Shown in pieces: positions 1 through 64,000 of a stretch of DNA of 64,000 bases. A program made the position numbers and the translations under genes. The DNA is taken from assembly GCA_905182075.1 (NCBI GenBank), contig CAJIZS010000001.1, forward strand, positions 806,001 through 870,000, given 5' to 3'. Position 1 is the first letter of the stretch, and the number at the start of each line of letters is the position of its first letter. The notes beneath the pieces are model-generated. The model was not told where the DNA came from. It was given only the letters and a program-made list of their open reading frames with translations, and ran no database searches. The stretch is from an uncultured Methylophilaceae bacterium. GTDB taxonomy: Bacteria > Pseudomonadota > Gammaproteobacteria > Burkholderiales > Methylophilaceae.

Positions 1-510
1 AGTAAAGCAGCTTCCGATCATTTAGTTAGAGCCTGGCACCATACATATGGTCTACAAACGTTAATCACTAATTGTTCAAATAACTACGGTCCAATCCAGT
101 TTCCTGAAAAGCTAATTCCTTTAATGATATCGAATGCTCTTAGCGATAAATCTCTACCAATTTATGGTGATGGGAAAAACATAAGAGATTGGATTTATGT
201 TATCGATCACTGTAAGGGAATTAAGCTGGTATTAGAGGAAGGTAAATTAGGAGAAACTTATAATATTGGTGGACGTAACGAACGTGAAAACTTATATATT
301 GTAACTGAGATTTGTAATTCTTTAGACCACCTTCGACCAAAAAAAAAAAGTCTTACCTAACTTGAATATTAAAATGATATGAAACTAGACTAGGAAGCAT
401 GCTGAAAAGATTAAAAATAATTTAGCTTGGAAGCCAATCGTAAATATTGGACTTAAAAAAACTATTGAATGGTACCTAGAAAACTCTGAGTGGGTTAAGA
501 GCATTAATTA
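1..510 (+). pseudogene. rfbB: dTDP-glucose 4,6-dehydratase, 3' part, frameshifted
   Basis: This is the C-terminal half of RmlB/RfbB, which converts dTDP-glucose to dTDP-4-keto-6-deoxyglucose, the second step of dTDP-rhamnose synthesis. The reading frame is already open at base 1, so the gene starts left of the window. Family motifs seen are [29 protein letters not shown], a [12 protein letters not shown] stretch and ETYNIGG. The frame breaks in an A-run near 341-350. The ending resumes in another frame (LAWKPIVNIGLKKTIEWYL) and stops at 508-510. The usual segment around DRPGHDRRYAID is missing or unreadable, so there is a small deletion as well as a frameshift. It is followed by rfbD, rfbA and rfbC. 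Confidence 0.9.
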
Positions 511-529
511 GTAATTAACATCATATAAA

Positions 530-1415
530 ATGAAGCTTAAAAAAATCTTACTATTCGGCAAAGATGGACAAGTAGGTCAAGCTTTATGTGAGGCCTTAAC
601 CAATCATTATGAATTGGTAGCATTAGGTAGAGACGAATTAAATCTTGAAAGGGGTGAGCTAATCAATCAAATGATTGATGATGTTAATCCAGACTGTTTA
701 ATAAATGCCGCGGCGTACACTAAAGTTGATCAAGCTGAAGATGAAAATATCCTGGCAACAAGTATCAATAAGTTTGCTACAGAGATTATGGCTAAAAAAA
801 CTCATATTCTCGGTATTCCAATGATTTATTATTCAACTGACTATGTTTTTGATGGAAGTAAGAGTGTTGCCTACAAGGAAGAAGACATACCAAATCCTAT
901 TTCTTTTTATGGAGCGACGAAGCTTCAAGGAGAAAAAGCTGTTAGAGAAAATAACCCAAAACACTTGATCTTAAGAACTAGTTGGGTATTCAGTCCCCAT
1001 GGAAATAATTTCGTAAAAACGATTATAGGGTTAGCAAAAAATAAATCAGCGCTTACCGTTGTAAGTGATCAATTAGGAAGTCCTACTTCAAGTAGATGGA
1101 TTGCTAAAAGTACCCATAAAATTTTAAATAAATTACAAGAAAATGATTGTTACGGAACCTACCATGTTGTTTGCGATGGAGTCAACAATCAACAATTTTT
1201 ATTTATTTAATACCTAGAAAAAAACTTATGAAAAAAAATTAGAATTTAATCAATTAACACCAATAAAATCAGATGAATACCCTACAAAAGCAAAAAGACC
1301 AAAAAATTCTGTTTTATCTTATCAAAAGTTAAAATCGTTGCTTGATATTAGCCCTCCTTCATGGAAGAATGAGCTTAATAGGGTTATAGATAGCATTATC
1401 TTAATGGAGAATTAA
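530..1415 (+). pseudogene. rfbD: dTDP-4-dehydrorhamnose reductase (frameshifted)
   Basis: RmlD reduces dTDP-4-keto-L-rhamnose to dTDP-L-rhamnose. The N-terminus has the Rossmann motif LLFGKDGQVGQAL, then NAAAYTKVDQAE, the STDYVFDG motif and YGATKLQGE (YxxxK), all typical of the extended SDR RmlD. The frame is intact to about codon 220 and is lost near 1195-1250 in T- and A-rich sequence. The C-terminal tail (SVLSYQKLKSLLDI, PPSWKNEL) continues in another frame to a TAA at 1413-1415. The full length would be about 295 residues, normal for the family. The gene sits 4 bases before rfbA. Confidence 0.9.
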
Positions 1416-1419
1416 TCAA

Positions 1420-2301
1420 TTGCGAAAAGGCATAATACTAGCAGGCGGTTCAGGCTCAAGACTCTATCCTGTCACCCAGGTTATATCTAAACAATTACTC
1501 CCAGTTTACGATAAACCTATGATTTATTATCCACTATCAACTTTAATGTTGACTGGAATTACTGAAATTTTAATTATTTCAACCCCTAGTGATTTACCTC
1601 TTTTTAAAAAATTATTAAAGGATGGTAGTCAGTGGGGTTTAAAGATTGAGTATTGTGAGCAAAGAAAGCCTGATGGCCTAGCACAAGCTTTTATAATTGG
1701 AGAAGACTTCATAGAAAATGATGATGTATGTTTAGTGTTAGGGGATAATATTTTCTACGGCGATGGTTTTATTGAATCATTACAAAACAGCGTAAAGCTG
1801 GTCAAACAAACGCAGCAAGCGATTATTTTTGGTTATAAAGTTTCAGAGCCGCAACATTATGGTGTTGCAGAATTTGATGACAACAATAATGTGATCTCTA
1901 TTGAAGAAAAACCAGCTAACCCTAAGTCGAAGTATGCAGTAGTGGGTCTCTATTTTTACCCCAATAAAGCGGTAAAAATTGCCAAAAAAGTGCAACCTTC
2001 CTCTAGAGGAGAGTTAGAGATAACCTCAGTTAATAGTGCTTTTTTGGAGTCGAATAACCTAAAAGTTGAAGTATTAGGTAGGGGGTTTGCGTGGTTAGAC
2101 ACCGGAACTCATGATTCTTTGTTAGAGGCAAGTCAGTTTATTAGTACAATAGAAAATCGCCAGGGGCTAAAAGTATCTTCCCCGGAGGAGATTGCATTTC
2201 GTATCGGATTGATTGATGCTGATCAGCTCACGGAAATAATTAAGCCTTATAAGCATAATCAATATGGTCAATATTTAAACAAATTACTTGAAAAAAAATA
2301 A
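1420..2301 (+). CDS. rfbA: Glucose-1-phosphate thymidylyltransferase
   Basis: RmlA makes dTDP-glucose from dTTP and glucose-1-phosphate, the entry step to dTDP-rhamnose. The 293-residue protein is full length and intact. It has the nucleotide-binding GGSGSRLYP motif at about residues 9-17, a [12 protein letters not shown] metal/substrate segment, an IEEKP sugar-binding motif near residue 161 and the [11 protein letters not shown]-terminal motif. The start is a TTG four bases after the rfbD stop. The stop is directly followed by the rfbC ATG, so the genes are translationally coupled. Confidence 0.97.
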
Positions 2302-2844
2302 ATGGACTTTAAAAAATTATCGATAAATCTTAACCAATCAATCAAAGATATTGGTTCTTTCTTTGAGAGTTGGAATGAAGAATCCTTTGTTAAAAATGGT
2401 TTAGATTTGGATTTTGTTCAGGATAATCAGTCTCTTTCAAGTAAGGGAGTGTTAAGAGGTTTGCATTTTCAGAACCCACCTTTCGCGCAAGGTAAATTAG
2501 TACGAGTAATAAAAGGTGCTGTATTTGACGTAGTTGTCGATTTACGAAAAGAATCTAAAACATTTGGGCATTCATTAAGTGTCACCTTGACTTCAGAAAG
2601 TTTTCAAGCTTTTTATGTCCCAGAAGGTTTTGCTCATGGATTCCAAGTTACATCAAATACCGCAACAGTTTTTTATAAGACTACTGATTTTTATAATGCT
2701 GAGACCGAGGTAACGCTCGCATGGAATGATTCAGGAATTAAGATTAATTGGCCAAATTCGGTAAGCCCCAATTTATCAAAAAAAGATTGCAATGGCTTAT
2801 GTTTAAACACATTAAAAAAAGAGATTCAAGGAGAAAATTCATGA
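2302..2844 (+). CDS. rfbC: dTDP-4-dehydrorhamnose 3,5-epimerase
   Basis: RmlC epimerises C3 and C5 of dTDP-4-keto-6-deoxyglucose. The protein of 180 residues is a complete cupin-type RmlC with the RGLHFQ motif carrying the catalytic His, a GKLVRVIKGAVFDVVVDLR core strand, a PEGFAHGF loop and YNAETE near the C-terminus. The ATG follows the rfbA stop with no gap, and the stop overlaps the gmhA ATG (ATGA). It completes the rhamnose set rfbBDAC. Confidence 0.96.
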   Translation: MDFKKLSINLNQSIKDIGSFFESWNEESFVKNGLDLDFVQDNQSLSSKGVLRGLHFQNPPFAQGKLVRVIKGAVFDVVVDLRKESKTFGHSLSVTLTSESFQAFYVPEGFAHGFQVTSNTATVFYKTTDFYNAETEVTLAWNDSGIKINWPNSVSPNLSKKDCNGLCLNTLKKEIQGENS

Positions 2845-3413
2845 TCAATAAACAAACCATTCAAAATCATCTCTTAGAACACCTTGAGGTAGCAAAGCTT
2901 ATAGATAATAGCTATATTGATGAAATCTATTCTTGCGCAGAATTAATAGTTAAAACTTTGCAAAATGGAGGCACCATTTTTTGGTGTGGTAATGGAGGGA
3001 GTGCAAGTGACAGCCAACATTTAGCTGCAGAACTTATAGGACGATATGATAAAAATCGTAAACCAATACGGTCTGTTTCTTTATCTTCAGACACCGCAGT
3101 CCTGACATGTATATCAAATGATTTTGGTTACGATAAAGTATTTTCAAGGCAATTAGAAGGCTTGGGGAAAAAAGGCGATATTCTTGTTGCTATCTCGACG
3201 TCAGGTAAAAGTCAAAATGTTTTAAATGTAATCAAGCAAGCTAAAAGTATGCAAATTAATACAATAGGGTTCTTAGGAAAGGGTGGTGGAGAAGCATTAC
3301 CTTTATGTGACAACGCAATAATTGTTCCCAGTCAAACAACAGCAAGAATTCAAGAAATGCATATTGCTATTGGTCAAATTATTTGTGAGATATTAGAATC
3401 AGAATTATGCTAA
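2841..3413 (+). CDS. gmhA: Phosphoheptose (sedoheptulose 7-phosphate) isomerase
   Basis: GmhA isomerises sedoheptulose 7-phosphate to glycero-manno-heptose 7-phosphate, the first step of ADP- or GDP-heptose synthesis. The 190-residue SIS-domain protein shows CGNGGSASDSQH at residues 49-60, LAAEL just after, an STSGKSQNV phosphate-binding loop and EMHIAIGQ near the C-terminus. I chose the ATG at 2841 because it has a good AAGGAGA ribosome site and matches the family N-terminus. An upstream in-frame ATG at 2748 would lie inside rfbC. hddA and hddC, about 24 kb downstream, suggest that it feeds GDP-heptose. Confidence 0.95.
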   Translation: MINKQTIQNHLLEHLEVAKLIDNSYIDEIYSCAELIVKTLQNGGTIFWCGNGGSASDSQHLAAELIGRYDKNRKPIRSVSLSSDTAVLTCISNDFGYDKVFSRQLEGLGKKGDILVAISTSGKSQNVLNVIKQAKSMQINTIGFLGKGGGEALPLCDNAIIVPSQTTARIQEMHIAIGQIICEILESELC

Positions 3414-3420
3414 AGCCAGC

Positions 3421-4580
3421 AGCTTTCCATATAATATAGTCGTTGTAGGCATGGGTTATGTGGGTATATCAAATGCATTACTTCTTGCTCAAAAAAATAA
3501 AGTTATTGCAATGAGATATTAATAAAGAAAAAATTAAGTTAAAGATGAACAAAGTTAAAAATTATTTATACACGTTGTTATGTGTAGTGCGAAAGAAAAT
3601 ATTTAGTAGGTATTCTGGACAAATTACATATTACAACAAAAGTCTTGGAATTGCACCAAGTGGAAATAGATGGGGCTACTAATTATTTCAATACGAGCTC
3701 CGTAGAAAGTATTATCCATAATGTATTAACTGATAATCCTAGAGCAACAATTATCATAAAGTCTACAATACCTGTCGGATTTACTAATAGTATGCGGGAT
3801 AAGTATAAGTCTAAAGCCATCATTTTTTCTCCAGAATTTTTAAGAGAAGGTAAGGCTCTTTATGACAATTTATATCCATCACGAATCGTTGTTGGCGACA
3901 CCACGAAAGAGGCTAAAATATTTTCAGAATTGTTGAGTCAAGGTGCAATTAAAAATGATATAGATATATTATTAGTTAACTCAACTGAGGCAGAAGCTTC
4001 AAAATTGTTTGCAAATACATATTTAGCAATGCGAGTAGCATATTTTAATGAGTTAGATTCTTATGCTATGAGTCATAAGTTAAATACTATTGATATTATT
4101 GATGGTGTTTGTGCCGACAACCGGATTGGAAATTATTATAATAATCCATCATTTGGGTATGGAGGATATTGCTTACCCAAAGACACACGTCAGTTATTAG
4201 CTAACTATAAGGATGTTCCTCAAAAACTAATTGAAGCAATTACAAGCGCAAACTCGGTTAGGAAAGACTTTATAGGCGAGCAAATTATTAAGAAAAACCC
4301 AAAAGTTGTTGGGGTGTATAGGCTTACGATGAAATCGGGCTCAGATAATATTCGTCAATCAAGTATGCAAGGCATAATGAAAAGAATTAAGGCTAAAGGA
4401 ATAAAAGTAATCATTTATGAGCCATTAATTGGGGAAAAGGAATTCTTTAAATCAAAATTGGTTAATGAATTAAGTGATTTTAAAGAAAAGAGTAATTTAA
4501 TCTTATCTAATCGCATGCATAACGATTTAAGAGATGTTTCTGAAAAGGTTTTCACTCGTGACTTATTTGGAAAAGATTAA
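3421..4580 (+). pseudogene. ugd: UDP-glucose 6-dehydrogenase, N-terminal part degenerate
   Basis: Ugd oxidises UDP-glucose to UDP-glucuronate. The N-terminal Rossmann strand (NIVVVGMGYVGISNALLLAQ) is readable from about 3430, but between 3510 and 3640 the frame is scrambled and shortened. From about 3660 the frame is intact with the family motifs [29 protein letters not shown], the [15 protein letters not shown] segment, and GGYCLPKDT with the catalytic Cys. The C-terminal NAD-binding domain is complete. No in-frame start codon links the two parts. It is either an indel-damaged gene or a true pseudogene. It lies between gmhA and the flippase. Confidence 0.88.
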
Positions 4581-4595
4581 ATAAGTACAAACCCG

Positions 4596-5795
4596 ATGCT
4601 TTTTTGGAAAAATTTATCCGCAAGAACACTTATAGTTCTTATCAATCAGATCTCTATTCTAATAGCACTTCCAATTGTGGCATATCGCTTAGGGATAAAA
4701 GATTTTGGGGTGCTTTCTGTTGCAATGATTATTTTTCAGGTTTCCTTTATGTTAACAGAATGGGGTTTTGGTATTCCGGCAATTAAAGAATCGTCTGATG
4801 CAAATAATAAAAAAGATTTAGGACGTATGTTCTTTGATGTAAACATAATCAAAGCCATTATTTTATTTTTTATCATTTTATTCATTGCAATTATTCAATT
4901 AGCATCTTAATTAAAGATTCACAGCTAAGAAGTGGCGGTTTAGTTTTTGCAGTTATAGCCGGGGCATTTAATCCTTTATGGTATTTTCAGGCACAATATA
5001 AAGCAGGACCTTTACCATCTTTACTTGGAAGGCTTCTATATTTAGTAATTATTTTTTTTTTAGTTTTAGATTCTTCAAGTATGAACTGGGTTCTAACTGC
5101 ACAAGGAATAACTTATTTAATAACTACTATTTGGGGTTTGTATTTTGTAAAACCTTATTTAAGAAATATACGTAAGTTTGATTTAAGAAAGTTAAAGACA
5201 AGGTTTAAAAATTCTGTTCCTTTCTTTTTAAGTGGAGCAATTACAAACCAATTTCATTCTATCTGGGGGTTGTTTTTGATTTCAGTTGCAGGCCCTATTG
5301 AAGTCGCAATATTCAATTTAGCTGACCAGGGATTAAGAGCTGGCGGTGCTTTTACAAATATTTTACCCGAAGTATTTTTATTAAGAAGGCTTAGCGAGGG
5401 TTCCAGTATTAAAAATAACAAACGAATAAAATTAGCTATATTTACTCAATTTTTAAATATCATAGATTTGTTTAATTACAGATAAAATAATTTCTATATT
5501 TTTTGGGCCATCTTACTTGTTGGCTGTAAATGTTATTCAAGTAACGATAATTATTTGGCTATTATTAGCTTTTATAAAGTTATTGGGTTATCCGTTACTT
5601 GGGATTAGATTTGGACTAGAGCGAGTAAATAAATTTAATTACATCTTCTTTGCCCTTAATATTATTGGAATTATTTTGTGGGCCAACGTTGGTAATTTTA
5701 CCGCTCTATTTTTATCTTATTTTGTTCTTACTACATGCTTTATTTATTTAATGATTCAAGTATTTTTATTTAAATCTAATTGGATTACTAGGTAA
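4596..5795 (+). pseudogene. Wzx-type polysaccharide flippase (frameshifted)
   Basis: This is a multi-spanning membrane protein of the PST/Wzx family that would flip lipid-linked repeat units. The N-terminus resembles flippases (LIVLINQISILIALPIVAYRLG, then LSVAMIIFQVSF). The segment GAFNPLWYFQAQ is the typical Wzx PLWYFQG-like motif, and further hydrophobic helices follow. The frame is broken near 4900-4912 and again near 5475-5515. When the pieces are joined, the length is about 400 residues, normal for Wzx. It is the only Wzx-like gene in the window. A PglK-like ABC exporter at 28.3 kb is the alternative flippase. Confidence 0.85.
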
Positions 5796-5902
5796 ATTAA
5801 ATCATAAATAACCAAATATGCTCAGGCAGAATTAATGAACAAATAATTACAAAAAAAGACTAATTATTTTAATTAATTTATCTATTAAGGGGGTGGCAGG
5901 AT

Positions 5903-6784
5903 ATCTCGAATAAAAAGAAACCACTAGTATCTCTATTTGCTTCAGCATATAGAACTGATAATTGGATGAGTATCTATAATAATTTTGGTAAACCTTCCTT
6001 AGTTGATCTTGAGTTTATTTTTGTGGGACCTAATAAGCCAAACTATGAGTTACCTGAAAATTTTCGTTTCATTCAATCTGCCGTAAAGCCTATTCAATGT
6101 CTTGAGATTGCAGCTAGAAATGCAATTGGAGATTTTATTATACAGGTTGCTGATGACTGCTTATTTAAAACAAAGCACCCGATAGATGAGCTTTATAAGA
6201 CATTCTTAAGAAATAAAAGTGAAAAAATAATTGTTTCATGTAGGTACTCGATGGATGATAAATTGGTACCCCTGGATGGCCAAAGGCTGATAAACGGAGA
6301 TCCTAAGTCACCCCTCGTGCAACTTTATGGTTTAATGAAGAGGAGCCTTTATAACAAACTCGGAGGCATGGATAAAAATTTTATTGCTGTCATGGGGGAT
6401 TACGATATAGCAATGCGTTTGTATTCGATCGGTGGAAAAGTTGTAATGAGTAAAGTGATTTTAAATGAAGATAGAGAGGCAGCTTCTCAGGGTGGCTCTT
6501 TATGTGTAGATTATTATAAGATTGACATGGGGTATTTACATTCTTTATGGGTAAAAAATAGTAAAACTGTGTTAAAAAGAGCAAGCAGATTTGAACCTTT
6601 TGATAACATTAATTTATTAAAGTTCTCCCAGGGACCTAGAGGCCGATGGCGAGGAAATGGATTTTTTCTTTATGAGAAAATTATTGATTCACCAAGATTT
6701 TTAAAAAAAATGGTTAGAGGAATTACCACCATATCAAGGTGTTTAAATTATGCTATTCGAATAATAAAACACCTATTAAAGTGA
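5903..6784 (+). CDS. Glycosyltransferase family 2-like protein, tandem copy 1 (start codon lost)
   Basis: This GT-A type glycosyltransferase is almost identical to the next gene. Visible elements are VSLFASAYRTDNW, an ADDCLF acidic motif at the expected nucleotide-sugar/metal site, and GGMDKNFIAVMGDYDIAMRLY, which resembles the acceptor-side motif of GT2 enzymes. The frame starts at an ATC (5903) exactly where copy 2 has ATG, after the same GGCAGGATAT leader. About 60 bases of N-terminal coding sequence present in copy 2 are also missing. The first in-frame ATG is at 5966, which would remove the first beta strand. It may therefore be inactive, or the ATC may be a sequence error. Confidence 0.75.
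   Translation: MSNKKKPLVSLFASAYRTDNWMSIYNNFGKPSLVDLEFIFVGPNKPNYELPENFRFIQSAVKPIQCLEIAARNAIGDFIIQVADDCLFKTKHPIDELYKTFLRNKSEKIIVSCRYSMDDKLVPLDGQRLINGDPKSPLVQLYGLMKRSLYNKLGGMDKNFIAVMGDYDIAMRLYSIGGKVVMSKVILNEDREAASQGGSLCVDYYKIDMGYLHSLWVKNSKTVLKRASRFEPFDNINLLKFSQGPRGRWRGNGFFLYEKIIDSPRFLKKMVRGITTISRCLNYAIRIIKHLLK
5939..6697 (+). repeat. Tandem duplicated gene segment, copy 1 (partner 6878-7636)
   Basis: This 759-base block is repeated 939 bases downstream with no length change. Most of it is identical base for base. Differences cluster in a few short patches, mainly 6266-6329, plus single sites near 6146 and 6404 and around 6570. Flanks on both sides diverge abruptly. Confidence 0.9.
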
Positions 6785-6793
6785 TGGCAGGAT

Positions 6794-7747
6794 ATGTCGA
6801 ATAATAATTCAGATATTTTTTTTAAACCAGCAAAAAGATTAGTAAAAAAAATAAATAAACCAGTCGTTTCTTTGGTTGCTTCAGCATATAGAACTGATAA
6901 TTGGATGAGTATCTATAATAATTTTGGTAAACCTTCCTTAGTTGATCTTGAGTTTATTTTTGTGGGACCTAATAAGCCAAACTATGAGTTACCTGAAAAT
7001 TTTCGTTTCATTCAATCTGCCGTAAAGCCTATTCAATGTCTTGAGATTGCAGCTAGAAATGCAATTGGAGATTTTATTATACAGATTTCTGATGACTGCT
7101 TATTTAAAACAAAGCACCCGATAGATGAGCTTTATAAGACATTCTTAAGAAATAAAAGTGAAAAAATAATTGTTTCTTGTAGGTACTCGATGGATGATAA
7201 ATTGCTTCCTGTGGAATCCTGCTGGTTAATAAAAGGAGATCCTAAGTCACCATTAATGCCACTTAGTGGTTTAATGAAGAGGAGCCTTTATAACAAACTC
7301 GGAGGCATGGATAAAAATTTTATTGCTATCATGGGGGATTTAGATATAGCAATGCGTTTGTATTCGATCGGTGGAAAAGTTGTAATGAGTAAAGTGATTT
7401 TAAATGAAGATAGAGAGGCAGCTTCTCAGGGTGGCTCTTTATGTGTAGATTATTATAAGATTGACATGGGGTATTTACATTCTTTATGGGTAAAAAATAG
7501 TAAAACTGTGATAGATAGATCAAGCAGATTTGAACCTTTTGATAATGTTAATTTATTAAAGTTCTCCCAGGGACCTAGAGGCCGATGGCGAGGAAATGGA
7601 TTTTTTCTTTATGAGAAAATTATTGATTCACCAAGAATATTCAAGCAATTAATTAGGGGAATTACTCAGCCTCTTAACTATTATAAATATTTAATTCGTA
7701 TATTAAATTTTTTAGTTTTAAAAATAAAGTTAAATCTAAAAAAATAA
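6794..7747 (+). CDS. Glycosyltransferase family 2-like protein, tandem copy 2
   Basis: This is the intact copy, 317 residues, starting at ATG 6794. It has the N-terminal strand VVSLVASAYRTDN, the SDDC acidic motif near residue 97, and GGMDKNFIAIMGDLDIAMRLY near residue 175, consistent with a GT-A fold glycosyltransferase acting on lipid-linked glycans at the inner membrane. A basic, hydrophobic tail could mediate membrane contact. Compared with copy 1 the differences concentrate in a block of about 21 residues upstream of GLMKRSLYNKLGG, which could set sugar specificity. The family is not certain beyond GT2-like. Confidence 0.8.
   Translation: MSNNNSDIFFKPAKRLVKKINKPVVSLVASAYRTDNWMSIYNNFGKPSLVDLEFIFVGPNKPNYELPENFRFIQSAVKPIQCLEIAARNAIGDFIIQISDDCLFKTKHPIDELYKTFLRNKSEKIIVSCRYSMDDKLLPVESCWLIKGDPKSPLMPLSGLMKRSLYNKLGGMDKNFIAIMGDLDIAMRLYSIGGKVVMSKVILNEDREAASQGGSLCVDYYKIDMGYLHSLWVKNSKTVIDRSSRFEPFDNVNLLKFSQGPRGRWRGNGFFLYEKIIDSPRIFKQLIRGITQPLNYYKYLIRILNFLVLKIKLNLKK
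6878..7636 (+). repeat. Tandem duplicated gene segment, copy 2 (partner 5939-6697)
   Basis: Second copy of the 759-base direct repeat described at 5939-6697; offset exactly 939 bases. Confidence 0.9.
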
Positions 7748-7749
7748 TA

Positions 7750-9200
7750 ATGAAAGAAAAAAGATAAGTCCAGTTATATTATCTGGAGGATCTGGTTCAC
7801 GGCTTTGGCCACTATCAAGAGAGGAATACCCAAAGCAATTTCTGAATTTATCTGGATCTAAAAGCTTATTTCAAGATGCAATTAATAGAATTGTTAATAT
7901 TAATAATAAAGCTATTACGATAGATAACACTATTGTGGTTACGAATGAAAAGCATCGGTTTCTGGTTCTTGATCAGTTAGAGCGCATGAGTCTAAATAAA
8001 GTAAAAATCTTGCTAGAACCAGCAAGTTTAAATACAGCACCTGCCCTTACTTTTGCTGCACTTGAGGCAAAAACTAACAGCCATGATCCAATTTTGGTTG
8101 TTGTTCCTGCCGACCAAACAATAAGTGACGATAAAGCTTTTACTAAAACTTTAGAGTCAGCGATTAAAGCAGCGACAAATAATTCTATTGTTATTTTGGG
8201 GATTAAGCCAAATACACCAAATACTGGTTATGGGTATATAAAAACTAGCGATAATATTGGAGACTTTGGGCAATTTAGTGTTGAAAGGTTTGTCGAGAAA
8301 CCAAATTTAGCTAAGGCAAGAGAGTACTTTAAGGCGGGGAATTATTTCTGGAATGGTGGAATCTTTGTTGTCAAAGCAAGTGTTTGGTTAAAAGCAATTA
8401 GTCAATTTAGACCGGATATTTATTCAAGTACCAATGAGGCTTGGTTGAGAAAAAGCGTTGACGGAGAATTTACTAGACCAGATTGTAAATTATACGAATC
8501 CATCCCTTCTGACTCAATTGATTTTTCTGTTATTGAAAAGTGCCCTGATTCAGAAGAGTTTGATATTCAGATGATTCCACTTAAGGCGGGCTGGAATGAT
8601 TTGGGTTCATGGGAAGCATTCTTTCAATCCAATAAGGTTGATAAGTATGGAAACGTAACGTTTGGTGACTCACTTATTAAGGAAACTAAAAATTCATTAA
8701 TTTATTCTACGAAAAGGCTTATCGGCACTCTTGGCGTTGAAAATTTAATCATAGTTGAAACGGATGATGCTTTATTAGTTGCCGATAAAAGTAAAAGCCA
8801 AGATGTTAAATTATTAGTGGAACAATTAAAGAGTAGTGGTCGAGAAGAACATAGTACCCATAGAAAAGTTCATAGGCCATGGGGTTGGTATGACAATATC
8901 GATTACGGCGAAGGCTTTAAAGTAAAAAGGATACAGGTCAAACCTGGGGCGAGTTTGAGTCTTCAGATGCATCAACATCGTGCGGAACATTGGGTGGTAG
9001 TTAGGGGTATTGCTAAGGTTGTTAATGGCAAAGAACTAATTACATTATTAGAGAGTGAGTCAACATACATCCCGAAGGGCCAAGCTCATCGGCTGAGTAA
9101 CCCAGGACCGAGTTTTTTAGAAATTATTGAGGTCCAATCTGGAAAATACTTAGAAGAGGATGATATCATTCGTATGGAAGATAATTACGGAAGAGATTAG
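7750..9200 (+). CDS. manC: Mannose-1-phosphate guanylyltransferase / mannose-6-phosphate isomerase (5' frameshift)
   Basis: This bifunctional ManC/RfbM makes GDP-mannose and, by its C-terminal cupin domain, isomerises fructose-6-phosphate and mannose-6-phosphate. The N-terminal motif [15 protein letters not shown] is present, then [14 protein letters not shown] and YFWNGGIF, and a C-terminal PMI domain ([23 protein letters not shown]). The ATG at 7750 is out of frame with the rest by one base because of the A-run at 7758-7763. The main frame has no canonical start between 7740 and the GGSGSR motif. With one base corrected the protein is about 482 residues, the normal length. It is followed by gmd. 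Confidence 0.92.
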
Positions 9201-9210
9201 GTGTATTAAG

Positions 9211-10322
9211 ATGAAAAAAGTTGCATTAATAACTGGCATTACTGGTCAAGACGGGTCGTATTTAGCAGAATTTCTTCTTGAGAAGGGTTATGTGGTTCAT
9301 GGAATCAAAAGAAGAGCCTCTCAATTTAATACCAAAAGAATTGATCACCTTCATCAAGATTGGCACATTAATCATAGGAATTTTATTTTACACTTTGGTG
9401 ATTTGTCTGACTCAACTTGCCTTATAAGAATAATTCAAGAAACTCAACCCGATGAGCTCTATAACCTAGCAGCCCAGAGTCATGTTGCGGTTTCATTTCA
9501 GTTACCAGAATACACGGCAGATATTGATGCTGTCGGAACTGTTAGAATTTTAGAGGCAATTCGGGTATTAGGGCTCTCTAAGAAAACAAAATTTTACCAG
9601 GCGTCGACTTCTGAGTTATATGGTAAGGTTCAGGAGACTCCGCAAAATGAAAACACTCCCTTTTACCCAAGAAGCCCTTATGCTGCTGCAAAATTATATG
9701 CTCACTGGATAAAAAATTACAGAGAAGCATATGGAATGTTTGCTTGTAATGGAATTTTATTTAATCATGAGTCAAAGCGAAGGGGCGAGACTTTTGTGAC
9801 CAGAAAAATTACTCGAGGACTTGCTAATATCGCACAAGGAATTCAAGACTGCTTGTTTATGGGAAATATGGATTCTCTTAGAGACTGGGGACATGCAAAA
9901 GATTATATTCGAATGCAGTGGCTGATGATGCAGCAAGATGAGCCAGATGACTTTGTTATCGCAACTGGTATTCAGGTTTCAGTTAGAGAGTTTGTGATTC
10001 GAAGTGCTAAGGCTTTAGGATTAAGCTTGGAGTTTAGTGGTAAGGGCGAGAAAGAGATAGGTACTGTTGTAAAAAATGATGGAAGCGACGCACCGTTCAT
10101 AAATGTAGGAGATGTTATTGTAAAAGTAGACTCTTTTTATTTCAGACCTAATAATATCACCAGTTTGAACTTCGTCTAAAGCTAAAAGTATTTTATTTTC
10201 AGCTTCATGTGGATGCGGATGAATTAATTAATGAAATGATTACTAATGATCTTGATGAGGCAAAACAAAATGTTATTTTAAAGAATCATGGGTTTGATGT
10301 TAGTTTGGATAAAGAGAAGTAG
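9211..10322 (+). pseudogene. gmd: GDP-mannose 4,6-dehydratase (3' end frameshifted)
   Basis: Gmd converts GDP-mannose to GDP-4-keto-6-deoxymannose, the precursor of GDP-fucose, GDP-rhamnose, perosamine and others. The start at 9211 gives [23 protein letters not shown], the classic N-terminus. Other motifs are [34 protein letters not shown] (YxxxK), [16 protein letters not shown] and [10 protein letters not shown]. After [13 protein letters not shown] the frame breaks several times between 10165 and 10205. The normal tail (ELINEMITNDLDEAK, HGFDV) resumes in another frame and ends at 10320-10322. It pairs with manC immediately upstream. No fucose synthase follows directly. Confidence 0.93.
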
Positions 10323-10443
10323 AATTTTATAATCCAATTTTGGTTAAAAGTAAAACTTTATAAATTATTAAATCACCAGCTGGTTAGTCACTCAACAGGG
10401 AAATAATGCAAAAAAATAACTTTAAACACTAAAAAAATTCTGT
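10323..10443 (+). other. Gap upstream of the TPP-enzyme run, possible 5' coding of E1 alpha
   Basis: An ATG at 10406 opens a short frame that would give a plausible E1-alpha leader (QKNNFK, then LKKFCMVDIRIRL) if one base is lost or gained near 10430. The rest is AT-rich with a small palindrome ACCAGCTGGT near 10375-10384. No clear promoter or terminator was seen. Confidence 0.35.
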
Positions 10444-11340
10444 ATGGTAGACATAAGAATTAGGTTGGTGGAAGAAAAAATTATCGAACTTTATCCTTCA
10501 GATAAAATACAAAGCCCAGTTCATCTTTCAATAGGTCAGGAGTCAGTTGCAGTTGCCTTGTGCGATCATTTAAAAAAAGATGATTGGCTTTTTATTAACT
10601 ATCGTGGCCATGCTTGTTATCTAGCAAAAGGTGGTCCGCTACCAGAACTATTTGCTGAGCTCTATGGAAAGAGAACGGGGTTATCAAAAGGTAAGGCTGG
10701 CTCAATGCACTTAGCTGACCCAGAAAATGGCACCATGGGTGCATCTGCGGTTGTAGGTTCAACTATCTCTCATTCAGTGGGAGCGGCATTAGCTTCTAAA
10801 ATTAGGGGCGAGGATAGAATTTTTGTAAGTATTTTTGGTGATGGCGCTACTGAACAAGGCGTCTACCACGAGTCACTTAATTTTGCTTCCCTACATAATT
10901 TACCTGTATTATTTGTGTGTGAAAATAACGAGCTAGCTGTTCATACGACTTTAGAGGAACGTCAATCTTATTCTGTTACTCCTCATGCAGAACAATATAA
11001 TATTAAAACCTTCAAAGGAAAAGACAGCACAGACTTTATGGGCTTAGGTGCTATATTTTCTGAGGCTTTGGGTGAGGTAAGGGTTAACCGCCGCCCAGTA
11101 TTGGTTGAGGTTTACACGTGTCGTTATAAAGAGCATGTAGGGCCCGGAGAAGATTATGATAATGGGTACCGATCGGAAGCTGATATAAATAAATGGAAGA
11201 TAAAAGACCCATTAATCGTTGATAAAATCTTAGTAGAAAAATTTACACCAAAAATTATGAGTGAAATTGATAAGGCAGTTGAGTTTGCTGAATCTTCACC
11301 TTACCCAAGTATTGATGACCTTTTAACTGATGTGATCTAA
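10444..11340 (+). CDS. Thiamine-diphosphate dehydrogenase E1 component, alpha subunit-like
   Basis: This belongs to the E1-alpha family (PdhA/AcoA-like), which carries the ThDP site of two-oxoacid dehydrogenases. Motifs include HLSIGQESVAV, WLFINYRGHACYL, GKAGSMHL, the ThDP motif GDGATEQGVYHESLNFA near residues 136-150, ENNELAVHT and YKEHVGPGEDYDNGYR. It is 298 residues, about 20-30 shorter than usual at the N-terminus. The true start may be 10406 with a frameshift. The beta subunit follows 2 bases later. No E2 lipoyl acyltransferase gene is nearby, so a role in sugar carboligation (as proposed for avilamycin AviB1/B2) fits better than a full dehydrogenase complex. That role is inference. Confidence 0.85.
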   Translation: MVDIRIRLVEEKIIELYPSDKIQSPVHLSIGQESVAVALCDHLKKDDWLFINYRGHACYLAKGGPLPELFAELYGKRTGLSKGKAGSMHLADPENGTMGASAVVGSTISHSVGAALASKIRGEDRIFVSIFGDGATEQGVYHESLNFASLHNLPVLFVCENNELAVHTTLEERQSYSVTPHAEQYNIKTFKGKDSTDFMGLGAIFSEALGEVRVNRRPVLVEVYTCRYKEHVGPGEDYDNGYRSEADINKWKIKDPLIVDKILVEKFTPKIMSEIDKAVEFAESSPYPSIDDLLTDVI

Positions 11341-11342
11341 TT

Positions 11343-12384
11343 ATGACTGATAAAAAAATGAAATATAGAGAAGCCCTTACTTTAGCGATGTCGGAAGCAA
11401 TGGAGGACCCGAAGTCTATGATCCTTGGCCAAGGAATTACTGATTTTAAAGGAATGTGGGGAACTACATCTGGGCTTTCTCAAAAGTATCCAGATAGAGT
11501 TATTGAAACACCACTGTCGGAAGATGCTGTTGCAGGGATATGTATTGGAGCATCTTTAAATGGTATGTACCCAATAAATACTCATATAAGAGCAGACTTT
11601 GGTTTACTAATTTTTAACCAATTAATTAACTTGGCTTCAAAGTACCGATATATGTTTGGTGGCTTATTTGAAGTCCCCTTATTATTTAGGATGGTCATAG
11701 GTAGAAGCTGGGGACAAGGCGCACAGCATTCACAAAGCCTCCAATCTTTACTATAACTGAAAAGGAATGGTTGTTTTAATGCCTTCTAACCCACAATCAG
11801 TGTTACAAAGTTACAGGCACGCTGTAAAAAATCATCGTGGTCCTGTTGTTATTTTTGAGCATAGGTTAATGTATGAGTTAGAGTTTGAGCATAATCAAAA
11901 GATAGAATCTGCTAATCCTTTTGACAGCAGAATAGATCGTCCTGGAAAAGATGTCACAATAGTAGCTACCTCTATTATGGCTCTTGAAGCCTCCAGAGCC
12001 GCAGAGTATTTATCAAAAAAAGGTATTGAGGTTGAGGTTATTGATCTTCACTCAATATCAAATCCAAATCATGAGTTAATTTTTAATAGCGTCAAAAAGA
12101 CTGGTCGTTTATTGGTTGCAGACACGTCATGGATTCCTTATGGAGTCGCCGCTGAAATCTCAAGAATTATTGCGGAAAAAGATCCAAGTGTTTTAAAGAA
12201 ACCAATTAAATCATTGGGTATGCAGCCAGCACCATGCCCTACCGCAAAGGCATTAGAAGATTTGTATTATCCTGATGTTAGAGACATTGTTTCTGACGTG
12301 GCAAGTCTTTTAGACAAAGATATTGAGTTACCACCAAAACAATCAATGACTGATTTTTATAAACACTTTAAAGGCCCTTTTTAA
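11343..12384 (+). pseudogene. Thiamine-diphosphate E1 component, beta subunit-like (frameshifted)
   Basis: E1-beta (PdhB/AcoB-like) partner of the preceding gene. The first part has YREALTLAMSEAM, ETPLSEDAVAGICIGAS and GRSWGQGAQHSQSLQSL, which is the signature of the family. A one-base break near 11750-11767 separates it from the second part (VVLMPSNPQSVLQSY, GPVVIFEHRLMY, VTIVATSIMALEA, DLHSISNPNHE, and the transketolase-C type domain). The joined length is about 346 residues, which is normal. The gene ends 2 bases before the next start. Confidence 0.85.
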
Positions 12385-12386
12385 GC

Positions 12387-13400
12387 ATGAATAGTACAAA
12401 TAATATATCTATAGAATTACCAAAAAATATAGTTAACGAATTATCTGGAAAAAAAGCTGTCGTAACAGGAGGGACCGGAATGATTGGTCGAGAGGTGGTT
12501 AGAATATTACTAGATCATGATTGTTCGGTTACAAGTGTTTCATTAGATGATTTACAGCCAGATTCAAGAGCCTCTTATGTTAAAGGTGATTTATCTGATT
12601 TAAGTTTTTGTCTGGATATCACCAATGGTGTTGACTATGTATTTCATGTGGCGGGGATTAAAGGGTCAGTAGTGGTAACAAAAGAAAAGCCTGCAAGTTT
12701 TTTTGTTCCATTACTCATGATGAATACAAATATGCTAGAAGCATCTAGACGAAACAATGCTTCAAAGGTACTTTATACAAGCTCTATAGGAGCATATTCA
12801 CCTGCTGAAATTTTTAAAGAAAGCGATGATGATTTAAGTATACCGCCAATGGATATGTTTCCAGGATGGGCTAAAAGAATGGCAGAGATGCAAATTAATG
12901 CTTATCAAATTCAATACAAGATGGATAATTTTGCAATAGTAAGGCCCTCTAATATTTATGGCCCTGGCGATAATTTTGACGAACAAAATGCCATGGTTAT
13001 TCCATCCTTGATAGCAAGGGTTCATAGAGGAGATGACCCGGTTAAAATTTGGGGAGATGGTTCGTCAGAAAGAGATTTTTTGCATGCAACTGATGCGGCA
13101 TTAGGCATTATTTTTGCATGTATTAATGGTACCGGTGGTAAGCCAATTAACCTTGGGTGTGGATATGGTATTTCAATTAAAAATTTAGTTGAAACGTTGC
13201 AGGAAGTTACCCCATTTAAAGCATTTTTTGATGTGGAAAAACCTTCTGGATTTCCGAGGAGGATAATGGATATGACCCACGCATCAAAAACAACTGGTTT
13301 TGTTCCACAAATATCACTTAAGCAAGGCCTTTCTAATACCTGGGATTGGTATAAAGAAAATACTGACGAACACCTTAAAAAACAAAACTACTTCAAATAA
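12387..13400 (+). CDS. NAD-dependent epimerase/dehydratase (extended SDR)
   Basis: An intact 337-residue extended SDR with the Rossmann motif VVTGGTGMIGREV near residues 26-38, FHVAGIKG, SSIGAYSP, RPSNIYGPGDN and GDGSSERDFLHATDAA. It should act on a nucleotide sugar in the cytoplasm. The usual YxxxK is written FPGWAKR, so the position four before the Lys is Pro instead of Tyr. The gene is packed 2 bases after the E1-beta stop, so its substrate is probably the product of the TPP enzymes (inference). Epimerase, reductase or dehydratase activity cannot be decided from sequence. Confidence 0.85.
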   Translation: MNSTNNISIELPKNIVNELSGKKAVVTGGTGMIGREVVRILLDHDCSVTSVSLDDLQPDSRASYVKGDLSDLSFCLDITNGVDYVFHVAGIKGSVVVTKEKPASFFVPLLMMNTNMLEASRRNNASKVLYTSSIGAYSPAEIFKESDDDLSIPPMDMFPGWAKRMAEMQINAYQIQYKMDNFAIVRPSNIYGPGDNFDEQNAMVIPSLIARVHRGDDPVKIWGDGSSERDFLHATDAALGIIFACINGTGGKPINLGCGYGISIKNLVETLQEVTPFKAFFDVEKPSGFPRRIMDMTHASKTTGFVPQISLKQGLSNTWDWYKENTDEHLKKQNYFK

Positions 13401-13458
13401 TCACATTTATGGATATTAAGTTGATCAAAATGCTAAATTAGGGGGATGAAAAAAAAGT

Positions 13459-15152
13459 ATGAGAAAAAAAAGTATGAGAGTCGTTGATTATATTATGCAC
13501 TTCCTTGTTCAGAAGGGTTCTGACAGTATATTTTTATTGACTGGAAATGGAGCTATGTATATTAACGACGCAATTGCAAAATATGACCAGTTAACATATT
13601 ACTGTGCAAGGCATGAAGCTGCAGCACCTATGATGGCGGAAAGTTACGCAAGATTAACTGGGAAACTTGGAATTGTATGTGTTACAAGTGGCCCAGGAGC
13701 TACAAATGCAGTTTCTGGTCTTGCTGAAGCTTGGGTTGATTCTGCCCCAATAATGGTGCTATCAGGGCAATCGCCAACAGATCAAATACCTAAAGAAGAT
13801 TCTATAAATAAAGTTAGGGGTTTTGGAACGGCTGGTTTTGATATTGTGCCTGTTGTTGAGCCGATGACTAAGTATGCGGTAACTATTAAAGATCCTAGTA
13901 CAGTCAGGTATCACTTAGAAAAAGCTTATCATGCAGCAACAAGTGGGCGGCCAGGTCCTGTGTGGATTGACTTACCTATGGATGTTCAATATGCAGAGAT
14001 AAATCCAGATAATTTGGAAAGTTTTGTGCCTGAGGTTGATGTATTAACAACCTCAGATGAAATAAAAGATATTTTCTCTTTATTTAAGAAGTCAAAAAAA
14101 CCTTTAATCTTAGGCGGGCATGGTTTAAGGCAAAGTAAGTCTCTTGATAAGTTTAATAAACTAATAAATCAACTCCAATTGCCTGTAGCCTTTTCAAGGC
14201 TAGGACAAGATATTTTGCCGTATTCTCATGATTTAAATTTAGGACAAGTAGGGAGAAGAGGCCAAAGATACTCTAAAGAATTACTATCTTCTGCAGACCT
14301 AGTATTAGTCCTCGGGTGCAGATTAGCCGCACCACTGGCAGGAGAAAACCTAGATCATTTTGATAAAAATTCAAAAATTATTATGATTGACATTGATCCA
14401 GCAGAACTTGAATTTCATAAAGAAAGATTAGATATGAAAGTCTGCGGCGATGTAAATTTATTCATCGATAAATTCCTTGCAGATTTAAAAGTAACCGAAA
14501 TGCCAGATTGGTCATCATGGTTAAAATCTTGTCAGTTACTAAAAGAGCGAAATCCTATGCTTGCTGTAATTTCCGTTATTAAAACCAAAAGATCCTGAGC
14601 CTTTCACACAGAAATGAAATTGAATAAAATCTGCATTTACATCTCTTTTAAATAGTTGATTTTCAGCAGTTTCATCATTTTGAAAAAAATCAAAGGGAAG
14701 TAACTTCAGCTGCTTATGCTGCAATGGGCTTATCAATTCCTTTAGCAATTGGCGCAGCTGTTGCTTGCCCCAAAAAACAAATCTTAGCGGTAACTGGAGA
14801 TGGGTCATTGGAGCTTAATATTCAGGAACTTAAGACTATTAGTTACTATGGATTTAATATAAAATTATTCGTAATAAATAACGGTGGCTATGTATCAATG
14901 CGAAAGTGGCAAGATAAGTTTTTTGATGGCAGGAGGATTGGCTCGGATGATGAAACAGGGGCAGAAATGCTTAATCTTGAGCTAGTGGCAAAAACATTTG
15001 AAATCCCATACAAATGCATACAAAAATCTAATGAAGTTAATGGGTCACTTAAAGAGATAATGGCTAGTTCAGGCCCAGTTTTTGTTGAAGTAGTATGTGA
15101 TTCGATGCAGGAAATCATTCAACCCTATCTTGAAACAGAGTTATCAAGTTAA
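13459..15152 (+). pseudogene. Acetolactate-synthase-like thiamine-diphosphate enzyme 1 (centre degraded)
   Basis: This is a three-domain ThDP enzyme of the acetohydroxyacid synthase/YerE type. The N-terminal Pyr domain has FLLTGNGAMYINDAI, ARHEAAAPMMAES and VTSGPGATNAVSGLAEAW. The middle domain has GRPGPVWIDLPMDVQ and KKPLILGGHGLR. The C-terminal PP domain has LAVTGDGSLELNIQELKT and VINNGGY, the GDG(x)NN ThDP/Mg motif. Coding sequence between 14550 and 14690 is damaged: part reads PKDPEPF in a shifted frame and then stops occur. The PP domain is in a continuous frame from about 14670. Its neighbours (transketolase halves, SDR) suggest a C2 transfer to a sugar. Confidence 0.85.
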
Positions 15153-15167
15153 TAATTTTTTTTAAAT

Positions 15168-15990
15168 ATGAATACATCTGAATTAATAAATATTTCAAAT
15201 AAGATCAAGTTAGAGGTCCTAGAATTGGCTGTTCTTAAAGGAAAAGGACATTTAGGGGGCACCTACTCTTGTTTAGATTTATTGGTCGCACTTTATTACG
15301 GAGATGTATTAAATATTAATGCGAACAACTTTGAAGGAAATGAAAGGGATAGATTTATTCTAAGTAAAGGCCATGCTTGTTTAGCTTTATATGTAATTCT
15401 AGAAGATTTAGGAGTTATCACTAAAGATGCACTTAATAGTTACGGAGAGAATGGTGGGTTAGGCGCGCAACTAGATATATCCGTTCCTGGGGTTGACTGG
15501 AATACAGGCTCACTTGGCCATGCGTTAGGAGTTGTAAGTGGGATAGCTATGGCATCTAAAATGAACAATAAAAGTTTTCATGCTTACACAATCTTGGGTG
15601 ACGCAGAGATGGCTGAGGGTTCTGTTTGGGAAGCTATTGCTTTTGCGGGAGATCATTGCATATCAAATGTAATAGGAATTATTGATAGAAATAGACTTTC
15701 TGTAACAGAAGTTCTTGAAGATGATGGTATTTTTAGAAATTATGCAGCAATAGTAGAGTCTCTTGGCTGGGTTGCTCTTGAGATAAACGGACATGACTAT
15801 GAAGAAATATTAGAAGCATTGAATAAAGCAAAAAATAATAAAAAACCAACAATGATCCTTGCAAATACAGTAAAGGTTACACTTAGTGTCATTCATGGAA
15901 AATTCATTAAAATGGCATCATTCAATCCCATCGAGTAAAGAGCTAGAAATAGCAAGAATAGAGCTTAGCGAAAAAATTAAAAATGGATAA
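15168..15990 (+). pseudogene. Transketolase, N-terminal subunit (3' end frameshifted)
   Basis: This is a split transketolase of the kind seen in archaea and in some secondary-metabolite clusters. Visible motifs are GKGHLGGTYSCLDLLVALYYG, DRFILSKGHACLALY, GSLGHALGVVSGIAMASK and the ThDP motif TILGDAEMAEGSVWEA, with IIDRNRLSV. The frame is intact to about 15870. The tail (normally KGKGVSFMEG) is frameshifted and then reads KWHHSIPSSKELEIA, ending at TAA 15988-15990. The C-terminal subunit begins 2 bases later, so the two would form one heteromeric enzyme. Confidence 0.88.
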
Positions 15991-15992
15991 AT

Positions 15993-16868
15993 ATGATAGA
16001 TATTAGAGACGCATTTTTTGATGAAATTTATGAAATAGCATCTAAAGATAAAAATATTGTCCTCATAACAAATGATATGGATATTTATAGCCTACGGCAA
16101 TTTAAGGAAAAATATCCTGATAGGTTTATAAATATTGGTGTTGCAGAGCAGAATATGGTGAATGTTGCTGCCGGTTTGGCTTCTTGCGGGAAAAAAGTTA
16201 TTATTTATGGGATATCTTCCTTCCTAGTAAATTCAGCTCGAACAAATAAAGTTTAATATTAAGTATAACTCTAATATAATTTCTCCTGTATCTAACGATT
16301 ATTTTATTCAAATCAATCAGCAAGAATTTTTAGACAATCAAGGAGTTGATGTACTAGCATCTCTCCCAGAGATGGAGATATTGAATCCGGGGGAAACCTT
16401 CTCCGCAAAATTATGCGCGAAGCTAGCGGTTGAGTCAGAAAAACCAACTTTTGTTAGATTGGATAAGGGCCCTTTCCCTGAGCTTAGTAGTGAAAAAAAT
16501 TTAATAGATAATTGTTTTAGTATTCTAAAGCCAGTGAAAAAAGTTAATATAATATCTACTGGGTCAATGACATCAAGGGCAATGAAAGTGTCAGAAGTTT
16601 TAGAAAATAAAGGAAATGAAGTTGGAGTTATAGATCTTTTTAGGATCAAGAATGGTTATATAATTTAAACCAAGATCCGATAGAAAAAATAAACTTAATT
16701 GAATCCGATATTGAGAAACTAAATGAACTTGAATTAATATTGAGTAATAAATTATCTGAACAAGTTAAACCTATATGGCCTAGTTTGCTTGACTGGCCTA
16801 TTTTTATAGATAAAACTTTGGATGAAAAAGTAAATAAAACTGACGAATATATATTTTGGGCTAATTAA
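15993..16868 (+). pseudogene. Transketolase, C-terminal subunit (frameshifted, internal deletion)
   Basis: This is the partner of the preceding subunit and carries the Pyr-binding and C-terminal domains. It begins MIDIRDAFFDEIYEIA and has IGVAEQNMVNVAAGLAS with the catalytic Glu for ThDP activation. The frame is lost near 16245, and the segment that normally contains the glycine-rich and H-G-L-E motif is missing. It then resumes (LPEMEILNPGETFSAKL, ISTGSMTSRAMKVSEVLE), breaks again near 16665, and ends in SLLDWPIFIDKT with a stop at 16866-16868. Two breaks and one deletion are present. Confidence 0.85.
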
Positions 16869-16879
16869 AAAATAATAAT

Positions 16880-17671
16880 ATGATTAAAGAAAAATTTGAT
16901 TTAAATAATAAAGTGGCTGTAATTACAGGATCTTCTAAAGGAATTGGTAAGGCAATGGCACAAGGATTAGCAGAATTTGGAGCTACAGTCATAGTAAGCA
17001 GCAGAAAACAAGAGGCTGTTGATCAGGTTGCTAAAGAATTCAACGAACTTGGATTAAAAACTGATTCTATTGAATGTCATGTTGCTAAACACGATGATAG
17101 AGTAAAACTTGTTGATAAGGTAATTGAAAAATATGGCCGTATTGACATATTAATAAATAATGCGGGTGGCGGAGGTCGATGGGGGAGTGAGGACGTATTA
17201 AAAACTGGCGAGGAAGTTTGGGAAGAAGTTTATGCCAAAAATACAACAGCAGCTATTAGATTTTCAAAAGCTTTTATTCCAAAAATGCAAGAAAAAAAAT
17301 GGGGAAGAGTTGTAACTATAACCTCAATTTATGGAATACAGGGCGGGGGTAGGCCTTGGTTTAATGTTGCAAAGACAGCTCAGACTGCTCTGATGAAAAA
17401 TTTTGCTCTTAATAAAGGCTTTATTAGAAAAGGAATAACATTTAATAGTGTTGCTCCTGGTGGAATATTTATCGCTGATACTGGTTGGGAGGAAGAAATG
17501 AAAAATAATCCCGTCGCGTTTGAAAAAAAACTAGATGAAGAATTTCGATTAGGGCGCCTTGGAACAACCGAGGAAGTTGCAAATGTTGTTACCTTTTTGT
17601 GTTCAGAGGCTGCGAGTTTAGTCAATGGGGCCTCAATTCATGTAGACGGTGGTGAAACAGTTGTTTTTTAA
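16880..17671 (+). CDS. SDR-family oxidoreductase (classical)
   Basis: An intact 263-residue classical SDR with the cofactor motif TGSSKGIGKAMA near residues 17-28, NNAGGGGRWG, VVTITSIYG with the catalytic Ser, and SVAPGGIF. The catalytic Tyr of YxxxK is Phe (WFNVAK). I believe Phe occurs in some members of this polysaccharide-associated subfamily, but I could not check. It follows the transketolase genes by 11 bases and probably reduces or oxidises the branched-sugar intermediate (inference). Confidence 0.85.
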   Translation: MIKEKFDLNNKVAVITGSSKGIGKAMAQGLAEFGATVIVSSRKQEAVDQVAKEFNELGLKTDSIECHVAKHDDRVKLVDKVIEKYGRIDILINNAGGGGRWGSEDVLKTGEEVWEEVYAKNTTAAIRFSKAFIPKMQEKKWGRVVTITSIYGIQGGGRPWFNVAKTAQTALMKNFALNKGFIRKGITFNSVAPGGIFIADTGWEEEMKNNPVAFEKKLDEEFRLGRLGTTEEVANVVTFLCSEAASLVNGASIHVDGGETVVF

Positions 17672-18620
17672 TAAAAAAATATTTTCAAAGGAAAAAAAAG
17701 AGGAAGATATAAAAGAGTTTTCTCAGCATTTTGGTTGCGATGAAACAGAAATTACAGATAAAACAAAAGAAGTTATACGAAAATATGATTTTTCTTATAA
17801 AAAATGTACCCAGGAAGAAAGAGATAAAATCATTCATGAAGTTCTAGGTAAAATCAAGACTGACATACAAGAAATTGGATCGCCTATAAGAACGGATATT
17901 TGGAATAAAGGCTGGGGAGAAAACCTTACAGCATTTAATGAAAACAATAGTGAGGATGCTTTTACTCCCAAGTTCATAAGACCTAGTGAGGTTATGAGGC
18001 TAAATGGAGATTTTGTAAAACCAAATGACTTTAATTTTGAAAGAAATTTCAGTTATGTTATGCGAAGTTATATCTGTGAAAATTATTTAATACCATATAA
18101 AAATATACATGAATTTGGCTCTGGCTCTGGGTTTCACCTAATTCCAATTACAAGAAGATTCCCAGATAAAAATATTTATGGGTCTGATTTTGTTCAAACT
18201 GCAGTTGATCTAATTAACAATATAGCAAAGCATTATGATTACAATTTATCTGCTAGTCTCTTTAATTTTATTGAACCGGATCCTGATTATAATATTCCTG
18301 AATCATCAGTTATCTGTACTTTTGGAGCAATCGAACAGATAGCCAGTAAATATAATAAATTTTTAGATTTTCTGTGAAAGGTTTTAATTTTTCATTATAT
18401 TGTTCCTGGTTTTGATGGTATGACTGATGAGAAAAACCTTGTAGATAGTTTAGCAATAAAATTTCATCGAAAAAGAGGTTACAGTGAGGGCATGATACCC
18501 AAATTAGAAGCTATGGATAAGTCCGGAAAAATTAAATTATTAAAGGTTAAGAGACTAAATTTTGGAGGCTTAATGTTTGAAGGCTTTACATTAATAGTTT
18601 GGAAGCCATTAACTTCATAA
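17649..18620 (+). pseudogene. SAM-dependent methyltransferase-like protein 1 (3' frameshift)
   Basis: This class I SAM methyltransferase-like protein belongs to the same family as the two copies at 18630 and 23627. Shared landmarks are PSEVMRLNGDF, NIHEFGSGSGFHLIPI (the SAM-binding glycine motif), and TFGAIEQIASKYNKFL. The frame is lost at about 18372 and resumes as EKNLVDSLAIKFHRKRGYSEGM to a TAA at 18618-18620. A GTG at 17649 gives the longest frame and overlaps the end of the SDR gene; a later start is possible. The likely role is O-methylation of a sugar or of the glycan, but no substrate can be named. Confidence 0.7.
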
Positions 18621-18629
18621 CATTTAACT

Positions 18630-19551
18630 ATGAAAATAAATAAAGAACAGATAAGCAACCTATTTGATTTAAAATTATCAGATGAAATTATTAGTTTGAT
18701 TGAGAACTTTAATCTTAACTACGATAATCTAAATTTGGCTGACAGGGATGCACATATTTTAAAATGCATCAATTTTCTAGATGAGACTATTGTTCCCTCA
18801 GGTAAGTCCAGAAAACCAGCTTGGGAAAACGGTTGGGGTGAAAATTTTGACGATTTTTATAATAGTGATTTAGATATAGATAAGTTGCTACCACATTATT
18901 ATAGAAGAGGAAGGTCTGTAATGAGGCTTCAGGGTGATTACATTCTCCCAGAAGACCATATGTTTGAAGCCAAAATTTTATCAATTATTCAAGCAATTTT
19001 AGCGGAAAATTTTTTAGGTAACTATAACGACATCTACGAGTTTGGAGCAGGACCTTGTCATAATATTGTTGCATTTGCTCAGAGACTAAAGAATAAAAAC
19101 TTCTACGTAACAGATTGGGTTGACCCAACCGTTAAAATTATCAAGCATATTGAAGCTAATAAAGATAAGATGGGTTTTGGATCACATAATTTTAACGGAA
19201 GCACTTTTGATTATTTTAATCTCGATCATAATTTTAAGATTAAACCGGGAAGTGTCGTATTAACATGGTGCAGCATGGAGCAGATTGGTTCGCAAAACAA
19301 AGAGCTGCTAAATTTTTTTCTATCCCAGTCCAACGTAGATTTTATTCATATTGAGCCAACTTTAGAGCTTTATCAAAATACTTTATTTGATCAATTAGCA
19401 CACGATTATTCAACTAAAAGAAATTATTTAAATGGCTATTTTAAAGACCTATTTGACTTAGAGGCTTCGAATAAAGTTAATGTTACATATAAGAAAAGAA
19501 TAATAGGTAGTGGGTTTAATGATTCGTGGACTATTATTTGTTGGAACAAAG
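18630..19551 (+). repeat. Dispersed 922-base direct repeat, copy A (partner 23627-24548)
   Basis: Bases from the ATG at 18630 to 19551 recur at 23627-24548 with only a handful of differences: TGGTGCAGC versus TGGGGAAGC near 19267, and three small changes near 19508-19527. Flanks are unrelated upstream of the ATG and diverge abruptly after TTGGAACAAAG. The copies are 4997 bases apart. Confidence 0.93.
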
Positions 19552-19841
19552 TAAATAGGATTTCAAATAGATCAAAAAAAATAAAACCACAACCTATGTT
19601 CGAGGTTTTGCAAAAAGCTAAAAACCTTGAAAATATTGGTAAAGATATTATTCATCTTGAAATTGGTGACTCAAGTTCATTTGAAAATACTCAGCTACAT
19701 AATTTAGTAAAAAAGAATTTAGCAGTAGAGGGCTCACTTCAGTACAGTCCATCAGGTGGAGAATCTAGGCTTAAAGAGGCATTTATTTATCATTATTCAC
19801 TTCTATGTAATTATGAATTTTCTAAAGAAGAAGTTGTATGA
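18630..19841 (+). CDS. Methyltransferase copy A fused in frame to an aminotransferase N-terminus
   Basis: The first 307 residues are a class I SAM methyltransferase-like protein nearly identical to the gene at 23627 (motifs VMRLQGDYILPEDH, IYEFGAGPCHNIVAFAQ, YVTDWVD). Where copy B ends with a stop two codons after ICWNK, copy A runs on in frame into NRISNRSKKIKPQPMFEVLQKAK, which is the start of a class I aminotransferase that has lost its own start codon. The open frame ends at 19841 where the aminotransferase becomes frameshifted. Copy A has Cys where copy B has Gly in TWxSMEQIG. Whether a true bifunctional fusion is made is unknown; the junction looks like a recombination scar. Confidence 0.8.
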   Translation: MKINKEQISNLFDLKLSDEIISLIENFNLNYDNLNLADRDAHILKCINFLDETIVPSGKSRKPAWENGWGENFDDFYNSDLDIDKLLPHYYRRGRSVMRLQGDYILPEDHMFEAKILSIIQAILAENFLGNYNDIYEFGAGPCHNIVAFAQRLKNKNFYVTDWVDPTVKIIKHIEANKDKMGFGSHNFNGSTFDYFNLDHNFKIKPGSVVLTWCSMEQIGSQNKELLNFFLSQSNVDFIHIEPTLELYQNTLFDQLAHDYSTKRNYLNGYFKDLFDLEASNKVNVTYKKRIIGSGFNDSWTIICWNKVNRISNRSKKIKPQPMFEVLQKAKNLENIGKDIIHLEIGDSSSFENTQLHNLVKKNLAVEGSLQYSPSGGESRLKEAFIYHYSLLCNYEFSKEEVV

Positions 19842-20713
19842 TCGTCTAAAAAATGGATTTCACCGAAAGATTATTTACTATTTTGGCAGAAGCAGCACGT
19901 TTAACAACACCGAAGCATTTTTTGAATCTGGATGAGTTCTGAATTCAATTCTTTAAAATTAGTTTTTATACATTATTAGAAAAAAATAATTTTCAATTTA
20001 CCTCTGATAAAATCATAGATACAATTAATAAAAATCCTCTGATTAAGATTGTTGTAATAAATAATCCCTCTAACCCGTTAGGAGTTCACCAACAGACTAC
20101 TGATATAAATGAGGTGGTTGAATTTTGTGCTCAAAAAAACGTAGCCGTAATTTGGGATGATACATACCGTAATTTGATATACGACGATAATGTGAAAAGA
20201 GATGTTAAGCATTGTTCTAATCTTTTTTATATCTATTCATTATCAAAAGATACTGCAGCTCCTGCCTTAAGAATTGGTTGTGTCATTGGTGATAAGCATG
20301 TAATTAAAAAAATTACCCAACATAACTCTATGTTTTTCTCATGTTTACCAAAATTTATTCAATTGGCTGCGGCTGATTATTTATTTGAAGATCATCGTCC
20401 ATATAGAATTGCCTTAAGAGATGCAATGATGAAAAGAATTGATAAAATTTGTGAAATTTTAAATGATGCACCTTTAATAACTTATGTGAAGCCTAATGCT
20501 GGCATTTATTTTTTCTTAAATATTTCTAGATCTAGTTTAGATGGAGACAGTTTTGCTGATCAATTTTTGCGTAAGTTTGATGTTTGTGTGTGTCCAGGTT
20601 TTGGTTTTGGACCTTCAGGTAAGGATTACGTAAGAATATGTATAAGTGGAAGTGAAGATAATGTATACGAAGGCACCAAAAGAATTGTGAAATTCTTTAA
20701 TAGTTTAATTTAA
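19554..20713 (+). pseudogene. Class I/II PLP aminotransferase (5' fused, middle frameshifted)
   Basis: This fold-type I aminotransferase would put an amino group on a keto-sugar or act on an amino acid. Evidence includes MFEVLQKAKNLENIGKDIIHLEIGD and LQYSPSGGESRLKEA at the start, NNPSNPLGVH (NPxNPxG motif) near 20060, WDDTYRNLIYD with the cofactor-contacting residues, and YSLSKDTAAPALRIG with the PLP lysine. It ends with ICPGFGFGPSG-like and YVRICISG motifs. The region 19842-20040 is frameshifted and probably shortened. Aminotransferases of DegT type are more usual in such loci, so a class I enzyme here is uncommon. Confidence 0.8.
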
Positions 20714-20732
20714 ATAATTTTATTAAGAAACT

Positions 20733-21752
20733 ATGAAAAATAAAAAAAGAGCTTTTATTACTGGGATATCAGGAATGGTAGGTTCTCATCTCGCTGAATT
20801 TTTATTTGAAAATACTGATTGGGAAATTATTGGAATGATTCGCTGGAGGAGTCCTTTGGATAATCTATCAGGAATAATTGATCATATAAATAAAAAAAAT
20901 AGGATATCTCTTGTTTACGCAGATCTAAGAGATCATATCTCAATCGATAAAGCAGTTGTCGATGCTAAGCCAGATTATGTATTTCATTTGGCAGCTCAAA
21001 GTTATCCACAAACAAGTTTTACAGCTCCATTAGATACCTTGGATACTAATATTCAAGGTACAACACGACTGCTTGAAGCATTAAAAAATCACTCCCCTGA
21101 AGCCATTATTCATGTCTGTGCTTCCTCTGAAGTTTATGGAAGGGTGCCTAAAGATAAAATACCAATTGATGAAGAATGTAGTTTCCATCCCGCTTCACCG
21201 TATGCAATTTCGAAAGTTGGAACAGACTTGGTTGGAAGATTTTATGCTGAAGCTTACAACATGAAAGTTATGACGACAAGAATGTTTACTCACACAGGAC
21301 CAAGAAGAGGCGATGTTTTTGCTGAGTCTTCATTTGCTAAACAAATTGCTATGATAGAGTCAGGTTTGATTCCACCAGTTATAAAGGTTGGAAATCTTGA
21401 AAGCCTAAGAACAATTGCTGATGTAAGAGATGCAGTTAAAGCCTACTATATGCTGGTAACGATAAATCCAACATCTGGCGAATCATATAATATCGGCGGC
21501 TCATATTCTTGTAAAATTAAAGATCTCCTTGATTACCTTATTTCACTTTCTACGGTCAAAAATATAAACATTGAGGTTGACCCTGATCGATTAAGGCCTA
21601 TTGATGCAGATTTACAAGTCCCAAACGCTGGTAAGTTTATTAAACATACAGGTTGGAAGCCAGAAATATCATTTGAGAGAACTATGGGTGACCTTTTGGA
21701 ATTCTGGAGACAAGAGATAAAAAATAATGGTCAGAAATATCTCTCTAGGTAA
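20733..21752 (+). CDS. GDP-mannose 4,6-dehydratase-like NDP-sugar dehydratase
   Basis: An intact 339-residue extended SDR with FITGISGMVGSHLAEFL, HLAAQSYPQTSF, CASSEVYG and SPYAISKVGTDLVG (YxxxK present), MFTHTGPRRGDVF and LRTIADVRDAVKAYY. These are GMD-subfamily signatures, distinct from the gmd at 9211. With gmhA, hddA and hddC in the same locus it could be a GDP-heptose 4,6-dehydratase (DmhA/MlghB type) leading to 6-deoxyheptose. That assignment is inference; the substrate could equally be GDP-mannose. The next gene follows after 1 base. Confidence 0.85.
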   Translation: MKNKKRAFITGISGMVGSHLAEFLFENTDWEIIGMIRWRSPLDNLSGIIDHINKKNRISLVYADLRDHISIDKAVVDAKPDYVFHLAAQSYPQTSFTAPLDTLDTNIQGTTRLLEALKNHSPEAIIHVCASSEVYGRVPKDKIPIDEECSFHPASPYAISKVGTDLVGRFYAEAYNMKVMTTRMFTHTGPRRGDVFAESSFAKQIAMIESGLIPPVIKVGNLESLRTIADVRDAVKAYYMLVTINPTSGESYNIGGSYSCKIKDLLDYLISLSTVKNINIEVDPDRLRPIDADLQVPNAGKFIKHTGWKPEISFERTMGDLLEFWRQEIKNNGQKYLSR

Positions 21753-21753
21753 T

Positions 21754-22641
21754 ATGAAAGCTATTAATATAAAATCAGAAAAATTAATTTTACCAGCTAT
21801 TGGAATTGGTACAATATTTTTTGAAGATATTTCAAAAAATTTAATTCCTATAAGGGGGATTTTTCGTCTAAGAAAATATATATTGATTTAATTGAAAATG
21901 CTTATGATATGGGGGCAAGAGCTATTGATACTGCAGAAAATTATGCAGAAGGTGCCTCAGAGGAGATAATAGGTGCAGTTAAGCCGTCAATTAAAAGTGA
22001 CCTATTTATAATGACTAAGTTTTCGCCTAATCACTCAGGATCAGGAGAAATTTCTAAGGCGCTAGACCGAAGTCTGAAAAGATTAGATAGGGACTATGTT
22101 GATCTTTACCAGCCTCATTGGCCATCAGGAGGTGATTTGGAAGGATTAGCTAATGAACTCCTTGACCTAGTAAACGCCGGAAAAATAAAGTACATTGGTT
22201 TATCTAACTATTCTTTGGAGTCTTACAAAGAAATCAATTCGTTTTTACCAAATAATAAGGTTAAATTCATTCAATCTGAATATGGACCTTTTGAAAGATC
22301 TGCTGAATTAAATTATTTACCTGAACTTAAAAATAATAATTCAGTTTTTAATTTATGCTATTATGGTAGGTGGAAGTGTTGCCGAAATAGGAGACGCTTC
22401 AATATTATCCTTTGGACCATTTGAAAATAATTCAACTATTGCACAACTTATTTTAGCATGGACAATTCGTTCGGGCTCGGTAATTACTATTCCAAAAGCC
22501 AGCACTAAAGAAAAACTCGTGGAGAATCTTGAGACATTAACAATGACTTTTAGTCAAGATTCTTTGGTAAAGATTTCTAATATCTTTAAGCCTGAAGTAA
22601 AGAGATATTTGGGTGAATTTGCTTTAATAACAAGGTTCTGA
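21754..22641 (+). pseudogene. Aldo/keto reductase (frameshifted)
   Basis: This NADPH-dependent AKR superfamily TIM-barrel enzyme begins at ATG 21754 with ILPAIGIGT. After a break near 21850-21900 it reads MGARAIDTAENYAEGASEEIIG (catalytic Asp and Tyr), IMTKFSPN with the catalytic Lys, SLKRLDRDYVDLYQPHWP, GKIKYIGLSNYS and IQSEYGPFER. A second break near 22350-22400 removes the loop after the Gln motif. The C-terminus has ILAWTIRSGSVITIPKASTKEKLVENL, the AKR cofactor-binding motif. It would be a sugar reductase in this context. Confidence 0.85.
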
Positions 22642-22665
22642 GCTGTTTTTTGTATGATTTTATTT

Positions 22666-22739
22666 GCGGGTGTAGTTCAATGGTAGAACTACAGCCTTCC
22701 AAGCTGTTGATGCCGGTTCGATCCCGGTCACCCGCTCCA
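22666..22739 (+). tRNA. tRNA-Gly (anticodon UCC), CCA encoded
   Basis: A complete 74-base cloverleaf: acceptor GCGGGTG pairs with CACCCGC, D-stem GTTC/GAAC, anticodon stem ACAGC/GCTGT around the loop CTTCCAA (anticodon TCC), T-arm with TTCGATC, discriminator T and encoded CCA. It lies in a roughly 210-base gap between the reductase and the TylF-type gene, an unusual place for a tRNA, inside a polysaccharide operon. Confidence 0.97.
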
Positions 22740-22767
22740 ATAAAATTAACAAAAATTTAGAGCAATC

Positions 22768-22863
22768 ATGTTAAAAACAGTATACAATCTTGCCCATATA
22801 TTTTATTTGATAGTAAGAGACCAATTCCATCAATCATTATTGAATAAGGAAGATTATGAGTAA
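22768..22863 (+). CDS. Possible 31-residue leader peptide
   Basis: An ATG frame of 31 codons (begins MLKTVYNLAHIFYLI) lies between the tRNA and the TylF-type gene and overlaps the next ATG (TATGAGTAA). It could be a translationally coupled small ORF or simply chance coding; there is no family evidence. Confidence 0.2.
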   Translation: MLKTVYNLAHIFYLIVRDQFHQSLLNKEDYE

Positions 22864-23620
22864 AATTAAAAATGAAATTGACGTAATACATTACGGAAGT
22901 GAAGAAGAGGTAAGCGGCAGAAATCATATGATGGCATTAATGGAAAATTGCCCAATACCGAAAGACCAATTACTAGAGAATATTGGCTTGTTTATTGACT
23001 CTAAAAAATTATCACGTTTTTTATTCATGGATCATATCTATAAAAAAAATGTTGATATTCAGGGAGTTGTAATGGAGTTTGGAACTAGGTGGGGTCAAAA
23101 TTCTGCATTATTTTCAGCTTTAAGAGGAATATACGAGCCATTTAATCGTCATAGGAAAATTATTGCATTTGATACCTTTACAGGATTTCCATCGGTAAAT
23201 GAGAAAGATGGAGCCTCCGAATTAATGACACCTGGACAGCTATTTACTGCGGATAAATATGATAAATATTTAGACGATGTGCTTGATGCCCAAGAAGCAC
23301 TAAATCCAATTAATCATATTAAGAAGCATGAGGTAAGAAAAGGCGATGCAATTATAGAGCTTGAATCTTATCTTAAGGAAAATCCAGAAACTATTATTTC
23401 ATTAGCTTATTTTGATTTCGATATATATGAGCCAACAAAAAAATGTCTTGAATTAATTTTACCAAGATTGACTAAAGGATCTGTAATAGGTTTCGATGAA
23501 TTAAATGACCCGGATTCTCCAGGAGAAACTCTAGCATTGATGGAGGTAATAGGACTTAATAACATTAGTTTAAAGCGCTTTAAATATGCCTCAAGAGTAT
23601 CTTATTACATAGTTGAATAA
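22856..23620 (+). CDS. TylF/MycF-type macrocin O-methyltransferase family protein
   Basis: An intact 254-residue SAM-dependent O-methyltransferase of the TylF family, whose characterised members methylate sugar hydroxyls on macrolides. Visible features are VVMEFGTRWGQNSALFSALRG (SAM-binding motif I), IIAFDTFTGFP, LAYFDFDIYEPTKKCLE with metal-binding aspartates, and GSVIGFDELN. A Shine-Dalgarno AAGGAAG precedes the ATG. It is likely to O-methylate a sugar of the glycan. Confidence 0.85.
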   Translation: MSKIKNEIDVIHYGSEEEVSGRNHMMALMENCPIPKDQLLENIGLFIDSKKLSRFLFMDHIYKKNVDIQGVVMEFGTRWGQNSALFSALRGIYEPFNRHRKIIAFDTFTGFPSVNEKDGASELMTPGQLFTADKYDKYLDDVLDAQEALNPINHIKKHEVRKGDAIIELESYLKENPETIISLAYFDFDIYEPTKKCLELILPRLTKGSVIGFDELNDPDSPGETLALMEVIGLNNISLKRFKYASRVSYYIVE

Positions 23621-23626
23621 TGATTT

Positions 23627-24548
23627 ATGAAAATAAATAAAGAACAGATAAGCAACCTATTTGATTTAAAATTATCAGATGAAATTATTAGTTTGATTGA
23701 GAACTTTAATCTTAACTACGATAATCTAAATTTGGCTGACAGGGATGCACATATTTTAAAATGCATCAATTTTCTAGATGAGACTATTGTTCCCTCAGGT
23801 AAGTCCAGAAAACCAGCTTGGGAAAACGGTTGGGGTGAAAATTTTGACGATTTTTATAATAGTGATTTAGATATAGATAAGTTGCTACCACATTATTATA
23901 GAAGAGGAAGGTCTGTAATGAGGCTTCAGGGTGATTACATTCTCCCAGAAGACCATATGTTTGAAGCCAAAATTTTATCAATTATTCAAGCAATTTTAGC
24001 GGAAAATTTTTTAGGTAACTATAACGACATCTACGAGTTTGGAGCAGGACCTTGTCATAATATTGTTGCATTTGCTCAGAGACTAAAGAATAAAAACTTC
24101 TACGTAACAGATTGGGTTGACCCAACCGTTAAAATTATCAAGCATATTGAAGCTAATAAAGATAAGATGGGTTTTGGATCACATAATTTTAACGGAAGCA
24201 CTTTTGATTATTTTAATCTCGATCATAATTTTAAGATTAAACCGGGAAGTGTCGTATTAACATGGGGAAGCATGGAGCAGATTGGTTCGCAAAACAAAGA
24301 GCTGCTAAATTTTTTTCTATCCCAGTCCAACGTAGATTTTATTCATATTGAGCCAACTTTAGAGCTTTATCAAAATACTTTATTTGATCAATTAGCACAC
24401 GATTATTCAACTAAAAGAAATTATTTAAATGGCTATTTTAAAGACCTATTTGACTTAGAGGCTTCGAATAAAGTTAATGTTACATATAAGAAAAGAATAA
24501 TAGGAAGTGGGTTTCATGATGGGTGGACTATTATTTGTTGGAACAAAG
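23627..24548 (+). repeat. Dispersed 922-base direct repeat, copy B (partner 18630-19551)
   Basis: Second copy of the repeat described at 18630-19551. Confidence 0.93.
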
Positions 24549-24556
24549 ATTCATAA
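23627..24556 (+). CDS. SAM-dependent methyltransferase-like protein, copy B
   Basis: A complete 309-residue protein, nearly identical over its whole length to the N-terminal part of the fused gene at 18630. The SAM-binding motif IYEFGAGPCHNIVAFAQR lies near residues 132-149, with YVTDWVDP next and TWGSMEQIG later. It ends ICWNKDS. Its stop is followed by TTCATAACATTTAA, a sequence that also occurs just before copy A at 18614, marking related 3' ends. This is probably the ancestral, undamaged copy. Confidence 0.8.
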   Translation: MKINKEQISNLFDLKLSDEIISLIENFNLNYDNLNLADRDAHILKCINFLDETIVPSGKSRKPAWENGWGENFDDFYNSDLDIDKLLPHYYRRGRSVMRLQGDYILPEDHMFEAKILSIIQAILAENFLGNYNDIYEFGAGPCHNIVAFAQRLKNKNFYVTDWVDPTVKIIKHIEANKDKMGFGSHNFNGSTFDYFNLDHNFKIKPGSVVLTWGSMEQIGSQNKELLNFFLSQSNVDFIHIEPTLELYQNTLFDQLAHDYSTKRNYLNGYFKDLFDLEASNKVNVTYKKRIIGSGFHDGWTIICWNKDS

Positions 24557-24565
24557 CATTTAATC

Positions 24566-25060
24566 ATGAACTACAAAAAAGTCTTTAAAACACCATTTTT
24601 TGAAATTGAAGAATCTACAGAAAAATTTGATAATAACTCACCACATTACAGAATTAACAGTAGTGACTCTGTAATATGTTGCTTGATTAATGACGAAGAT
24701 AAAATAGTTCTAGTTAGTCAACTTAGGCCAAATTTAGGTTATGAGACACTAGAATTTCCAGCTGGAGGTATTGATAGGAATGAGTCACCAATTCAAGCTG
24801 TTTCAAGAGAAGTTAGAGAGGAAACAGGTATGACATGTGATTTTAAGGCGTTAGGTTCCTATAGACTTTTAATGAATAGAACGGTTAATAAAGAGCATCT
24901 TTTTGTAGGGTTAGTTAAAGAAAAAGGAAAAGGAAATCTTGAGGATTTAATTAATGTTAAAGAAATTGATAGAAAAAAATTTTTATCCTTGGTAAATGAT
25001 AATAAATTTGAACAGTTAGCAGCATTAGGGATTATTCAATTAATTAATTTAAAGTTTTAA
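24566..25060 (+). CDS. Nudix hydrolase (ADP-sugar pyrophosphatase-like)
   Basis: An intact 164-residue Nudix protein. The Nudix box is complete: a Gly-Gly-Ile-Asp start, E seven residues on, and REVREETGM, matching GX5EX7REUXEEXGU at about residues 69-91. It should hydrolyse a nucleoside diphosphate linked to another group, perhaps recycling a nucleotide sugar. The ATG follows copy B by 9 bases, so it is likely in the same operon. Confidence 0.88.
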   Translation: MNYKKVFKTPFFEIEESTEKFDNNSPHYRINSSDSVICCLINDEDKIVLVSQLRPNLGYETLEFPAGGIDRNESPIQAVSREVREETGMTCDFKALGSYRLLMNRTVNKEHLFVGLVKEKGKGNLEDLINVKEIDRKKFLSLVNDNKFEQLAALGIIQLINLKF

Positions 25061-25107
25061 TATTAATTTTTTAAATGATAAAAGCTGTAACTTTTCATGG
25101 GAAGATT

Positions 25108-25597
25108 ATGAACGTTGAAAAAACAGAATTAGATGGAGTCCTTTTAATTACACCACCAACAATTTTTAAAGATTTTCGGGGTGAGTATGTTGAAACCTAT
25201 AACAGAGAAATTTACCATAAACATGATAATTATACTCATTTCTCAAGGTTAATCTATTAGAAAAGATTCATCAATAAAAGATTTTACAAAATTAATTTCT
25301 TGCCTGTTTGGATCATTTTTTTTAGTGGTCGTAAATAATAACCCAACTTCAAAGCAATACAAGAAATCAATATCTTTTACATTATCTGAGAGTAATCGAT
25401 TGCAAGTTTTGGTGCCTGAAAAATTTGGAAATGGCCATCTTGTAACAAGTGATCAAGCAATGTTTCATTATAAGCAAAATACTCAATACAACAGAGCAGG
25501 TCAATTTACCATCATATGGAATGATCCAGAGTACAATTTTGGTTGGCCAACAAAGTCCCCAATTTTGTCAGAAAGAGATTCAGGGGTGACTTCTTAA
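25108..25597 (+). pseudogene. dTDP-4-dehydrorhamnose 3,5-epimerase-like cupin (frameshifted)
   Basis: An RmlC-related protein with LDGVLLITPPTIFKDFRGEYVETYN at the start and LISCLFGSFFLVVVNN, RLQVLVPEKFGNGHLV, AMFHYKQ and FTIIWNDPEYNFGWP after a break. The frame is lost near 25235-25325, where the RGIHGD-type motif with the catalytic His should be. The start at 25108 fits the family better than the ATG at 25075. Compared with rfbC it is a distant paralogue, closer to RmlC-like proteins of the GDP/CDP-sugar type. The stop overlaps the next ATG (TAATG). Confidence 0.8.
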
Positions 25598-26576
25598 TGT
25601 CTAATTTCTATAAAAATAAAAATATTTTGGTCACTGGGTCAGCCGGCTTTGTTGGCACTAACTTAGTTAAAAGATTGGTTGATCTAGGAGTCAAAATTTA
25701 GGTATTCATTTCCTCCCCAAAAATTTGTCTTATTTGTGTAAGTATATAAAAGTTGATTTAACAAATAAAAAAGATTGCGCTAAGGTATGTGCTGGCATTG
25801 ATTATGTTTTTATGTGTGCGGCTAATAGTTCCGGTGCTTCGGTTATGGAAAAAGCACCATTAACTCACTTAACACCAAATGTTGTAATGAATGCACTTAT
25901 GCTTGAATCTGCCTACTCTGAAGGAGTACAAAAGTTTGCATTTATAAGTAGTAATACTGTTTACCCATTAACAAATAATGCAGTTGTTGAAGCTGATGCT
26001 AATTATGATTTTTACGAAAAATATCATATTGTTGGATGGATGAAAATGTTTTCCGAGGAAATGTGTAAAATGTATTCAAATCATATTAAAGCCCCAATGA
26101 AAACACTTGTTGTAAGGCCGGGTAACTTGTATGGCCCCTTTGATAAATACAATAAAAATGAATCGAAGGTAATTGCTGCTTTAGTAAGAAGATTTGTTGA
26201 GAAACAAAATCCACTAGAAGTCTGGGGGGATGGGAATGACATTAAAGATTTTATTTTTATTGATGACTTCATTGATGGACTAATCAGCACATTCAAAAAT
26301 GAAAAAATTGAAGGCCCAATAAATATTGCATCTGGTGAGCCAACAACCATCAAAGATATTATAAATGCATTAATTTTGATTTCAGAATCATCGGATTTGA
26401 ATGTCCAGTATGACGCCTCAAAGCCAACCATGATTCCTGTAAGACTTATCTCAACCGATCTAGTAAAAAAAGAGATTAATTTTTCTCCAAAATACAGTAT
26501 TTACGAAGGGTTAGATAAAACATACAATTGGTATCAGCAGTACTACAAAAAATTTACACCGGAAGACTTAATATGA
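25597..26576 (+). pseudogene. NAD-dependent epimerase/dehydratase (5' frameshift)
   Basis: An extended SDR starting at the ATG at 25597 with ILVTGSAGFVGTNLVKRL. The frame is shifted by one base near 25700-25725 and then continues intact with DYVFMCAANSSG, FISSNTVYP, RPGNLYGPFDKY, GDGNDIKDFIFIDDF and NIASGEPTTI. The YxxxK position reads VGWMK, lacking the Tyr at the usual place. It overlaps the hddA start by 3 bases (ATATGA), which suggests a coupled role with the heptose genes. Confidence 0.82.
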
Positions 26577-27539
26577 TCATTTCAAGAACACCGTTTAGAA
26601 TTTCTTTTTTTGGTGGAGGCACAGATTACCCTGATTGGTATAAAGAAAATGGCGGGGCGGTTTTAAGTACCTCAATAAATAAATTCAGTTATATTACTGC
26701 TAGATATCTATCGTTTTTTTTTATAAATGGAACTTAATCAAGAAACGTTAAAAAAAGCTTATAATTATCTTTCCAAAGATCAATGCTTAAAATTTCTAAA
26801 ATTTAAAGACAACCTAGACCTTGTTCATCATGCTGATTTACCAGCTAGAGCTGGATTAGGATCTAGCTCAACCTTTACTGTTGGGCTACTTCAGGCCATA
26901 TATGCATTGCAGAATAAAATGGTAAGTAAAAGACAGCTTGCGATTAATGCTATTAATGTTGAACAAAACTTAATTAAAGAATCTGTCGGATCACAAGATC
27001 AAACGGTAGCTGCATTTGGTGGATTAAATAAAATTGAATTTGGGGGTCGTAATGAGTTTACTGTAAAGCCAATACCATTAAATCCTAAAAGAATTAAGTT
27101 ACTCGAAAATAATTTGATGCTATTTTTCACTCGTTTCTCTAGAACAGCATCAAATATTGCTTCTGAACAAATTAAATCAATACATAAGAGAAAAGCCGAG
27201 TTAACAGAGATACATGAATCAGTTGATCAATCAATTGAAATTATAACAAGCGATCAATCTATGGATGATTTTGGCCGTCTACTGGGAAATCAATGGAAAA
27301 TTAAAAAGAAAATGACTAGTTTGGTCACTAATGCAGATATTGATGAAATTTACTCGAAAGGGATAAGGGCTCTAACAAAGAGATATAGAAATGATGCCGA
27401 CCTAGACATCAATGTTTTATTTGATGTACCTAAAGATAAACAAGAAGATGAAAGATTAAGATTATCAAAACAGTTTTTATTTGATTACACTGGAAGTCAA
27501 ATAATTTATTACTCGGATACAGGCAATCCAAATAAATAA
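26574..27539 (+). pseudogene. hddA: D-glycero-alpha-D-manno-heptose 7-phosphate kinase (frameshift and deletion)
   Basis: A GHMP-family kinase of the HddA type, which phosphorylates heptose 7-phosphate at C1 for GDP-heptose synthesis. The N-terminus IISRTPFRISFFGGGTDYPDWY is diagnostic. At 26715-26735 the frame breaks and about 20 residues are missing. It resumes as YNYLSKDQCLKFL and DLPARAGLGSSSTFTVGLLQA, the GHMP ATP-binding motif. The C-terminal glycine-rich motif of the family is not recognisable (RYRNDADLDINVLFDVP in its place), although FDYTGSQIIYY at the end fits. It is followed by hddC after 4 bases. Confidence 0.86.
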
Positions 27540-27543
27540 AATT

Positions 27544-28344
27544 ATGAATATTTTTAAAATAGATGTAGATGTCGTTATTCTTTGTGGGGGACTAGGTACA
27601 AGACTTAAGACTTTATTTCCAAATACTCCAAAAGCTTTAGCAAGTATTAATGGCGTCCCTTTTTTAGATAAATTAATGAAAATAATCAACAAGCAGGGCT
27701 TTGAGAAATTTATTTTATGTGTGGGGCATTTAAAGCAACAGATTATTGACCGTTACTCAAAGACAACTAATTTCGATGTTAGGTACTCACTAGAAACTGA
27801 TCAATTAGGAACTGGTGGCGCAATTAAGAATGCTTTACCTTTAATAGAAAATAAATTTTTTATAGATATAAGTGATTCAAACATACGTTATACTGTGAAT
27901 ATAGGAGTGTTCAGTCTTAAGAATAATGCTGATATATCAATTGTTATCTCACCAGCTGACATCGAAAGAGATGATGTTGGCAATATTGTAATTGATAAAA
28001 ATAATAAAATCATCTCATTTTCTGAGAAAACAAAAAAGACTCCAAGGCATTATATAAATGCAGGTATATACGTTATTAATAAAAGTGCCGTAGATAGCTT
28101 TGACTCTGATCAGGTATTGGAAGAATGTGGGTTTGATTATAAAAGAGTTCTACTATTGAAAGACCCTAATTACTTAAAGTTAGAAATTGAATCAGAGATG
28201 AAAATAGCACAATATTTATCTCAAAACCAATCAAGATCATCTCATAGTATTTACACAATTCCAGTAGTTGTTCATGTACTTCATACAGGGCAACCAATAG
28301 GAACTTCTTATAATATTTCTGATGTTGGGGGGCATGCTTATTGA
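27544..28344 (+). CDS. hddC: HddC-type heptose-1-phosphate guanylyltransferase fused to M43-protease-like fragment
   Basis: Residues 1-190 are a nucleotidyltransferase: VVILCGGLGTRLKTLFPNTPKALA with the GxGTR motif, FILCVGHLKQQI, LGTGGAIKNA and HYINAGIYVI. Beside hddA this is most likely the HddC guanylyltransferase that makes GDP-heptose, though other sugar-1-phosphate transferases look alike. From about residue 193 (28120) the protein stops resembling the family and reads EECGFDYKRVLLLKDPNY, then YTIPVVVHVLHTGQPIG and YNISD, the pro-region and start of the catalytic domain of M43 (pregnancy-associated plasma protein A type) metallopeptidases. The HddC C-terminus is absent. The frame ends inside the ABC transporter start. 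Confidence 0.7.
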   Translation: MNIFKIDVDVVILCGGLGTRLKTLFPNTPKALASINGVPFLDKLMKIINKQGFEKFILCVGHLKQQIIDRYSKTTNFDVRYSLETDQLGTGGAIKNALPLIENKFFIDISDSNIRYTVNIGVFSLKNNADISIVISPADIERDDVGNIVIDKNNKIISFSEKTKKTPRHYINAGIYVINKSAVDSFDSDQVLEECGFDYKRVLLLKDPNYLKLEIESEMKIAQYLSQNQSRSSHSIYTIPVVVHVLHTGQPIGTSYNISDVGGHAY

Positions 28345-30023
28345 GATGATTGGACTCGGATTAATTTTACCCATGATATCTTTTTTAATGAATGCAGATT
28401 ATGCTAGGCAGTTCCCATTGATAATCAGCTTTACTCAATTAATTTTTGGAGACAGCTCACCAACTAGTGTTGTTTATTTTGGCCTATTTTGTTTTTCAGC
28501 AATATTTCTTATAAAGGCGCTTTATCTATCATTCTATTTATGGAAACAAACTTCTTTTATTTTCACTCTTAATCGTACTTTAGGAGAAAGATTGTATGCG
28601 ACTTACATTAAGCAGCCCTATTCTTTTCATGTTAATCATAATTCCTCAAGTATGATTCAAAATGTAGTTGGAGAGGTTTGTATGTTTTCAGGTGCAGTTA
28701 TGATGGCTTTTACGAATTTAATCGCAGAGTTACTAGTCTTACTTGGATTCTTATCAGTTTTACTTTATTTTCAGCCAACAGCAACCCTAATTATTGCTGG
28801 TTCATTATTATCTTTTTCTTTCTTGTATAGCTTAGCAACCAAGAAGGCACTAAATAAGTGGGGTACATGGCGACAAATTGCAGATACATTGAGGGTTCAG
28901 CGAGTTCAAGAAGGTATTAATGGGATCAAGGAAAGTTTGTTACTTGGTAGGACTAAATTTTTTCAAAATCAGTTTAATGTTCAGAATGCCCAAAGCTGTG
29001 AAATAAACGCCAACCAGACTGTTGTTTTAAGTTTACCTAAGATTTGGCTTGAATTTATTGCAATAATTTCGATATTCATCATACTTATTCTCACATTGAT
29101 TTTAAAAGATACAACTGCTGGACTTGAGGGAGTTTTACCTAGCATGGCTCTTTTTGCTGCTGCAGCATTTAGGATATTGCCGTCGGTTAATCGAATTTTA
29201 ATTTCAAGTCAGACATTGCGTTATTCTATGCCTAACATTACTAAGATTTATAATGAGCTTCAAATTACTGCCTCTAAAAAAGCTAACCCAATGTCTTCCA
29301 AAAAGATAAAGTTTAAAAACCAAATCTCACTGCAAAATTTATCCTTTTCCTACCCAGGATCTAATAAAAAAACTCTTAATAACTGCTCTTTAAATCATTA
29401 AAAAACCTGGGGTTTGGGTTGTTGGAGCTAGTGGCTCCGGTAAAAGTACTTTGGTTGATAATATTTTAGGGCTGTTTACACCAAATTCAGGAAAAATTAC
29501 TGTTGATGGGCAAGATATACAAAATAATATGCGTTCATGGCAAGATCAAGTTGGGTATGTTTCACAAAATTTATTTTTAATTGATGCAACAATTACATCA
29601 AATGTTGCCTTTGGAATTTCTCCAAAAAAAATAAATATTAAGTCAGTTGAAAAAGCATTAAAAATGGCTCAACTTAATGAGTTTATTAAATTACTGCCAG
29701 ACGGAAAAAATACAATTTTAGGTGAGGGAGGAATTAAGCTATCCGGTGGACAAAGGCAAAGAATTGGAATTGCAAGAGCTCTTTATCATAATCCCCCTGT
29801 GATTGTTCTAGATGAGGCAACAAATGCTTTGGATACAAAAACAGAAATTGAAGTGATGAAATCAGTTTTAAGTCTTAAGGGAATTAAAACAATTATAATG
29901 ATTGCTCATAGATTGCAAACATTAAGTCAATGTGATCGTATTTTTAGAGTCAGCGCAGGTGGAAAAGTTAGGGATATTCCATTATTTAAAAATAAACCTA
30001 AAAACCTTAACGTAAAAAAATAA
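28322..30023 (+). pseudogene. ABC exporter, PglK/MsbA-like lipid-linked glycan flippase (frameshifted)
   Basis: This is a fused membrane and ATP-binding subunit exporter. The membrane part starts IEMIGLGLILPMISFLMN and contains several hydrophobic helices and KQPYSFHVNHNSS, as in PglK flippases. A one-base break near 29395-29405 separates it from the nucleotide-binding domain: GASGSGKST (Walker A), VSQNLF (Q-loop), [15 protein letters not shown] (signature), VIVLDEATNALD (Walker B) and AHRLQTL (H-loop). The N-terminal first half helix seems missing because the gene begins within the chimeric junction of the previous entry. It could flip a lipid-linked oligosaccharide. Confidence 0.88.
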
Positions 30024-30058
30024 TTATATTTACTTCAGAAGTTAACAGGGATTAACAA

Positions 30059-30247
30059 ATGAAAAAAATATTTATAAATATAATAAAAAAAACTATATCT
30101 TTTGATTCAGACATTATTGCTGCGATTTCTTTATTTTATCAAAATCAAAGGACTGATGGAATATTACATTATATTAACCTTAGGTTTTGTGAGTTCTTTT
30201 ATAAAGTTTGCCACCCATCTTCTTCTAAATTCATTAATTCCAAATGA
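30059..30247 (+). CDS. Hypothetical 62-residue protein, possibly a remnant
   Basis: A short Lys- and Ile-rich frame (MKKIFINIIKKTISFD) with FCEFFYKVCHP near its end. No family is recognised. It lies between the ABC exporter and the first Wzy and its end touches the next ATG. Another frame of the same DNA also looks hydrophobic, so this may be a damaged larger gene. Confidence 0.3.
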   Translation: MKKIFINIIKKTISFDSDIIAAISLFYQNQRTDGILHYINLRFCEFFYKVCHPSSSKFINSK

Positions 30248-31539
30248 AGATAACGATACCCCTTAATCTATTATTTGCGTATTTCATGCTTATATTTCTT
30301 TCAACGGCCTGGTTACAAAGTATGGGATTTGGCTCTACTTCATACGGAATAGTCCTAACATCATTAATAATTATAATCACTAAGCTATATACATCTTATA
30401 ATTCTTCCACACTTCTGCACCTAGGTAACATCATAGTTATTGCATTTACGCTCATTTTTTTAATTTTATTGCATGGGTTTATTGTAAGTTTTAGTGGTTT
30501 CGAGGTATCTTTTACAAGGCTTATGTTTTCATCCTTGGTTCTTTTACTTCTAGTTATTGCAGCTTTCATTTTCTCTAACTTATTAAAGGAAATTGATAGT
30601 AAACGATTTGAGTCAGTTATGTGGGCAGTAACTGCACTGATGGTTATATTCATTCCGCTAATTTTTTTAAGATACTCGGTACTTGTTCCGGTACCTAGTG
30701 AAATAAAGGGATTACTTGCTTATATTATAGTTTATTCAGAACCCTCTCATTATGTTATTGCTTTTTTACCTATTTATTTATACAGATTTATCCTTGGTAC
30801 CTATAAATCACGTATTTTAATTATAGGAGTCGGTATTTTATTTTATTTAGTCTTTTATTTTTTACTTTTTTTATTTTTATAATTGGTCTTTGCTTTTTAC
30901 TCATTTTATCTCGACCAAAATTATTTAATTTGGCATTATTTATTATTACAATTTGTCTAATTGTATTATGGGTAGGTCCTTTTGGTGAGTATAATTATTT
31001 TCAAAATAACGGCTTTTTAAATAAAGCAGGTAGCTTGTTAAGTCTTCTTTTAAGCGAAACGTTGCCTAATGATTCAAGCCTTCCTTACATTTCAATTTCT
31101 ACCCTCTCTTTTATTGCCGACTGGCATCAGGCAAGCCTTAATTTTATAAACACAAATGGTCTAGGTGTTGGTTTTCAGCAAACTGGAATAAGTGATGATA
31201 GAAGTTATGTTAAAGATATTATATATTCTCAAAGTGGGTCTTTTGGATGGGTCATTAAGTTCGAAACATTTTCAGTAATGCCAAAAATAATTTCAGAATT
31301 TGGTATTTTATCATTTTCTAAACTATTTTATTTTTAAAATGTTTTTTGGTAAGTATTGTTCAAATCAAAAACAGTATAATGACAAAAATTATTTTTTCAT
31401 TGTAAAGTTTTTCTATGATTTTATTGTTTGTAATGCTGTAAATTTATTTATTAGAGGAACTGGTTACTTTACGACCTCCAGCTTCCTTTTAGTTGTGGCA
31501 TTTTTTTATTTGGCCTCGATAAAGAAAACGAATGGATAA
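30244..31539 (+). pseudogene. Wzy-like O-antigen polymerase, tandem copy 1 (frameshifted)
   Basis: A membrane protein made of many hydrophobic helices with few conserved residues, typical of Wzy. Helices are seen at LLFAYFMLIFLSTAWL, LGNIIVIAFTLIFLILLHGFIV, LMFSSLVLLLLVIAAFIF and others. It has a large loop containing FIADWHQASLNFINTNGLGVGFQQTG and EFGIL, which recurs in copy 2. The C-terminus LFIRGTGYFTTSSFLLVVAFFYL is also shared. Frames break in the T-run around 30862-30880 and near 31315. It would polymerise repeat units at the periplasmic face. Confidence 0.75.
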
Positions 31540-31694
31540 CATGCTTTTTCCAGAAGACTCTTCTTCCTTTTTATTCTGCTATGTTACTAGGGGCATTAAA
31601 TGCTAGAGAATTTTATCGGTCAATCATTTCGTGTTGTTCCAGACGGAGTACCATATTATTGGTTAATAATATTTCCTGTCATCTTAATTTTGCT
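31540..31694 (+). other. Unassigned membrane-protein-like remnant
   Basis: Between the two polymerases, frames such as SFRVVPDGVPYYWLIIFPVILILLSRK suggest the remains of another hydrophobic protein, broken by stops in every frame. The family is not recognised. Confidence 0.3.
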
Positions 31695-32949
31695 TTCAAG
31701 AAAAACCAATTGAATTATTAATAATTATTTTAATTTTAGTTGGATTAACTACTTTGTTCTTGTTCAGATTTTTTAGACGAAGAAGTTTTTAGCTAGCTCC
31801 TTTTCATATGCAGGGATAAAGCAAATCAATTTTTTATTACCTAGAAACTTTGTTCTTTTTATCATTACTTTATTTTTAATATTTTTTTTACACAGTTTCC
31901 TTGTTTTTTTGTTTAATAGTGATACCTTTCATATTAATAGGTTGATAATTTCAGCTGCTGGATTTTTTACCCTCATTACTTCAGCATATATTTTTACATA
32001 CACATTTTCAAAGGTTGGGCGGGATGAGGTTGCTAAAATTATGAAATGGACTTGGTATTTTATAATTTTTTTAACAATTATAGTTTTAATTAAGTTCGCA
32101 ATAATTTCTCCGATTTATAAAATAGGTACTTACGATCTAATAAACATATTTATGGAGCCTTCTTTTTTTGTACTTGCTTGCCTTCCTTTTTTTCTTTTTA
32201 AGTTAATCGTCAGCAATTCTTCCATGCGTTTACTTCTTTTATTAGCACTTGTTTTTTTGTCTATTGTATTAATAGGAGATTTCTTAATAATTGGCGTAGG
32301 ATTCTTTTTTATTTTATTAAATTATTCAACTATTAAAAAAAAGACCATCTTCTATTACTTACTCTTTCTATTTACTTTTTTGTTTATTTACATCACTTTC
32401 TTTCATTCTCAGTTATCTGATTTAAATCCTATTAAGTATATTTTTAACCGTGTGCTTGACTTCTTTAAACCTATCTCAATTGAAACGAATATGTCTACGC
32501 TTGCTGTACTTAATGAATGGCATGGAGCTATTATGAATTCCTTAAATACAAAGGGTTTGGGGATTGGTTTTCAGCAAACAGGCATTCATGGCTTCCAAAG
32601 TTATATTGTTAACTTAATATATTTACAGACTTTCATGGATATAGGTGATTCTTTGCCATGGAACATAAGATTTGAAACATTTGTTATTGCACCTAAGTTA
32701 ATATCTGAGTTTGGTATTTTAGGTATTTTAGGTATTTCTGGTATTTCTGGTATTTCTGGTATTTCTGGTATTTGATAAAGATGGATATAATTCGGATTCA
32801 ATTCCTATCACTTTTATATTTTGTTTCATAGCTTTTATATTTTATTTTTTATAAGTTTGTTTGTTCGGGGTACTGGTTATTTTGCAGTATCAACATTTTT
32901 CTTCCTTTCATCTGTTATTTATTTGTTTTTTCTTAAAAACAATAAGTAA
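31695..32949 (+). pseudogene. Wzy-like O-antigen polymerase, tandem copy 2 (frameshifted, with 9-bp repeat)
   Basis: A second Wzy-like polymerase. The frame is open from about 31842 and intact to 32775, with helices such as LFIITLFLIFFLHSFLVFL, WYFIIFLTIIVLIKF and LLLLLALVFLSIVLIG. It has the loop VLNEWHGAIMNSLNTKGLGIGFQQTG, equivalent to copy 1. The frame stops at a TGA inside a 9-base repeat tract (32713-32772). After the stop the natural ending continues in shifted frames: FDKDGYNS and then LFVRGTGYFAVSTFFF to a TAA at 32947-32949. The 5' end (31695-31840) is only tentatively part of the gene. Confidence 0.72.
32713..32772 (+). repeat. 9-base microsatellite (GGTATTTTA/GGTATTTCT)
   Basis: Two units of GGTATTTTA followed by four of GGTATTTCT and a partial seventh, encoding a Gly-Ile-Leu/Gly-Ile-Ser run at the end of the second polymerase. 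The last unit runs into TGA. Unit length is a multiple of three, so copy changes keep frame, while slips of one base in the T runs would switch the downstream frame. Confidence 0.9.
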
Positions 32950-32970
32950 AATTATATATAATTAATTTTT

Positions 32971-33407
32971 ATGAAAATTATTGAAAAAACTTAATCAACT
33001 TGCAGGAGGTTTTTTAGGTAGGCATTTAGTGAATTTGTTAGCTAAAAATAAAAAATATGAAATTTTCTAAACTAATTGAAAAACCATCAAAATATTTTAG
33101 AAACTATAGTCATATTGAGTTTTCATAAAGGAGATTTACTTAAGCCGGATAGCTTGGAGGGGTTTTTAACTAAGGATACAGTCCTAATCAATTTAGCTTA
33201 TCTCAAATCAGATCCATCTGGCAATCTAAATGCCACTAATAATTTAGTCAAAGCGCTAATGAAGCTAATGTTTCGCAAGTTATACATTGCAGCACTGCAG
33301 TTGTTGTTGGTTTTTCTTCCATCAAGTTTGTGTGAAGCAATACCCCTAAAACCTAAAGGTATTTATCAAATAATAAGGCGGTTATTGAGAAACTTTTTAA
33401 TCATAAT
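32971..33407 (+). pseudogene. NAD-dependent epimerase, N-terminal remnant, multiply frameshifted
   Basis: Fragments in different frames read FLGRHLVNLLAKNKKYE, HKGDLLKPDSLEGFLTKDTVLINLAYL, NATNNLVKA and GIYQI, the N-terminal half of an extended SDR. The C-terminal half is not present. It starts near the ATG at 32971 and fades at about 33405, immediately before the pyrF fragment. Confidence 0.7.
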
Positions 33408-33409
33408 TA

Positions 33410-33583
33410 ATGACAAATGACTTTCTAATTTCCGAAATTCGAAAAAAGGATTCTTTCCTTTGTATTGGTTTGGACGTGGATTTAAATAAAATTCCAAAAC
33501 ATTTATTAGAAGTGGAAGACCCAATTTTTGCTTTTAATAAAGCAATAATTGATGCCACTAATCATTTAGTTTGCTTAATATAA
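33410..33583 (+). pseudogene. pyrF: Orotidine 5'-phosphate decarboxylase, N-terminal fragment
   Basis: A 57-codon frame from ATG 33410 reads [20 protein letters not shown] and [15 protein letters not shown], matching the start of PyrF of the long (type 2, Bacteroidota/Actinobacteria-like) family, including the substrate-binding GLD motif. It ends at a TAA at 33581-33583 and lacks the rest of the barrel, including the DxKxxD motif. It is a displaced fragment of a pyrimidine gene within a polysaccharide locus. Confidence 0.75.
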
Positions 33584-33747
33584 ATTACTGCTTGAATTGG
33601 AACATCTCCAAGTAATGCATCTTCAGGAAAAACATAAGGAGTTTCAACTAATGAACCTCTTGCAGTGAAATAAATGGAATCAATGGGCTTGTTTTTTTGG
33701 TTTTTAATAGACAATTGAAGTGAATCTCCTGTTACAAAAGTCTTTTA
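33562..33747 (-). pseudogene. Minus-strand coding remnant, family unknown
   Basis: On the minus strand an open frame without a start reads KTFVTGDSLQLSIKNQKNKPIDSIYF, then [25 protein letters not shown], ending at a stop at 33564-33562. It looks like true protein sequence but I do not recognise the family. Its 3' end overlaps the pyrF fragment by 22 bases. Confidence 0.4.
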
Positions 33748-33842
33748 AAAAAGGTAAAGTCCGAGGCGCTCAAGCAACAAAAGAAATTTTATCTTTTACC
33801 CTAAATACTCGAAAAGGCGCATTCATAAATGAAGATACTTAA
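33720..33842 (+). other. Short plus-strand frame, possible coding remnant
   Basis: A frame from GTG 33720 to TAA 33840 (includes KGKVRGAQATKEILSFTL) overlaps the start of the next gene. It may be the tail of an otherwise lost gene. No family recognised. Confidence 0.25.
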
Positions 33843-34953
33843 TGTAATTATGAATATTGATCCATACAATGGCGGAGGTTCTGTAGAAAGAATTTGCCAA
33901 CTTAGTAAGTTCATTGGTTTAAATGGACATTCATGCACACTACTGACTACAAAAAAAGGTTTTAATAAGGATCGAGCTGCAAAATTAGGATCAATTAATA
34001 TTGTTACATTGCCATACATATCGGATAGATTTATTGTTCCTTTTAAACTTATAACTTGGCTTTTTAAGAATGTTAAAAATTATGATGCTATACATCTCTC
34101 AATGAATTGGTCACTTATAACAGCAATTACTTTTATTTATTTGAAGTTAACCAATACACCATTTTATTTTTCTGCTATGGGGTGGCTTAGTATTCAAGGA
34201 AGAGCAATTATACTTAAACACATTTATTTTAATCTTATTACCTTACCTTTAGTTCGATCAGCTAAAATGTGTGTAGCTGTTAGCAAAAGGGAAATAAATG
34301 ATTATATTGGCTGTGGTGTTAGTCCTGAGAAGATTGTATATATACCAAATGGAATAGAAAGTGCGGAATTCGAAAAGGATGATGGAGGTGCTCACTTTAG
34401 AAAAAAATTTAATATTGACACAAGGCCAATAATTTTCTTTATTGGTAGGATCGACCCTATTAAGGGCCCTGACATATTACTAAGAGCCTTTGGTAACATT
34501 TGTAATGATTTCCCTAACTATCAATTAATTATTGCTGGAAACAACCTAGGATACTTAAGTACAATTAAAAATGAGTGTAAGACTTTAAAACTTGAGAATA
34601 AAGTAACTTTTTTAGGCCCAATATGGGGTGAAGATAAAGTTTCTGCCTATCATTCTGCTAAGTTGGTCGTTATCCCATCAAGGTTCGACAGTATGACTAT
34701 TGTCGCGCTTGAAGCTGCTGCTTCCAGTTCAGCAATATTAATTACAAAAGAATGTGATTTTAGTGAATTGGCACTGGCTTCATCTGGGATTGAAGTTAAT
34801 GCAAATGAAGCTGGAGTTGAAGAGGGAATAAGGCTTGCATTATCTAGTAAAATTGATTTAAAAAAACTTGGCAATAATGCTAAAAAATTTGTTTTAGAAA
34901 ATTATCATTGGAATATTATTTCACATAAATTTATTAATCTTTTTTCTAAGTGA
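33829..34953 (+). CDS. Glycosyltransferase family 4
   Basis: An intact 374-residue GT-B fold glycosyltransferase. The N-terminal domain has [22 protein letters not shown] (glycine-rich acceptor loop) and [10 protein letters not shown]. The C-terminal nucleotide-binding domain has [46 protein letters not shown] and the retaining GT4 EX7E-like region [13 protein letters not shown]. It would add a sugar to the undecaprenyl-linked repeat unit. It is one of the few undamaged genes in this part of the locus, directly after a patch of gene debris. Confidence 0.92.
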
Positions 34954-35900
34954 AAACGGCTTTAATAACAGGGATTAGTGGCCAAGACGGTTCATATCTT
35001 TCAGAGCTTCTTATTAAAAAAAATTACAGAGTTATTGCCAAATAGGAAATAAAAAGAAAATAAAAAATAATCTTTCAAAAGCGGTATTAAAAAAAATTAT
35101 TATTGTTGAGTGGGATTGTAATTTTAAATCTTGGAAATATTGAACAAGTAGGAAGTCCAGATGAAATTTATAATTTTGCAAGCTATAGTTCTGGACAAAC
35201 AATGTATGAGAAGCCTGAGGCAATGATGATTATAAATGGGGACGTAGTTGTTAATATTCTCGATGCTATAAAGCGAAATAATATTTTAACTAAATTTTGT
35301 CAAGCATCAAGTTCTGAGATGTTTGGTATTGTTAGCGAGGTCCCTCAGTCCGAAGTCACCAAATTTAACCCACAAAATCCATATGCAAAAGCTAAACTAT
35401 ATGCACATAATAAAATTAGTTATTATCGAGATAATCATGGATTATTTGCTTGTTCAGCAATCTTATATAATCATGAAAGTCCTAGGCGAGGCACAAACTT
35501 TGTTACAAGAAAGATAACAAGCCAGGCGGCAAAAATTAAACTAAACTTACAAAATAAGTTAGAGCTTGGAGATATAAGTTCTAGGAGAGATTGGATGCAT
35601 TCAAAAGATGCAGTCAAAGCACTTTACTTGATGATGCAATCAAAAAATCCAGCTGATTATGTCGTTGCTAGTGGAGAAGATCATTCGGTCGAGGAATTCT
35701 GTCAAGCTGCTTTTAGTTATCTAGATTTAAATTATAAAGATTATGTTATTCAATCAAAGTCTCATTTTAGGAATCATGATAGTGTAAGCCTTATTGGAAA
35801 TCCTACTAAGATTAGAGGTTTAGGCTGGGATACTCAATATAACTTTGATGAAATTGTAAAAGAAATGGTCGATTCAGACCTTAAGAAGCTAACTATTTAA
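34950..35900 (+). pseudogene. GDP-mannose 4,6-dehydratase paralogue (5' frameshifted)
   Basis: The gene starts at GTG 34950 (overlapping the previous stop) with [20 protein letters not shown], the GMD N-terminus, and then breaks between 35037 and 35100. The rest is intact: IYNFASYSSGQTMYEKPE, SSSEMFG, NPQNPYAKAKLYAH (YxxxK), LYNHESPRRGTNFVTRKI, SRRDWMHSKDAVKALYLMM and GLGWDTQYNFDEIVKEMV. It is one of three GMD-like genes in the window (with 9211 and 20733) and is clearly divergent from both, so it may use another GDP-sugar. Confidence 0.87.
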
Positions 35901-35929
35901 TTTAATAATTTTAAAAAAAGGACGTTACA

Positions 35930-37165
35930 TTGTATAAAAAAATATCATCTTGCCGTATTTGTGGAAATAAAGTCCTTACAAATTTCCTTAATTTGGGTAA
36001 TCAAATGCTAACCGGTGTTTTCCCAAAAGAAAAAGATAAGGAAAGCGTTTCATCCGGACCTTTAGAGCTAGTTAAGTGTAATGGTGAAAATTCATGTGGA
36101 TTAGTTCAAATGCAATACTCTTACTCACTTTCAGAAATGTATGGGGATAATTATGGATACCGATCAGGCCTTAATAAGAGTATGGTTGACCACCTTCATT
36201 CAAAAGTAAGTAAAATCGCTAACTCAGTTAAATTAAACGATGATGATCTCATTATTGATATTGGAAGTAATGACGCCACTACATTAAAAGCTTACCCACA
36301 AAAAAAACTAGATTTAGTTGGTATAGATCCAACAGGTACTAAGTTTAACTCATATTACCCAGATAACATTAAGCTAATCCCTGATTTTTTCAGTTCCAGT
36401 CTAGTAAAAGCTAAGTTTGGTAATAAGAAAGCTAAAGTTGTAACTTCATTCTCCATGTTTTACGATCTTGAGGAACCTTTGACTTTTATGAAAGAGGTGT
36501 ATGAGATTCTAGACAGTAAAGGAATCTGGATTTTTGAGCAGAGTTATATGCCAAAGATGCTAGAAATGAATTCTTTTGATACAATTTGCCATGAACACTT
36601 AGAGTTTTATTCGCTTCATCAAATAAAATATATGACAGACATAGTTGGCTTTCATATTGTCGAAGTTGACTTTAATGATATAAATGGCGGCAGTTTCTCA
36701 ATCACTGTTAGAAAAAAAATAGGCGACGAGCAAGACGAAGAAAAAATAAAAAAAATTCTTCACCAAGAAATTGAATCAGGCCTATCATCAATGAAGCCTT
36801 ATGAAGAATTTGCGAATAGAATTGATATCGCAACAAAAAAACTCATTCATTTTGTAAAAACACAAAGAGCTAAGGGTAAGATGATTGCCGCACTGGGTGC
36901 ATCAACAAAAGGCAACGTTTTACTTCAGTATTGTAATTTTACTGAAGATGATATTAGCTTTATTGGTGAAGTGAATGAAGAAAAGTTGGGTTGCTTTACC
37001 CCCGGAACATTTATACCAATAATTTCTGAAAAAGAGTTACTTAGTAAAAACCCAGATTATTTAATTGTATTGCCTTGGCATTTTAAAGATTTTTTTATAA
37101 ATAATAAAAAATTTTCAAAAACGAAGTTAGTCTTTCCTTTACCTGAAATAGAAATATATGGGTAA
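35930..37165 (+). CDS. NDP-hexose C-methyltransferase-like protein
   Basis: An intact 411-residue three-domain sugar methyltransferase (TylC3/TcaB9-like): an N-terminal zinc-binding domain (CRICGNKV, then a second Cys pair CNGENSCGL), a central SAM domain (LIIDIGSNDATTLKAYP) and a C-terminal domain with ALGASTKGNVLLQYCN and EVNEEKLGCFTPGT. Such enzymes methylate carbon 3 of a 4-keto-6-deoxy sugar. The start is a TTG at 35930 after AAAAAAGGA. It matches the presence of 4-keto sugar makers next to it. Confidence 0.9.
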   Translation: MYKKISSCRICGNKVLTNFLNLGNQMLTGVFPKEKDKESVSSGPLELVKCNGENSCGLVQMQYSYSLSEMYGDNYGYRSGLNKSMVDHLHSKVSKIANSVKLNDDDLIIDIGSNDATTLKAYPQKKLDLVGIDPTGTKFNSYYPDNIKLIPDFFSSSLVKAKFGNKKAKVVTSFSMFYDLEEPLTFMKEVYEILDSKGIWIFEQSYMPKMLEMNSFDTICHEHLEFYSLHQIKYMTDIVGFHIVEVDFNDINGGSFSITVRKKIGDEQDEEKIKKILHQEIESGLSSMKPYEEFANRIDIATKKLIHFVKTQRAKGKMIAALGASTKGNVLLQYCNFTEDDISFIGEVNEEKLGCFTPGTFIPIISEKELLSKNPDYLIVLPWHFKDFFINNKKFSKTKLVFPLPEIEIYG

Positions 37166-37174
37166 GCTAATTTT

Positions 37175-37897
37175 ATGCATATGATAACTATTTCATTAGT
37201 TTCTCATGGCCATGGAGAGATGATCGTTAAACTCATTAAGTCTTTACTAAGAATTAATGAAGTTGAAAATATAATTGTTACGCTTAATATCCCTGAAGAG
37301 ATAAATCTTCCTAAATCACCAAAAATTACGATAATTAATAACATTAGCCCTTTTGGATTTGGGAGAAATCATAACAATGCTTTTAAGCTTTCAAAAAGTA
37401 ATTTTTTTTGTGTATTAAACCCAGACATAACAATTTTAGATAATCCCTTCCCCCTACTTATTGAAGAGTTAACTACTCATAATGCATCCCTTATTGCCCC
37501 AGTGATTGTTGGCCCTAAGGGACTCCCTGAGGATAGTGTTAGATATTTTCCATCGATATCATCGTTATTAAAGAGATTTATTTTTTCCACTAAAGATAAT
37601 ATTATTTTAACTGGCTTAAGTACCCCATATTCTCCAGACTGGATTGCTGGAATGTTTATGTTATTCAAAAAAGATTGCTATCAAAAGGTTAACGGTTTTG
37701 ATGAAAACTTTTTCTTATACACCCAACTCCCAACTTGTAGACTCTTCAGGAATTAGATTTGGGTTACCAATAAAGTTAGTGTAATTCATGATGCCCAAAG
37801 GGCTAGCAGAACTAATTTCACTCATTTTTGTTGGCATCTTCATAGTTTAATCAGATACTTTTTTAAGCATTGGGGCCGACTTCCAAAGCATGAATAA
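37175..37897 (+). pseudogene. Glycosyltransferase family 2, rhamnosyltransferase-like (3' frameshift)
   Basis: A GT-A glycosyltransferase with ITISLVSHGHGEMIV, FGFGRNHNNAF, CVLNPDITI (acidic metal motif), and PDWIAGMFMLFKKDCYQKVNGFDENFFLY. The frame is lost near 37720, at the position of the usual EDVDLC motif, and the tail (IHDAQRASRTN, HLHSLIRYFFKHWGR) resumes in another frame to TAA 37895-37897. It converges on rfaH with a one-base gap. Confidence 0.85.
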
Positions 37898-37898
37898 A

Positions 37899-38393
37899 TT
37901 AAATTTTCATTATTACTGATTTATCTAAATAAATTAGTGTGGGTTTATTAATTAAGTCAAAAAGAAGTACTGCACGCTTTTCTTTATCTTCACATTGAAA
38001 AATCGCTTCAATATTCTTAAATGGGCCGGCTTTAATTATTATCTTGTCTCCATTTTGATAGTAACTTTCTATATCACTCTTCTCTGAATCTTCCCTCACT
38101 CTTAAAGCATAAATAATTTCATTTTTGATCTCGAGAGGTTTTTCGTGAATTTTTAGCAATTGGCTGACGCCCAAAGTGGATCGAATTAGACCTATGTCAG
38201 ATGAAAGTCGGCTTTGATTGTATTTCAAAAAAAGATATCTTGGAAAAAGTGGGGTCATTATATTTTTAATAGATTTACCTCGCACCACTTCTTTTTTGTA
38301 CATCGGTAAATACGTTTCAAACCCCTGGTTTTTCAAGTTTTTTTCTGCTCTGACTTCTTCAGAAGATTTGGTGTGTATAACTAGCCAAGTCAT
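37899..38393 (-). CDS. rfaH: RfaH-type transcription antiterminator (NusG paralogue)
   Basis: A 164-residue NusG/RfaH-family protein that binds RNA polymerase at ops sites and prevents termination in long surface-polysaccharide operons. The N-terminal NGN domain reads WLVIHTKSSEEVRAEKNL, GFETYLPMYK and PLFPRYLFLKY. The C-terminal KOW part reads GDKIIIKAGPFKNIEAIFQ. I chose the ATG at 38393 because the protein then begins MTWLVI as in the family; an ATG six codons upstream exists. It is transcribed against the main locus and divergently from rfbF. Confidence 0.92.
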   Translation of the reverse strand: MTWLVIHTKSSEEVRAEKNLKNQGFETYLPMYKKEVVRGKSIKNIMTPLFPRYLFLKYNQSRLSSDIGLIRSTLGVSQLLKIHEKPLEIKNEIIYALRVREDSEKSDIESYYQNGDKIIIKAGPFKNIEAIFQCEDKEKRAVLLFDLINKPTLIYLDKSVIMKI

Positions 38394-38490
38394 TATTTTT
38401 ATATGTTGCACCTAGGAAATAGATTATGATGATTTCAGTATTTCTATTATTATAACCTTATTTAAATGCGTTAGTTTTTAAGGAGATTTT
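38394..38490 (+). promoter_or_regulatory. Divergent intergenic region between rfaH and rfbF
   Basis: A 97-base AT-rich spacer. A TATAAC box lies at 38451-38456 and the rfbF ribosome site AAGGAG lies 6 bases before its ATG. The same ATTATAACC string is found upstream of the gene at 42134. No convincing -35 was seen. Promoter activity is inferred only. Confidence 0.4.
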
Positions 38491-39262
38491 ATGCAAGTTG
38501 TAATATTAGCCGGTGGCCTTGGCACTAGAATACACGAAGAAACTAGCAGTCGTCCAAAGCCAATGGTTGAAATTGGAGGCAAGCCTATACTTTGGCATAT
38601 TTTAAAGCATTATTCTCTGCAAGGTTTTAATGATTTTATTATCTGTTGTGGGTATAAGGGGTACATGATTAAAGAGTTTTTTATCAAATTGTAAATTCAT
38701 ACTCTCAGATAAAATTGATGTTGAAAAGAATAATATTCAAATTTTACATAAAGAAGACGTTAAGTGGAAGATCACTTTAGTTGATACTGGAGAAAACACT
38801 CAAACTGGAGGCAGGTTAGCAAGAGTAAAGGATTACGTTAAAGGAGATTTCTGTATGACCTATGGCGACGGGCTATCTAATATTAATATTCAAAACCTTG
38901 TGTCCTTTCATCAAGCGCATAAAAAGTTAGCAACCGTATCTGCTGTTAAGCCGCCAGGAAGGTTTGGTGCATTAAGTATTGATAATAACAATCATGTTAA
39001 AAAATTTAATGAAAAGCCAAGTGGTGATGGTGGATATATTAATGGCGGCTTCTTTGTGTTGAATAAAAAAGTTCTTGATTATATAACGGGTGATTCAGTT
39101 CCTTGGGAATCAACTCCAATGCAAAAACTTACAAAAGAAAATCAATTAGTTGCCTGTACTCATGATGATTTCTGGAATCCAATGGACACCTTGAGGGATA
39201 AACAATATTTAGAAGATTTATGGTTAAAGAACCAAGCTCCATGGAGGGTTTGGAGTGGATAA
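38491..39262 (+). pseudogene. rfbF: Glucose-1-phosphate cytidylyltransferase (one frameshift)
   Basis: RfbF makes CDP-glucose. The first part reads [35 protein letters not shown] and [11 protein letters not shown] one-base break lies near 38685. The remainder is ITLVDTGENTQTGGRLARVKDYV, FCMTYGDGLSNI, NEKPSGDGGYINGGFFV and FWNPMDTLRDKQYLEDLW. The joined length of 257 residues is exactly normal. A strong AAGGAG precedes the ATG. It overlaps rfbG by 8 bases. Confidence 0.92.
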
Positions 39263-40340
39263 CGAGTTCTGGCGGGACAAGAAAGTTTTTATTACTGGGC
39301 ATACAGGCTTCAAAGGGGGGTGGCTTTCATTATGGTTAAATGACCTTGGGGCTAATGTAACGGGTTTTTCCTTGCCCCCTTCAACTTCTCCTTCATTTTT
39401 TGATGTTTGCTCCGTTAATAACTCAGCTAAATCAATCATTGGTGATGTGAGAGATTACATTAGACTTAAAAAAAGTATCCAGGATGAAAGCCCAGATATT
39501 GTCTTTCATATGGCTGCCCAAGCCCTGGTTTTAGATTCATATAAAGATCCCATTGAAACTTATGAGACCAACTTGATGGGAACAGTAAATATCCTAAATG
39601 CTTTAAGGGAAACGCCATCAGTAAAAGCATTTGTTAATATTACAAGTGACAAATGTTATGAAAATATTGAAAAATATTCAGGGTACACTGAGGAAGATCG
39701 AATGGGTGGATTTGACCCTTACAGTTCAAGTAAGGGTTGTGCAGAACTAATTACAGCTGCTTATAGAGCGTCATTCTTTAACTCAAGTTTATATTTAGAT
39801 CATGGCGTAGGAATTGCAACCGCAAGGTCTGGCAATGTAATTGGCGGCGGTGATTGGTCAAGCAACAGATTAATACCAGATATTTTTGAAGCAATTTTAT
39901 CAAAAAAAGCAATCACAATTCGTAATCCAAGCTCCACAAGACCATGGCAACATGTATTGGAGCCACTAAGTGGCTACTTAAATCTTGCTGAAAAATTATT
40001 TCTAGAAGGAGTTGATTTCTCAGAATCATGGAATTTTGGTCCAAGCACCAATGATGTTCAAACTGTTCAAGATGTTGCAACAAAATTTATTTCTCAATGG
40101 GGGAGTAATACTCAGATTAATTTAGAAAATAACTCAAGCCAACCTCATGAAGCTACTTTACTTACTCTAGATTGTTCAAAAGCAGCAGATAAGCTTCATT
40201 GGACTCCAAAAATGAATACCAAGGATGCAATTAAAATAACGTGTGATTGGTATAAAATGTTTAATGAGGGAAAAAGTGATATGAAGCTGTTTAGTCTAGA
40301 TCAAATTAAAAGCTATCAATCAGTTTTTATTAAACGTTAA
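39255..40340 (+). CDS. rfbG: CDP-glucose 4,6-dehydratase
   Basis: An intact 361-residue SDR that converts CDP-glucose to CDP-4-keto-6-deoxyglucose, the root of 3,6-dideoxyhexoses and yersiniose. Signatures are VFITGHTGFKGGWLSLWL, HMAAQALVLDSY, TSDKCYEN, YSSSKGCAELIT (YxxxK), ARSGNVIGGGDWS, RPWQHVLEPLSGYL and WNFGPS. It overlaps the 3' end of the opposite-strand glycosyltransferase by 21 bases. Confidence 0.96.
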   Translation: MDNEFWRDKKVFITGHTGFKGGWLSLWLNDLGANVTGFSLPPSTSPSFFDVCSVNNSAKSIIGDVRDYIRLKKSIQDESPDIVFHMAAQALVLDSYKDPIETYETNLMGTVNILNALRETPSVKAFVNITSDKCYENIEKYSGYTEEDRMGGFDPYSSSKGCAELITAAYRASFFNSSLYLDHGVGIATARSGNVIGGGDWSSNRLIPDIFEAILSKKAITIRNPSSTRPWQHVLEPLSGYLNLAEKLFLEGVDFSESWNFGPSTNDVQTVQDVATKFISQWGSNTQINLENNSSQPHEATLLTLDCSKAADKLHWTPKMNTKDAIKITCDWYKMFNEGKSDMKLFSLDQIKSYQSVFIKR

Positions 40341-41156
40341 AATTTTAATCTTACGAGCTGTAAAAAAAATTTTTTCGGTAATTAGAATAAAAATATGAAT
40401 TCCATAAAAAATATATTGTTTAAATAAATTATTGTCTAACCTTTTGATGATATATCTCCTAAATTCAGACCTTCCACCCATCATGGTTTTTGATCCAAAA
40501 AGTTTTGTGGTGCTACTATTTTCATGAACCATAAACCTTACTGAGGGAACTTTATCGAAAATAAATTTTTTATTGTCTAAATAAAATTCCATGTTAAAGA
40601 TTAAGTCACCTACATATGGAATCTCACTATATTTATAGTTTTGGTATTGGGAAGATTTAATAATAATTGATGAGGGGCATCCAATATAATTTCTATAAAA
40701 AAGAGAGAGCCAAAATTCGTAAGAATAAAACCCATAAGAGCGATAGCCAATGATAATATTTTTTTGGTTTATGTAATTTATTGCAGCTGAAAACCCAGCT
40801 ACATGATCATCAGTTTTAGATAGTGCGTTGATAGCACTTTCTAAGTGGTTTGGTTCTAAAATATCATCTGAACATAAAAGTTTAAAATACTTACATAAAC
40901 TTATGTTAGCTAGGCATCGATTCCAATTTTTAGCTTGACTTATAAACTTATCATTTAAGTGAATTTTAATTTTTCCTTTAGCAATGTATTTAGTGTATTG
41001 CATTGATATTAATTTAATGGAGTCATCTGACGAATCATTGTCGTAGATATTTATAATCCAATTTTTATAGGTCTGACTTAAAACAGAATCAATTGTCGAT
41101 AGAATAGTTAAGCTCCCGTTATAGTTTGGGATTGAAATATTAATTTTTTCCTTCAT
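40320..41156 (-). CDS. Glycosyltransferase family 2
   Basis: An intact 278-residue GT-A glycosyltransferase on the minus strand: INISIPNYNGSLTILSTIDSVLSQTYKNW, IYDNDSSDDS, WNRCLANIS and LLCSDDILEPNHL (the DxD-like metal site). A hydrophobic helix near the C-terminus (YIFYGIHIFILITEKIFF) could anchor it. Its ATG overlaps the stop of the upstream minus-strand methyltransferase (ATGA), so the two form a small opposite-strand operon. Confidence 0.88.
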   Translation of the reverse strand: MKEKINISIPNYNGSLTILSTIDSVLSQTYKNWIINIYDNDSSDDSIKLISMQYTKYIAKGKIKIHLNDKFISQAKNWNRCLANISLCKYFKLLCSDDILEPNHLESAINALSKTDDHVAGFSAAINYINQKNIIIGYRSYGFYSYEFWLSLFYRNYIGCPSSIIIKSSQYQNYKYSEIPYVGDLIFNMEFYLDNKKFIFDKVPSVRFMVHENSSTTKLFGSKTMMGGRSEFRRYIIKRLDNNLFKQYIFYGIHIFILITEKIFFTARKIKILTFNKN

Positions 41157-41998
41157 TTCATCGCAACTAACTGATAAATACTAAGAACAAATTTTCCTTT
41201 CGTAACATTTTTTTTATCAATTTTTAATAGCTCTTTAAGCTTATTGTGTTTAAGTTGTAACCTTTTCATTAAGAGAACTAATTTTATTAGCTAATTCTAT
41301 AACATTTAAAATATTTTTATCTAAATGATCATCATTAATTATTGATTCATGAGGGACCTCAATATATATGCAACTATTTTTTTTTAGATTAAGAGCTAGT
41401 TTCTTTAGTTCTTTAAGGGGGTAGGGGATGTGCTCAAAGACATGAAGACATGTAATTAAGTCAAATTTTTTATAATTTATATTTTTCAAATATTTAATCC
41501 CTTTATTATCTTTTTTATTTCCACTTATGTCATAAATAAATTTTTCTATTTTTGGCGAGTTTAAGAAAGGAGTATTAATTCCAGTTTCTCCGCCCCAGTC
41601 TAATAAATTACTAAAATTATTTCCTGTATTATCGATTATAAATTTTTCAATAGAAGGCATGTAGTGAATTTTTTTTGAGAGCATATTGTTTCTATCACTG
41701 TATCCTGGCTCATATTTTTCACGCAGTGTAGTATAGTTTTTATCTCTATAATTCTTATAAAGTCTTTTCATCTCATTAGCATCAAAACGAATATCTAAAA
41801 ATAATAACGTACAATTCCCACAAAATACACTGTTGCATGCTGAGTAAGATGTTCCTAATTTTAATGTTTTAAAGTTATATTTCTTCTTAATTGTTAGCGG
41901 CTCCCATCCAAAAACTTTTTTTGCAATTGGTAAATTATAAGAGATTCTTTTGTAATATTTTTAGATCTGCATACTGGGCAATTTGATGAAATTTTCAT
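41153..41998 (-). pseudogene. SAM methyltransferase with zinc-finger N-terminus (frameshifted)
   Basis: From the ATG at 41998 the minus strand reads KISSNCPVCRSKNITKESL, then FGWEPLTIKKKYNFKTLKLGTSYSAC and FCGNC in other frames, followed by a clean frame with YEPGYSDRNNMLSKKI, NLLDWGGETGIN (SAM-binding), FDLITCLHVFEHIPYPLKEL and IYIEVPHESI. A last break near 41250 leads to KFVLSIYQLVAMK and a stop overlapping the next start. Breaks lie near 41780-41930 and 41250. It is a methyltransferase of the LPS type with a CxxC pair. Confidence 0.78.
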
Positions 41999-42012
41999 GT
42001 GATTAAATTTTT

Positions 42013-42098
42013 TTGACAATTGTTTATAGTATTATAACCGTTCTAAATTAAAAAATTACGTGGTGTTACTAAAGCTACTTATTTAATTTGGTAGCCAT
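42013..42098 (+). promoter_or_regulatory. Promoter-like and ops/JUMPstart-like region
   Basis: Upstream of the operon starting at 42134 are TTGACA (42013-42018) and TATAAC (42033-42038) with a short 14-base spacer. Then there is GGTGTTACTAAAGCTAC ending at 42078 and TTGGTAGCCAT at 42088-42098. GCTAC and GTAGC can pair as a hairpin. GGTAGC is the core of the RfaH ops element (GGCGGTAGCGT), and an rfaH gene lies 3.6 kb away. The match to ops is partial. Confidence 0.4.
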
Positions 42099-42133
42099 TA
42101 AATCTTTAACAATTTATTATCTAGGGGTTTGCT

Positions 42134-43344
42134 TTGAGTGAAGAATTAGAGTCTTTTGAAAATATATCCTATGCTAAAACAGTTTATGGGCAAGAAGAAA
42201 TTGATGCTGTAGTTAAGTGCCTATCAGAATCCACGCAAATGGGTAACTACTCAAGAAAGTTTGAAAGAGAGATTGCAAAACTTTTTAGTAAAGAGCATTG
42301 TCTTTATGTTAATTCAGGATCTTCTGCTCTTTTCATTGGAGTTGAAGCATTTAATTTTAATAAGGGAGCAGAAGTAATAACCCCTGCATTAACTTTTGGA
42401 ACAACAGTTGGCTGCCTATTAAAAAATAGTTTAGTACCTGTATTTGTTGATGTTGAGCCTCTAACTTACTGCATCGATGTTTCTTCTATTGAAAAAGTAA
42501 TAACAGATAAAACTGTTGCAATTTTAGCTCCAAATTTAATGGGCAACCTTTGTGATTGGCCTAAGATTAGAGAAATAGCTGATAAGCACAATCTTCTTGT
42601 AATTGAAGAATAGTGCAGATACACTAGGCGCAACTATTAACGGTGTCTCTTCAGGAGTGTACTCAGATATGAGTATTACTAGTTTTTATGGATCTCACAT
42701 TATAAATTGCGCTGGAAATGGTGGCGCACTTGCTCTTAATGATAAAAAAATTATTGAAAAAGCCAAGCTTTTAAGGTCATGGGGAAGAAGGTCTTGCCTT
42801 CTGAGTCAGAAATTCTGTCTATTGAAAATAGATTTAATGTTCAATTAGATGGAATTGATTATGATGCAAAGTTTGTTTTTGAGACCTCAGGATATAATTT
42901 AGAAGGAAGTGAGGTTAAAACTTATTTTACTTTATATTAAAGTGGCATTAAAAGATAATATAATTACTGATGAAGAGATAAAAATTACAATCGAATTTTT
43001 TTAAAAAACATAATAAATTTTTTTATAACCCACAAGAAACAAAAAATATTAATACTGCTTGGCTCGCTTTTCCAGTTTTAATTAAAGAAGATGCGCCTTT
43101 TACTAGAAAAGAGCTTCAAATCTATTTGGAAAAGAGAAACATTCAAACCAGAGTTGTTTTTACTGGTAATATCTTAAGGCAACCTATGATGAAAAATCAA
43201 ATTTATAAAGTGTTAGATGGAGGTTACCCTAATTCCGATTCAGTTATGAGGAGAGGAATGTTGTTGCCGGTTCATCATGGATTAACTGCTCAGATGATTC
43301 AAAGGCTTCACAGCACCATAGATCAATTTATTCGTGAGATTTAA
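42134..43344 (+). pseudogene. RfbH/ColD-like PLP-dependent 3-dehydratase or aminotransferase (frameshifted)
   Basis: A DegT/DnrJ/EryC1-fold PLP protein: EEIDAVVKCLSESTQMGNYSRKFEREIA, YVNSGSSALFIGVEAF, VITPALTFGTTVG and DSADTLGATINGV. The cofactor-lysine position reads SFYGSHIINCAGNGG, i.e. His instead of Lys, as in dehydratases that remove the 3-OH (RfbH/E1, ColD) rather than transaminate. The frame breaks at 42608, again near 42800-43120, and resumes as EKRNIQTRVVFTGNILRQP and ending VHHGLTAQ. Next to rfbF and rfbG it probably deoxygenates C3 of CDP-4-keto-6-deoxyglucose (inference). Confidence 0.8.
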
Positions 43345-43347
43345 ATA

Positions 43348-44514
43348 ATGTCAAAAACCCTTAATAATTTAATTGTTTTAGAATTTGATTTTCAATTTTT
43401 GATGAAATGAACAAAGAACACATTGGTATGTTAATACTTATTCTAAAATTTGCAATAAATTTAAAAATTTTAATTTAGGATATGACCCAACACTATAGTA
43501 CCACAACTTACTCCTAAGTCAGTAAAAAATAATTTTGATAATCACTATGTTAAAAGATTTTCAGAAACGAGGTTAACTGAAAATGACTTTAATAAGCTTA
43601 TAGGCGCAATAAAATCAAACGGCTACTTATCGATGGTCACTCCATTCGATAATAAGTCTATTAGTTTAATAATAAAGCAAGATATTGATATTCTAAAGGT
43701 AGCCAGTTGCTCTTTCACTGATTGGCCGTTGTTAGAAGAGATGGTTCAGCTAGATAAACCAATCATTGCATCAACAGCTGGAGCTTCTAAGAATGATATT
43801 GATAGTGTAATTTCTTTCTTTAAAAATAGAGAAAAAGATTTTGCAATTATGCACTGTGTTGCTCAGTACCCCACACCTAATCATAAATTAAATTTATCAC
43901 AAATTGATTATCTTTCTAATCGCTATCCAGGCACTACAATTGGTTATTCAACCCATGAAGATCCAAGTAACTTTAGTTTTGTTTTAATGGCTGCTGCAAA
44001 AGGTGCTAAGATCTTTGAGAAACACATTGGTTTACCTACTGAGATATATCCAATTAATAAGTATTCAGTAACCCCGAATCAATTTGAAAGGTGGATAGAG
44101 GCACTTTCGTTGGCCATAACTGTTTGCGGCCATGGTTCTGGGAGAACCCCAATAGATAAAACTGAACAAGATAGCTTGGTTTCATTGAGAAGGGGTATTT
44201 TTGCGAATAGGAGAATTAAAAAAGGCGAGACTATTTCGGAAAAAGATATTTATTTTGCGTTTCCTCCATCTAGCAGTCAGTTCACAGCAAATAACTATTC
44301 AAAATATTCATCTTTTGTTGCTAAGTCAAATATTGGGTTGGATGAAGCTATTTCCCCTGATAATACTAGTGTTTTAGAACGAAGGGCTATCTTAGAGGGC
44401 ATCACTAAGGAAGTTAATAAATTAATTACTGAAGCTATTAATTTGGGAGCGAGTGATATTCACAACAAAAAATACTTGATTTTAAAGGTATTAGATATTA
44501 AATATTTACTTTAA
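43348..44514 (+). pseudogene. NeuB-type nonulosonate synthase family protein (5' frameshifted)
   Basis: NeuB-like enzymes condense phosphoenolpyruvate with a hexose or amino sugar to give nine-carbon acids. The first 280 bases are frame-broken (EMNKEHIG, DNHYVKRFSETRLTENDF readable). The intact part reads YLSMVTPFDNKSI, DILKVASCSFTDWPLLEEM, IIASTAGA, MHCVAQYPTPN, TTIGYSTHEDP, GAKIFEKHIGL, and an SAF-like C-terminal domain (SLRRGIFANRRIKKGETISEKDI). A different PEP-condensing role is possible since no CMP-sialate synthetase or NeuC-like epimerase is nearby. Confidence 0.82.
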
Positions 44515-44580
44515 TTAATAGAAATATAGGAACTAATTTTAAATATTTAGACTAATTTTAATGGTCATAATATTTATAAG

Positions 44581-44832
44581 AAAAAAGAGGAATCGTTTCG
44601 TTTAGTTCATGGGGACTTAACGTTAACAATTGACGATAAAGAATTAAATATGAAATTAGGAGAAATTATAACAATTGAAAAAGGAATGGTTCATAAGTTC
44701 AGAAGTTTAAAAGGCTCAATTGTCGAAGAAATTTCCGATACACACAATACAAATGATTCATTTTATATTGATGATAAAATAACTAAAAATAAAAATAGGC
44801 TATGTATTATAAATTTTTATAAAAATTTATAA
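44581..44832 (+). CDS. Cupin domain, probably the C-terminal part of the NeuB-type protein
   Basis: The frame, open from at least 44581, reads EESFRLVHGDLTLTIDDKELNMKLGEIITIEKG, then MVHKFRSLKGSIVEEISDTHNTNDS. This is a cupin beta-barrel with metal-type His/Glu residues. Several NeuB-like proteins carry such a cupin at their C-terminus, so it was probably one protein with the preceding gene, separated by a frameshift in 44515-44580. A free-standing start at ATG 44650 would lack the first strands. Confidence 0.6.
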   Translation, partial: KKEESFRLVHGDLTLTIDDKELNMKLGEIITIEKGMVHKFRSLKGSIVEEISDTHNTNDSFYIDDKITKNKNRLCIINFYKNL

Positions 44833-44848
44833 TAGTTTTAATAGGCAT

Positions 44849-46661
44849 ATGAAAAAAATTAGGGTTGCAGATTATGTCGCTTCATTTATAAAGAAAATTG
44901 GTGTTGATGTAGTTTTTATGGTTCCTGGTGGCGGGGCAATGTTTTTGAATGATGCGATTCAATCAAAAAAAGACCTTAATTTTATTGCCAATCACAATGA
45001 GCAGGCATCTTCAATTTCTGCAGAAGCATATTCAAGAGTAACGGAAAATATTGGAGTTGCTGTTGTAACAACTGGGCCTGGATCTACTAATGCAATCACT
45101 GGTGTAGCTGGAGCTTGGATTGAATCTGTTCCTCTAATTATAATATCTGGACAAGTTAAAACATCAGACTTAAAGGCTAAGTCTGGCGTTAGGCAAATGG
45201 GCCCCCAAGAAGTTGATATAGTTTCAATCGTTAAACCAATTACGAAGTATGCGGTAACAGTCAAAAATCCAAAAAAAATTAAATATGAGCTAGAAAAAGC
45301 TTTTCACCTAGCTACAGAAGGCCGAAAGGGTCCTGTTTGGCTCGATATACCTCTAGACATCCAGGCAGCTCCAATATTTGAAGAGAAGTTAAATGGCTTT
45401 AAAGTAAAGTTATTATTAAAAAATAAAAATAGTTTGTTTAATAAGTATCAAGACATAATTGAATTAATTAATAAGTCTGAAAGACCAATTATTTTAGCTG
45501 GTCACGGTATTAGATTAGCAAAAACCACCGTATTTCGATTGGGTATAGAACGTAAAGTCGTTTGCATTTTTGGAATGAAAAGAAAGCGGTGCAAGATCAT
45601 TCAAGTAAATTAAATATTGCTTTCCAATGTTGCACTTAGAGCACCTAATTTTGCAATTCAAAATTCTGACCTTTTGATTTCAATCGGAGCTAGATTAGAC
45701 AATGTTGTTACCGCCTATAATCATAAAAATTTTGCAAAAAATGCAAAAAAAATTATTGTAGAAAATTGAATTAAATGAATTAAATAAATTTAAATCTAAG
45801 ATTGATTTTAAAGTAAATCTAGATGCTAAGGTTTTTATTAGTAACCTTAATGATAGTGCCGAAAAAGTAAAAATTAAAAGTTTTACTGACTGGCTTGCTA
45901 AATGCAATGATTGGAAAAAAAGATATACGATAAATGACGGAAAAGCATTTACAGAAAGTACGAAAATTAGCCACCTTCAATTAGTAGATATTTTATCAGA
46001 CCAACTTCCGGAAAAGTCTTTAATTGTTACTGGTAGTTCTGGTTTAGCAATTGAATCATTTTATATGGCATTTAGAAATAAACCGGGACAAAGAGTTTTC
46101 TTAACCTCAGGTTTAGGTGCAATGGGTTATGGGCTTCCGGCACTAATTGGTGCTTTGAATGCAAATAAATTTAAAGAAGTGATCTGCATTGAAAGTGACG
46201 GTAGTTTTTTGATGAATCTTCAGGAAATATTGACATTGAAAATATCTAAAAAGCCATTTAAACTATTTATATTAAACAACAATGGTTATGCTTCAATCAA
46301 GAACACGCAAAAAAATTATTTTGATGGTAGATATATTGCTAGTGGCCCAGAATCAAACTTATTTTTACCGGACGTAACTAAAATCTTTAGTTCAATTGGG
46401 ATATCAGCTATTAAGGTTAAAAGTCTTAATAACTTGCCTGGGGCTATAGACAAAGTATTAAAAAGTAAAAAATCAATCGTTTGTGATATTTCATTAAAAC
46501 AAAACGAATCCTTATGGCCAAAGTCTGCCGCAATTCCTCAGAAAAATGGTTCAATGTTATCGATGCCCCTTGAAGATATGTCTCCACTATTATCTAGAAA
46601 AAAACTTAAATCTGAGATGATTTATCCACTAAGCCCAGCTTCTAAAAAAATAAAAAATTAA
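44849..46661 (+). pseudogene. Acetolactate-synthase-like thiamine-diphosphate enzyme 2 (YerE-like, frameshifted)
   Basis: A second ThDP enzyme of the AHAS/YerE type. The N-terminal domain has VADYVASFIKKIGVDVVFMVPGGGAM, NHNEQASSISAEAYSRVTE (catalytic Glu region) and TTGPGSTNAITGVAGAW. The middle domain has RKGPVWLDIPLDIQ and RPIILAGHGIRLA. The frame is lost at about 45540 and broken again near 45765. The C-terminal domain has LTSGLGAMGYGLPALIGA, a ThDP motif ESDGSFLMNLQEILTL (Ser replaces the usual Gly of GDG) and FILNNNGY. Next to CDP-4-keto-3,6-dideoxy-sugar genes it resembles YerE, which adds a two-carbon branch in yersiniose synthesis. Confidence 0.84.
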
Positions 46662-47810
46662 ATGATTACCGAATTAAAGTGTAGAGCATGTAGTGAGCAG
46701 TTATTTTTACCGCCTTTATTAACATATGAAAATTCCCCTTTATCAGCTCAGAATTTCCACAGCGACCCAAATCAGTTTAATAATAACGTTACTATTGATA
46801 TATTTCAATGTTCAAAATGTCATTTAATTCAACACATACTCCCTCCTGTAGATTATTACAAAGAAGTAATTCGTGCTGTATCTGTTTCTACTGAAATCAA
46901 AAATTTTAAATCCAAGCAGCTTGAACTGTGGATAAATAAAAATAATTTAATCGATAAAAAGTATATCGAAATAGGATGTGGAGCTGGAGATTACTTGGAG
47001 GTTGTCCGATCCCTTGGAATGAAAAAAGCATTCGGACTAGAATATTCGGTAAAAAATATATCTGCTTGTAAGTTAAAAGAACTTAATGTTAGCCAAGGTT
47101 ACCTTGATGATAAGAGCTTAGTAAAGCTAAAAAAATCTAATTTTGATGCATTTGGAATATTTAGTTTTATGGAGCATTGGCCTAATCCGAAAAAGTCTTT
47201 AAGTTTGCTTTGTGATTTATTAGCTGAAAATGCACATGGTATTATCGAAGTTCCAAATTTTGAAATGATAAGTAAAAAAGGTCTTTATACTGAGTTTACT
47301 GTTGACCATATTTTTTATTTTGATAGAAGTTCCTTGTCACATCTTTTAGAGGCTAGTGGGTTTGAAATTATCTCTATCAAGGCTATTTGGTTTGACTATA
47401 TTTTATCAGTCGAAGTGAAAAAAAGAGCGCCACTATCTGTAGAGAACTTTAAAAATAAATTTAAATCATTAAATGCAGAAATAAATAGTTATATTGATCG
47501 ATTTCATGGAAAGGAAGTAGTTGTATGGGGAGCTGGCCACCAATCATTAACTATTATTTCATTATCCGGAATATACGAACGTATTAATTATATTGTTGAT
47601 TCAGCTGACTTTAAGCAAGATAAGTATACGCCGGGAACTAATATAAAAATTAATCCCCCTCAGTATTTGGAGGAACAAAAACCCGATGCTCTAATTATTA
47701 TTGCAGCAGGATACTCGGATGAAGTTAAAAATATTATCCTTAATGAGTATAAATTTATTAAAAATATTGCTATTGTTCGCGAAGATAATCTAGAGGTTAT
47801 TGGTGGCTGA
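46662..47810 (+). CDS. NDP-hexose C-methyltransferase-like protein 2
   Basis: An intact 382-residue protein with two CxxC pairs in the first 65 residues (CRAC, CSKC), a SAM-binding domain (KYIEIGCGAGDYLEVV, FGIFSFMEHWPNP) and a C-terminal domain containing VVVWGAGHQSLTI. It resembles the C-methyltransferase family of the gene at 35930 but is shorter. It starts directly after the stop of the TPP enzyme and overlaps the following Nudix gene. It should act on a sugar intermediate made by its neighbours. Confidence 0.87.
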   Translation: MITELKCRACSEQLFLPPLLTYENSPLSAQNFHSDPNQFNNNVTIDIFQCSKCHLIQHILPPVDYYKEVIRAVSVSTEIKNFKSKQLELWINKNNLIDKKYIEIGCGAGDYLEVVRSLGMKKAFGLEYSVKNISACKLKELNVSQGYLDDKSLVKLKKSNFDAFGIFSFMEHWPNPKKSLSLLCDLLAENAHGIIEVPNFEMISKKGLYTEFTVDHIFYFDRSSLSHLLEASGFEIISIKAIWFDYILSVEVKKRAPLSVENFKNKFKSLNAEINSYIDRFHGKEVVVWGAGHQSLTIISLSGIYERINYIVDSADFKQDKYTPGTNIKINPPQYLEEQKPDALIIIAAGYSDEVKNIILNEYKFIKNIAIVREDNLEVIGG

Positions 47811-48312
47811 CTTAAAGCATTATATTGAACAGGTAAGTAAACTTATTTCAAAAGCGCAAAATGGTTTGCCTGAAGAACTATTTTATTTTATAAGCTCGAT
47901 TACTCCAATGACAAACGTTGATTTATTAATTAAAGATAATGATAATAGAACTCTTCTAACCTGGAGAAATGATAAGTATTATGGCCCAGGTTGGCATATA
48001 CCTGGTGGGATAATTAGATTCAAAGAAACTTTTTCAATAAGAATTTCAGAGGTCGCAAAAAACGAACTTGGCATCAAAGTTATTCATGAAGAAAATCCAG
48101 TTAGCATAAAAGAATTATTTGCTAAAGACAGGGATGTTCGAGGGCATTTTATATCGCTTCTTTTTAAATGTAACTCTGTTACTCATCCAGATATTAAAAA
48201 TAAATATATTGATAGTAATCCTCAGAATGGCCAGTGGGCATGGCATGCTAAATCTCCAGACAATCTTATTCACGTTCACGATCCTTATCGTTCATTTATT
48301 GATGGGAAGTAA
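47803..48312 (+). CDS. Nudix hydrolase, GDP-mannose mannosyl hydrolase-like
   Basis: A protein of about 169 residues with NVDLLIKDNDNRTLLTWRND, GPGWHIPGGIIRFKETF and a degenerate Nudix box (ending EVAKNELGI rather than REUXEEXGU), as in the Gmm type. Gmm enzymes hydrolyse GDP-mannose or GDP-glucose. I chose the GTG at 47803 (a TTG at 47800 is equally possible); both overlap the end of the previous gene. It is unrelated in detail to the Nudix protein at 24566. Confidence 0.8.
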   Translation: MADLKHYIEQVSKLISKAQNGLPEELFYFISSITPMTNVDLLIKDNDNRTLLTWRNDKYYGPGWHIPGGIIRFKETFSIRISEVAKNELGIKVIHEENPVSIKELFAKDRDVRGHFISLLFKCNSVTHPDIKNKYIDSNPQNGQWAWHAKSPDNLIHVHDPYRSFIDGK

Positions 48313-49342
48313 ATGAAAAATTACAACATTTCTGATGACCTAGGTTTTATTTGCAGTAATTGTCTACCTGACCTTAAAAGTATCTCAAATAAATCCATTC
48401 TAATAACTGGCGGATCTGGTTTTTTTGGAAAATGGTTTATTGAATCAATAGCTTTTGCAAACATTAATTTTTCTCAACATTTTTTTGAGATTCTTCAATA
48501 ACTAAATCAATATTTTTATTAAATACCCAAAATTTATCTATTTTAATTTTTTGACAATAGTTGAGATAAATTTGTATAAAAAACAAAATATTAAAGGAGA
48601 TTTTGATTACTTGTTACACATGGCAACTACTACGGCGCATGAAACTTTTAATGGTGAGTTAGATGAAAGTAAAGTAAAAACATTAGAGGTTGGTACGGAA
48701 AATATAATTGACTTTGCTATTAAGAATAAAATACCAAAACTTTTGTTTACTTCTTCTGGTGTTATTTATGGGCAGTCAGATAAGATGCATTTGATGGAAC
48801 AGGATTTTGTTAAATCACCTATTGTAAATAAGGGTACGGGATTAGCACAGGGTAAGATTTTAGCAGAGACAATTATTACCAATCGATGTAGAAGTCATAA
48901 CATTAACTATAAAATTGCACGGTGCTTTTCATTTGTCGGACCATATCTTCCATTAGATATTCATTATGCAATTGGAAATTTTATCAATGATGCCCGGCAA
49001 AATAGACCAATAGTTTTGAGAAGTGAAGGTAAGTCAGTAAGGTCTTACCTATATATTGCGGACACCATAATTTGGTTATTAAAGTTATTGGTTTGTGATG
49101 AAGAGGGCGTTTTTAATGTTGGCTCTGAGCGACAAATAACAATTTATGATCTAGCGCATAAGGTGAGAGATATGATTTCACCTTCAAGTGATGTAGTAAT
49201 AGTGCATAAAGATTTGACAGAGGGTAATTTTACTCGTGACATATATGTTCCAAGTGTATCTAAGATAAAATCTTCTCTAGGAGTTGAGGAGTGGACAAGC
49301 CTTGAGGACTCAATTTTAAAAACTGCTAAAACTATTTCTTAA
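48313..49342 (+). pseudogene. NAD-dependent epimerase/dehydratase (5' frameshifted)
   Basis: An extended SDR starting at 48313 with ICSNCLPDLKSISNKSILITGGSGFFGKWFIESI, an N-terminus typical of one O-antigen epimerase subfamily. The frame is lost at 48480-48580. The rest is intact: DYLLHMATTTAHE, LFTSSGVIYG, CFSFVGPYLPLD, GKSVRSYLYIADTI, FNVGSERQITI. The YxxxK position reads LAQGK, without Tyr. In a yersiniose-like pathway it would occupy the place of the YerF reductase, but this is only positional inference. It converges with the minus-strand PhyH gene. Confidence 0.8.
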
Positions 49343-50155
49343 AAAGTTTTGATTCAATTGATTTAGCAAAGTTGCATCTTGATCAAATAAAAGTAATTTT
49401 TTTAAGTCCTCAGAGAAGTACCTTAAATTATCACTATCGATTACTAATGAATGATTTTCCTCTAAAGCCATTTCGATTAGATGACTTGCAGCAAAACATG
49501 CTAATAATGCCACCCTCCCATTATTTGTTTTATTTTCACCGCTTTTGTGCCACAAATGACCACTCCAAATTACCATCGAGCCCTTAGGCGCAACCATTTT
49601 CTTCAATTTATTTCCGTATTTAATTTCATCGGACTCAGTTGGTTTCCTAAGAAACTTGTGCGACCCTGGTACGCAAATAGTTGCACCGTTATTCTCATTA
49701 TAGTCTTCAACAATAAAGTTAATATTAGCTCGAATTATCCAAGGAGGCAGTGGCAAGGGGACTGAAGAATCTAAGTGAAATTTTTGCTCCTCTCCCTTCG
49801 GGGGGATAATATTTCCATGCCAACTGCTAAGGGTGTACTTATCATGTAATGTATTTCTATCAAACAAATCGTTCATTATGCTGCTAACTATTGGTAATGT
49901 TAATAATTTACCAAGCTTTTGTGATTTATTTACAAGATTGTAAATTCTTTGAAATTTATTATTAAATCCATAAAAATAGGCATCACCCTTAACTGTTTCA
50001 TCATTTGCAATTTTGAGTATTGTATCCCTGTAATCATCACATTCCGAGCTAGACATTACGTCGGGAATTACCACATACCCATTTTTATCATAAAAGTTTT
50101 TTTTGCTTAAGACGGCGCGCAATCGTCGCCTATAAGTCGATTCCAACTGAATCAT
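49316..50155 (-). CDS. Phytanoyl-CoA dioxygenase (PhyH) family protein
   Basis: An intact 279-residue Fe(II)/2-oxoglutarate dioxygenase. It has NGYVVIPDVMSSSECDDYRD at the start, FHLDSSVPLP with the HxD metal triad residues, NINFIVEDYNENNGATICVPGSH, and WSGHLWHKSGENKTNNGRVAL with the distal His and the 2OG-binding Arg. It could hydroxylate a sugar, lipid or small molecule. In this context modification of the glycan or lipid carrier is possible, but the substrate is unknown. Confidence 0.88.
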   Translation of the reverse strand: MIQLESTYRRRLRAVLSKKNFYDKNGYVVIPDVMSSSECDDYRDTILKIANDETVKGDAYFYGFNNKFQRIYNLVNKSQKLGKLLTLPIVSSIMNDLFDRNTLHDKYTLSSWHGNIIPPKGEEQKFHLDSSVPLPLPPWIIRANINFIVEDYNENNGATICVPGSHKFLRKPTESDEIKYGNKLKKMVAPKGSMVIWSGHLWHKSGENKTNNGRVALLACFAASHLIEMALEENHSLVIDSDNLRYFSEDLKKLLLFDQDATLLNQLNQNFLRNSFSSF

Positions 50156-50248
50156 TAAATTTTTTAATTAAGAAAAATGACATAATAAAAAATGGAATTA
50201 ATATTCCTATTTCTATTATTCCCATTAAGTAAATTACCTAGATTACAT

Positions 50249-50494
50249 TTACTTGAAAATTCTTTTATTTTTTCTGGATACCAAACCCGAAGGGAATATA
50301 ACGATACACTGATTAGATTGAAATAGTTTTTCAAGTTTCTTGTTAAGCCAAGTAAGACTTAAGATTATTATTGTAGGATCTTTTTTTAGAGATTTAAGTA
50401 GCTCGGATGAATAACTTTGATTATTTATTTTAAGCCACTCAAAATAGAACTTTATAATTTTATTAAGATTTGTATATGATTTTATTGGTATCAT
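50249..50494 (-). pseudogene. Acyltransferase-like fragment
   Basis: An 81-residue minus-strand frame beginning MIPIKSYTNLNKIIKFYFEWL, with QCIVIFPSGLVSRKNKR at its end. FPSG(L)xSR recalls the FPEGTRSR motif III of glycerol-phosphate acyltransferases, and the exact wording is what I associate with Bacteroidota lysophospholipid acyltransferase-like proteins. Both the N-terminal HX4D motif and the C-terminal part are absent. Downstream the strand is broken. It is a fragment or remnant. Confidence 0.4.
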
Positions 50495-50640
50495 TTGGCT
50501 TTATTTTTTTTATTATATTAATTTGTTAGTTTAATTGTTATATGTGTAATTGTCTTAATTTATTAACATTGTAATTTAATTGAAATCTATATCTGTTACA
50601 ATTTAGTTCAATATGTCAATAGAAGTATTTTAAGAAATTT
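50495..50640. other. AT-rich divergent intergenic region
   Basis: No gene. Very AT-rich, with TTGAAA and TACAAT hexamers near 50580-50605 at a poor spacing. It probably holds the promoter for the radical SAM gene, but nothing decisive is visible. Confidence 0.3.
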
Positions 50641-50783
50641 TAGATAGTAATCAAGCCATTATCTTCAACAATTTCTTCAAGCTCAGCTAAAGCTTTTTCA
50701 AAAGATAAATTTGCATATAATTATCTTTCAGAATCTTCTGCGGAATTTCCCTATGGAGAAAAATTCAACAATATTTTAAAAAT

Positions 50784-51860
50784 ATGTTGGATGGTGAAAT
50801 AAGCCCAATTTTAAGAATAAAAATTAATCGTTCATTATGTAATTTTCATTGTATGCATTGCTGCGAAGAGCCATACATGACACGAGATATAAAAAAGCAA
50901 ACTGGAGTGAAGCTAGATCCAAGACCACAAATGGACCTAGATGATTACAGGGAGTTATCGAAAGAAGCAGATGAAGCTGGTATTTTTCGATTCGTATTAA
51001 CTGGAGGAGAAGCCCTTTTAGACAAGAATCTAGATCAACTTATAGAGGCAATAGATCCTAAAAAACATTTAGTTATTTTAGATACTAATGGCTGGACATT
51101 TGATGAAGAGAAAGCAAAATGGTTTGCTGGAATAGGTGGTTATAAGGTTCAGATATCTTTAGATAGTATGATCGAGGAAGAGCATGATGAGTTTAGAGGA
51201 AAAAAAGGGTCATACAATAGAGTTTTGAAAGCCCTAAAAGCCTCTAAAGCAGCAAATTTAGAGCTTCTTATTTCAACATGTATCATTAAAGATAGAGTTT
51301 TTTCTGAAGAGTTTGAGAGTCTTTGTAGCTACTGTAAGGATGAGGACATCCCGTTATATGTAACTCTAGCAAAGCCAGTAGGAACAGCTCGCGAACAAGA
51401 CACATGGGTTTGTACAAAAGAAGACGTTGATCAGCTTAAGTATCTAGAAGATAAGTATGATATTTTTACCCATATGAGTCCATCTTACGGTCAGCCTGGA
51501 AGATGTATTACGGTTAAAGGAATCAATACAGTTAATCATGATGGTGAAATTGTTCCTTGTCCTTATATGGATCTTTCTATTGGTAATGTCACAAAAGAGC
51601 CGCTCAAAGACATTCTTAGCAGAGGGATGATGAATAGTTGGCTTGGCCCATACAGAGATGAATGTATAATAGGGGAACACATGGAATTTATTGGTTTCCA
51701 TAATAAATCAGTTCAGGATTATCAGAAAAATGTTAGTCACTTGCTTCCTGTGCCTTATGAACATGGTTTTGGCCTTACTCCAGAGATTACTAATAATGAT
51801 AATCCACCCAGCCCCCCCAAAGTTACAAAAAAATCCGTTTTCATGCTAAAAGCCATTTAA
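50784..51860 (+). CDS. Radical SAM/SPASM-type protein (5' extension in another frame)
   Basis: A radical SAM enzyme with the [4Fe-4S] motif CNFHCMHC near residues 18-25 and FVLTGGEALLDKNL and YKVQISLDS following. A C-terminal segment CITVKGINTVNHDGEIVPCPYMDLSIGNV resembles the twitch/SPASM half-domain that binds a second cluster. Coding sequence appears to extend about 45 residues upstream (AKAFSKDKFAYNYLSES, FPYGEKFNNIL) in another frame; an indel in the A-run near 50775 would join them. The next gene starts 1 base after the stop. Function may be peptide maturation or radical sugar chemistry; neither is shown. Confidence 0.85.
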   Translation: MLDGEISPILRIKINRSLCNFHCMHCCEEPYMTRDIKKQTGVKLDPRPQMDLDDYRELSKEADEAGIFRFVLTGGEALLDKNLDQLIEAIDPKKHLVILDTNGWTFDEEKAKWFAGIGGYKVQISLDSMIEEEHDEFRGKKGSYNRVLKALKASKAANLELLISTCIIKDRVFSEEFESLCSYCKDEDIPLYVTLAKPVGTAREQDTWVCTKEDVDQLKYLEDKYDIFTHMSPSYGQPGRCITVKGINTVNHDGEIVPCPYMDLSIGNVTKEPLKDILSRGMMNSWLGPYRDECIIGEHMEFIGFHNKSVQDYQKNVSHLLPVPYEHGFGLTPEITNNDNPPSPPKVTKKSVFMLKAI

Positions 51861-51861
51861 T

Positions 51862-52683
51862 TTGAAGCAATCATTGAAACTGTTTGATGATTTTGGTCGT
51901 CGATATCCTTCTGTTGAGGATAGACTTTTTAGTGATAAACGAAGTTTTTACTATAAATTAGATCAACCGAATGTTGATTATGATTTAATTCTAGAAAGAG
52001 CTAAAAAATATAATTTGTGCTCAAAGGATTTAACAAGTTCAGACTTTAAATCTAAAGCAGATTCTTTATTAAATAAATTAAAAGATAATGTTAATTATTC
52101 CCCTTTAGTTAACGGAGCTCACATCCCTTTTATATATAATCGATCTAGTAAAAAAGATGATTTAGGGACAACTCTTGAGGAAACTATTCTGCCTGCCTTA
52201 AAAAATTCTTTTACCGAAAAATTTCCTGACGCACATTTTAAAGCAGTTCTTCAAAGTAATTCTGAGCTACGTAGCAACATTAAAGTCCACCGAGAATCAC
52301 GTTATAATAGTTTTTTAGATGATAGTGTTGATGGAGTTATAGGCTGGTATTTTCCGCAAGCATTTCAAGAGTTTGATATAAGCTCCCAGAGATCTCAGAT
52401 GGCAAAGCTTCCAGAATTAGAAGGCCTAAAGATGTGTTTAAGTGGCGGCATGGATATAGGTGCTGCTGTTATAGGTTGTCCTGAGTTACTTATTAGCAAA
52501 GATCATTACACTCCAATTTTATGTATGTCAGCATTTGTGCATTCTGATGAGCGATTAATATTATTACTTAAGTCATATGGGCCGCATATGGAATTTTGGT
52601 GTATGACACAAATGCTTTCTAAGACTACAACTCAAGTATCAGAGCAGTGGTCTGGTGGTTTAACTTTGTTCACCAAACTATAA
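51862..52683 (+). CDS. Conserved-looking hypothetical partner of the radical SAM protein
   Basis: An intact 273-residue protein with no recognised family. It starts with TTG at 51862, directly after the radical SAM stop. The first third is Lys/Asp-rich and charged. The C-terminal half has VIGWYFPQAFQEFDISSQRSQM, CLSGGMDIGAAVIGCPELL and EQWSGGLTLFTKL, a mix of glycine turns and hydrophobic segments. No signal peptide, membrane helix or zinc motif is seen. Tight coupling suggests that it works with the radical SAM protein as carrier, substrate-binding partner or second enzyme. Confidence 0.6.
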   Translation: MKQSLKLFDDFGRRYPSVEDRLFSDKRSFYYKLDQPNVDYDLILERAKKYNLCSKDLTSSDFKSKADSLLNKLKDNVNYSPLVNGAHIPFIYNRSSKKDDLGTTLEETILPALKNSFTEKFPDAHFKAVLQSNSELRSNIKVHRESRYNSFLDDSVDGVIGWYFPQAFQEFDISSQRSQMAKLPELEGLKMCLSGGMDIGAAVIGCPELLISKDHYTPILCMSAFVHSDERLILLLKSYGPHMEFWCMTQMLSKTTTQVSEQWSGGLTLFTKL

Positions 52684-52708
52684 TTAAACTAGTTACAAAG
52701 ACATATAC

Positions 52709-53338
52709 TTAAATTAATTCATTCAAATCTAATATTGTTTTGTAGGTATCAATCTTCCCCCAATCCTGCGTTCCTCCATACCCGAAATTTGCTTTTATAA
52801 AGTTTAAATTATTTTCATTAGCTGCGATTCCGTCACTCAGTGTATCCCCAACTAAATAAGAGTTTTTGAATTTTGGATTTTCAGATACTAAAAATGTTAA
52901 ATATCTTCTAAATGATTTGTCAAAATCTAATATCCAGATTTTATGACCCATTATCTGGTGAGATTTTTATAAACCAAAAAAATTTAAAAGATTCATTGTT
53001 GGTTTATGCCTTTTGTTGGTGGCGATTGCTACTTCATCCCCATTATCAATTAGCTTTTCAAGAATATTTGAGGCATTTTTATATGGTTTAGTTTGATAAA
53101 TTAATTCTTTGTCATACGCATTTTGGAATGACTTAATAAACTCTATTTTTAAGTGAGTTAAATCTTTTCCTAAAATTTCATTAACTGTTGTTGCACCTAG
53201 ATCAACAATAAGTATTTTTTTAGCATGATTAATTCTTTCAGGAGCTAGAGATAAGGTAATTTTTTCATAGCAACACTTTATGGATGGAGCTGAATCAACA
53301 AGCGTTCCATCAAAATCAAAGATCCAGGATTGTGACAT
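52709..53338 (-). pseudogene. HAD-superfamily phosphatase, Gph-like (one frameshift)
   Basis: A HAD subfamily IA hydrolase. The N-terminus SQSWIFDFDGTLVDS holds the catalytic Asp pair. It also has VAIATNKRHKP (motif II) and, after a break near 52950-52970, YLVGDTLSDGIAANEN (motif IV). It resembles phosphoglycolate phosphatase. No separate GmhB is seen, so it might serve as the heptose bisphosphate phosphatase, but GmhB is of another HAD subfamily. It overlaps nothing; the Gfo/Idh/MocA gene lies 1 base upstream on the same strand. Confidence 0.82.
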
Positions 53339-53339
53339 A

Positions 53340-54344
53340 TTAAATTTTTATCCAGGCTTTAGTTTTAATACTTTCTTGAATCGCTTCTAGTGTTTTGCAG
53401 TTCCATAAAGCATCATCTGAAGTGAGTTTTGCTTGTAAATTACTTAGAATAACTTCATTGAAGTGATCAATTTCTAGATTAAAATGATTTGCTGTTGGAA
53501 CAATTTCTTCACTCGTACCAGATTTTTCTGTCGTATATTTTATCTTTGCAATCTGATCATCAGGCTGCCAGACAAGCGGACACTTTGCTCGACCAAGTGG
53601 CCCAAATACTTCGTATTCTGATCTTCGGGTACATTCAAAACTTATATCAAATGTGGCACGCTTATTATTCCCGAAGTCAATGAATCCAGTAGTGCTTATA
53701 TCAGCACCATGCTCATTTAATTTTGATTCTGCAAATACACGTATTGGTTTTTGTTCAAAGCACTGTCTTATTGTATGAATTGCATATGGACCTATATCCC
53801 AAAGTGCGCCTCCACCATTTTTAATTGCGCGGTTGATTCGGTAAAATCTTGCGGGCTGAATCGGAAAAGAAAACATAGAATGTACATAATTAATATCACC
53901 CAATATTTTTGATTTAATAATATCTTGCATTCTATTAAATTGAGGATGAAATGCATACATGAATCCCTCCATGATTTTGACATTATTTTTTTTTGCTTCA
54001 CTTATTAGTAGCTCGACTTCGGAAGATTTAATTGCCATAGGTTTTTCGATTAGAACATGTTTTTTTGATCTAATTGCTCTTAAAGCTGGCTCGGTATGCT
54101 CTTCATTTGCGAGCGGTATATAAATAGCATCGATTCTTTTATGAGTTATTACTTCATCAAAGTTATTGTAGCTTTGAACTTGATCCTCATGGTTTGGGTA
54201 GTGCTTTATTAGACAATCTCTGGCAGCTCCTTTTCTTCTACTTGCTATTGCAACTAACTCTCCTTTATTAGAATTAATAATAGCTGGAATTAGTCTCTCA
54301 TTTACCCTAGCTGCACCCAAGATTCCCCAGCGTATTTTATCCAT
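53340..54344 (-). CDS. Gfo/Idh/MocA family oxidoreductase
   Basis: An intact 334-residue NAD(P)-dependent sugar oxidoreductase. The Rossmann N-terminus is IRWGILGAARVNERLIPAI, then IDAIYIPLANEEHTEPALRAI, HVLIEKPMA (EKP motif) and GGALWDIGPYAIH at the substrate site. Such enzymes oxidise or reduce sugar hydroxyls in polysaccharide loci (3-keto-sugar reductases). It lies between trhO and the HAD gene on the minus strand with 0-1 base gaps, so the three form one operon. Confidence 0.92.
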   Translation of the reverse strand: MDKIRWGILGAARVNERLIPAIINSNKGELVAIASRRKGAARDCLIKHYPNHEDQVQSYNNFDEVITHKRIDAIYIPLANEEHTEPALRAIRSKKHVLIEKPMAIKSSEVELLISEAKKNNVKIMEGFMYAFHPQFNRMQDIIKSKILGDINYVHSMFSFPIQPARFYRINRAIKNGGGALWDIGPYAIHTIRQCFEQKPIRVFAESKLNEHGADISTTGFIDFGNNKRATFDISFECTRRSEYEVFGPLGRAKCPLVWQPDDQIAKIKYTTEKSGTSEEIVPTANHFNLEIDHFNEVILSNLQAKLTSDDALWNCKTLEAIQESIKTKAWIKI

Positions 54345-55261
54345 TTAAATTTTTCCTTTATTTATAATTTTACCGATATGCTCTTCACCTTTTTTTCGAG
54401 CTAAATCAATTTGTTTTTGCCGTTCTAGTAAGCTAGATTTTTTTTTATTACTTAATTTATTGTAACAGTAAGGGCAAGAAGTACCTTTCTTATATTGTTC
54501 TGATAACATTTCGTCTGGCGACAAAGGATGCCTACATGCGAAGCATTGATTATATTTGCCTTCTTTTAATTTATGCGTAACCGCTACTCGCTGATCAAAA
54601 ACAAAGCATTCGCCATTCCACAAACTTTTTTCTTTTGATATTTTTTCTAAATATTTTAATATAATCGTCTACACCATCTACTGCGTCAATACCTTTTTCA
54701 ACTAAGTTTTCATTTTTCACAGCGAATACCACCAGTACAAAACATAGCAATTTTTTTCCCTTTATATTTTTTAATATTTTTTTCGAGAAACTGTGGAAGC
54801 TCTCTGAAAGATTTTGTTTTGGGGTTAACTGCGCCCTTAAATGAACCTATATCAACCTCATAGGTATTTCTAGTATCAATTAAAACAACATCAGGATCAT
54901 TAATAAGCTCATTCCAATCAGCTGGCTTAACATAAGTACCAGAAGAAAATATAGGATCAATATCTGACACCCCTAGCGTCACTATTTCTTTTTTTAACTT
55001 AACCTTAAGTCTTTTAAATGGAGGTTTCTCGCTATAAGAAAATTTATACTCAAGGCCAACTAGTCTCTCATCTTTTTGAAGGTAATCAAGGGATTTCATA
55101 ATGCTGTCATTATCACCAGAAATCGTTCCATTAACTCCCTCTTTAGCTAATAATAAAGTACCTCTAATATTGAGTGATTCTAAAAATATTTTAAGAGGGC
55201 CTTGAATTTCTTCAAAATCATCTAGACGAGTAAACTTATATAAAGCGCAAATAGTGAGCAT
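54345..55261 (-). pseudogene. trhO: tRNA uridine(34) hydroxylase TrhO / rhodanese family (one frameshift)
   Basis: TrhO (YceA) uses a rhodanese-like domain for O2-dependent hydroxylation of wobble uridine in tRNA. From 55261 it reads ALYKFTRLDDFEEIQGPL, LLAKEGVNGTISG, VLIDTRNTYEVDIGSFKGAVNP and FCTGGIRCEK with the active Cys. A break near 54650-54710 is followed by [30 protein letters not shown] and SCPYCYNKL, the C-terminal Cys-rich motif, which is complete. The joined length is normal. A housekeeping gene broken by one indel supports sequence error as the cause. Confidence 0.88.
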
Positions 55262-55386
55262 ATTTCACAAATGAAAAAGTAGTGTGTTAATTTTACTAGC
55301 CAGTTGTATTATTTTTTTACTATTTAACCTTTTAAATAAAGATTAAAACTACATTAGGGCTCCACTATTCTTAATACTGACAAGTG

Positions 55387-55392
55387 TATAAT
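55387..55392 (+). promoter_or_regulatory. TATAAT box before the ndk remnant
   Basis: A perfect -10 hexamer 17 bases before the ndk ATG. The -35 region is weak. It may be the promoter of the ndk-rlmN-ispG-hisS block. Confidence 0.35.
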
Positions 55393-55408
55393 ATTTTTCT
55401 TTTGCTCG

Positions 55409-55709
55409 ATGAGCATCGATAATTCATCTTTCAAAAGAAGAGGCAGGTGGTTTTTATGCAATCCATAAAGATAGGCCTTTTTTTAACGACTTAGTGACCT
55501 TTATGACCTCAGGCCCCGTCATGATACAGGCTCTTGAAGGCGATAATGCCGTTTTAAAGAACCGAAAGCTTATGGGCGCCACTAATCCTCAAGAAGCAGA
55601 TGCAGGAACTATTAGAGCTGATTTTGCAGAATCCTTAGATGAGAATGCAGTGCATGGTTCTGATAGTGTTGAAAATGCTAAAATTGAGATTGAATACTTT
55701 TTTGGCTAA
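55409..55709 (+). pseudogene. ndk: Nucleoside diphosphate kinase with internal deletion
   Basis: The C-terminal part is unmistakable: [60 protein letters not shown], and [16 protein letters not shown] with the catalytic His in NAVHGSDS. The start ATGAGCATCGA at 55409 fits the family N-terminus, but about 40 codons (including the IKPDAV motif) are missing and the frame changes at about 55425. It borders the polysaccharide locus on the side of the housekeeping block. Confidence 0.88.
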
Positions 55710-56789
55710 TACTATTTTATTGGATAATCTGCTGGAGCTTAATTGTAATCAACTAACCGAATATTTGGAAAAATTCGGTCATAAGCCCTATCGCGCCAAA
55801 CAATTGATGCGATGGATTTATCAATCTAGGGTAGGTGATTTTGATCAAATGACTGATATTGCTAAATCCTTTAGGCAAACATTAAATGAGAATGCATGTG
55901 TTTCAATCCCAAAAATTACCTTTGACCATATCTCAACTGATGGAACAAGGAAGTGGCTACTTAAATTTATAGATGGGTCTGAAGTAGAAACAGTTTTTAT
56001 ACCAGATAATGACAGAGGAACTTTATGTGTTTCAAGCCAAGTGGGCTGTACTCTTAATTGTACATTTTGTCATACAGGCACACAAAAATTAGTCAGAAAC
56101 TTAACTGCCCAGGAAATAATTGCTCAAGTTATTGTCGCCAAAGATTGTTTAAATGAATGGAATCCAGAACCAAGACAAATCACTAATGTAGTAATGATGG
56201 GTATGGGTGAGCCCTTATATAATTTTGAAAATGTTCGGGATGGCATAAATACTATGTCGGATGATGCTGGATTATCCATATCAAAAGGAAGAATAACTCT
56301 ATCGACGTCTGGAATTGTTCCATTGATAAAATCAGTAAGAGAAGATTGCCCGGTATCCCTAGCAATTTCTCTTCACGCACCTAATGATATGTTAAGGGAT
56401 GAACTTGTCCCTATTAATAAAAGATACCCTTTGAAGGACCTCATAGCCTCTTGTCAGCGATATTTAGAAAAAGCACCTAGAGACTTTATAACATTTGAAT
56501 ATGTAATGCTAAGCGGTGTTAATGACTCAATTGTTCATGGCAAATGATATCTGACATGGACCTGAAATGGATTTAATTTAATACCTTTTAACGCATTTAT
56601 AATTGTGTTTATAAATGCTCGGAACGTAAAGTAATTTTAGAATTTAAAAGGGTGCTTACTGATGCAGACATTATCACAACTATTAGAAAAACTAGGGGAG
56701 ACGATATAGATGCGGCATGCGGTCAATTAGCTGGACAAGTTCAAGATAAGACTAGAATAACGCAAAATATTAAACTGATAAAAGCTTAA
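55702..56789 (+). pseudogene. rlmN: Dual-specificity rRNA/tRNA adenine C2-methyltransferase (3' frameshifted)
   Basis: RlmN is a radical SAM methyltransferase that methylates A2503 of 23S rRNA and A37 of some tRNAs. Motifs: YRAKQLMRWIYQ, VETVFIPDNDRGTLCVSSQVGC, CTFCHTGTQ completing the CX3CX2C cluster motif, MMGMGEPLYNF and SLAISLHAPND. I took the TTG at 55702 (or 55720) as start. The frame is lost at about 56540. The tail continues in other frames as LIPFNAF and [26 protein letters not shown] with the catalytic second Cys, ending just before ispG. Confidence 0.92.
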
Positions 56790-58001
56790 ATGATTAAAAA
56801 AAATACAACGCAGGTCAAAGTTGGGCAGATTGCTATTGGGGGAGGTGCGCCCATTGTTATCCAGTCAATGACAAATACAGATACATCAGATCGTAATGGA
56901 ACTGTTAAGCAGATTTATGAGCTCTGGAAGGCCGGATCAGAAATTGTTCGGATTACAGTTAATGACGAAGATTCAGCAAAACAGGTTCCTTACATTAAAA
57001 AAGACCTGATTGGTATGGGTTGTAATGCACCAATCGTAGGCGATTTTCATTTTAATGGGCATAAACTTTTAAAAAATTATCCGGATTGTGCAAAAGCTCT
57101 TGACAAATACCGAATAAACCCAGGAAATGTTGGAAGAGGGCTAAAGAGAGACGAGCAATTTGCAACCATGATTAAGATTGCAATTGAATATAATAAGCCC
57201 ATCAGAATTGGAGTTAACTGGGGTAGTTTAGACCAAGATTTACTTAAAGTAATGATGGATGCAAATGCTTTATCAGAGACGCCAATGGAATCAAATAGTG
57301 TGATGAAGGAGGCATTAATTCAGTCAGTTATCGAGAGCGCTGAAGTTGCACAAAACCTTGGAATCTCTAAAGACAAGATTATTGTTTCATGTAAGGTTAG
57401 TGACGTTCAGGACCTTATAGAAGTTTATTCTAAATTATCAAAAAGGTGCAGCTATCCTTTGCACTTAGGTCTTACGGAAGCAGGTATAGGATCGAAAGGG
57501 ATTGTAGCATCAGCAGTATCAATAGGTTATTTATTGCAGCATGGGATCGGCGATACAATAAGGATATCATTAACTCCTGCACCAAATGAGCCAAGGAAGA
57601 ATGAAGTTATTGTTGCTCAAGAGCTTCTTCAAACAATGGGTATTAGATCGTTTATGCCCTTGGTTATATCATGCCCGGGTTGTGGAAGAACAACTTCAAC
57701 TTATTTTCAAGAATTGGCAGGAAATATACAGAACTATCTTAGGGAAGAGATGCCCAATTGGAGAGAAAAGTATACTGGTGTAGAGGAAATGAGTGTTGCT
57801 GTTATGGGTTGCGTAGTTAATGGCCCAGGAGAATCAAAAATGGCAAATTTAGGAATTAGTCTACCTGGAACAGGGGAGACTCCAGTGGCACCTGTTTATG
57901 AGAACGGACTTAAAACTGTTACCTTAAAAGGTGATAATATCATTAATGAATTTAAAGAAATTATTGATAAATCTAAAATTTCCAGTTATCAAAAATATAA
58001 A
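56790..58001 (+). CDS. ispG: 4-hydroxy-3-methylbut-2-enyl diphosphate synthase (flavodoxin)
   Basis: IspG (GcpE) reduces methylerythritol cyclodiphosphate in the MEP isoprenoid pathway, with a [4Fe-4S] cluster. The N-terminus [22 protein letters not shown] is typical, followed by [36 protein letters not shown] and [23 protein letters not shown], giving the three cluster cysteines. No stop codon separates it from hisS; the frame runs on through YQKYK into the hisS ATG at 58002. The length of about 404 residues is normal for IspG alone. Confidence 0.93.
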
Positions 58002-59270
58002 ATGACAAAAAAATTTCAATCAATTAAGGGTTTTTATGATGTACTTCCAGAGCGTCAGAAATTCTGGCGGTTTTTTGAAGGTAAAATATTAGCATTGCTA
58101 GATCAATATTACTACGAGGAAATTGGTTTACCCATTGTGGAAGAAACGGCATTATTCGAAAAAAGTGTCGGCTCTCATACTGATATTGTTGAGAAAGAAA
58201 TGTATAGCTGGGAAGATAAGCTTAATGAAAATCGCTTAACCCTAAGGCCAGAAGGTACTGCAGGCTGCGTTAGAGCATTAATACAAAATAATTTAGCATA
58301 CAATGGTCCTATAAAGCTTTTTTACCGCGGTCCAATGTTTCGTCATGAAAATGTTCAAAAAGGGCGACAGAGGCAATTTAATCAATTTGGGGTTGAAGCA
58401 TTTGGGCTACCTTCGTTTTATGTCGATGCAGAGCAAATTATATTTTTAAACCGCTTGTGGGCTGAATTAGGTTTAAAAAATATTACCCTTGAATTAAACT
58501 CAATTGGTGACAGTGAAGACAGGGTTATTTATAAAAAAAAATTAGTCGATTACTTTAAAAGAAATCAAAATTTATTGGATGCAGATGCCTTAAAAAGAAT
58601 TGAAACAAATCCACTAAGAATTCTTGATAGTAAAAATCCCAAAATGCAAGATTTGTTAAGTAAAGCACCCAAAATTATTGATTATTTATCTAAGGACGCT
58701 AAAGATCATTTCGATGGTCTTTGTGCTTTATTAAGTGAAAATAATATCAGCTATAAAATAAACAATAGGCTGGTAAGAGGCCTAGATTATTATAATAGGA
58801 CGGTTTTTGAGTGGATAACTAAAGATTTAGGAAGTCAAAGTGCTGTAGCAGGCGGAGGTAGGTATGATCTTTTAGTTGAGAATCTGGGAGGAAGTAAAAC
58901 TTTTGCTTGTGGTTTTGGTATAGGGATTGAGAGAATAATTTTATTATTAGAGGGCAACCCCTCATTAATAAATGCCAATCCAGATATTTATATTATTAAT
59001 TTAGGTGGCAAAGCAAAAGTATTTGCTTTTAGTATTTCTGAAGCGTTAAGGGAAAGCGGTTTAAAAGTAGCTTTAAATATGGATGAAAGTAGCTTTAAAT
59101 CTCAAATGAAAAAAGCAGATAAAAGTGGCGCTGATATTGCTATTATTCTGGGCGAGGAAGAGATCGCTAATAAAACTGGCGGAGTAAAGTATCTCCGAAA
59201 AGAACATCCGCAAGAAACTGTTGTCCAAAATAAATTGGCTGACTTATTAAATACATTTTTTATTGATTGA
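58002..59270 (+). CDS. hisS: Histidine-tRNA ligase
   Basis: Class II histidyl-tRNA synthetase of 422 residues. Motifs: [15 protein letters not shown] at the start, [39 protein letters not shown] (motif 2), [15 protein letters not shown] (histidine motif) and [15 protein letters not shown] plus GFGIGIERI (motif 3). The C-terminal anticodon-binding domain ends in a Val/Leu-rich tail. The ATG at 58002 is in frame with ispG, so the present sequence would give an 826-residue fusion unless it initiates internally. Confidence 0.94.
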
Positions 59271-59279
59271 GGCACACCC

Positions 59280-59345
59280 GTGGCAGAAGAGCGTACTGAA
59301 GAAGAGTTAATCGAAGCATTAAAAATTTGGTGGCAAGAGAATGGT
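59280..59345 (+). pseudogene. YfgM N-terminal remnant (22 codons) fused to ABC transporter
   Basis: GTG 59280 starts a peptide with EERTEEELIEALKIWWQENG, matching the cytoplasmic N-terminus of YfgM, at the position directly after hisS where yfgM normally lies. After residue 22 the sequence changes abruptly to the Walker A region of an ABC ATPase (VGESGSGKS). A complete yfgM with a different N-terminus is found at 60835. Confidence 0.65.
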
Positions 59346-60845
59346 TTTGTTGGCGAGTCTGGAAGTGGTAAAAGTTTAACCGCGCTTTCTATTATTCAAT
59401 TACTGTCATCTCAATTATCAATGAATGGATCTATTCACTTTAACGGTGAAAATTTATGTGAACTGAGTTCTAATGAAATGAGAAAAAAGCGCGGTAAAGA
59501 TATCTCAATGATTTTTCAAGAGCCAATGACCGCGCTGAACCCGGTTCAGACTATTGGAGATCAGGTTGCAGAAACAATCACCATTCATAGAAGACCTCAA
59601 AAGATGAAGTTAATGAAGTATTGCTTTAGTATTATCTTAGATGAAAGTAGGTTTAAAGTTATCCCAGATGAACTTTCTGGGGGTCAGAGGCAAAGAATAA
59701 GTGGATTGCAATGGCTATGTCATGTGAACCCAGACTTTTGATTGCGGATGAGCCGACAACTGCGCTTGATGTGACTGTTCAGGCTCAGAATTCTTAACTG
59801 TTAGATGACCTCAAAAGTAAGTTAAATATGTCTATGTTATTTATTACTCATGATTTTGGTGTTGTTGAGGATGTTGCGGATGATGTAGTTGTTATGTTTC
59901 AAGTGAAGCTTTTTGTGGTGGCAATGGTATTTTATCTAAGCCAAAACACCTTAAGGCAAGAAGATACTGTAGTCTGGGTATTAATAGTGATTGTAAAACC
60001 TATTGATTATGTTCAGCTAAATTTAGCAATGGAGAAGTTATGAAAGAATTGTTAATAGCAAAAAATTTATCAAAACAATATATAAAACTGTATTAATTTA
60101 CCTCTTTAGCTTTTCTATTTCTCCTGAGGATATTAATCTGTTAGCATCACCAAGGGATCTACAGTTGCTGTAGTTGGAGAGTCGGGAAGTGGTAAATCAA
60201 CCCTTGCCAAAAGTTTAATTAGATTGATAGAGCTTGATACTGGCGAAATAGAATTTATTGGAAAAAATATATTAACGCTTCAGGGTAAAGACGCTTAAAG
60301 ATATTAGAAAAAATATACAGATGGTCTTTCAGGATCCATATGCTTCATTAAATCCTCGCATGAAAGTTTTTGATATTATTGGGTATGGAAAAACTGTCTT
60401 CATTATAAAGGCAGCTCATTACGTGAAAAAAAAATTAAAAGTATTATTAATAGTGATGGATCAAAGCTTAACATGAAATTTAAATATCCCCATGAATTTT
60501 CTGGAGGTCAAAGACAAAGAATCTCTATTGCAAGAGCATTAACGCAGCCGGAATTGATAATTTGTGATGAACCAGTTTCAGCTTTAGATGTATCAGTTCA
60601 AGCACCAAATAATTCAATTACTTAAAGATCTCCAAAAAGAGTATGGATTGACTTATTTATTCATTACGCATGATTTAAGAATTGTAAGGTATATAGCTGA
60701 CCATGTGATAGTAATGAAGCAGGGTAAATTAATTGAACAAGGAAAAACTGATATAATTTTTAAAAATCCAAAAAGTAAATATACAAAAGAATTGCTTGCA
60801 TCCATACCCGGAAACATAAAAAAAAGGAAAAAAAATGGCAGCTGA
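59346..60845 (+). pseudogene. Duplicated peptide-ABC ATPase (YejF-like), multiply frameshifted
   Basis: A double ATP-binding subunit of a peptide/microcin C type importer. The first cassette has VGESGSGKSLTALS (Walker A), ISMIFQEPMTALNP (Q-loop), LSGGQRQRI and [17 protein letters not shown] (in another frame) and FITHDFGVVEDVADD. The second has [62 protein letters not shown] and LFITHDLRIVRYIADHVIVMKQGKLIE. The normal 5' end of cassette 1, before Walker A, is missing, and at least five breaks occur. No permease genes are beside it. Its 3' end overlaps yfgM. Confidence 0.83.
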
Positions 60846-61458
60846 TACAGAAGAGCAGCAGGAAGAACTAATAAAAAAGTTTTTGATTGATCACAAGGCT
60901 AAGATAATAATTGTATTAGTATTAATTTTTACTTTTATTATTGGCCGTAACTTTTATACAAGTAATCAGGTTTCTAAAAGTGAAGCAGCATCTCAAATGT
61001 ATCAAGAAATATTAATTGAGAGCGAAGAAAATTCCGATGTTATTAGTGCGAAAGTTAAACTAATCAAGGACAAGCATTCCAAAACTCCATATGCTGCAAG
61101 GTCAGCTATTTACTTTGCTAAGATACTATCAAAAAATAATAAAATAAATGAATCAATAAATGAGTTCAAGTGGTGCATCTAAGTTTTCATTAGATGATAA
61201 CAATAAGATCAATGGCAAATTTCTTTTTAGCTAATCAGTATCTAGGTGAAAAAAAATTTGTAGAAGCCCTAGCTACATCAAGTAAAATATGATGCAGCTA
61301 CTACTTACGGACCTGGAACTTATTTGGTACTAGCAAGTGCTGCTAATGGAAATAATGATTCAGCAATTGGTTCCTATCAAAAAGCCTTAGATTATTTTGG
61401 AGGCCAGGGAGAGCTCTATAAGGTTATTCAGAATAAAAAAGATGCTCTCTCTCCATGA
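60835..61458 (+). pseudogene. yfgM: YfgM/ancillary SecYEG translocon subunit (frameshifted)
   Basis: YfgM is a single-span inner-membrane protein with periplasmic TPR-like repeats that works at the SecYEG translocon. It starts at 60835 with ADTEEQQEELIKKFLIDHKAK, then a membrane segment IIIVLVLIFTFIIGRNFY, and QVSKSEAASQMYQEIL. The frame breaks near 61170-61210 and again near 61290. The tail has YGPGTYLVLASAANGNNDSAIGSY and ends at a TGA overlapping the bamB ATG. Confidence 0.82.
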
Positions 61459-62735
61459 AATATTTGCCATTAGGGCTTTGCCTTTTTCTTGTGAGCTGCT
61501 TTATTGGTCCCGTCGAAGATTTATATGAGCAAGTAGAAGATACTTATTTTTCTGAAGTTAACTCAATTACTCCAAAAGAACTGGGTATTATTAATCCTCT
61601 ATTATCCCTAGGTTTAATATGGAATGCTAATGTTGGAAATCATAATGGTGCCGATTTCAGTTTAGTAGCTTTCGATGAGTTTTTTGTTGCCGCGACTAGT
61701 GACGGAACAATAAAAAAATATGAGTCTTTTACAGGAAAAGTTATTTGGGAAAAAAATATTGGTACTAATATCTCAATCGGTATTGGTGGTAATTCAGAAA
61801 ACTTACTCATAGTTTCCGAAGATGGCTATTTATGGTGTCTCGATGGAAAAGGAGACCCATTATGGAAAGTATTTTTAAATGGTGAGGTTTTTGTTTCTCC
61901 CATTATTCACAATTCTAAAATTTTTGTTCGTATAGGGAATTATGAGATTTTAGGCATCGATGTGAAAGAAGGAGTTATTCAGTGGAGATTTAATAAGCCC
62001 GCGCCGCCATTAACACTAAGGAAAACTTCACAATTAGTATTAGCTGATAATGTTTTGTATGCAGGCTTCCCAGCAGGTAAGTTAGTTGCCATTCATGCTG
62101 ACTCAGGCGGGTATCTTTGGGAATCAAATGTATCAAAGGTTAAAGGTATAACAGAAATAGAGCGCTTGAATGAGGTGGTTAGTAAGCCCGTAATTAATGA
62201 AGGGACTATTTATGCTGCATCAACTAACGGAAGTATATCTTCCATTGACCGTCGAAATGGTCGATTGATGTGGACAAGAGATTTATCAAGTAATAAAAAT
62301 ATTCAGTTTAATGGATACGATATATTCGTTTCAGATAAATCAGGCTCTGTTTTTTCATTAAATAAGAATAATGGCAGTACAAATTGGCGTTTAGACGACC
62401 TTCAGTATCGAAAAATAACTTCTGGAGTCATGTTAAGCGACTATTTTATTGAGGCTGATTTTGATGGGTTTGTACATGTAATTGATAGCGAAAGTGGATT
62501 GATTGTTGGTAGGTCTCAAATTGTAAGTGGAGTTAATATTTTAGATTCACTTATTGTTATTGAGGATAAGTATATTTTGGTAATGAGTGGTGAAGGCGAA
62601 GTATTTCTTATTAAATCTGATGAAATAACCCAAGTTGCCCCAGAGGATAAAAGCTTTGGTTCCAACGAAGAAAAAATTCTTGAAATAGAAGTAGAAGCAA
62701 TGGATAGCGCCGATGAATTAGATAGGATTTATTAG
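61455..62735 (+). CDS. bamB: Outer membrane assembly lipoprotein BamB
   Basis: BamB is the beta-propeller lipoprotein of the BAM complex that inserts outer membrane proteins. The N-terminal signal ends in a lipobox LVSC with Cys15. The body shows PQQ-like blades such as TSDGTIKKYESFTGKVIWEKN, VSEDGYLWCLDGKGDPLW, VISSID-type repeats and VSDKSGSVFSLNKNNGS. The 426-residue length is a little longer than usual, with an acidic tail (NEEKILEIEVEAMDSADEL). ATG overlaps the yfgM stop and its stop overlaps the der GTG. Confidence 0.93.
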   Translation: MKYLPLGLCLFLVSCFIGPVEDLYEQVEDTYFSEVNSITPKELGIINPLLSLGLIWNANVGNHNGADFSLVAFDEFFVAATSDGTIKKYESFTGKVIWEKNIGTNISIGIGGNSENLLIVSEDGYLWCLDGKGDPLWKVFLNGEVFVSPIIHNSKIFVRIGNYEILGIDVKEGVIQWRFNKPAPPLTLRKTSQLVLADNVLYAGFPAGKLVAIHADSGGYLWESNVSKVKGITEIERLNEVVSKPVINEGTIYAASTNGSISSIDRRNGRLMWTRDLSSNKNIQFNGYDIFVSDKSGSVFSLNKNNGSTNWRLDDLQYRKITSGVMLSDYFIEADFDGFVHVIDSESGLIVGRSQIVSGVNILDSLIVIEDKYILVMSGEGEVFLIKSDEITQVAPEDKSFGSNEEKILEIEVEAMDSADELDRIY

Positions 62736-64000
62736 TGAAAAATATAGTTATTGTGGGTCGCCCAAACGTAGGTAAGTCTAGTTTATTTAATCGATTAACA
62801 AAGACCAGAGATGCAATTGTTGCAGATATGCCAGGTCTAACTCGTGACCGCCATTATGGAAAATTAAGTATCCTGGATAACACTTTTATATTAGTCGATA
62901 CTGGTGGTTTTGAACCAACTAAAAAGACTGGAATTCCAAAAAAAATGGCAACTCAAACAATGTTAGCGATTGATGAAAGTGACATTATTTTATTTGTAGT
63001 AGATGTCCGGACAGGCTTACACCCAATGGACCAATATATTGCTGACATAATACGAAAAAATGATAAGCAAAAAATTCTAGTTGTGAATAAGGCTGAAGGT
63101 ATTCTTGAGTCGAAGGCATTTTCTGAATTTTATACCTTTGGTTTTAAGGACATTATTAAGGTTTCTTCAGCTCATGGAGAAGGTATAAGTCTTCTTAAAG
63201 ATTTACTGATTATGGATTCTGTTTTATCTGACTCAGATGACTCTGATGTTGAAATTAATGCAGAAACTAGGATCGCAATAGTTGGAAGACCTAATGTTGG
63301 TAAATCAACTCTGATTAATTCATTGTTAGGCGAAGATAGATTTATTGCTTTCGATGAGCCAGGAACGACTAGAGATGCTGTTTCTACAGATTTTTCTTGG
63401 GGTAAAGATCATTTTATAATAACCGATACTGCGGGCGTTAGAAAAAAAGGTAAGGTTTTTGAGACTGTAGAAAAATTTTCTGTTATTAAGACACTAAATG
63501 CTATTGCAAAGTCTAATGTTGTGGTTTTAGTTGTAGACGCTAAGGATGGTATTTCAGCTCAGGATATGCATATTTTAGGGTTTATAATTGAGGCAGGAAG
63601 GTCATTAGTTATTGCGCTTAACAAATGGGACGCACTTTCTCCATATAGTCGAGATGCTCTGAAGCAGCAGATCGATAAGAAGTTGCCCTTTGTTAATTTT
63701 GCAGAAAAAATATTTATTTCAGCGCTTAATCAAACAGGATTCTCAGAGCTAATTAAATCAATTATTAAGGCTCGAAAGTCTTCTGAAGTTAAGTTCACAA
63801 CTTCACAATTAAACTTGGTGCTAGAAAATGCATTAATAAGCCATTTACCTAAACAGTTAAAGGAATTAGGCCAAAAATGAAATATGCGCATCAGGGAGGT
63901 ATGAATCCACCAACAATAATTATCCACGGAAACCATTTGTCTGAAGTCAGAAAGGATTATATAAGGTTCTTGGAATCTTTCTTTCGAAAAGCCTTTGATT
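62735..64000 (+). pseudogene. der: Ribosome biogenesis GTPase Der, partial and 3' frameshifted
   Basis: Der (EngA) is an essential double-GTPase that assembles the 50S subunit. The first G domain has VGRPNVGKSSLFNRL, DTGGFEP and VVNKAEG; the second has IVGRPNVGKSTLINSLLGEDR, DTAGVRKKGK and ALNKWD. The KH-like C-terminal domain follows. The frame breaks near 63850-63880 beside an A-run and continues in another frame as [21 protein letters not shown], the normal ending, past the window edge. An indel in an essential gene points to a sequencing error. Confidence 0.93.

Follow-up and report, generated by a model that had tools for sequence, protein, structure and literature searches.

A predicted route to GDP-activated, carbon-branched 6-deoxyheptoses in a surface-polysaccharide island of an uncultured Methylophilaceae bacterium

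In the window analysed here, a stretch of 64,000 nucleotides from an uncultured Methylophilaceae bacterium, a module of about 10.4–28.3 kb, which is part of a larger surface-polysaccharide island, would on balance make one or more GDP-activated, carbon-branched 6-deoxyheptoses, with an E1 alpha/beta pair predicted to add an acetyl unit and a carboligase and split transketolase (TK) predicted to provide a second C–C unit. This reading draws on the match of a dehydratase to a heptose enzyme, its HddA- and HddC-like neighbours, the co-occurrence of the dehydratase gene with the window's type of E1, an E1 alpha clade, the kinship of the carboligase with JanthE, and the counterparts of the thiamine diphosphate (ThDP) enzymes elsewhere in the genome. 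The genes described below between 2748 and 28344 lie on the plus strand. In the ThDP enzyme run at 10444–17671, Pfam profiles place E1 alpha/beta, an epimerase, a carboligase, a split TK, and an SDR head to tail, with intergenic gaps of 2, 2, 58, 15, 54, and 211 bases when breaks within genes are excluded. A preliminary description had reported three kinds of ThDP carboligase with an epimerase and an SDR in this arrangement at 10406–17671, separated by gaps of mostly 2–16 bases; the arrangement holds in essence and the gap size for three of the six gaps, but the frame-broken genes, the shortened C-terminal domain of the TK, and the extension to about 28.3 kb had been missed. The reported absence of E2/E3 genes nearby agrees with the Pfam scan, in which no E2 or E3 domain was found in 29 reading frames, a subset of those in the window, nor in further frames scanned later. 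The gene order is not due to chance: one related locus (L071) matches the window in the succession of E1 alpha, E1 beta, carboligase, TK-N, and TK-C, with an aminotransferase gene in the position of the window's epimerase, and the last three genes are adjacent to one another in L071, L073, and L094.

The glycan-type (alphaKADH2-like) E1 alpha (10444..11340; PF00676, E1_dh, 169 bits) falls short of the equivalog thresholds for PDH (242.6 bits against 393.85 and 145.3 against 411.35), as do the two halves of the glycan-type E1 beta (11343..12384; 104 and 107 bits against 321), which was assigned by alignment and is split into frames carrying Transket_pyr (11343–11756) and Transketolase_C (11767–12384). 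This pair belongs to a cluster of sugar genes, separate from the PDH of the cell, for which AceE is encoded elsewhere in the genome, and its subfamily is found among sugar-nucleotide genes at many loci. Through E1, 80 related loci were collected, of which 37 have an E1 close to that of the window and 43 do not; E1 alpha was detected in 78 of the 80 at E 1e-10. In the E1 alpha tree, which has 66 rows because some of the loci gave none, a clade of 27 rows with 100/100 support contains 22 rows from loci carrying a DmhA-like gene, including the window itself. The DmhA label is clustered on this tree, yet it requires 12 changes, so that the association did not arise as one event. A 2025 review (PMC12247030) describes the transfer of acyl groups onto keto sugars by alphaKADH2 and YerE-like enzymes, and gives the same role for split TKs as a proposal. 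Two-gene E1-type ThDP enzymes, KbDH-alpha/beta in kibdelomycin and AviB1/AviB2 in avilamycin biosynthesis, are described there and in PMC4753412 as moving a pyruvate-derived C2 unit onto a keto sugar. The window likewise has an E1 pair in a sugar cluster; the cases described there are antibiotic sugars, whereas the present pair belongs to a surface-glycan island beside GDP-heptose genes, as far as the descriptions allow comparison.

The carboligase (13459..15152) is likewise divided into two frames, with TPP_enzyme N and M domains at 13459–14598 and the C domain at 14724–15152. Its N-terminal part matches the YerE-like enzyme JanthE (PDB 8rph; PMC12188165) with 201 bits, against at most 165 bits for acetohydroxyacid synthase (AHAS), and it branches apart from AHAS in a tree in which the window genes are represented by their N-terminal parts and from which L071, L011, and L001, whose ORFs did not pass the filter, are absent. 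By both the PDB scores and the tree, the nearer relative of the carboligase is thus a characterised YerE-like enzyme and not AHAS, and for the intact orthologue in L073, 8rph was the sole PDB match at E 1e-75. Where JanthE has CDG, the orthologues show the common GDG motif. Among 398 genomes of the phylum, a search at E 1e-140, the only one independent of E1, recovered the window's own carboligase and two from another YerE-like branch and no further orthologue, and a plasmid search at E 1e-60 found nothing. In the other branch, the carboligase of L153 is surrounded by a CDP-sugar cluster, and L156 is a contig of 7.6 kb. The substrate of YerE and ErwE is CDP-3,6-dideoxy-4-keto-glucose (PMC12247030); the window carboligase is linked to the YerE-like group by its best PDB match, JanthE, and by its position apart from AHAS, but differs from YerE and ErwE in forming an operon-like unit with a split TK beside GDP-heptose genes. 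At 44849–46661, the window encodes a further carboligase that belongs broadly to this group and was unmentioned in the preliminary description.

The N subunit of the split TK (15168..15938; Transketolase_N) has another split TK, 6yak, as its best PDB match, and its last residues leave the frame of the family. The frame-broken and truncated second part (15993..16668) comprises Transket_pyr (15993–16256) and a partial Transketolase_C (16372–16668), which covers positions 5–47 of the 124-position profile only; the DNA downstream is a frame of 74 residues for which Pfam gave no match. A stretch behind TK-C resembles the end of a sulfatase to the eye, but it drew no Pfam match and is left unnamed. 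Relatives were compared with canonical transketolase at human Arg318, Ser345, His416, and Arg474, which we take to be its phosphate-site residues. TK-C sequences from 11 of 14 loci could be aligned, the remaining three (L076, L081, and L097) having no TK-C ORF that passed the filters and the window gene standing outside the count. Arg318 was retained and Ser345 and His416 were replaced in all 11, and at the position of Arg474, eight have Lys and two another residue, so that the relatives do not retain the canonical phosphate site. The readable piece of the window gene keeps the Arg and has Tyr at the Ser345 position. The altered site fits an unphosphorylated substrate. In PMC12247030, split-gene transketolases with predicted function are proposed for amipurimycin and miharamycin, 13 in all and all from streptomycetes. 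The window also has a split TK in a sugar-branching context; as far as those descriptions allow comparison, the present enzymes differ in belonging to surface-glycan clusters and in the phosphate-site residues changed in their relatives.

The identity of the acceptor is suggested by the genes that accompany the ThDP run. The DmhA-like protein (20733..21752) matches a GDP-heptose 4,6-dehydratase (7us5) with 360.5 bits, followed in the PDB by GDP-6-deoxyhexose reductases (204 and 150 bits) and GDP-mannose dehydratases (at most 135 bits), and lies below the NCBIfam gmd cut-off; its nearest solved relative is thus a heptose enzyme and not a GDP-mannose dehydratase. A partial ORF for an HddA-like (heptose 7-phosphate kinase) GHMP kinase (26727..27539; PDB matches 3k85 and 4n3o) covers positions 80–282 of the 338 of NF049969 with 102 bits (cut-off 600), and the adjoining HddC-like sugar-1-phosphate nucleotidyltransferase (27544..28344) matches NF049965 with 122 bits (cut-off 300), followed by mannose-1-phosphate guanylyltransferase with 87 bits. 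Both miss the equivalog cut-offs, with HddA as the only match and HddC as the best match, respectively. A SIS-domain, GmhA-like protein (2748..3413; PF13580, 88 bits), the sole match in the genome above the cut-off of this family, is a candidate sedoheptulose-7-phosphate isomerase, which may instead serve the LPS core. In addition, an RmlC-like 3,5-epimerase (25325..25597), whose ORF is the C-terminal half only (positions 80–162 of the 168 of PF00908), and a GDP-fucose-synthase-like epimerase/reductase (25725..26576; NF047922, 126 bits, cut-off 500) are encoded. The HddA/HddC-like genes, the relative of the 4,6-dehydratase 7us5, the RmlC-like epimerase, and the fucose-synthase-like reductases are shared with the GDP-6-deoxyheptose capsule pathways of Campylobacter jejuni (PMC10680097). 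In contrast to the window, the passages considered of that paper name no ThDP enzyme, and its text nowhere uses the word "branched".

The remaining genes include candidate tailoring enzymes. The epimerase of the ThDP run (12387..13400; PF01370) is an NAD epimerase/reductase closest to GDP-L-fucose synthases (best PDB match 7ll6, 124 bits; NCBIfam GDP-fucose synthase, 159 bits, cut-off 500), and the SDR oxidoreductase (16880..17671; PF13561, 168 bits) is a candidate branch-ketone reductase, present at no less than 40% identity in nine of the 37 window-like E1 loci and in none of the 43 others. An aldo/keto reductase in two frames (21909..22641; PF00248, 96 bits at 21909–22424 and 22 bits against a cut-off of 24 at 22363–22641) has relatives at 27% identity or more in 8 of the 16 loci carrying TK-N. 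Given weak or absent family matches, the methyltransferase names in the cluster are tentative: a protein at 17649..18377 (Methyltransf_25, 16 bits, cut-off 27) has homologues at 30% or above in 6 of the 37 window-like loci, and a TylF/Methyltransf_24-like protein at 22856..23620 (16.6 and 23.6 bits, respectively, both below cut-off) has relatives at 50% or above in 6 of the 37 and 1 of the 43. The ORF at 18630..19841, for which Pfam gave no match at E 0.5, fuses a conserved protein of an unnamed family, a sugar methyltransferase as judged by eye, with the beginning of a class I aminotransferase, the C-terminal part of which follows at 20114..20713 (PF00155, 77 bits); in L071, a relative of this aminotransferase separates E1 beta from the carboligase. 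The L071 match to the methyltransferase query "MT2" is an aminotransferase, the query ORF extending into the aminotransferase. A NUDIX hydrolase (24566..25060; PF00293, 49 bits) completes the set.

From this gene content a pathway can be proposed, in which all substrates, products, and the order of steps are predicted from sequence. The DmhA-like dehydratase would form GDP-4-keto-6-deoxyheptose, in which the RmlC-like enzyme may reset C3/C5. E1 alpha/beta, acting in the absence of E2/E3, could decarboxylate pyruvate and transfer the acetyl unit onto the sugar ketone to give a nine-carbon branched sugar, the branch ketone of which could be reduced by the SDR and/or the aldo/keto reductase. Hydroxyls may then be capped by the methyltransferase-like proteins, and the YerE-like carboligase together with the split TK could add a unit derived from a keto acid or a ketose to the same or a sister sugar. 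The preliminary description had suggested a branched sugar, a view strengthened by the proximity of the carboligase to JanthE, the occurrence of the E1 subfamily among sugar-nucleotide genes, and the central counterparts elsewhere; of the GDP- or dTDP-4-keto sugars named there as acceptors, the keto sugar is retained and the gene company narrows the choice to the predicted GDP-4-keto-6-deoxyheptose.

Co-occurrence across the 80 loci agrees with a heptose acceptor. The DmhA-like gene is present, at a 40% threshold, in 32 of the 37 window-like E1 loci against 8 of the 43 other glycan E1 loci (22 against 5 at a stricter 49%). The HddA-like gene occurs in 28 against 14, and RmlC-like relatives in 11 against 1. 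Five window-like loci do not have the DmhA-like gene at 40%, and one of these, L099 with 20.4 kb, departs genuinely from the pattern and carries a GMD-like gene. The branched-heptose reading is weakened by these five exceptions, by the HddA, HddC, and gmd scores below cut-off, by the GDP-6-deoxyhexose reductases next in the PDB, by the truncated TK-C, and by the restriction of the contiguous carboligase–TK-N–TK-C unit to 3 of the 80 loci (L071, L073, and L094). This rarity, together with the opposite orientation of unit and E1 in L073 and L094 and a TK phosphate site suited to an unphosphorylated substrate, would also suit two pathways sharing the island, an alternative that we regard as possible though not probable: the E1 pair would branch the heptose, and the carboligase and split TK would make something else, either a different nucleotide sugar or a keto acid, ketose, or acyl unit that carries no phosphate. 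On the other hand, all three unit-bearing loci lie in glycan clusters that include an E1 pair of the window's type, and L073 and L094 also carry HddA- and DmhA-like genes (L071 is a contig of 7.7 kb), an association biased by the collection of the loci through E1.

The condition of the genes bears on whether the product is still made. E1 beta, the carboligase, TK-N, and TK-C are affected by frame breaks, the TK-C domain ends at position 47 of 124, and the opening 923 bases of the ORF at 18630..19841 recur, near-identical, within the cluster at 23626–24548, as could be expected of a decayed island copy whose product the source organism no longer makes. Such decay is unlikely, as the housekeeping genes for AceE, AHAS, and transketolase are equally broken, which makes assembly indels the likely cause, and the reading frames of E1 alpha, the epimerase, the DmhA-like gene, and the SDR are uninterrupted throughout. 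A role of the three enzymes in PDH, branched-chain amino acid, or pentose phosphate metabolism, with which the Pfam family names by themselves are compatible and for which it speaks that no second two-subunit-type E1 alpha gene was found elsewhere in the source genome, was rejected as highly improbable, since AHAS, a TIGR00232-type (one-piece-type) transketolase, and AceE are encoded elsewhere, in pieces, E1 alpha is well below the PDH cut-offs, the carboligase is nearest to JanthE, and the neighbours and co-conserved genes are sugar genes. The E1 pair, carboligase, and split TK are therefore extra copies beside central-metabolism counterparts, and the separate central role for each gene that the preliminary description had named as its possible refutation is not what was found.

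In the literature searched, which lay mostly outside subscription journals, no paper was recognised in which a single surface-glycan cluster combines the three enzymes or in which an E1 pair goes together with GDP-heptose; Krug et al. 2024, a genome-mining study on which the 2025 review reportedly relies, may hold some such clusters. The preliminary description had found precedent only in part. The combination of three and the heptose platform are indeed undescribed in the searchable literature, but precedent is wider than it had stated, each class being known singly: the 2025 review treats all three as sugar-branching enzymes, class by class (PMC12247030).

If the branched-heptose reading is true, C2 branching by E1 pairs would extend beyond antibiotic sugars to a GDP-heptose route spread across many phyla, including SAR11, Nitrospirota, and Elusimicrobiota, and also present in Azospirillum. 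All three enzymes may act on one sugar, although the carboligase–TK unit and the E1 pair can be separated and the window TK-C is truncated. A bolder and quite doubtful extension is that the E1 pair, the YerE-like enzyme, and the split TK form two or three C–C bonds in succession on a single GDP-6-deoxyheptose. The resulting surface sugars, with about 9 to 12 carbons, would form an undescribed class, with the C2-branching core spread over many, largely uncultured, phyla. That such a skeleton is closed into a carbocycle, as in bradyrhizose, for which the gene list of the published account is confined to a figure (PMC4743980), is speculation. The pathway names a concrete, predicted acceptor, GDP-4-keto-6-deoxyheptose, the enzymatic preparation of which is described in PMC10680097, and the split transketolases of surface-glycan clusters would be candidates for the acceptance of ketones, a question described as open in the 2025 review (PMC12247030).

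The run of an E1 pair, a carboligase, a split transketolase, an epimerase and an SDR claimed in the preliminary description is present on one strand. ORF reading and a Pfam domain scan placed all genes of 10444-17671 on the + strand, including E1 alpha (one ORF), E1 beta (two ORFs), an NAD epimerase, a three-domain ThDP carboligase (two ORFs), the transketolase N subunit (TK-N), the transketolase C subunit (TK-C, in pieces) and the SDR. Reading frames of the window were left as they stand, with no frame break mended. These breaks are most likely assembly errors, because the source genome, 1.1 Mb in size, scores 47% for completeness and because breaks of the same kind are seen in its AceE, AHAS and one-piece-type transketolase, all encoded at other places. 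The Transketolase_C domain is matched only at profile positions 5-47 of 124, and the 74-residue frame beyond the truncated TK-C gene (16668-16880), up to the SDR gene, has no Pfam match; this segment could mark the junction of a deletion or result from chimeric assembly. A 923-base direct repeat inside the cluster (18629-19551 and 23626-24548, about 5 kb apart, 99.35% identical with 6 mismatches) may be a true duplication or an assembly artefact, and its encoded protein is conserved, without a Pfam match. Within the sugar cluster, a tRNA-Gly (tcc) gene at 22666-22739 separates the aldo/keto reductase from the TylF-like gene and may mark an old integration site. Tandem genes at 5966-6784 and 6794-7747 (94% identity over 813 bases) are glycosyltransferase-like by eye, the first having no Pfam match at E 0.01.

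A role of the ThDP enzymes in central metabolism was rejected, since the same genome separately encodes AHAS (C1:22860-23300, both pieces with "acetolactate synthase 3 catalytic subunit" as best family), transketolase (in pieces, C1:541761-542725, TIGR00232) and AceE (in pieces, C1:732249-734792), and the window E1 alpha scores well below the PDH equivalog cut-offs. An E1_dh profile search of the source genome found no second E1 alpha, the next match being the window's TK-N.

The closest solved structure to the carboligase is 8rph, the YerE-like enzyme JanthE (PMC12188165), which is also the sole PDB match at E 1e-75 of the intact orthologue in L073, a locus from another genome. In a 37-sequence tree, whose window rows are N-terminal parts and in which the tool flagged several long branches, 17 carboligases were separated from 20 sequences on the AHAS side (split support 100/100); the carboligase side includes both window carboligases, the remainder being mostly from glycan clusters. 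The second of these (44849-46661, in region 39255-46661) has aminotransferase and NeuB genes in its neighbourhood, as well as a gene judged by eye to be CDP-glucose-dehydratase-like; in four genus loci it is conserved along with NeuB, at 57-83% identity for the carboligase and 56-85% for NeuB. TK-N is closest to the split transketolase 6yak. A search of 274 class genomes at E 1e-24 gave relatives of E1 beta in 12, the window's own counted; they have in common a segment of the kind IGRGWGQG.

Later PDB matches of the DmhA-like dehydratase (20733-21752) are a GDP-6-deoxyhexose reductase at 204 bits and GDP-mannose dehydratases at no more than 135. The HddA family is the sole NCBIfam match of the ORF at 26727-27539 and the HddC family the best match of that at 27544-28344, both with scores far under cut-off. 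The ORF at 25325-25597 encodes the C-terminal half of an RmlC-like protein, and 7.7 kb upstream of E1 alpha a GmhA-like SIS domain is encoded at 2748-3413. As described in PMC10680097, the Campylobacter route leads from sedoheptulose 7-phosphate through GDP-heptose to a 4-keto-6-deoxy intermediate and its epimers. According to PMC12247030, the sugar-branching E1 pairs (alphaKADH2) catalyze C2 transfer onto keto sugars and YerE-like enzymes catalyze acyl transfer, and the role of split transketolases, all 13 from streptomycetes, is proposed and untested. The heptose-type genes, the Campylobacter route and alphaKADH2 C2 transfer, taken together, make an acetyl-branched 6-deoxyheptose the most economical prediction for the product of the E1 pair. 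The stretch of about 10.4-28.3 kb is predicted, at slightly better than even confidence because the family scores of the HddA, HddC and methyltransferase-like proteins are weak, to make one or more GDP-activated carbon-branched 6-deoxyheptoses.

A scan of GTDB genomes with an E1 beta alignment matched at least 583 stretches, at least 556 of them encoding relatives; the best 80 loci, many of them short, formed the comparison set. With author-set thresholds (E1 alpha at least 49%, E1 beta C-half at least 44%), 37 of these were window-like and 43 were others. A DmhA-like gene (at least 40%) occurs in 32/37 window-like loci versus 8/43 others (Fisher p 1e-9, relatedness ignored), and at 49% or more in 22/37 versus 5/43. 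The corresponding counts are 28/37 versus 14/43 for HddA-like, 24/37 versus 13/43 for HddC-like, 9/37 versus 0/43 for SDR and 11/37 versus 1/43 for RmlC-like genes. Neither DmhA nor HddA is present in four window-like loci; three of these are short contigs (3.3-7.7 kb), and the fourth, L099 (20.4 kb), is a genuine exception that carries a GMD-like gene. In the E1 alpha tree (66 rows passing length filters), the window falls in a 27-row clade (support 100/100), 22 rows of which, the window counted, come from DmhA-like-bearing loci. Over the whole tree, the DmhA label changes 12 times against a shuffled mean of 22.2 (0/500 shuffles as low); it is clustered, not single-origin. Two distinct E1 alpha/beta pairs are present in each of seven loci (L072, L073, L074, L093, L102, L104 and L118), where the second pair often adjoins a 47-50% relative of the window SDR; such loci may place two C2 branches on one sugar or make two sugars. 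Eight of the 37 window-like loci encode a B12-binding radical-SAM protein (such as L072:4600-6027 and L090:18964-20400), for which C-methylation or ring chemistry is possible.

E1 alpha was matched at E 1e-10 in 78 of the best 80 loci. The carboligase-transketolase unit was found in only three of the 80 (L071, L073 and L094), where carboligase, TK-N and TK-C are contiguous in this order and the carboligase N part is 48-62% identical to the window's. TK-N at 32% or more is present in 16 of the 80 loci, 12 of them window-like, and an aldo/keto-reductase relative in 8 of these 16. Residues that align with the phosphate-binding Arg318, Ser345, His416 and Arg474 of human transketolase were compared in 11 aligned TK-C proteins from 14 loci tried, the window's own TK-C standing outside this count. 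Arg318 is kept and Ser345 is changed in all 11, and His416 is Gly each time; at the Arg474 position, 8 of the proteins have Lys, 1 retains Arg and 2 have some other residue. The readable piece of the window TK-C has Arg at the Arg318 place and Tyr at the Ser345 place. Read by eye from the alignment, the solved split transketolase 6yaj retains Ser, His and Arg at the phosphate-site places. The altered phosphate-site residues suggest that the donor or acceptor is not an ordinary sugar phosphate.

The module looks acquired, because a search at E 1e-60 of 30 further genomes from the genus, several of them incomplete, found no DmhA-like gene. In L043, a locus of a same-genus genome, a different E1 pair occurs with a YerE-like enzyme and with aldolase and acetaldehyde-dehydrogenase genes (by eye); C–C bond-forming sugar enzymes thus vary within this genus. 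At L043:8798-16866 and L153:8320-13803, genes for an HpcH/HpaI-type aldolase, an acylating acetaldehyde dehydrogenase and a hydroxy-oxovalerate aldolase (by eye) adjoin YerE-like carboligases. The preferred donors of the YerE-like enzyme ErwE are 4-hydroxy-2-oxo acids, as stated in PMC12247030, and the aldolase and dehydrogenase set could supply such acids. Each ThDP enzyme class in the cluster is of a known kind, and no description of their combination as in the window was found in the literature searched; the analysis adds the specific prediction of a GDP-heptose.
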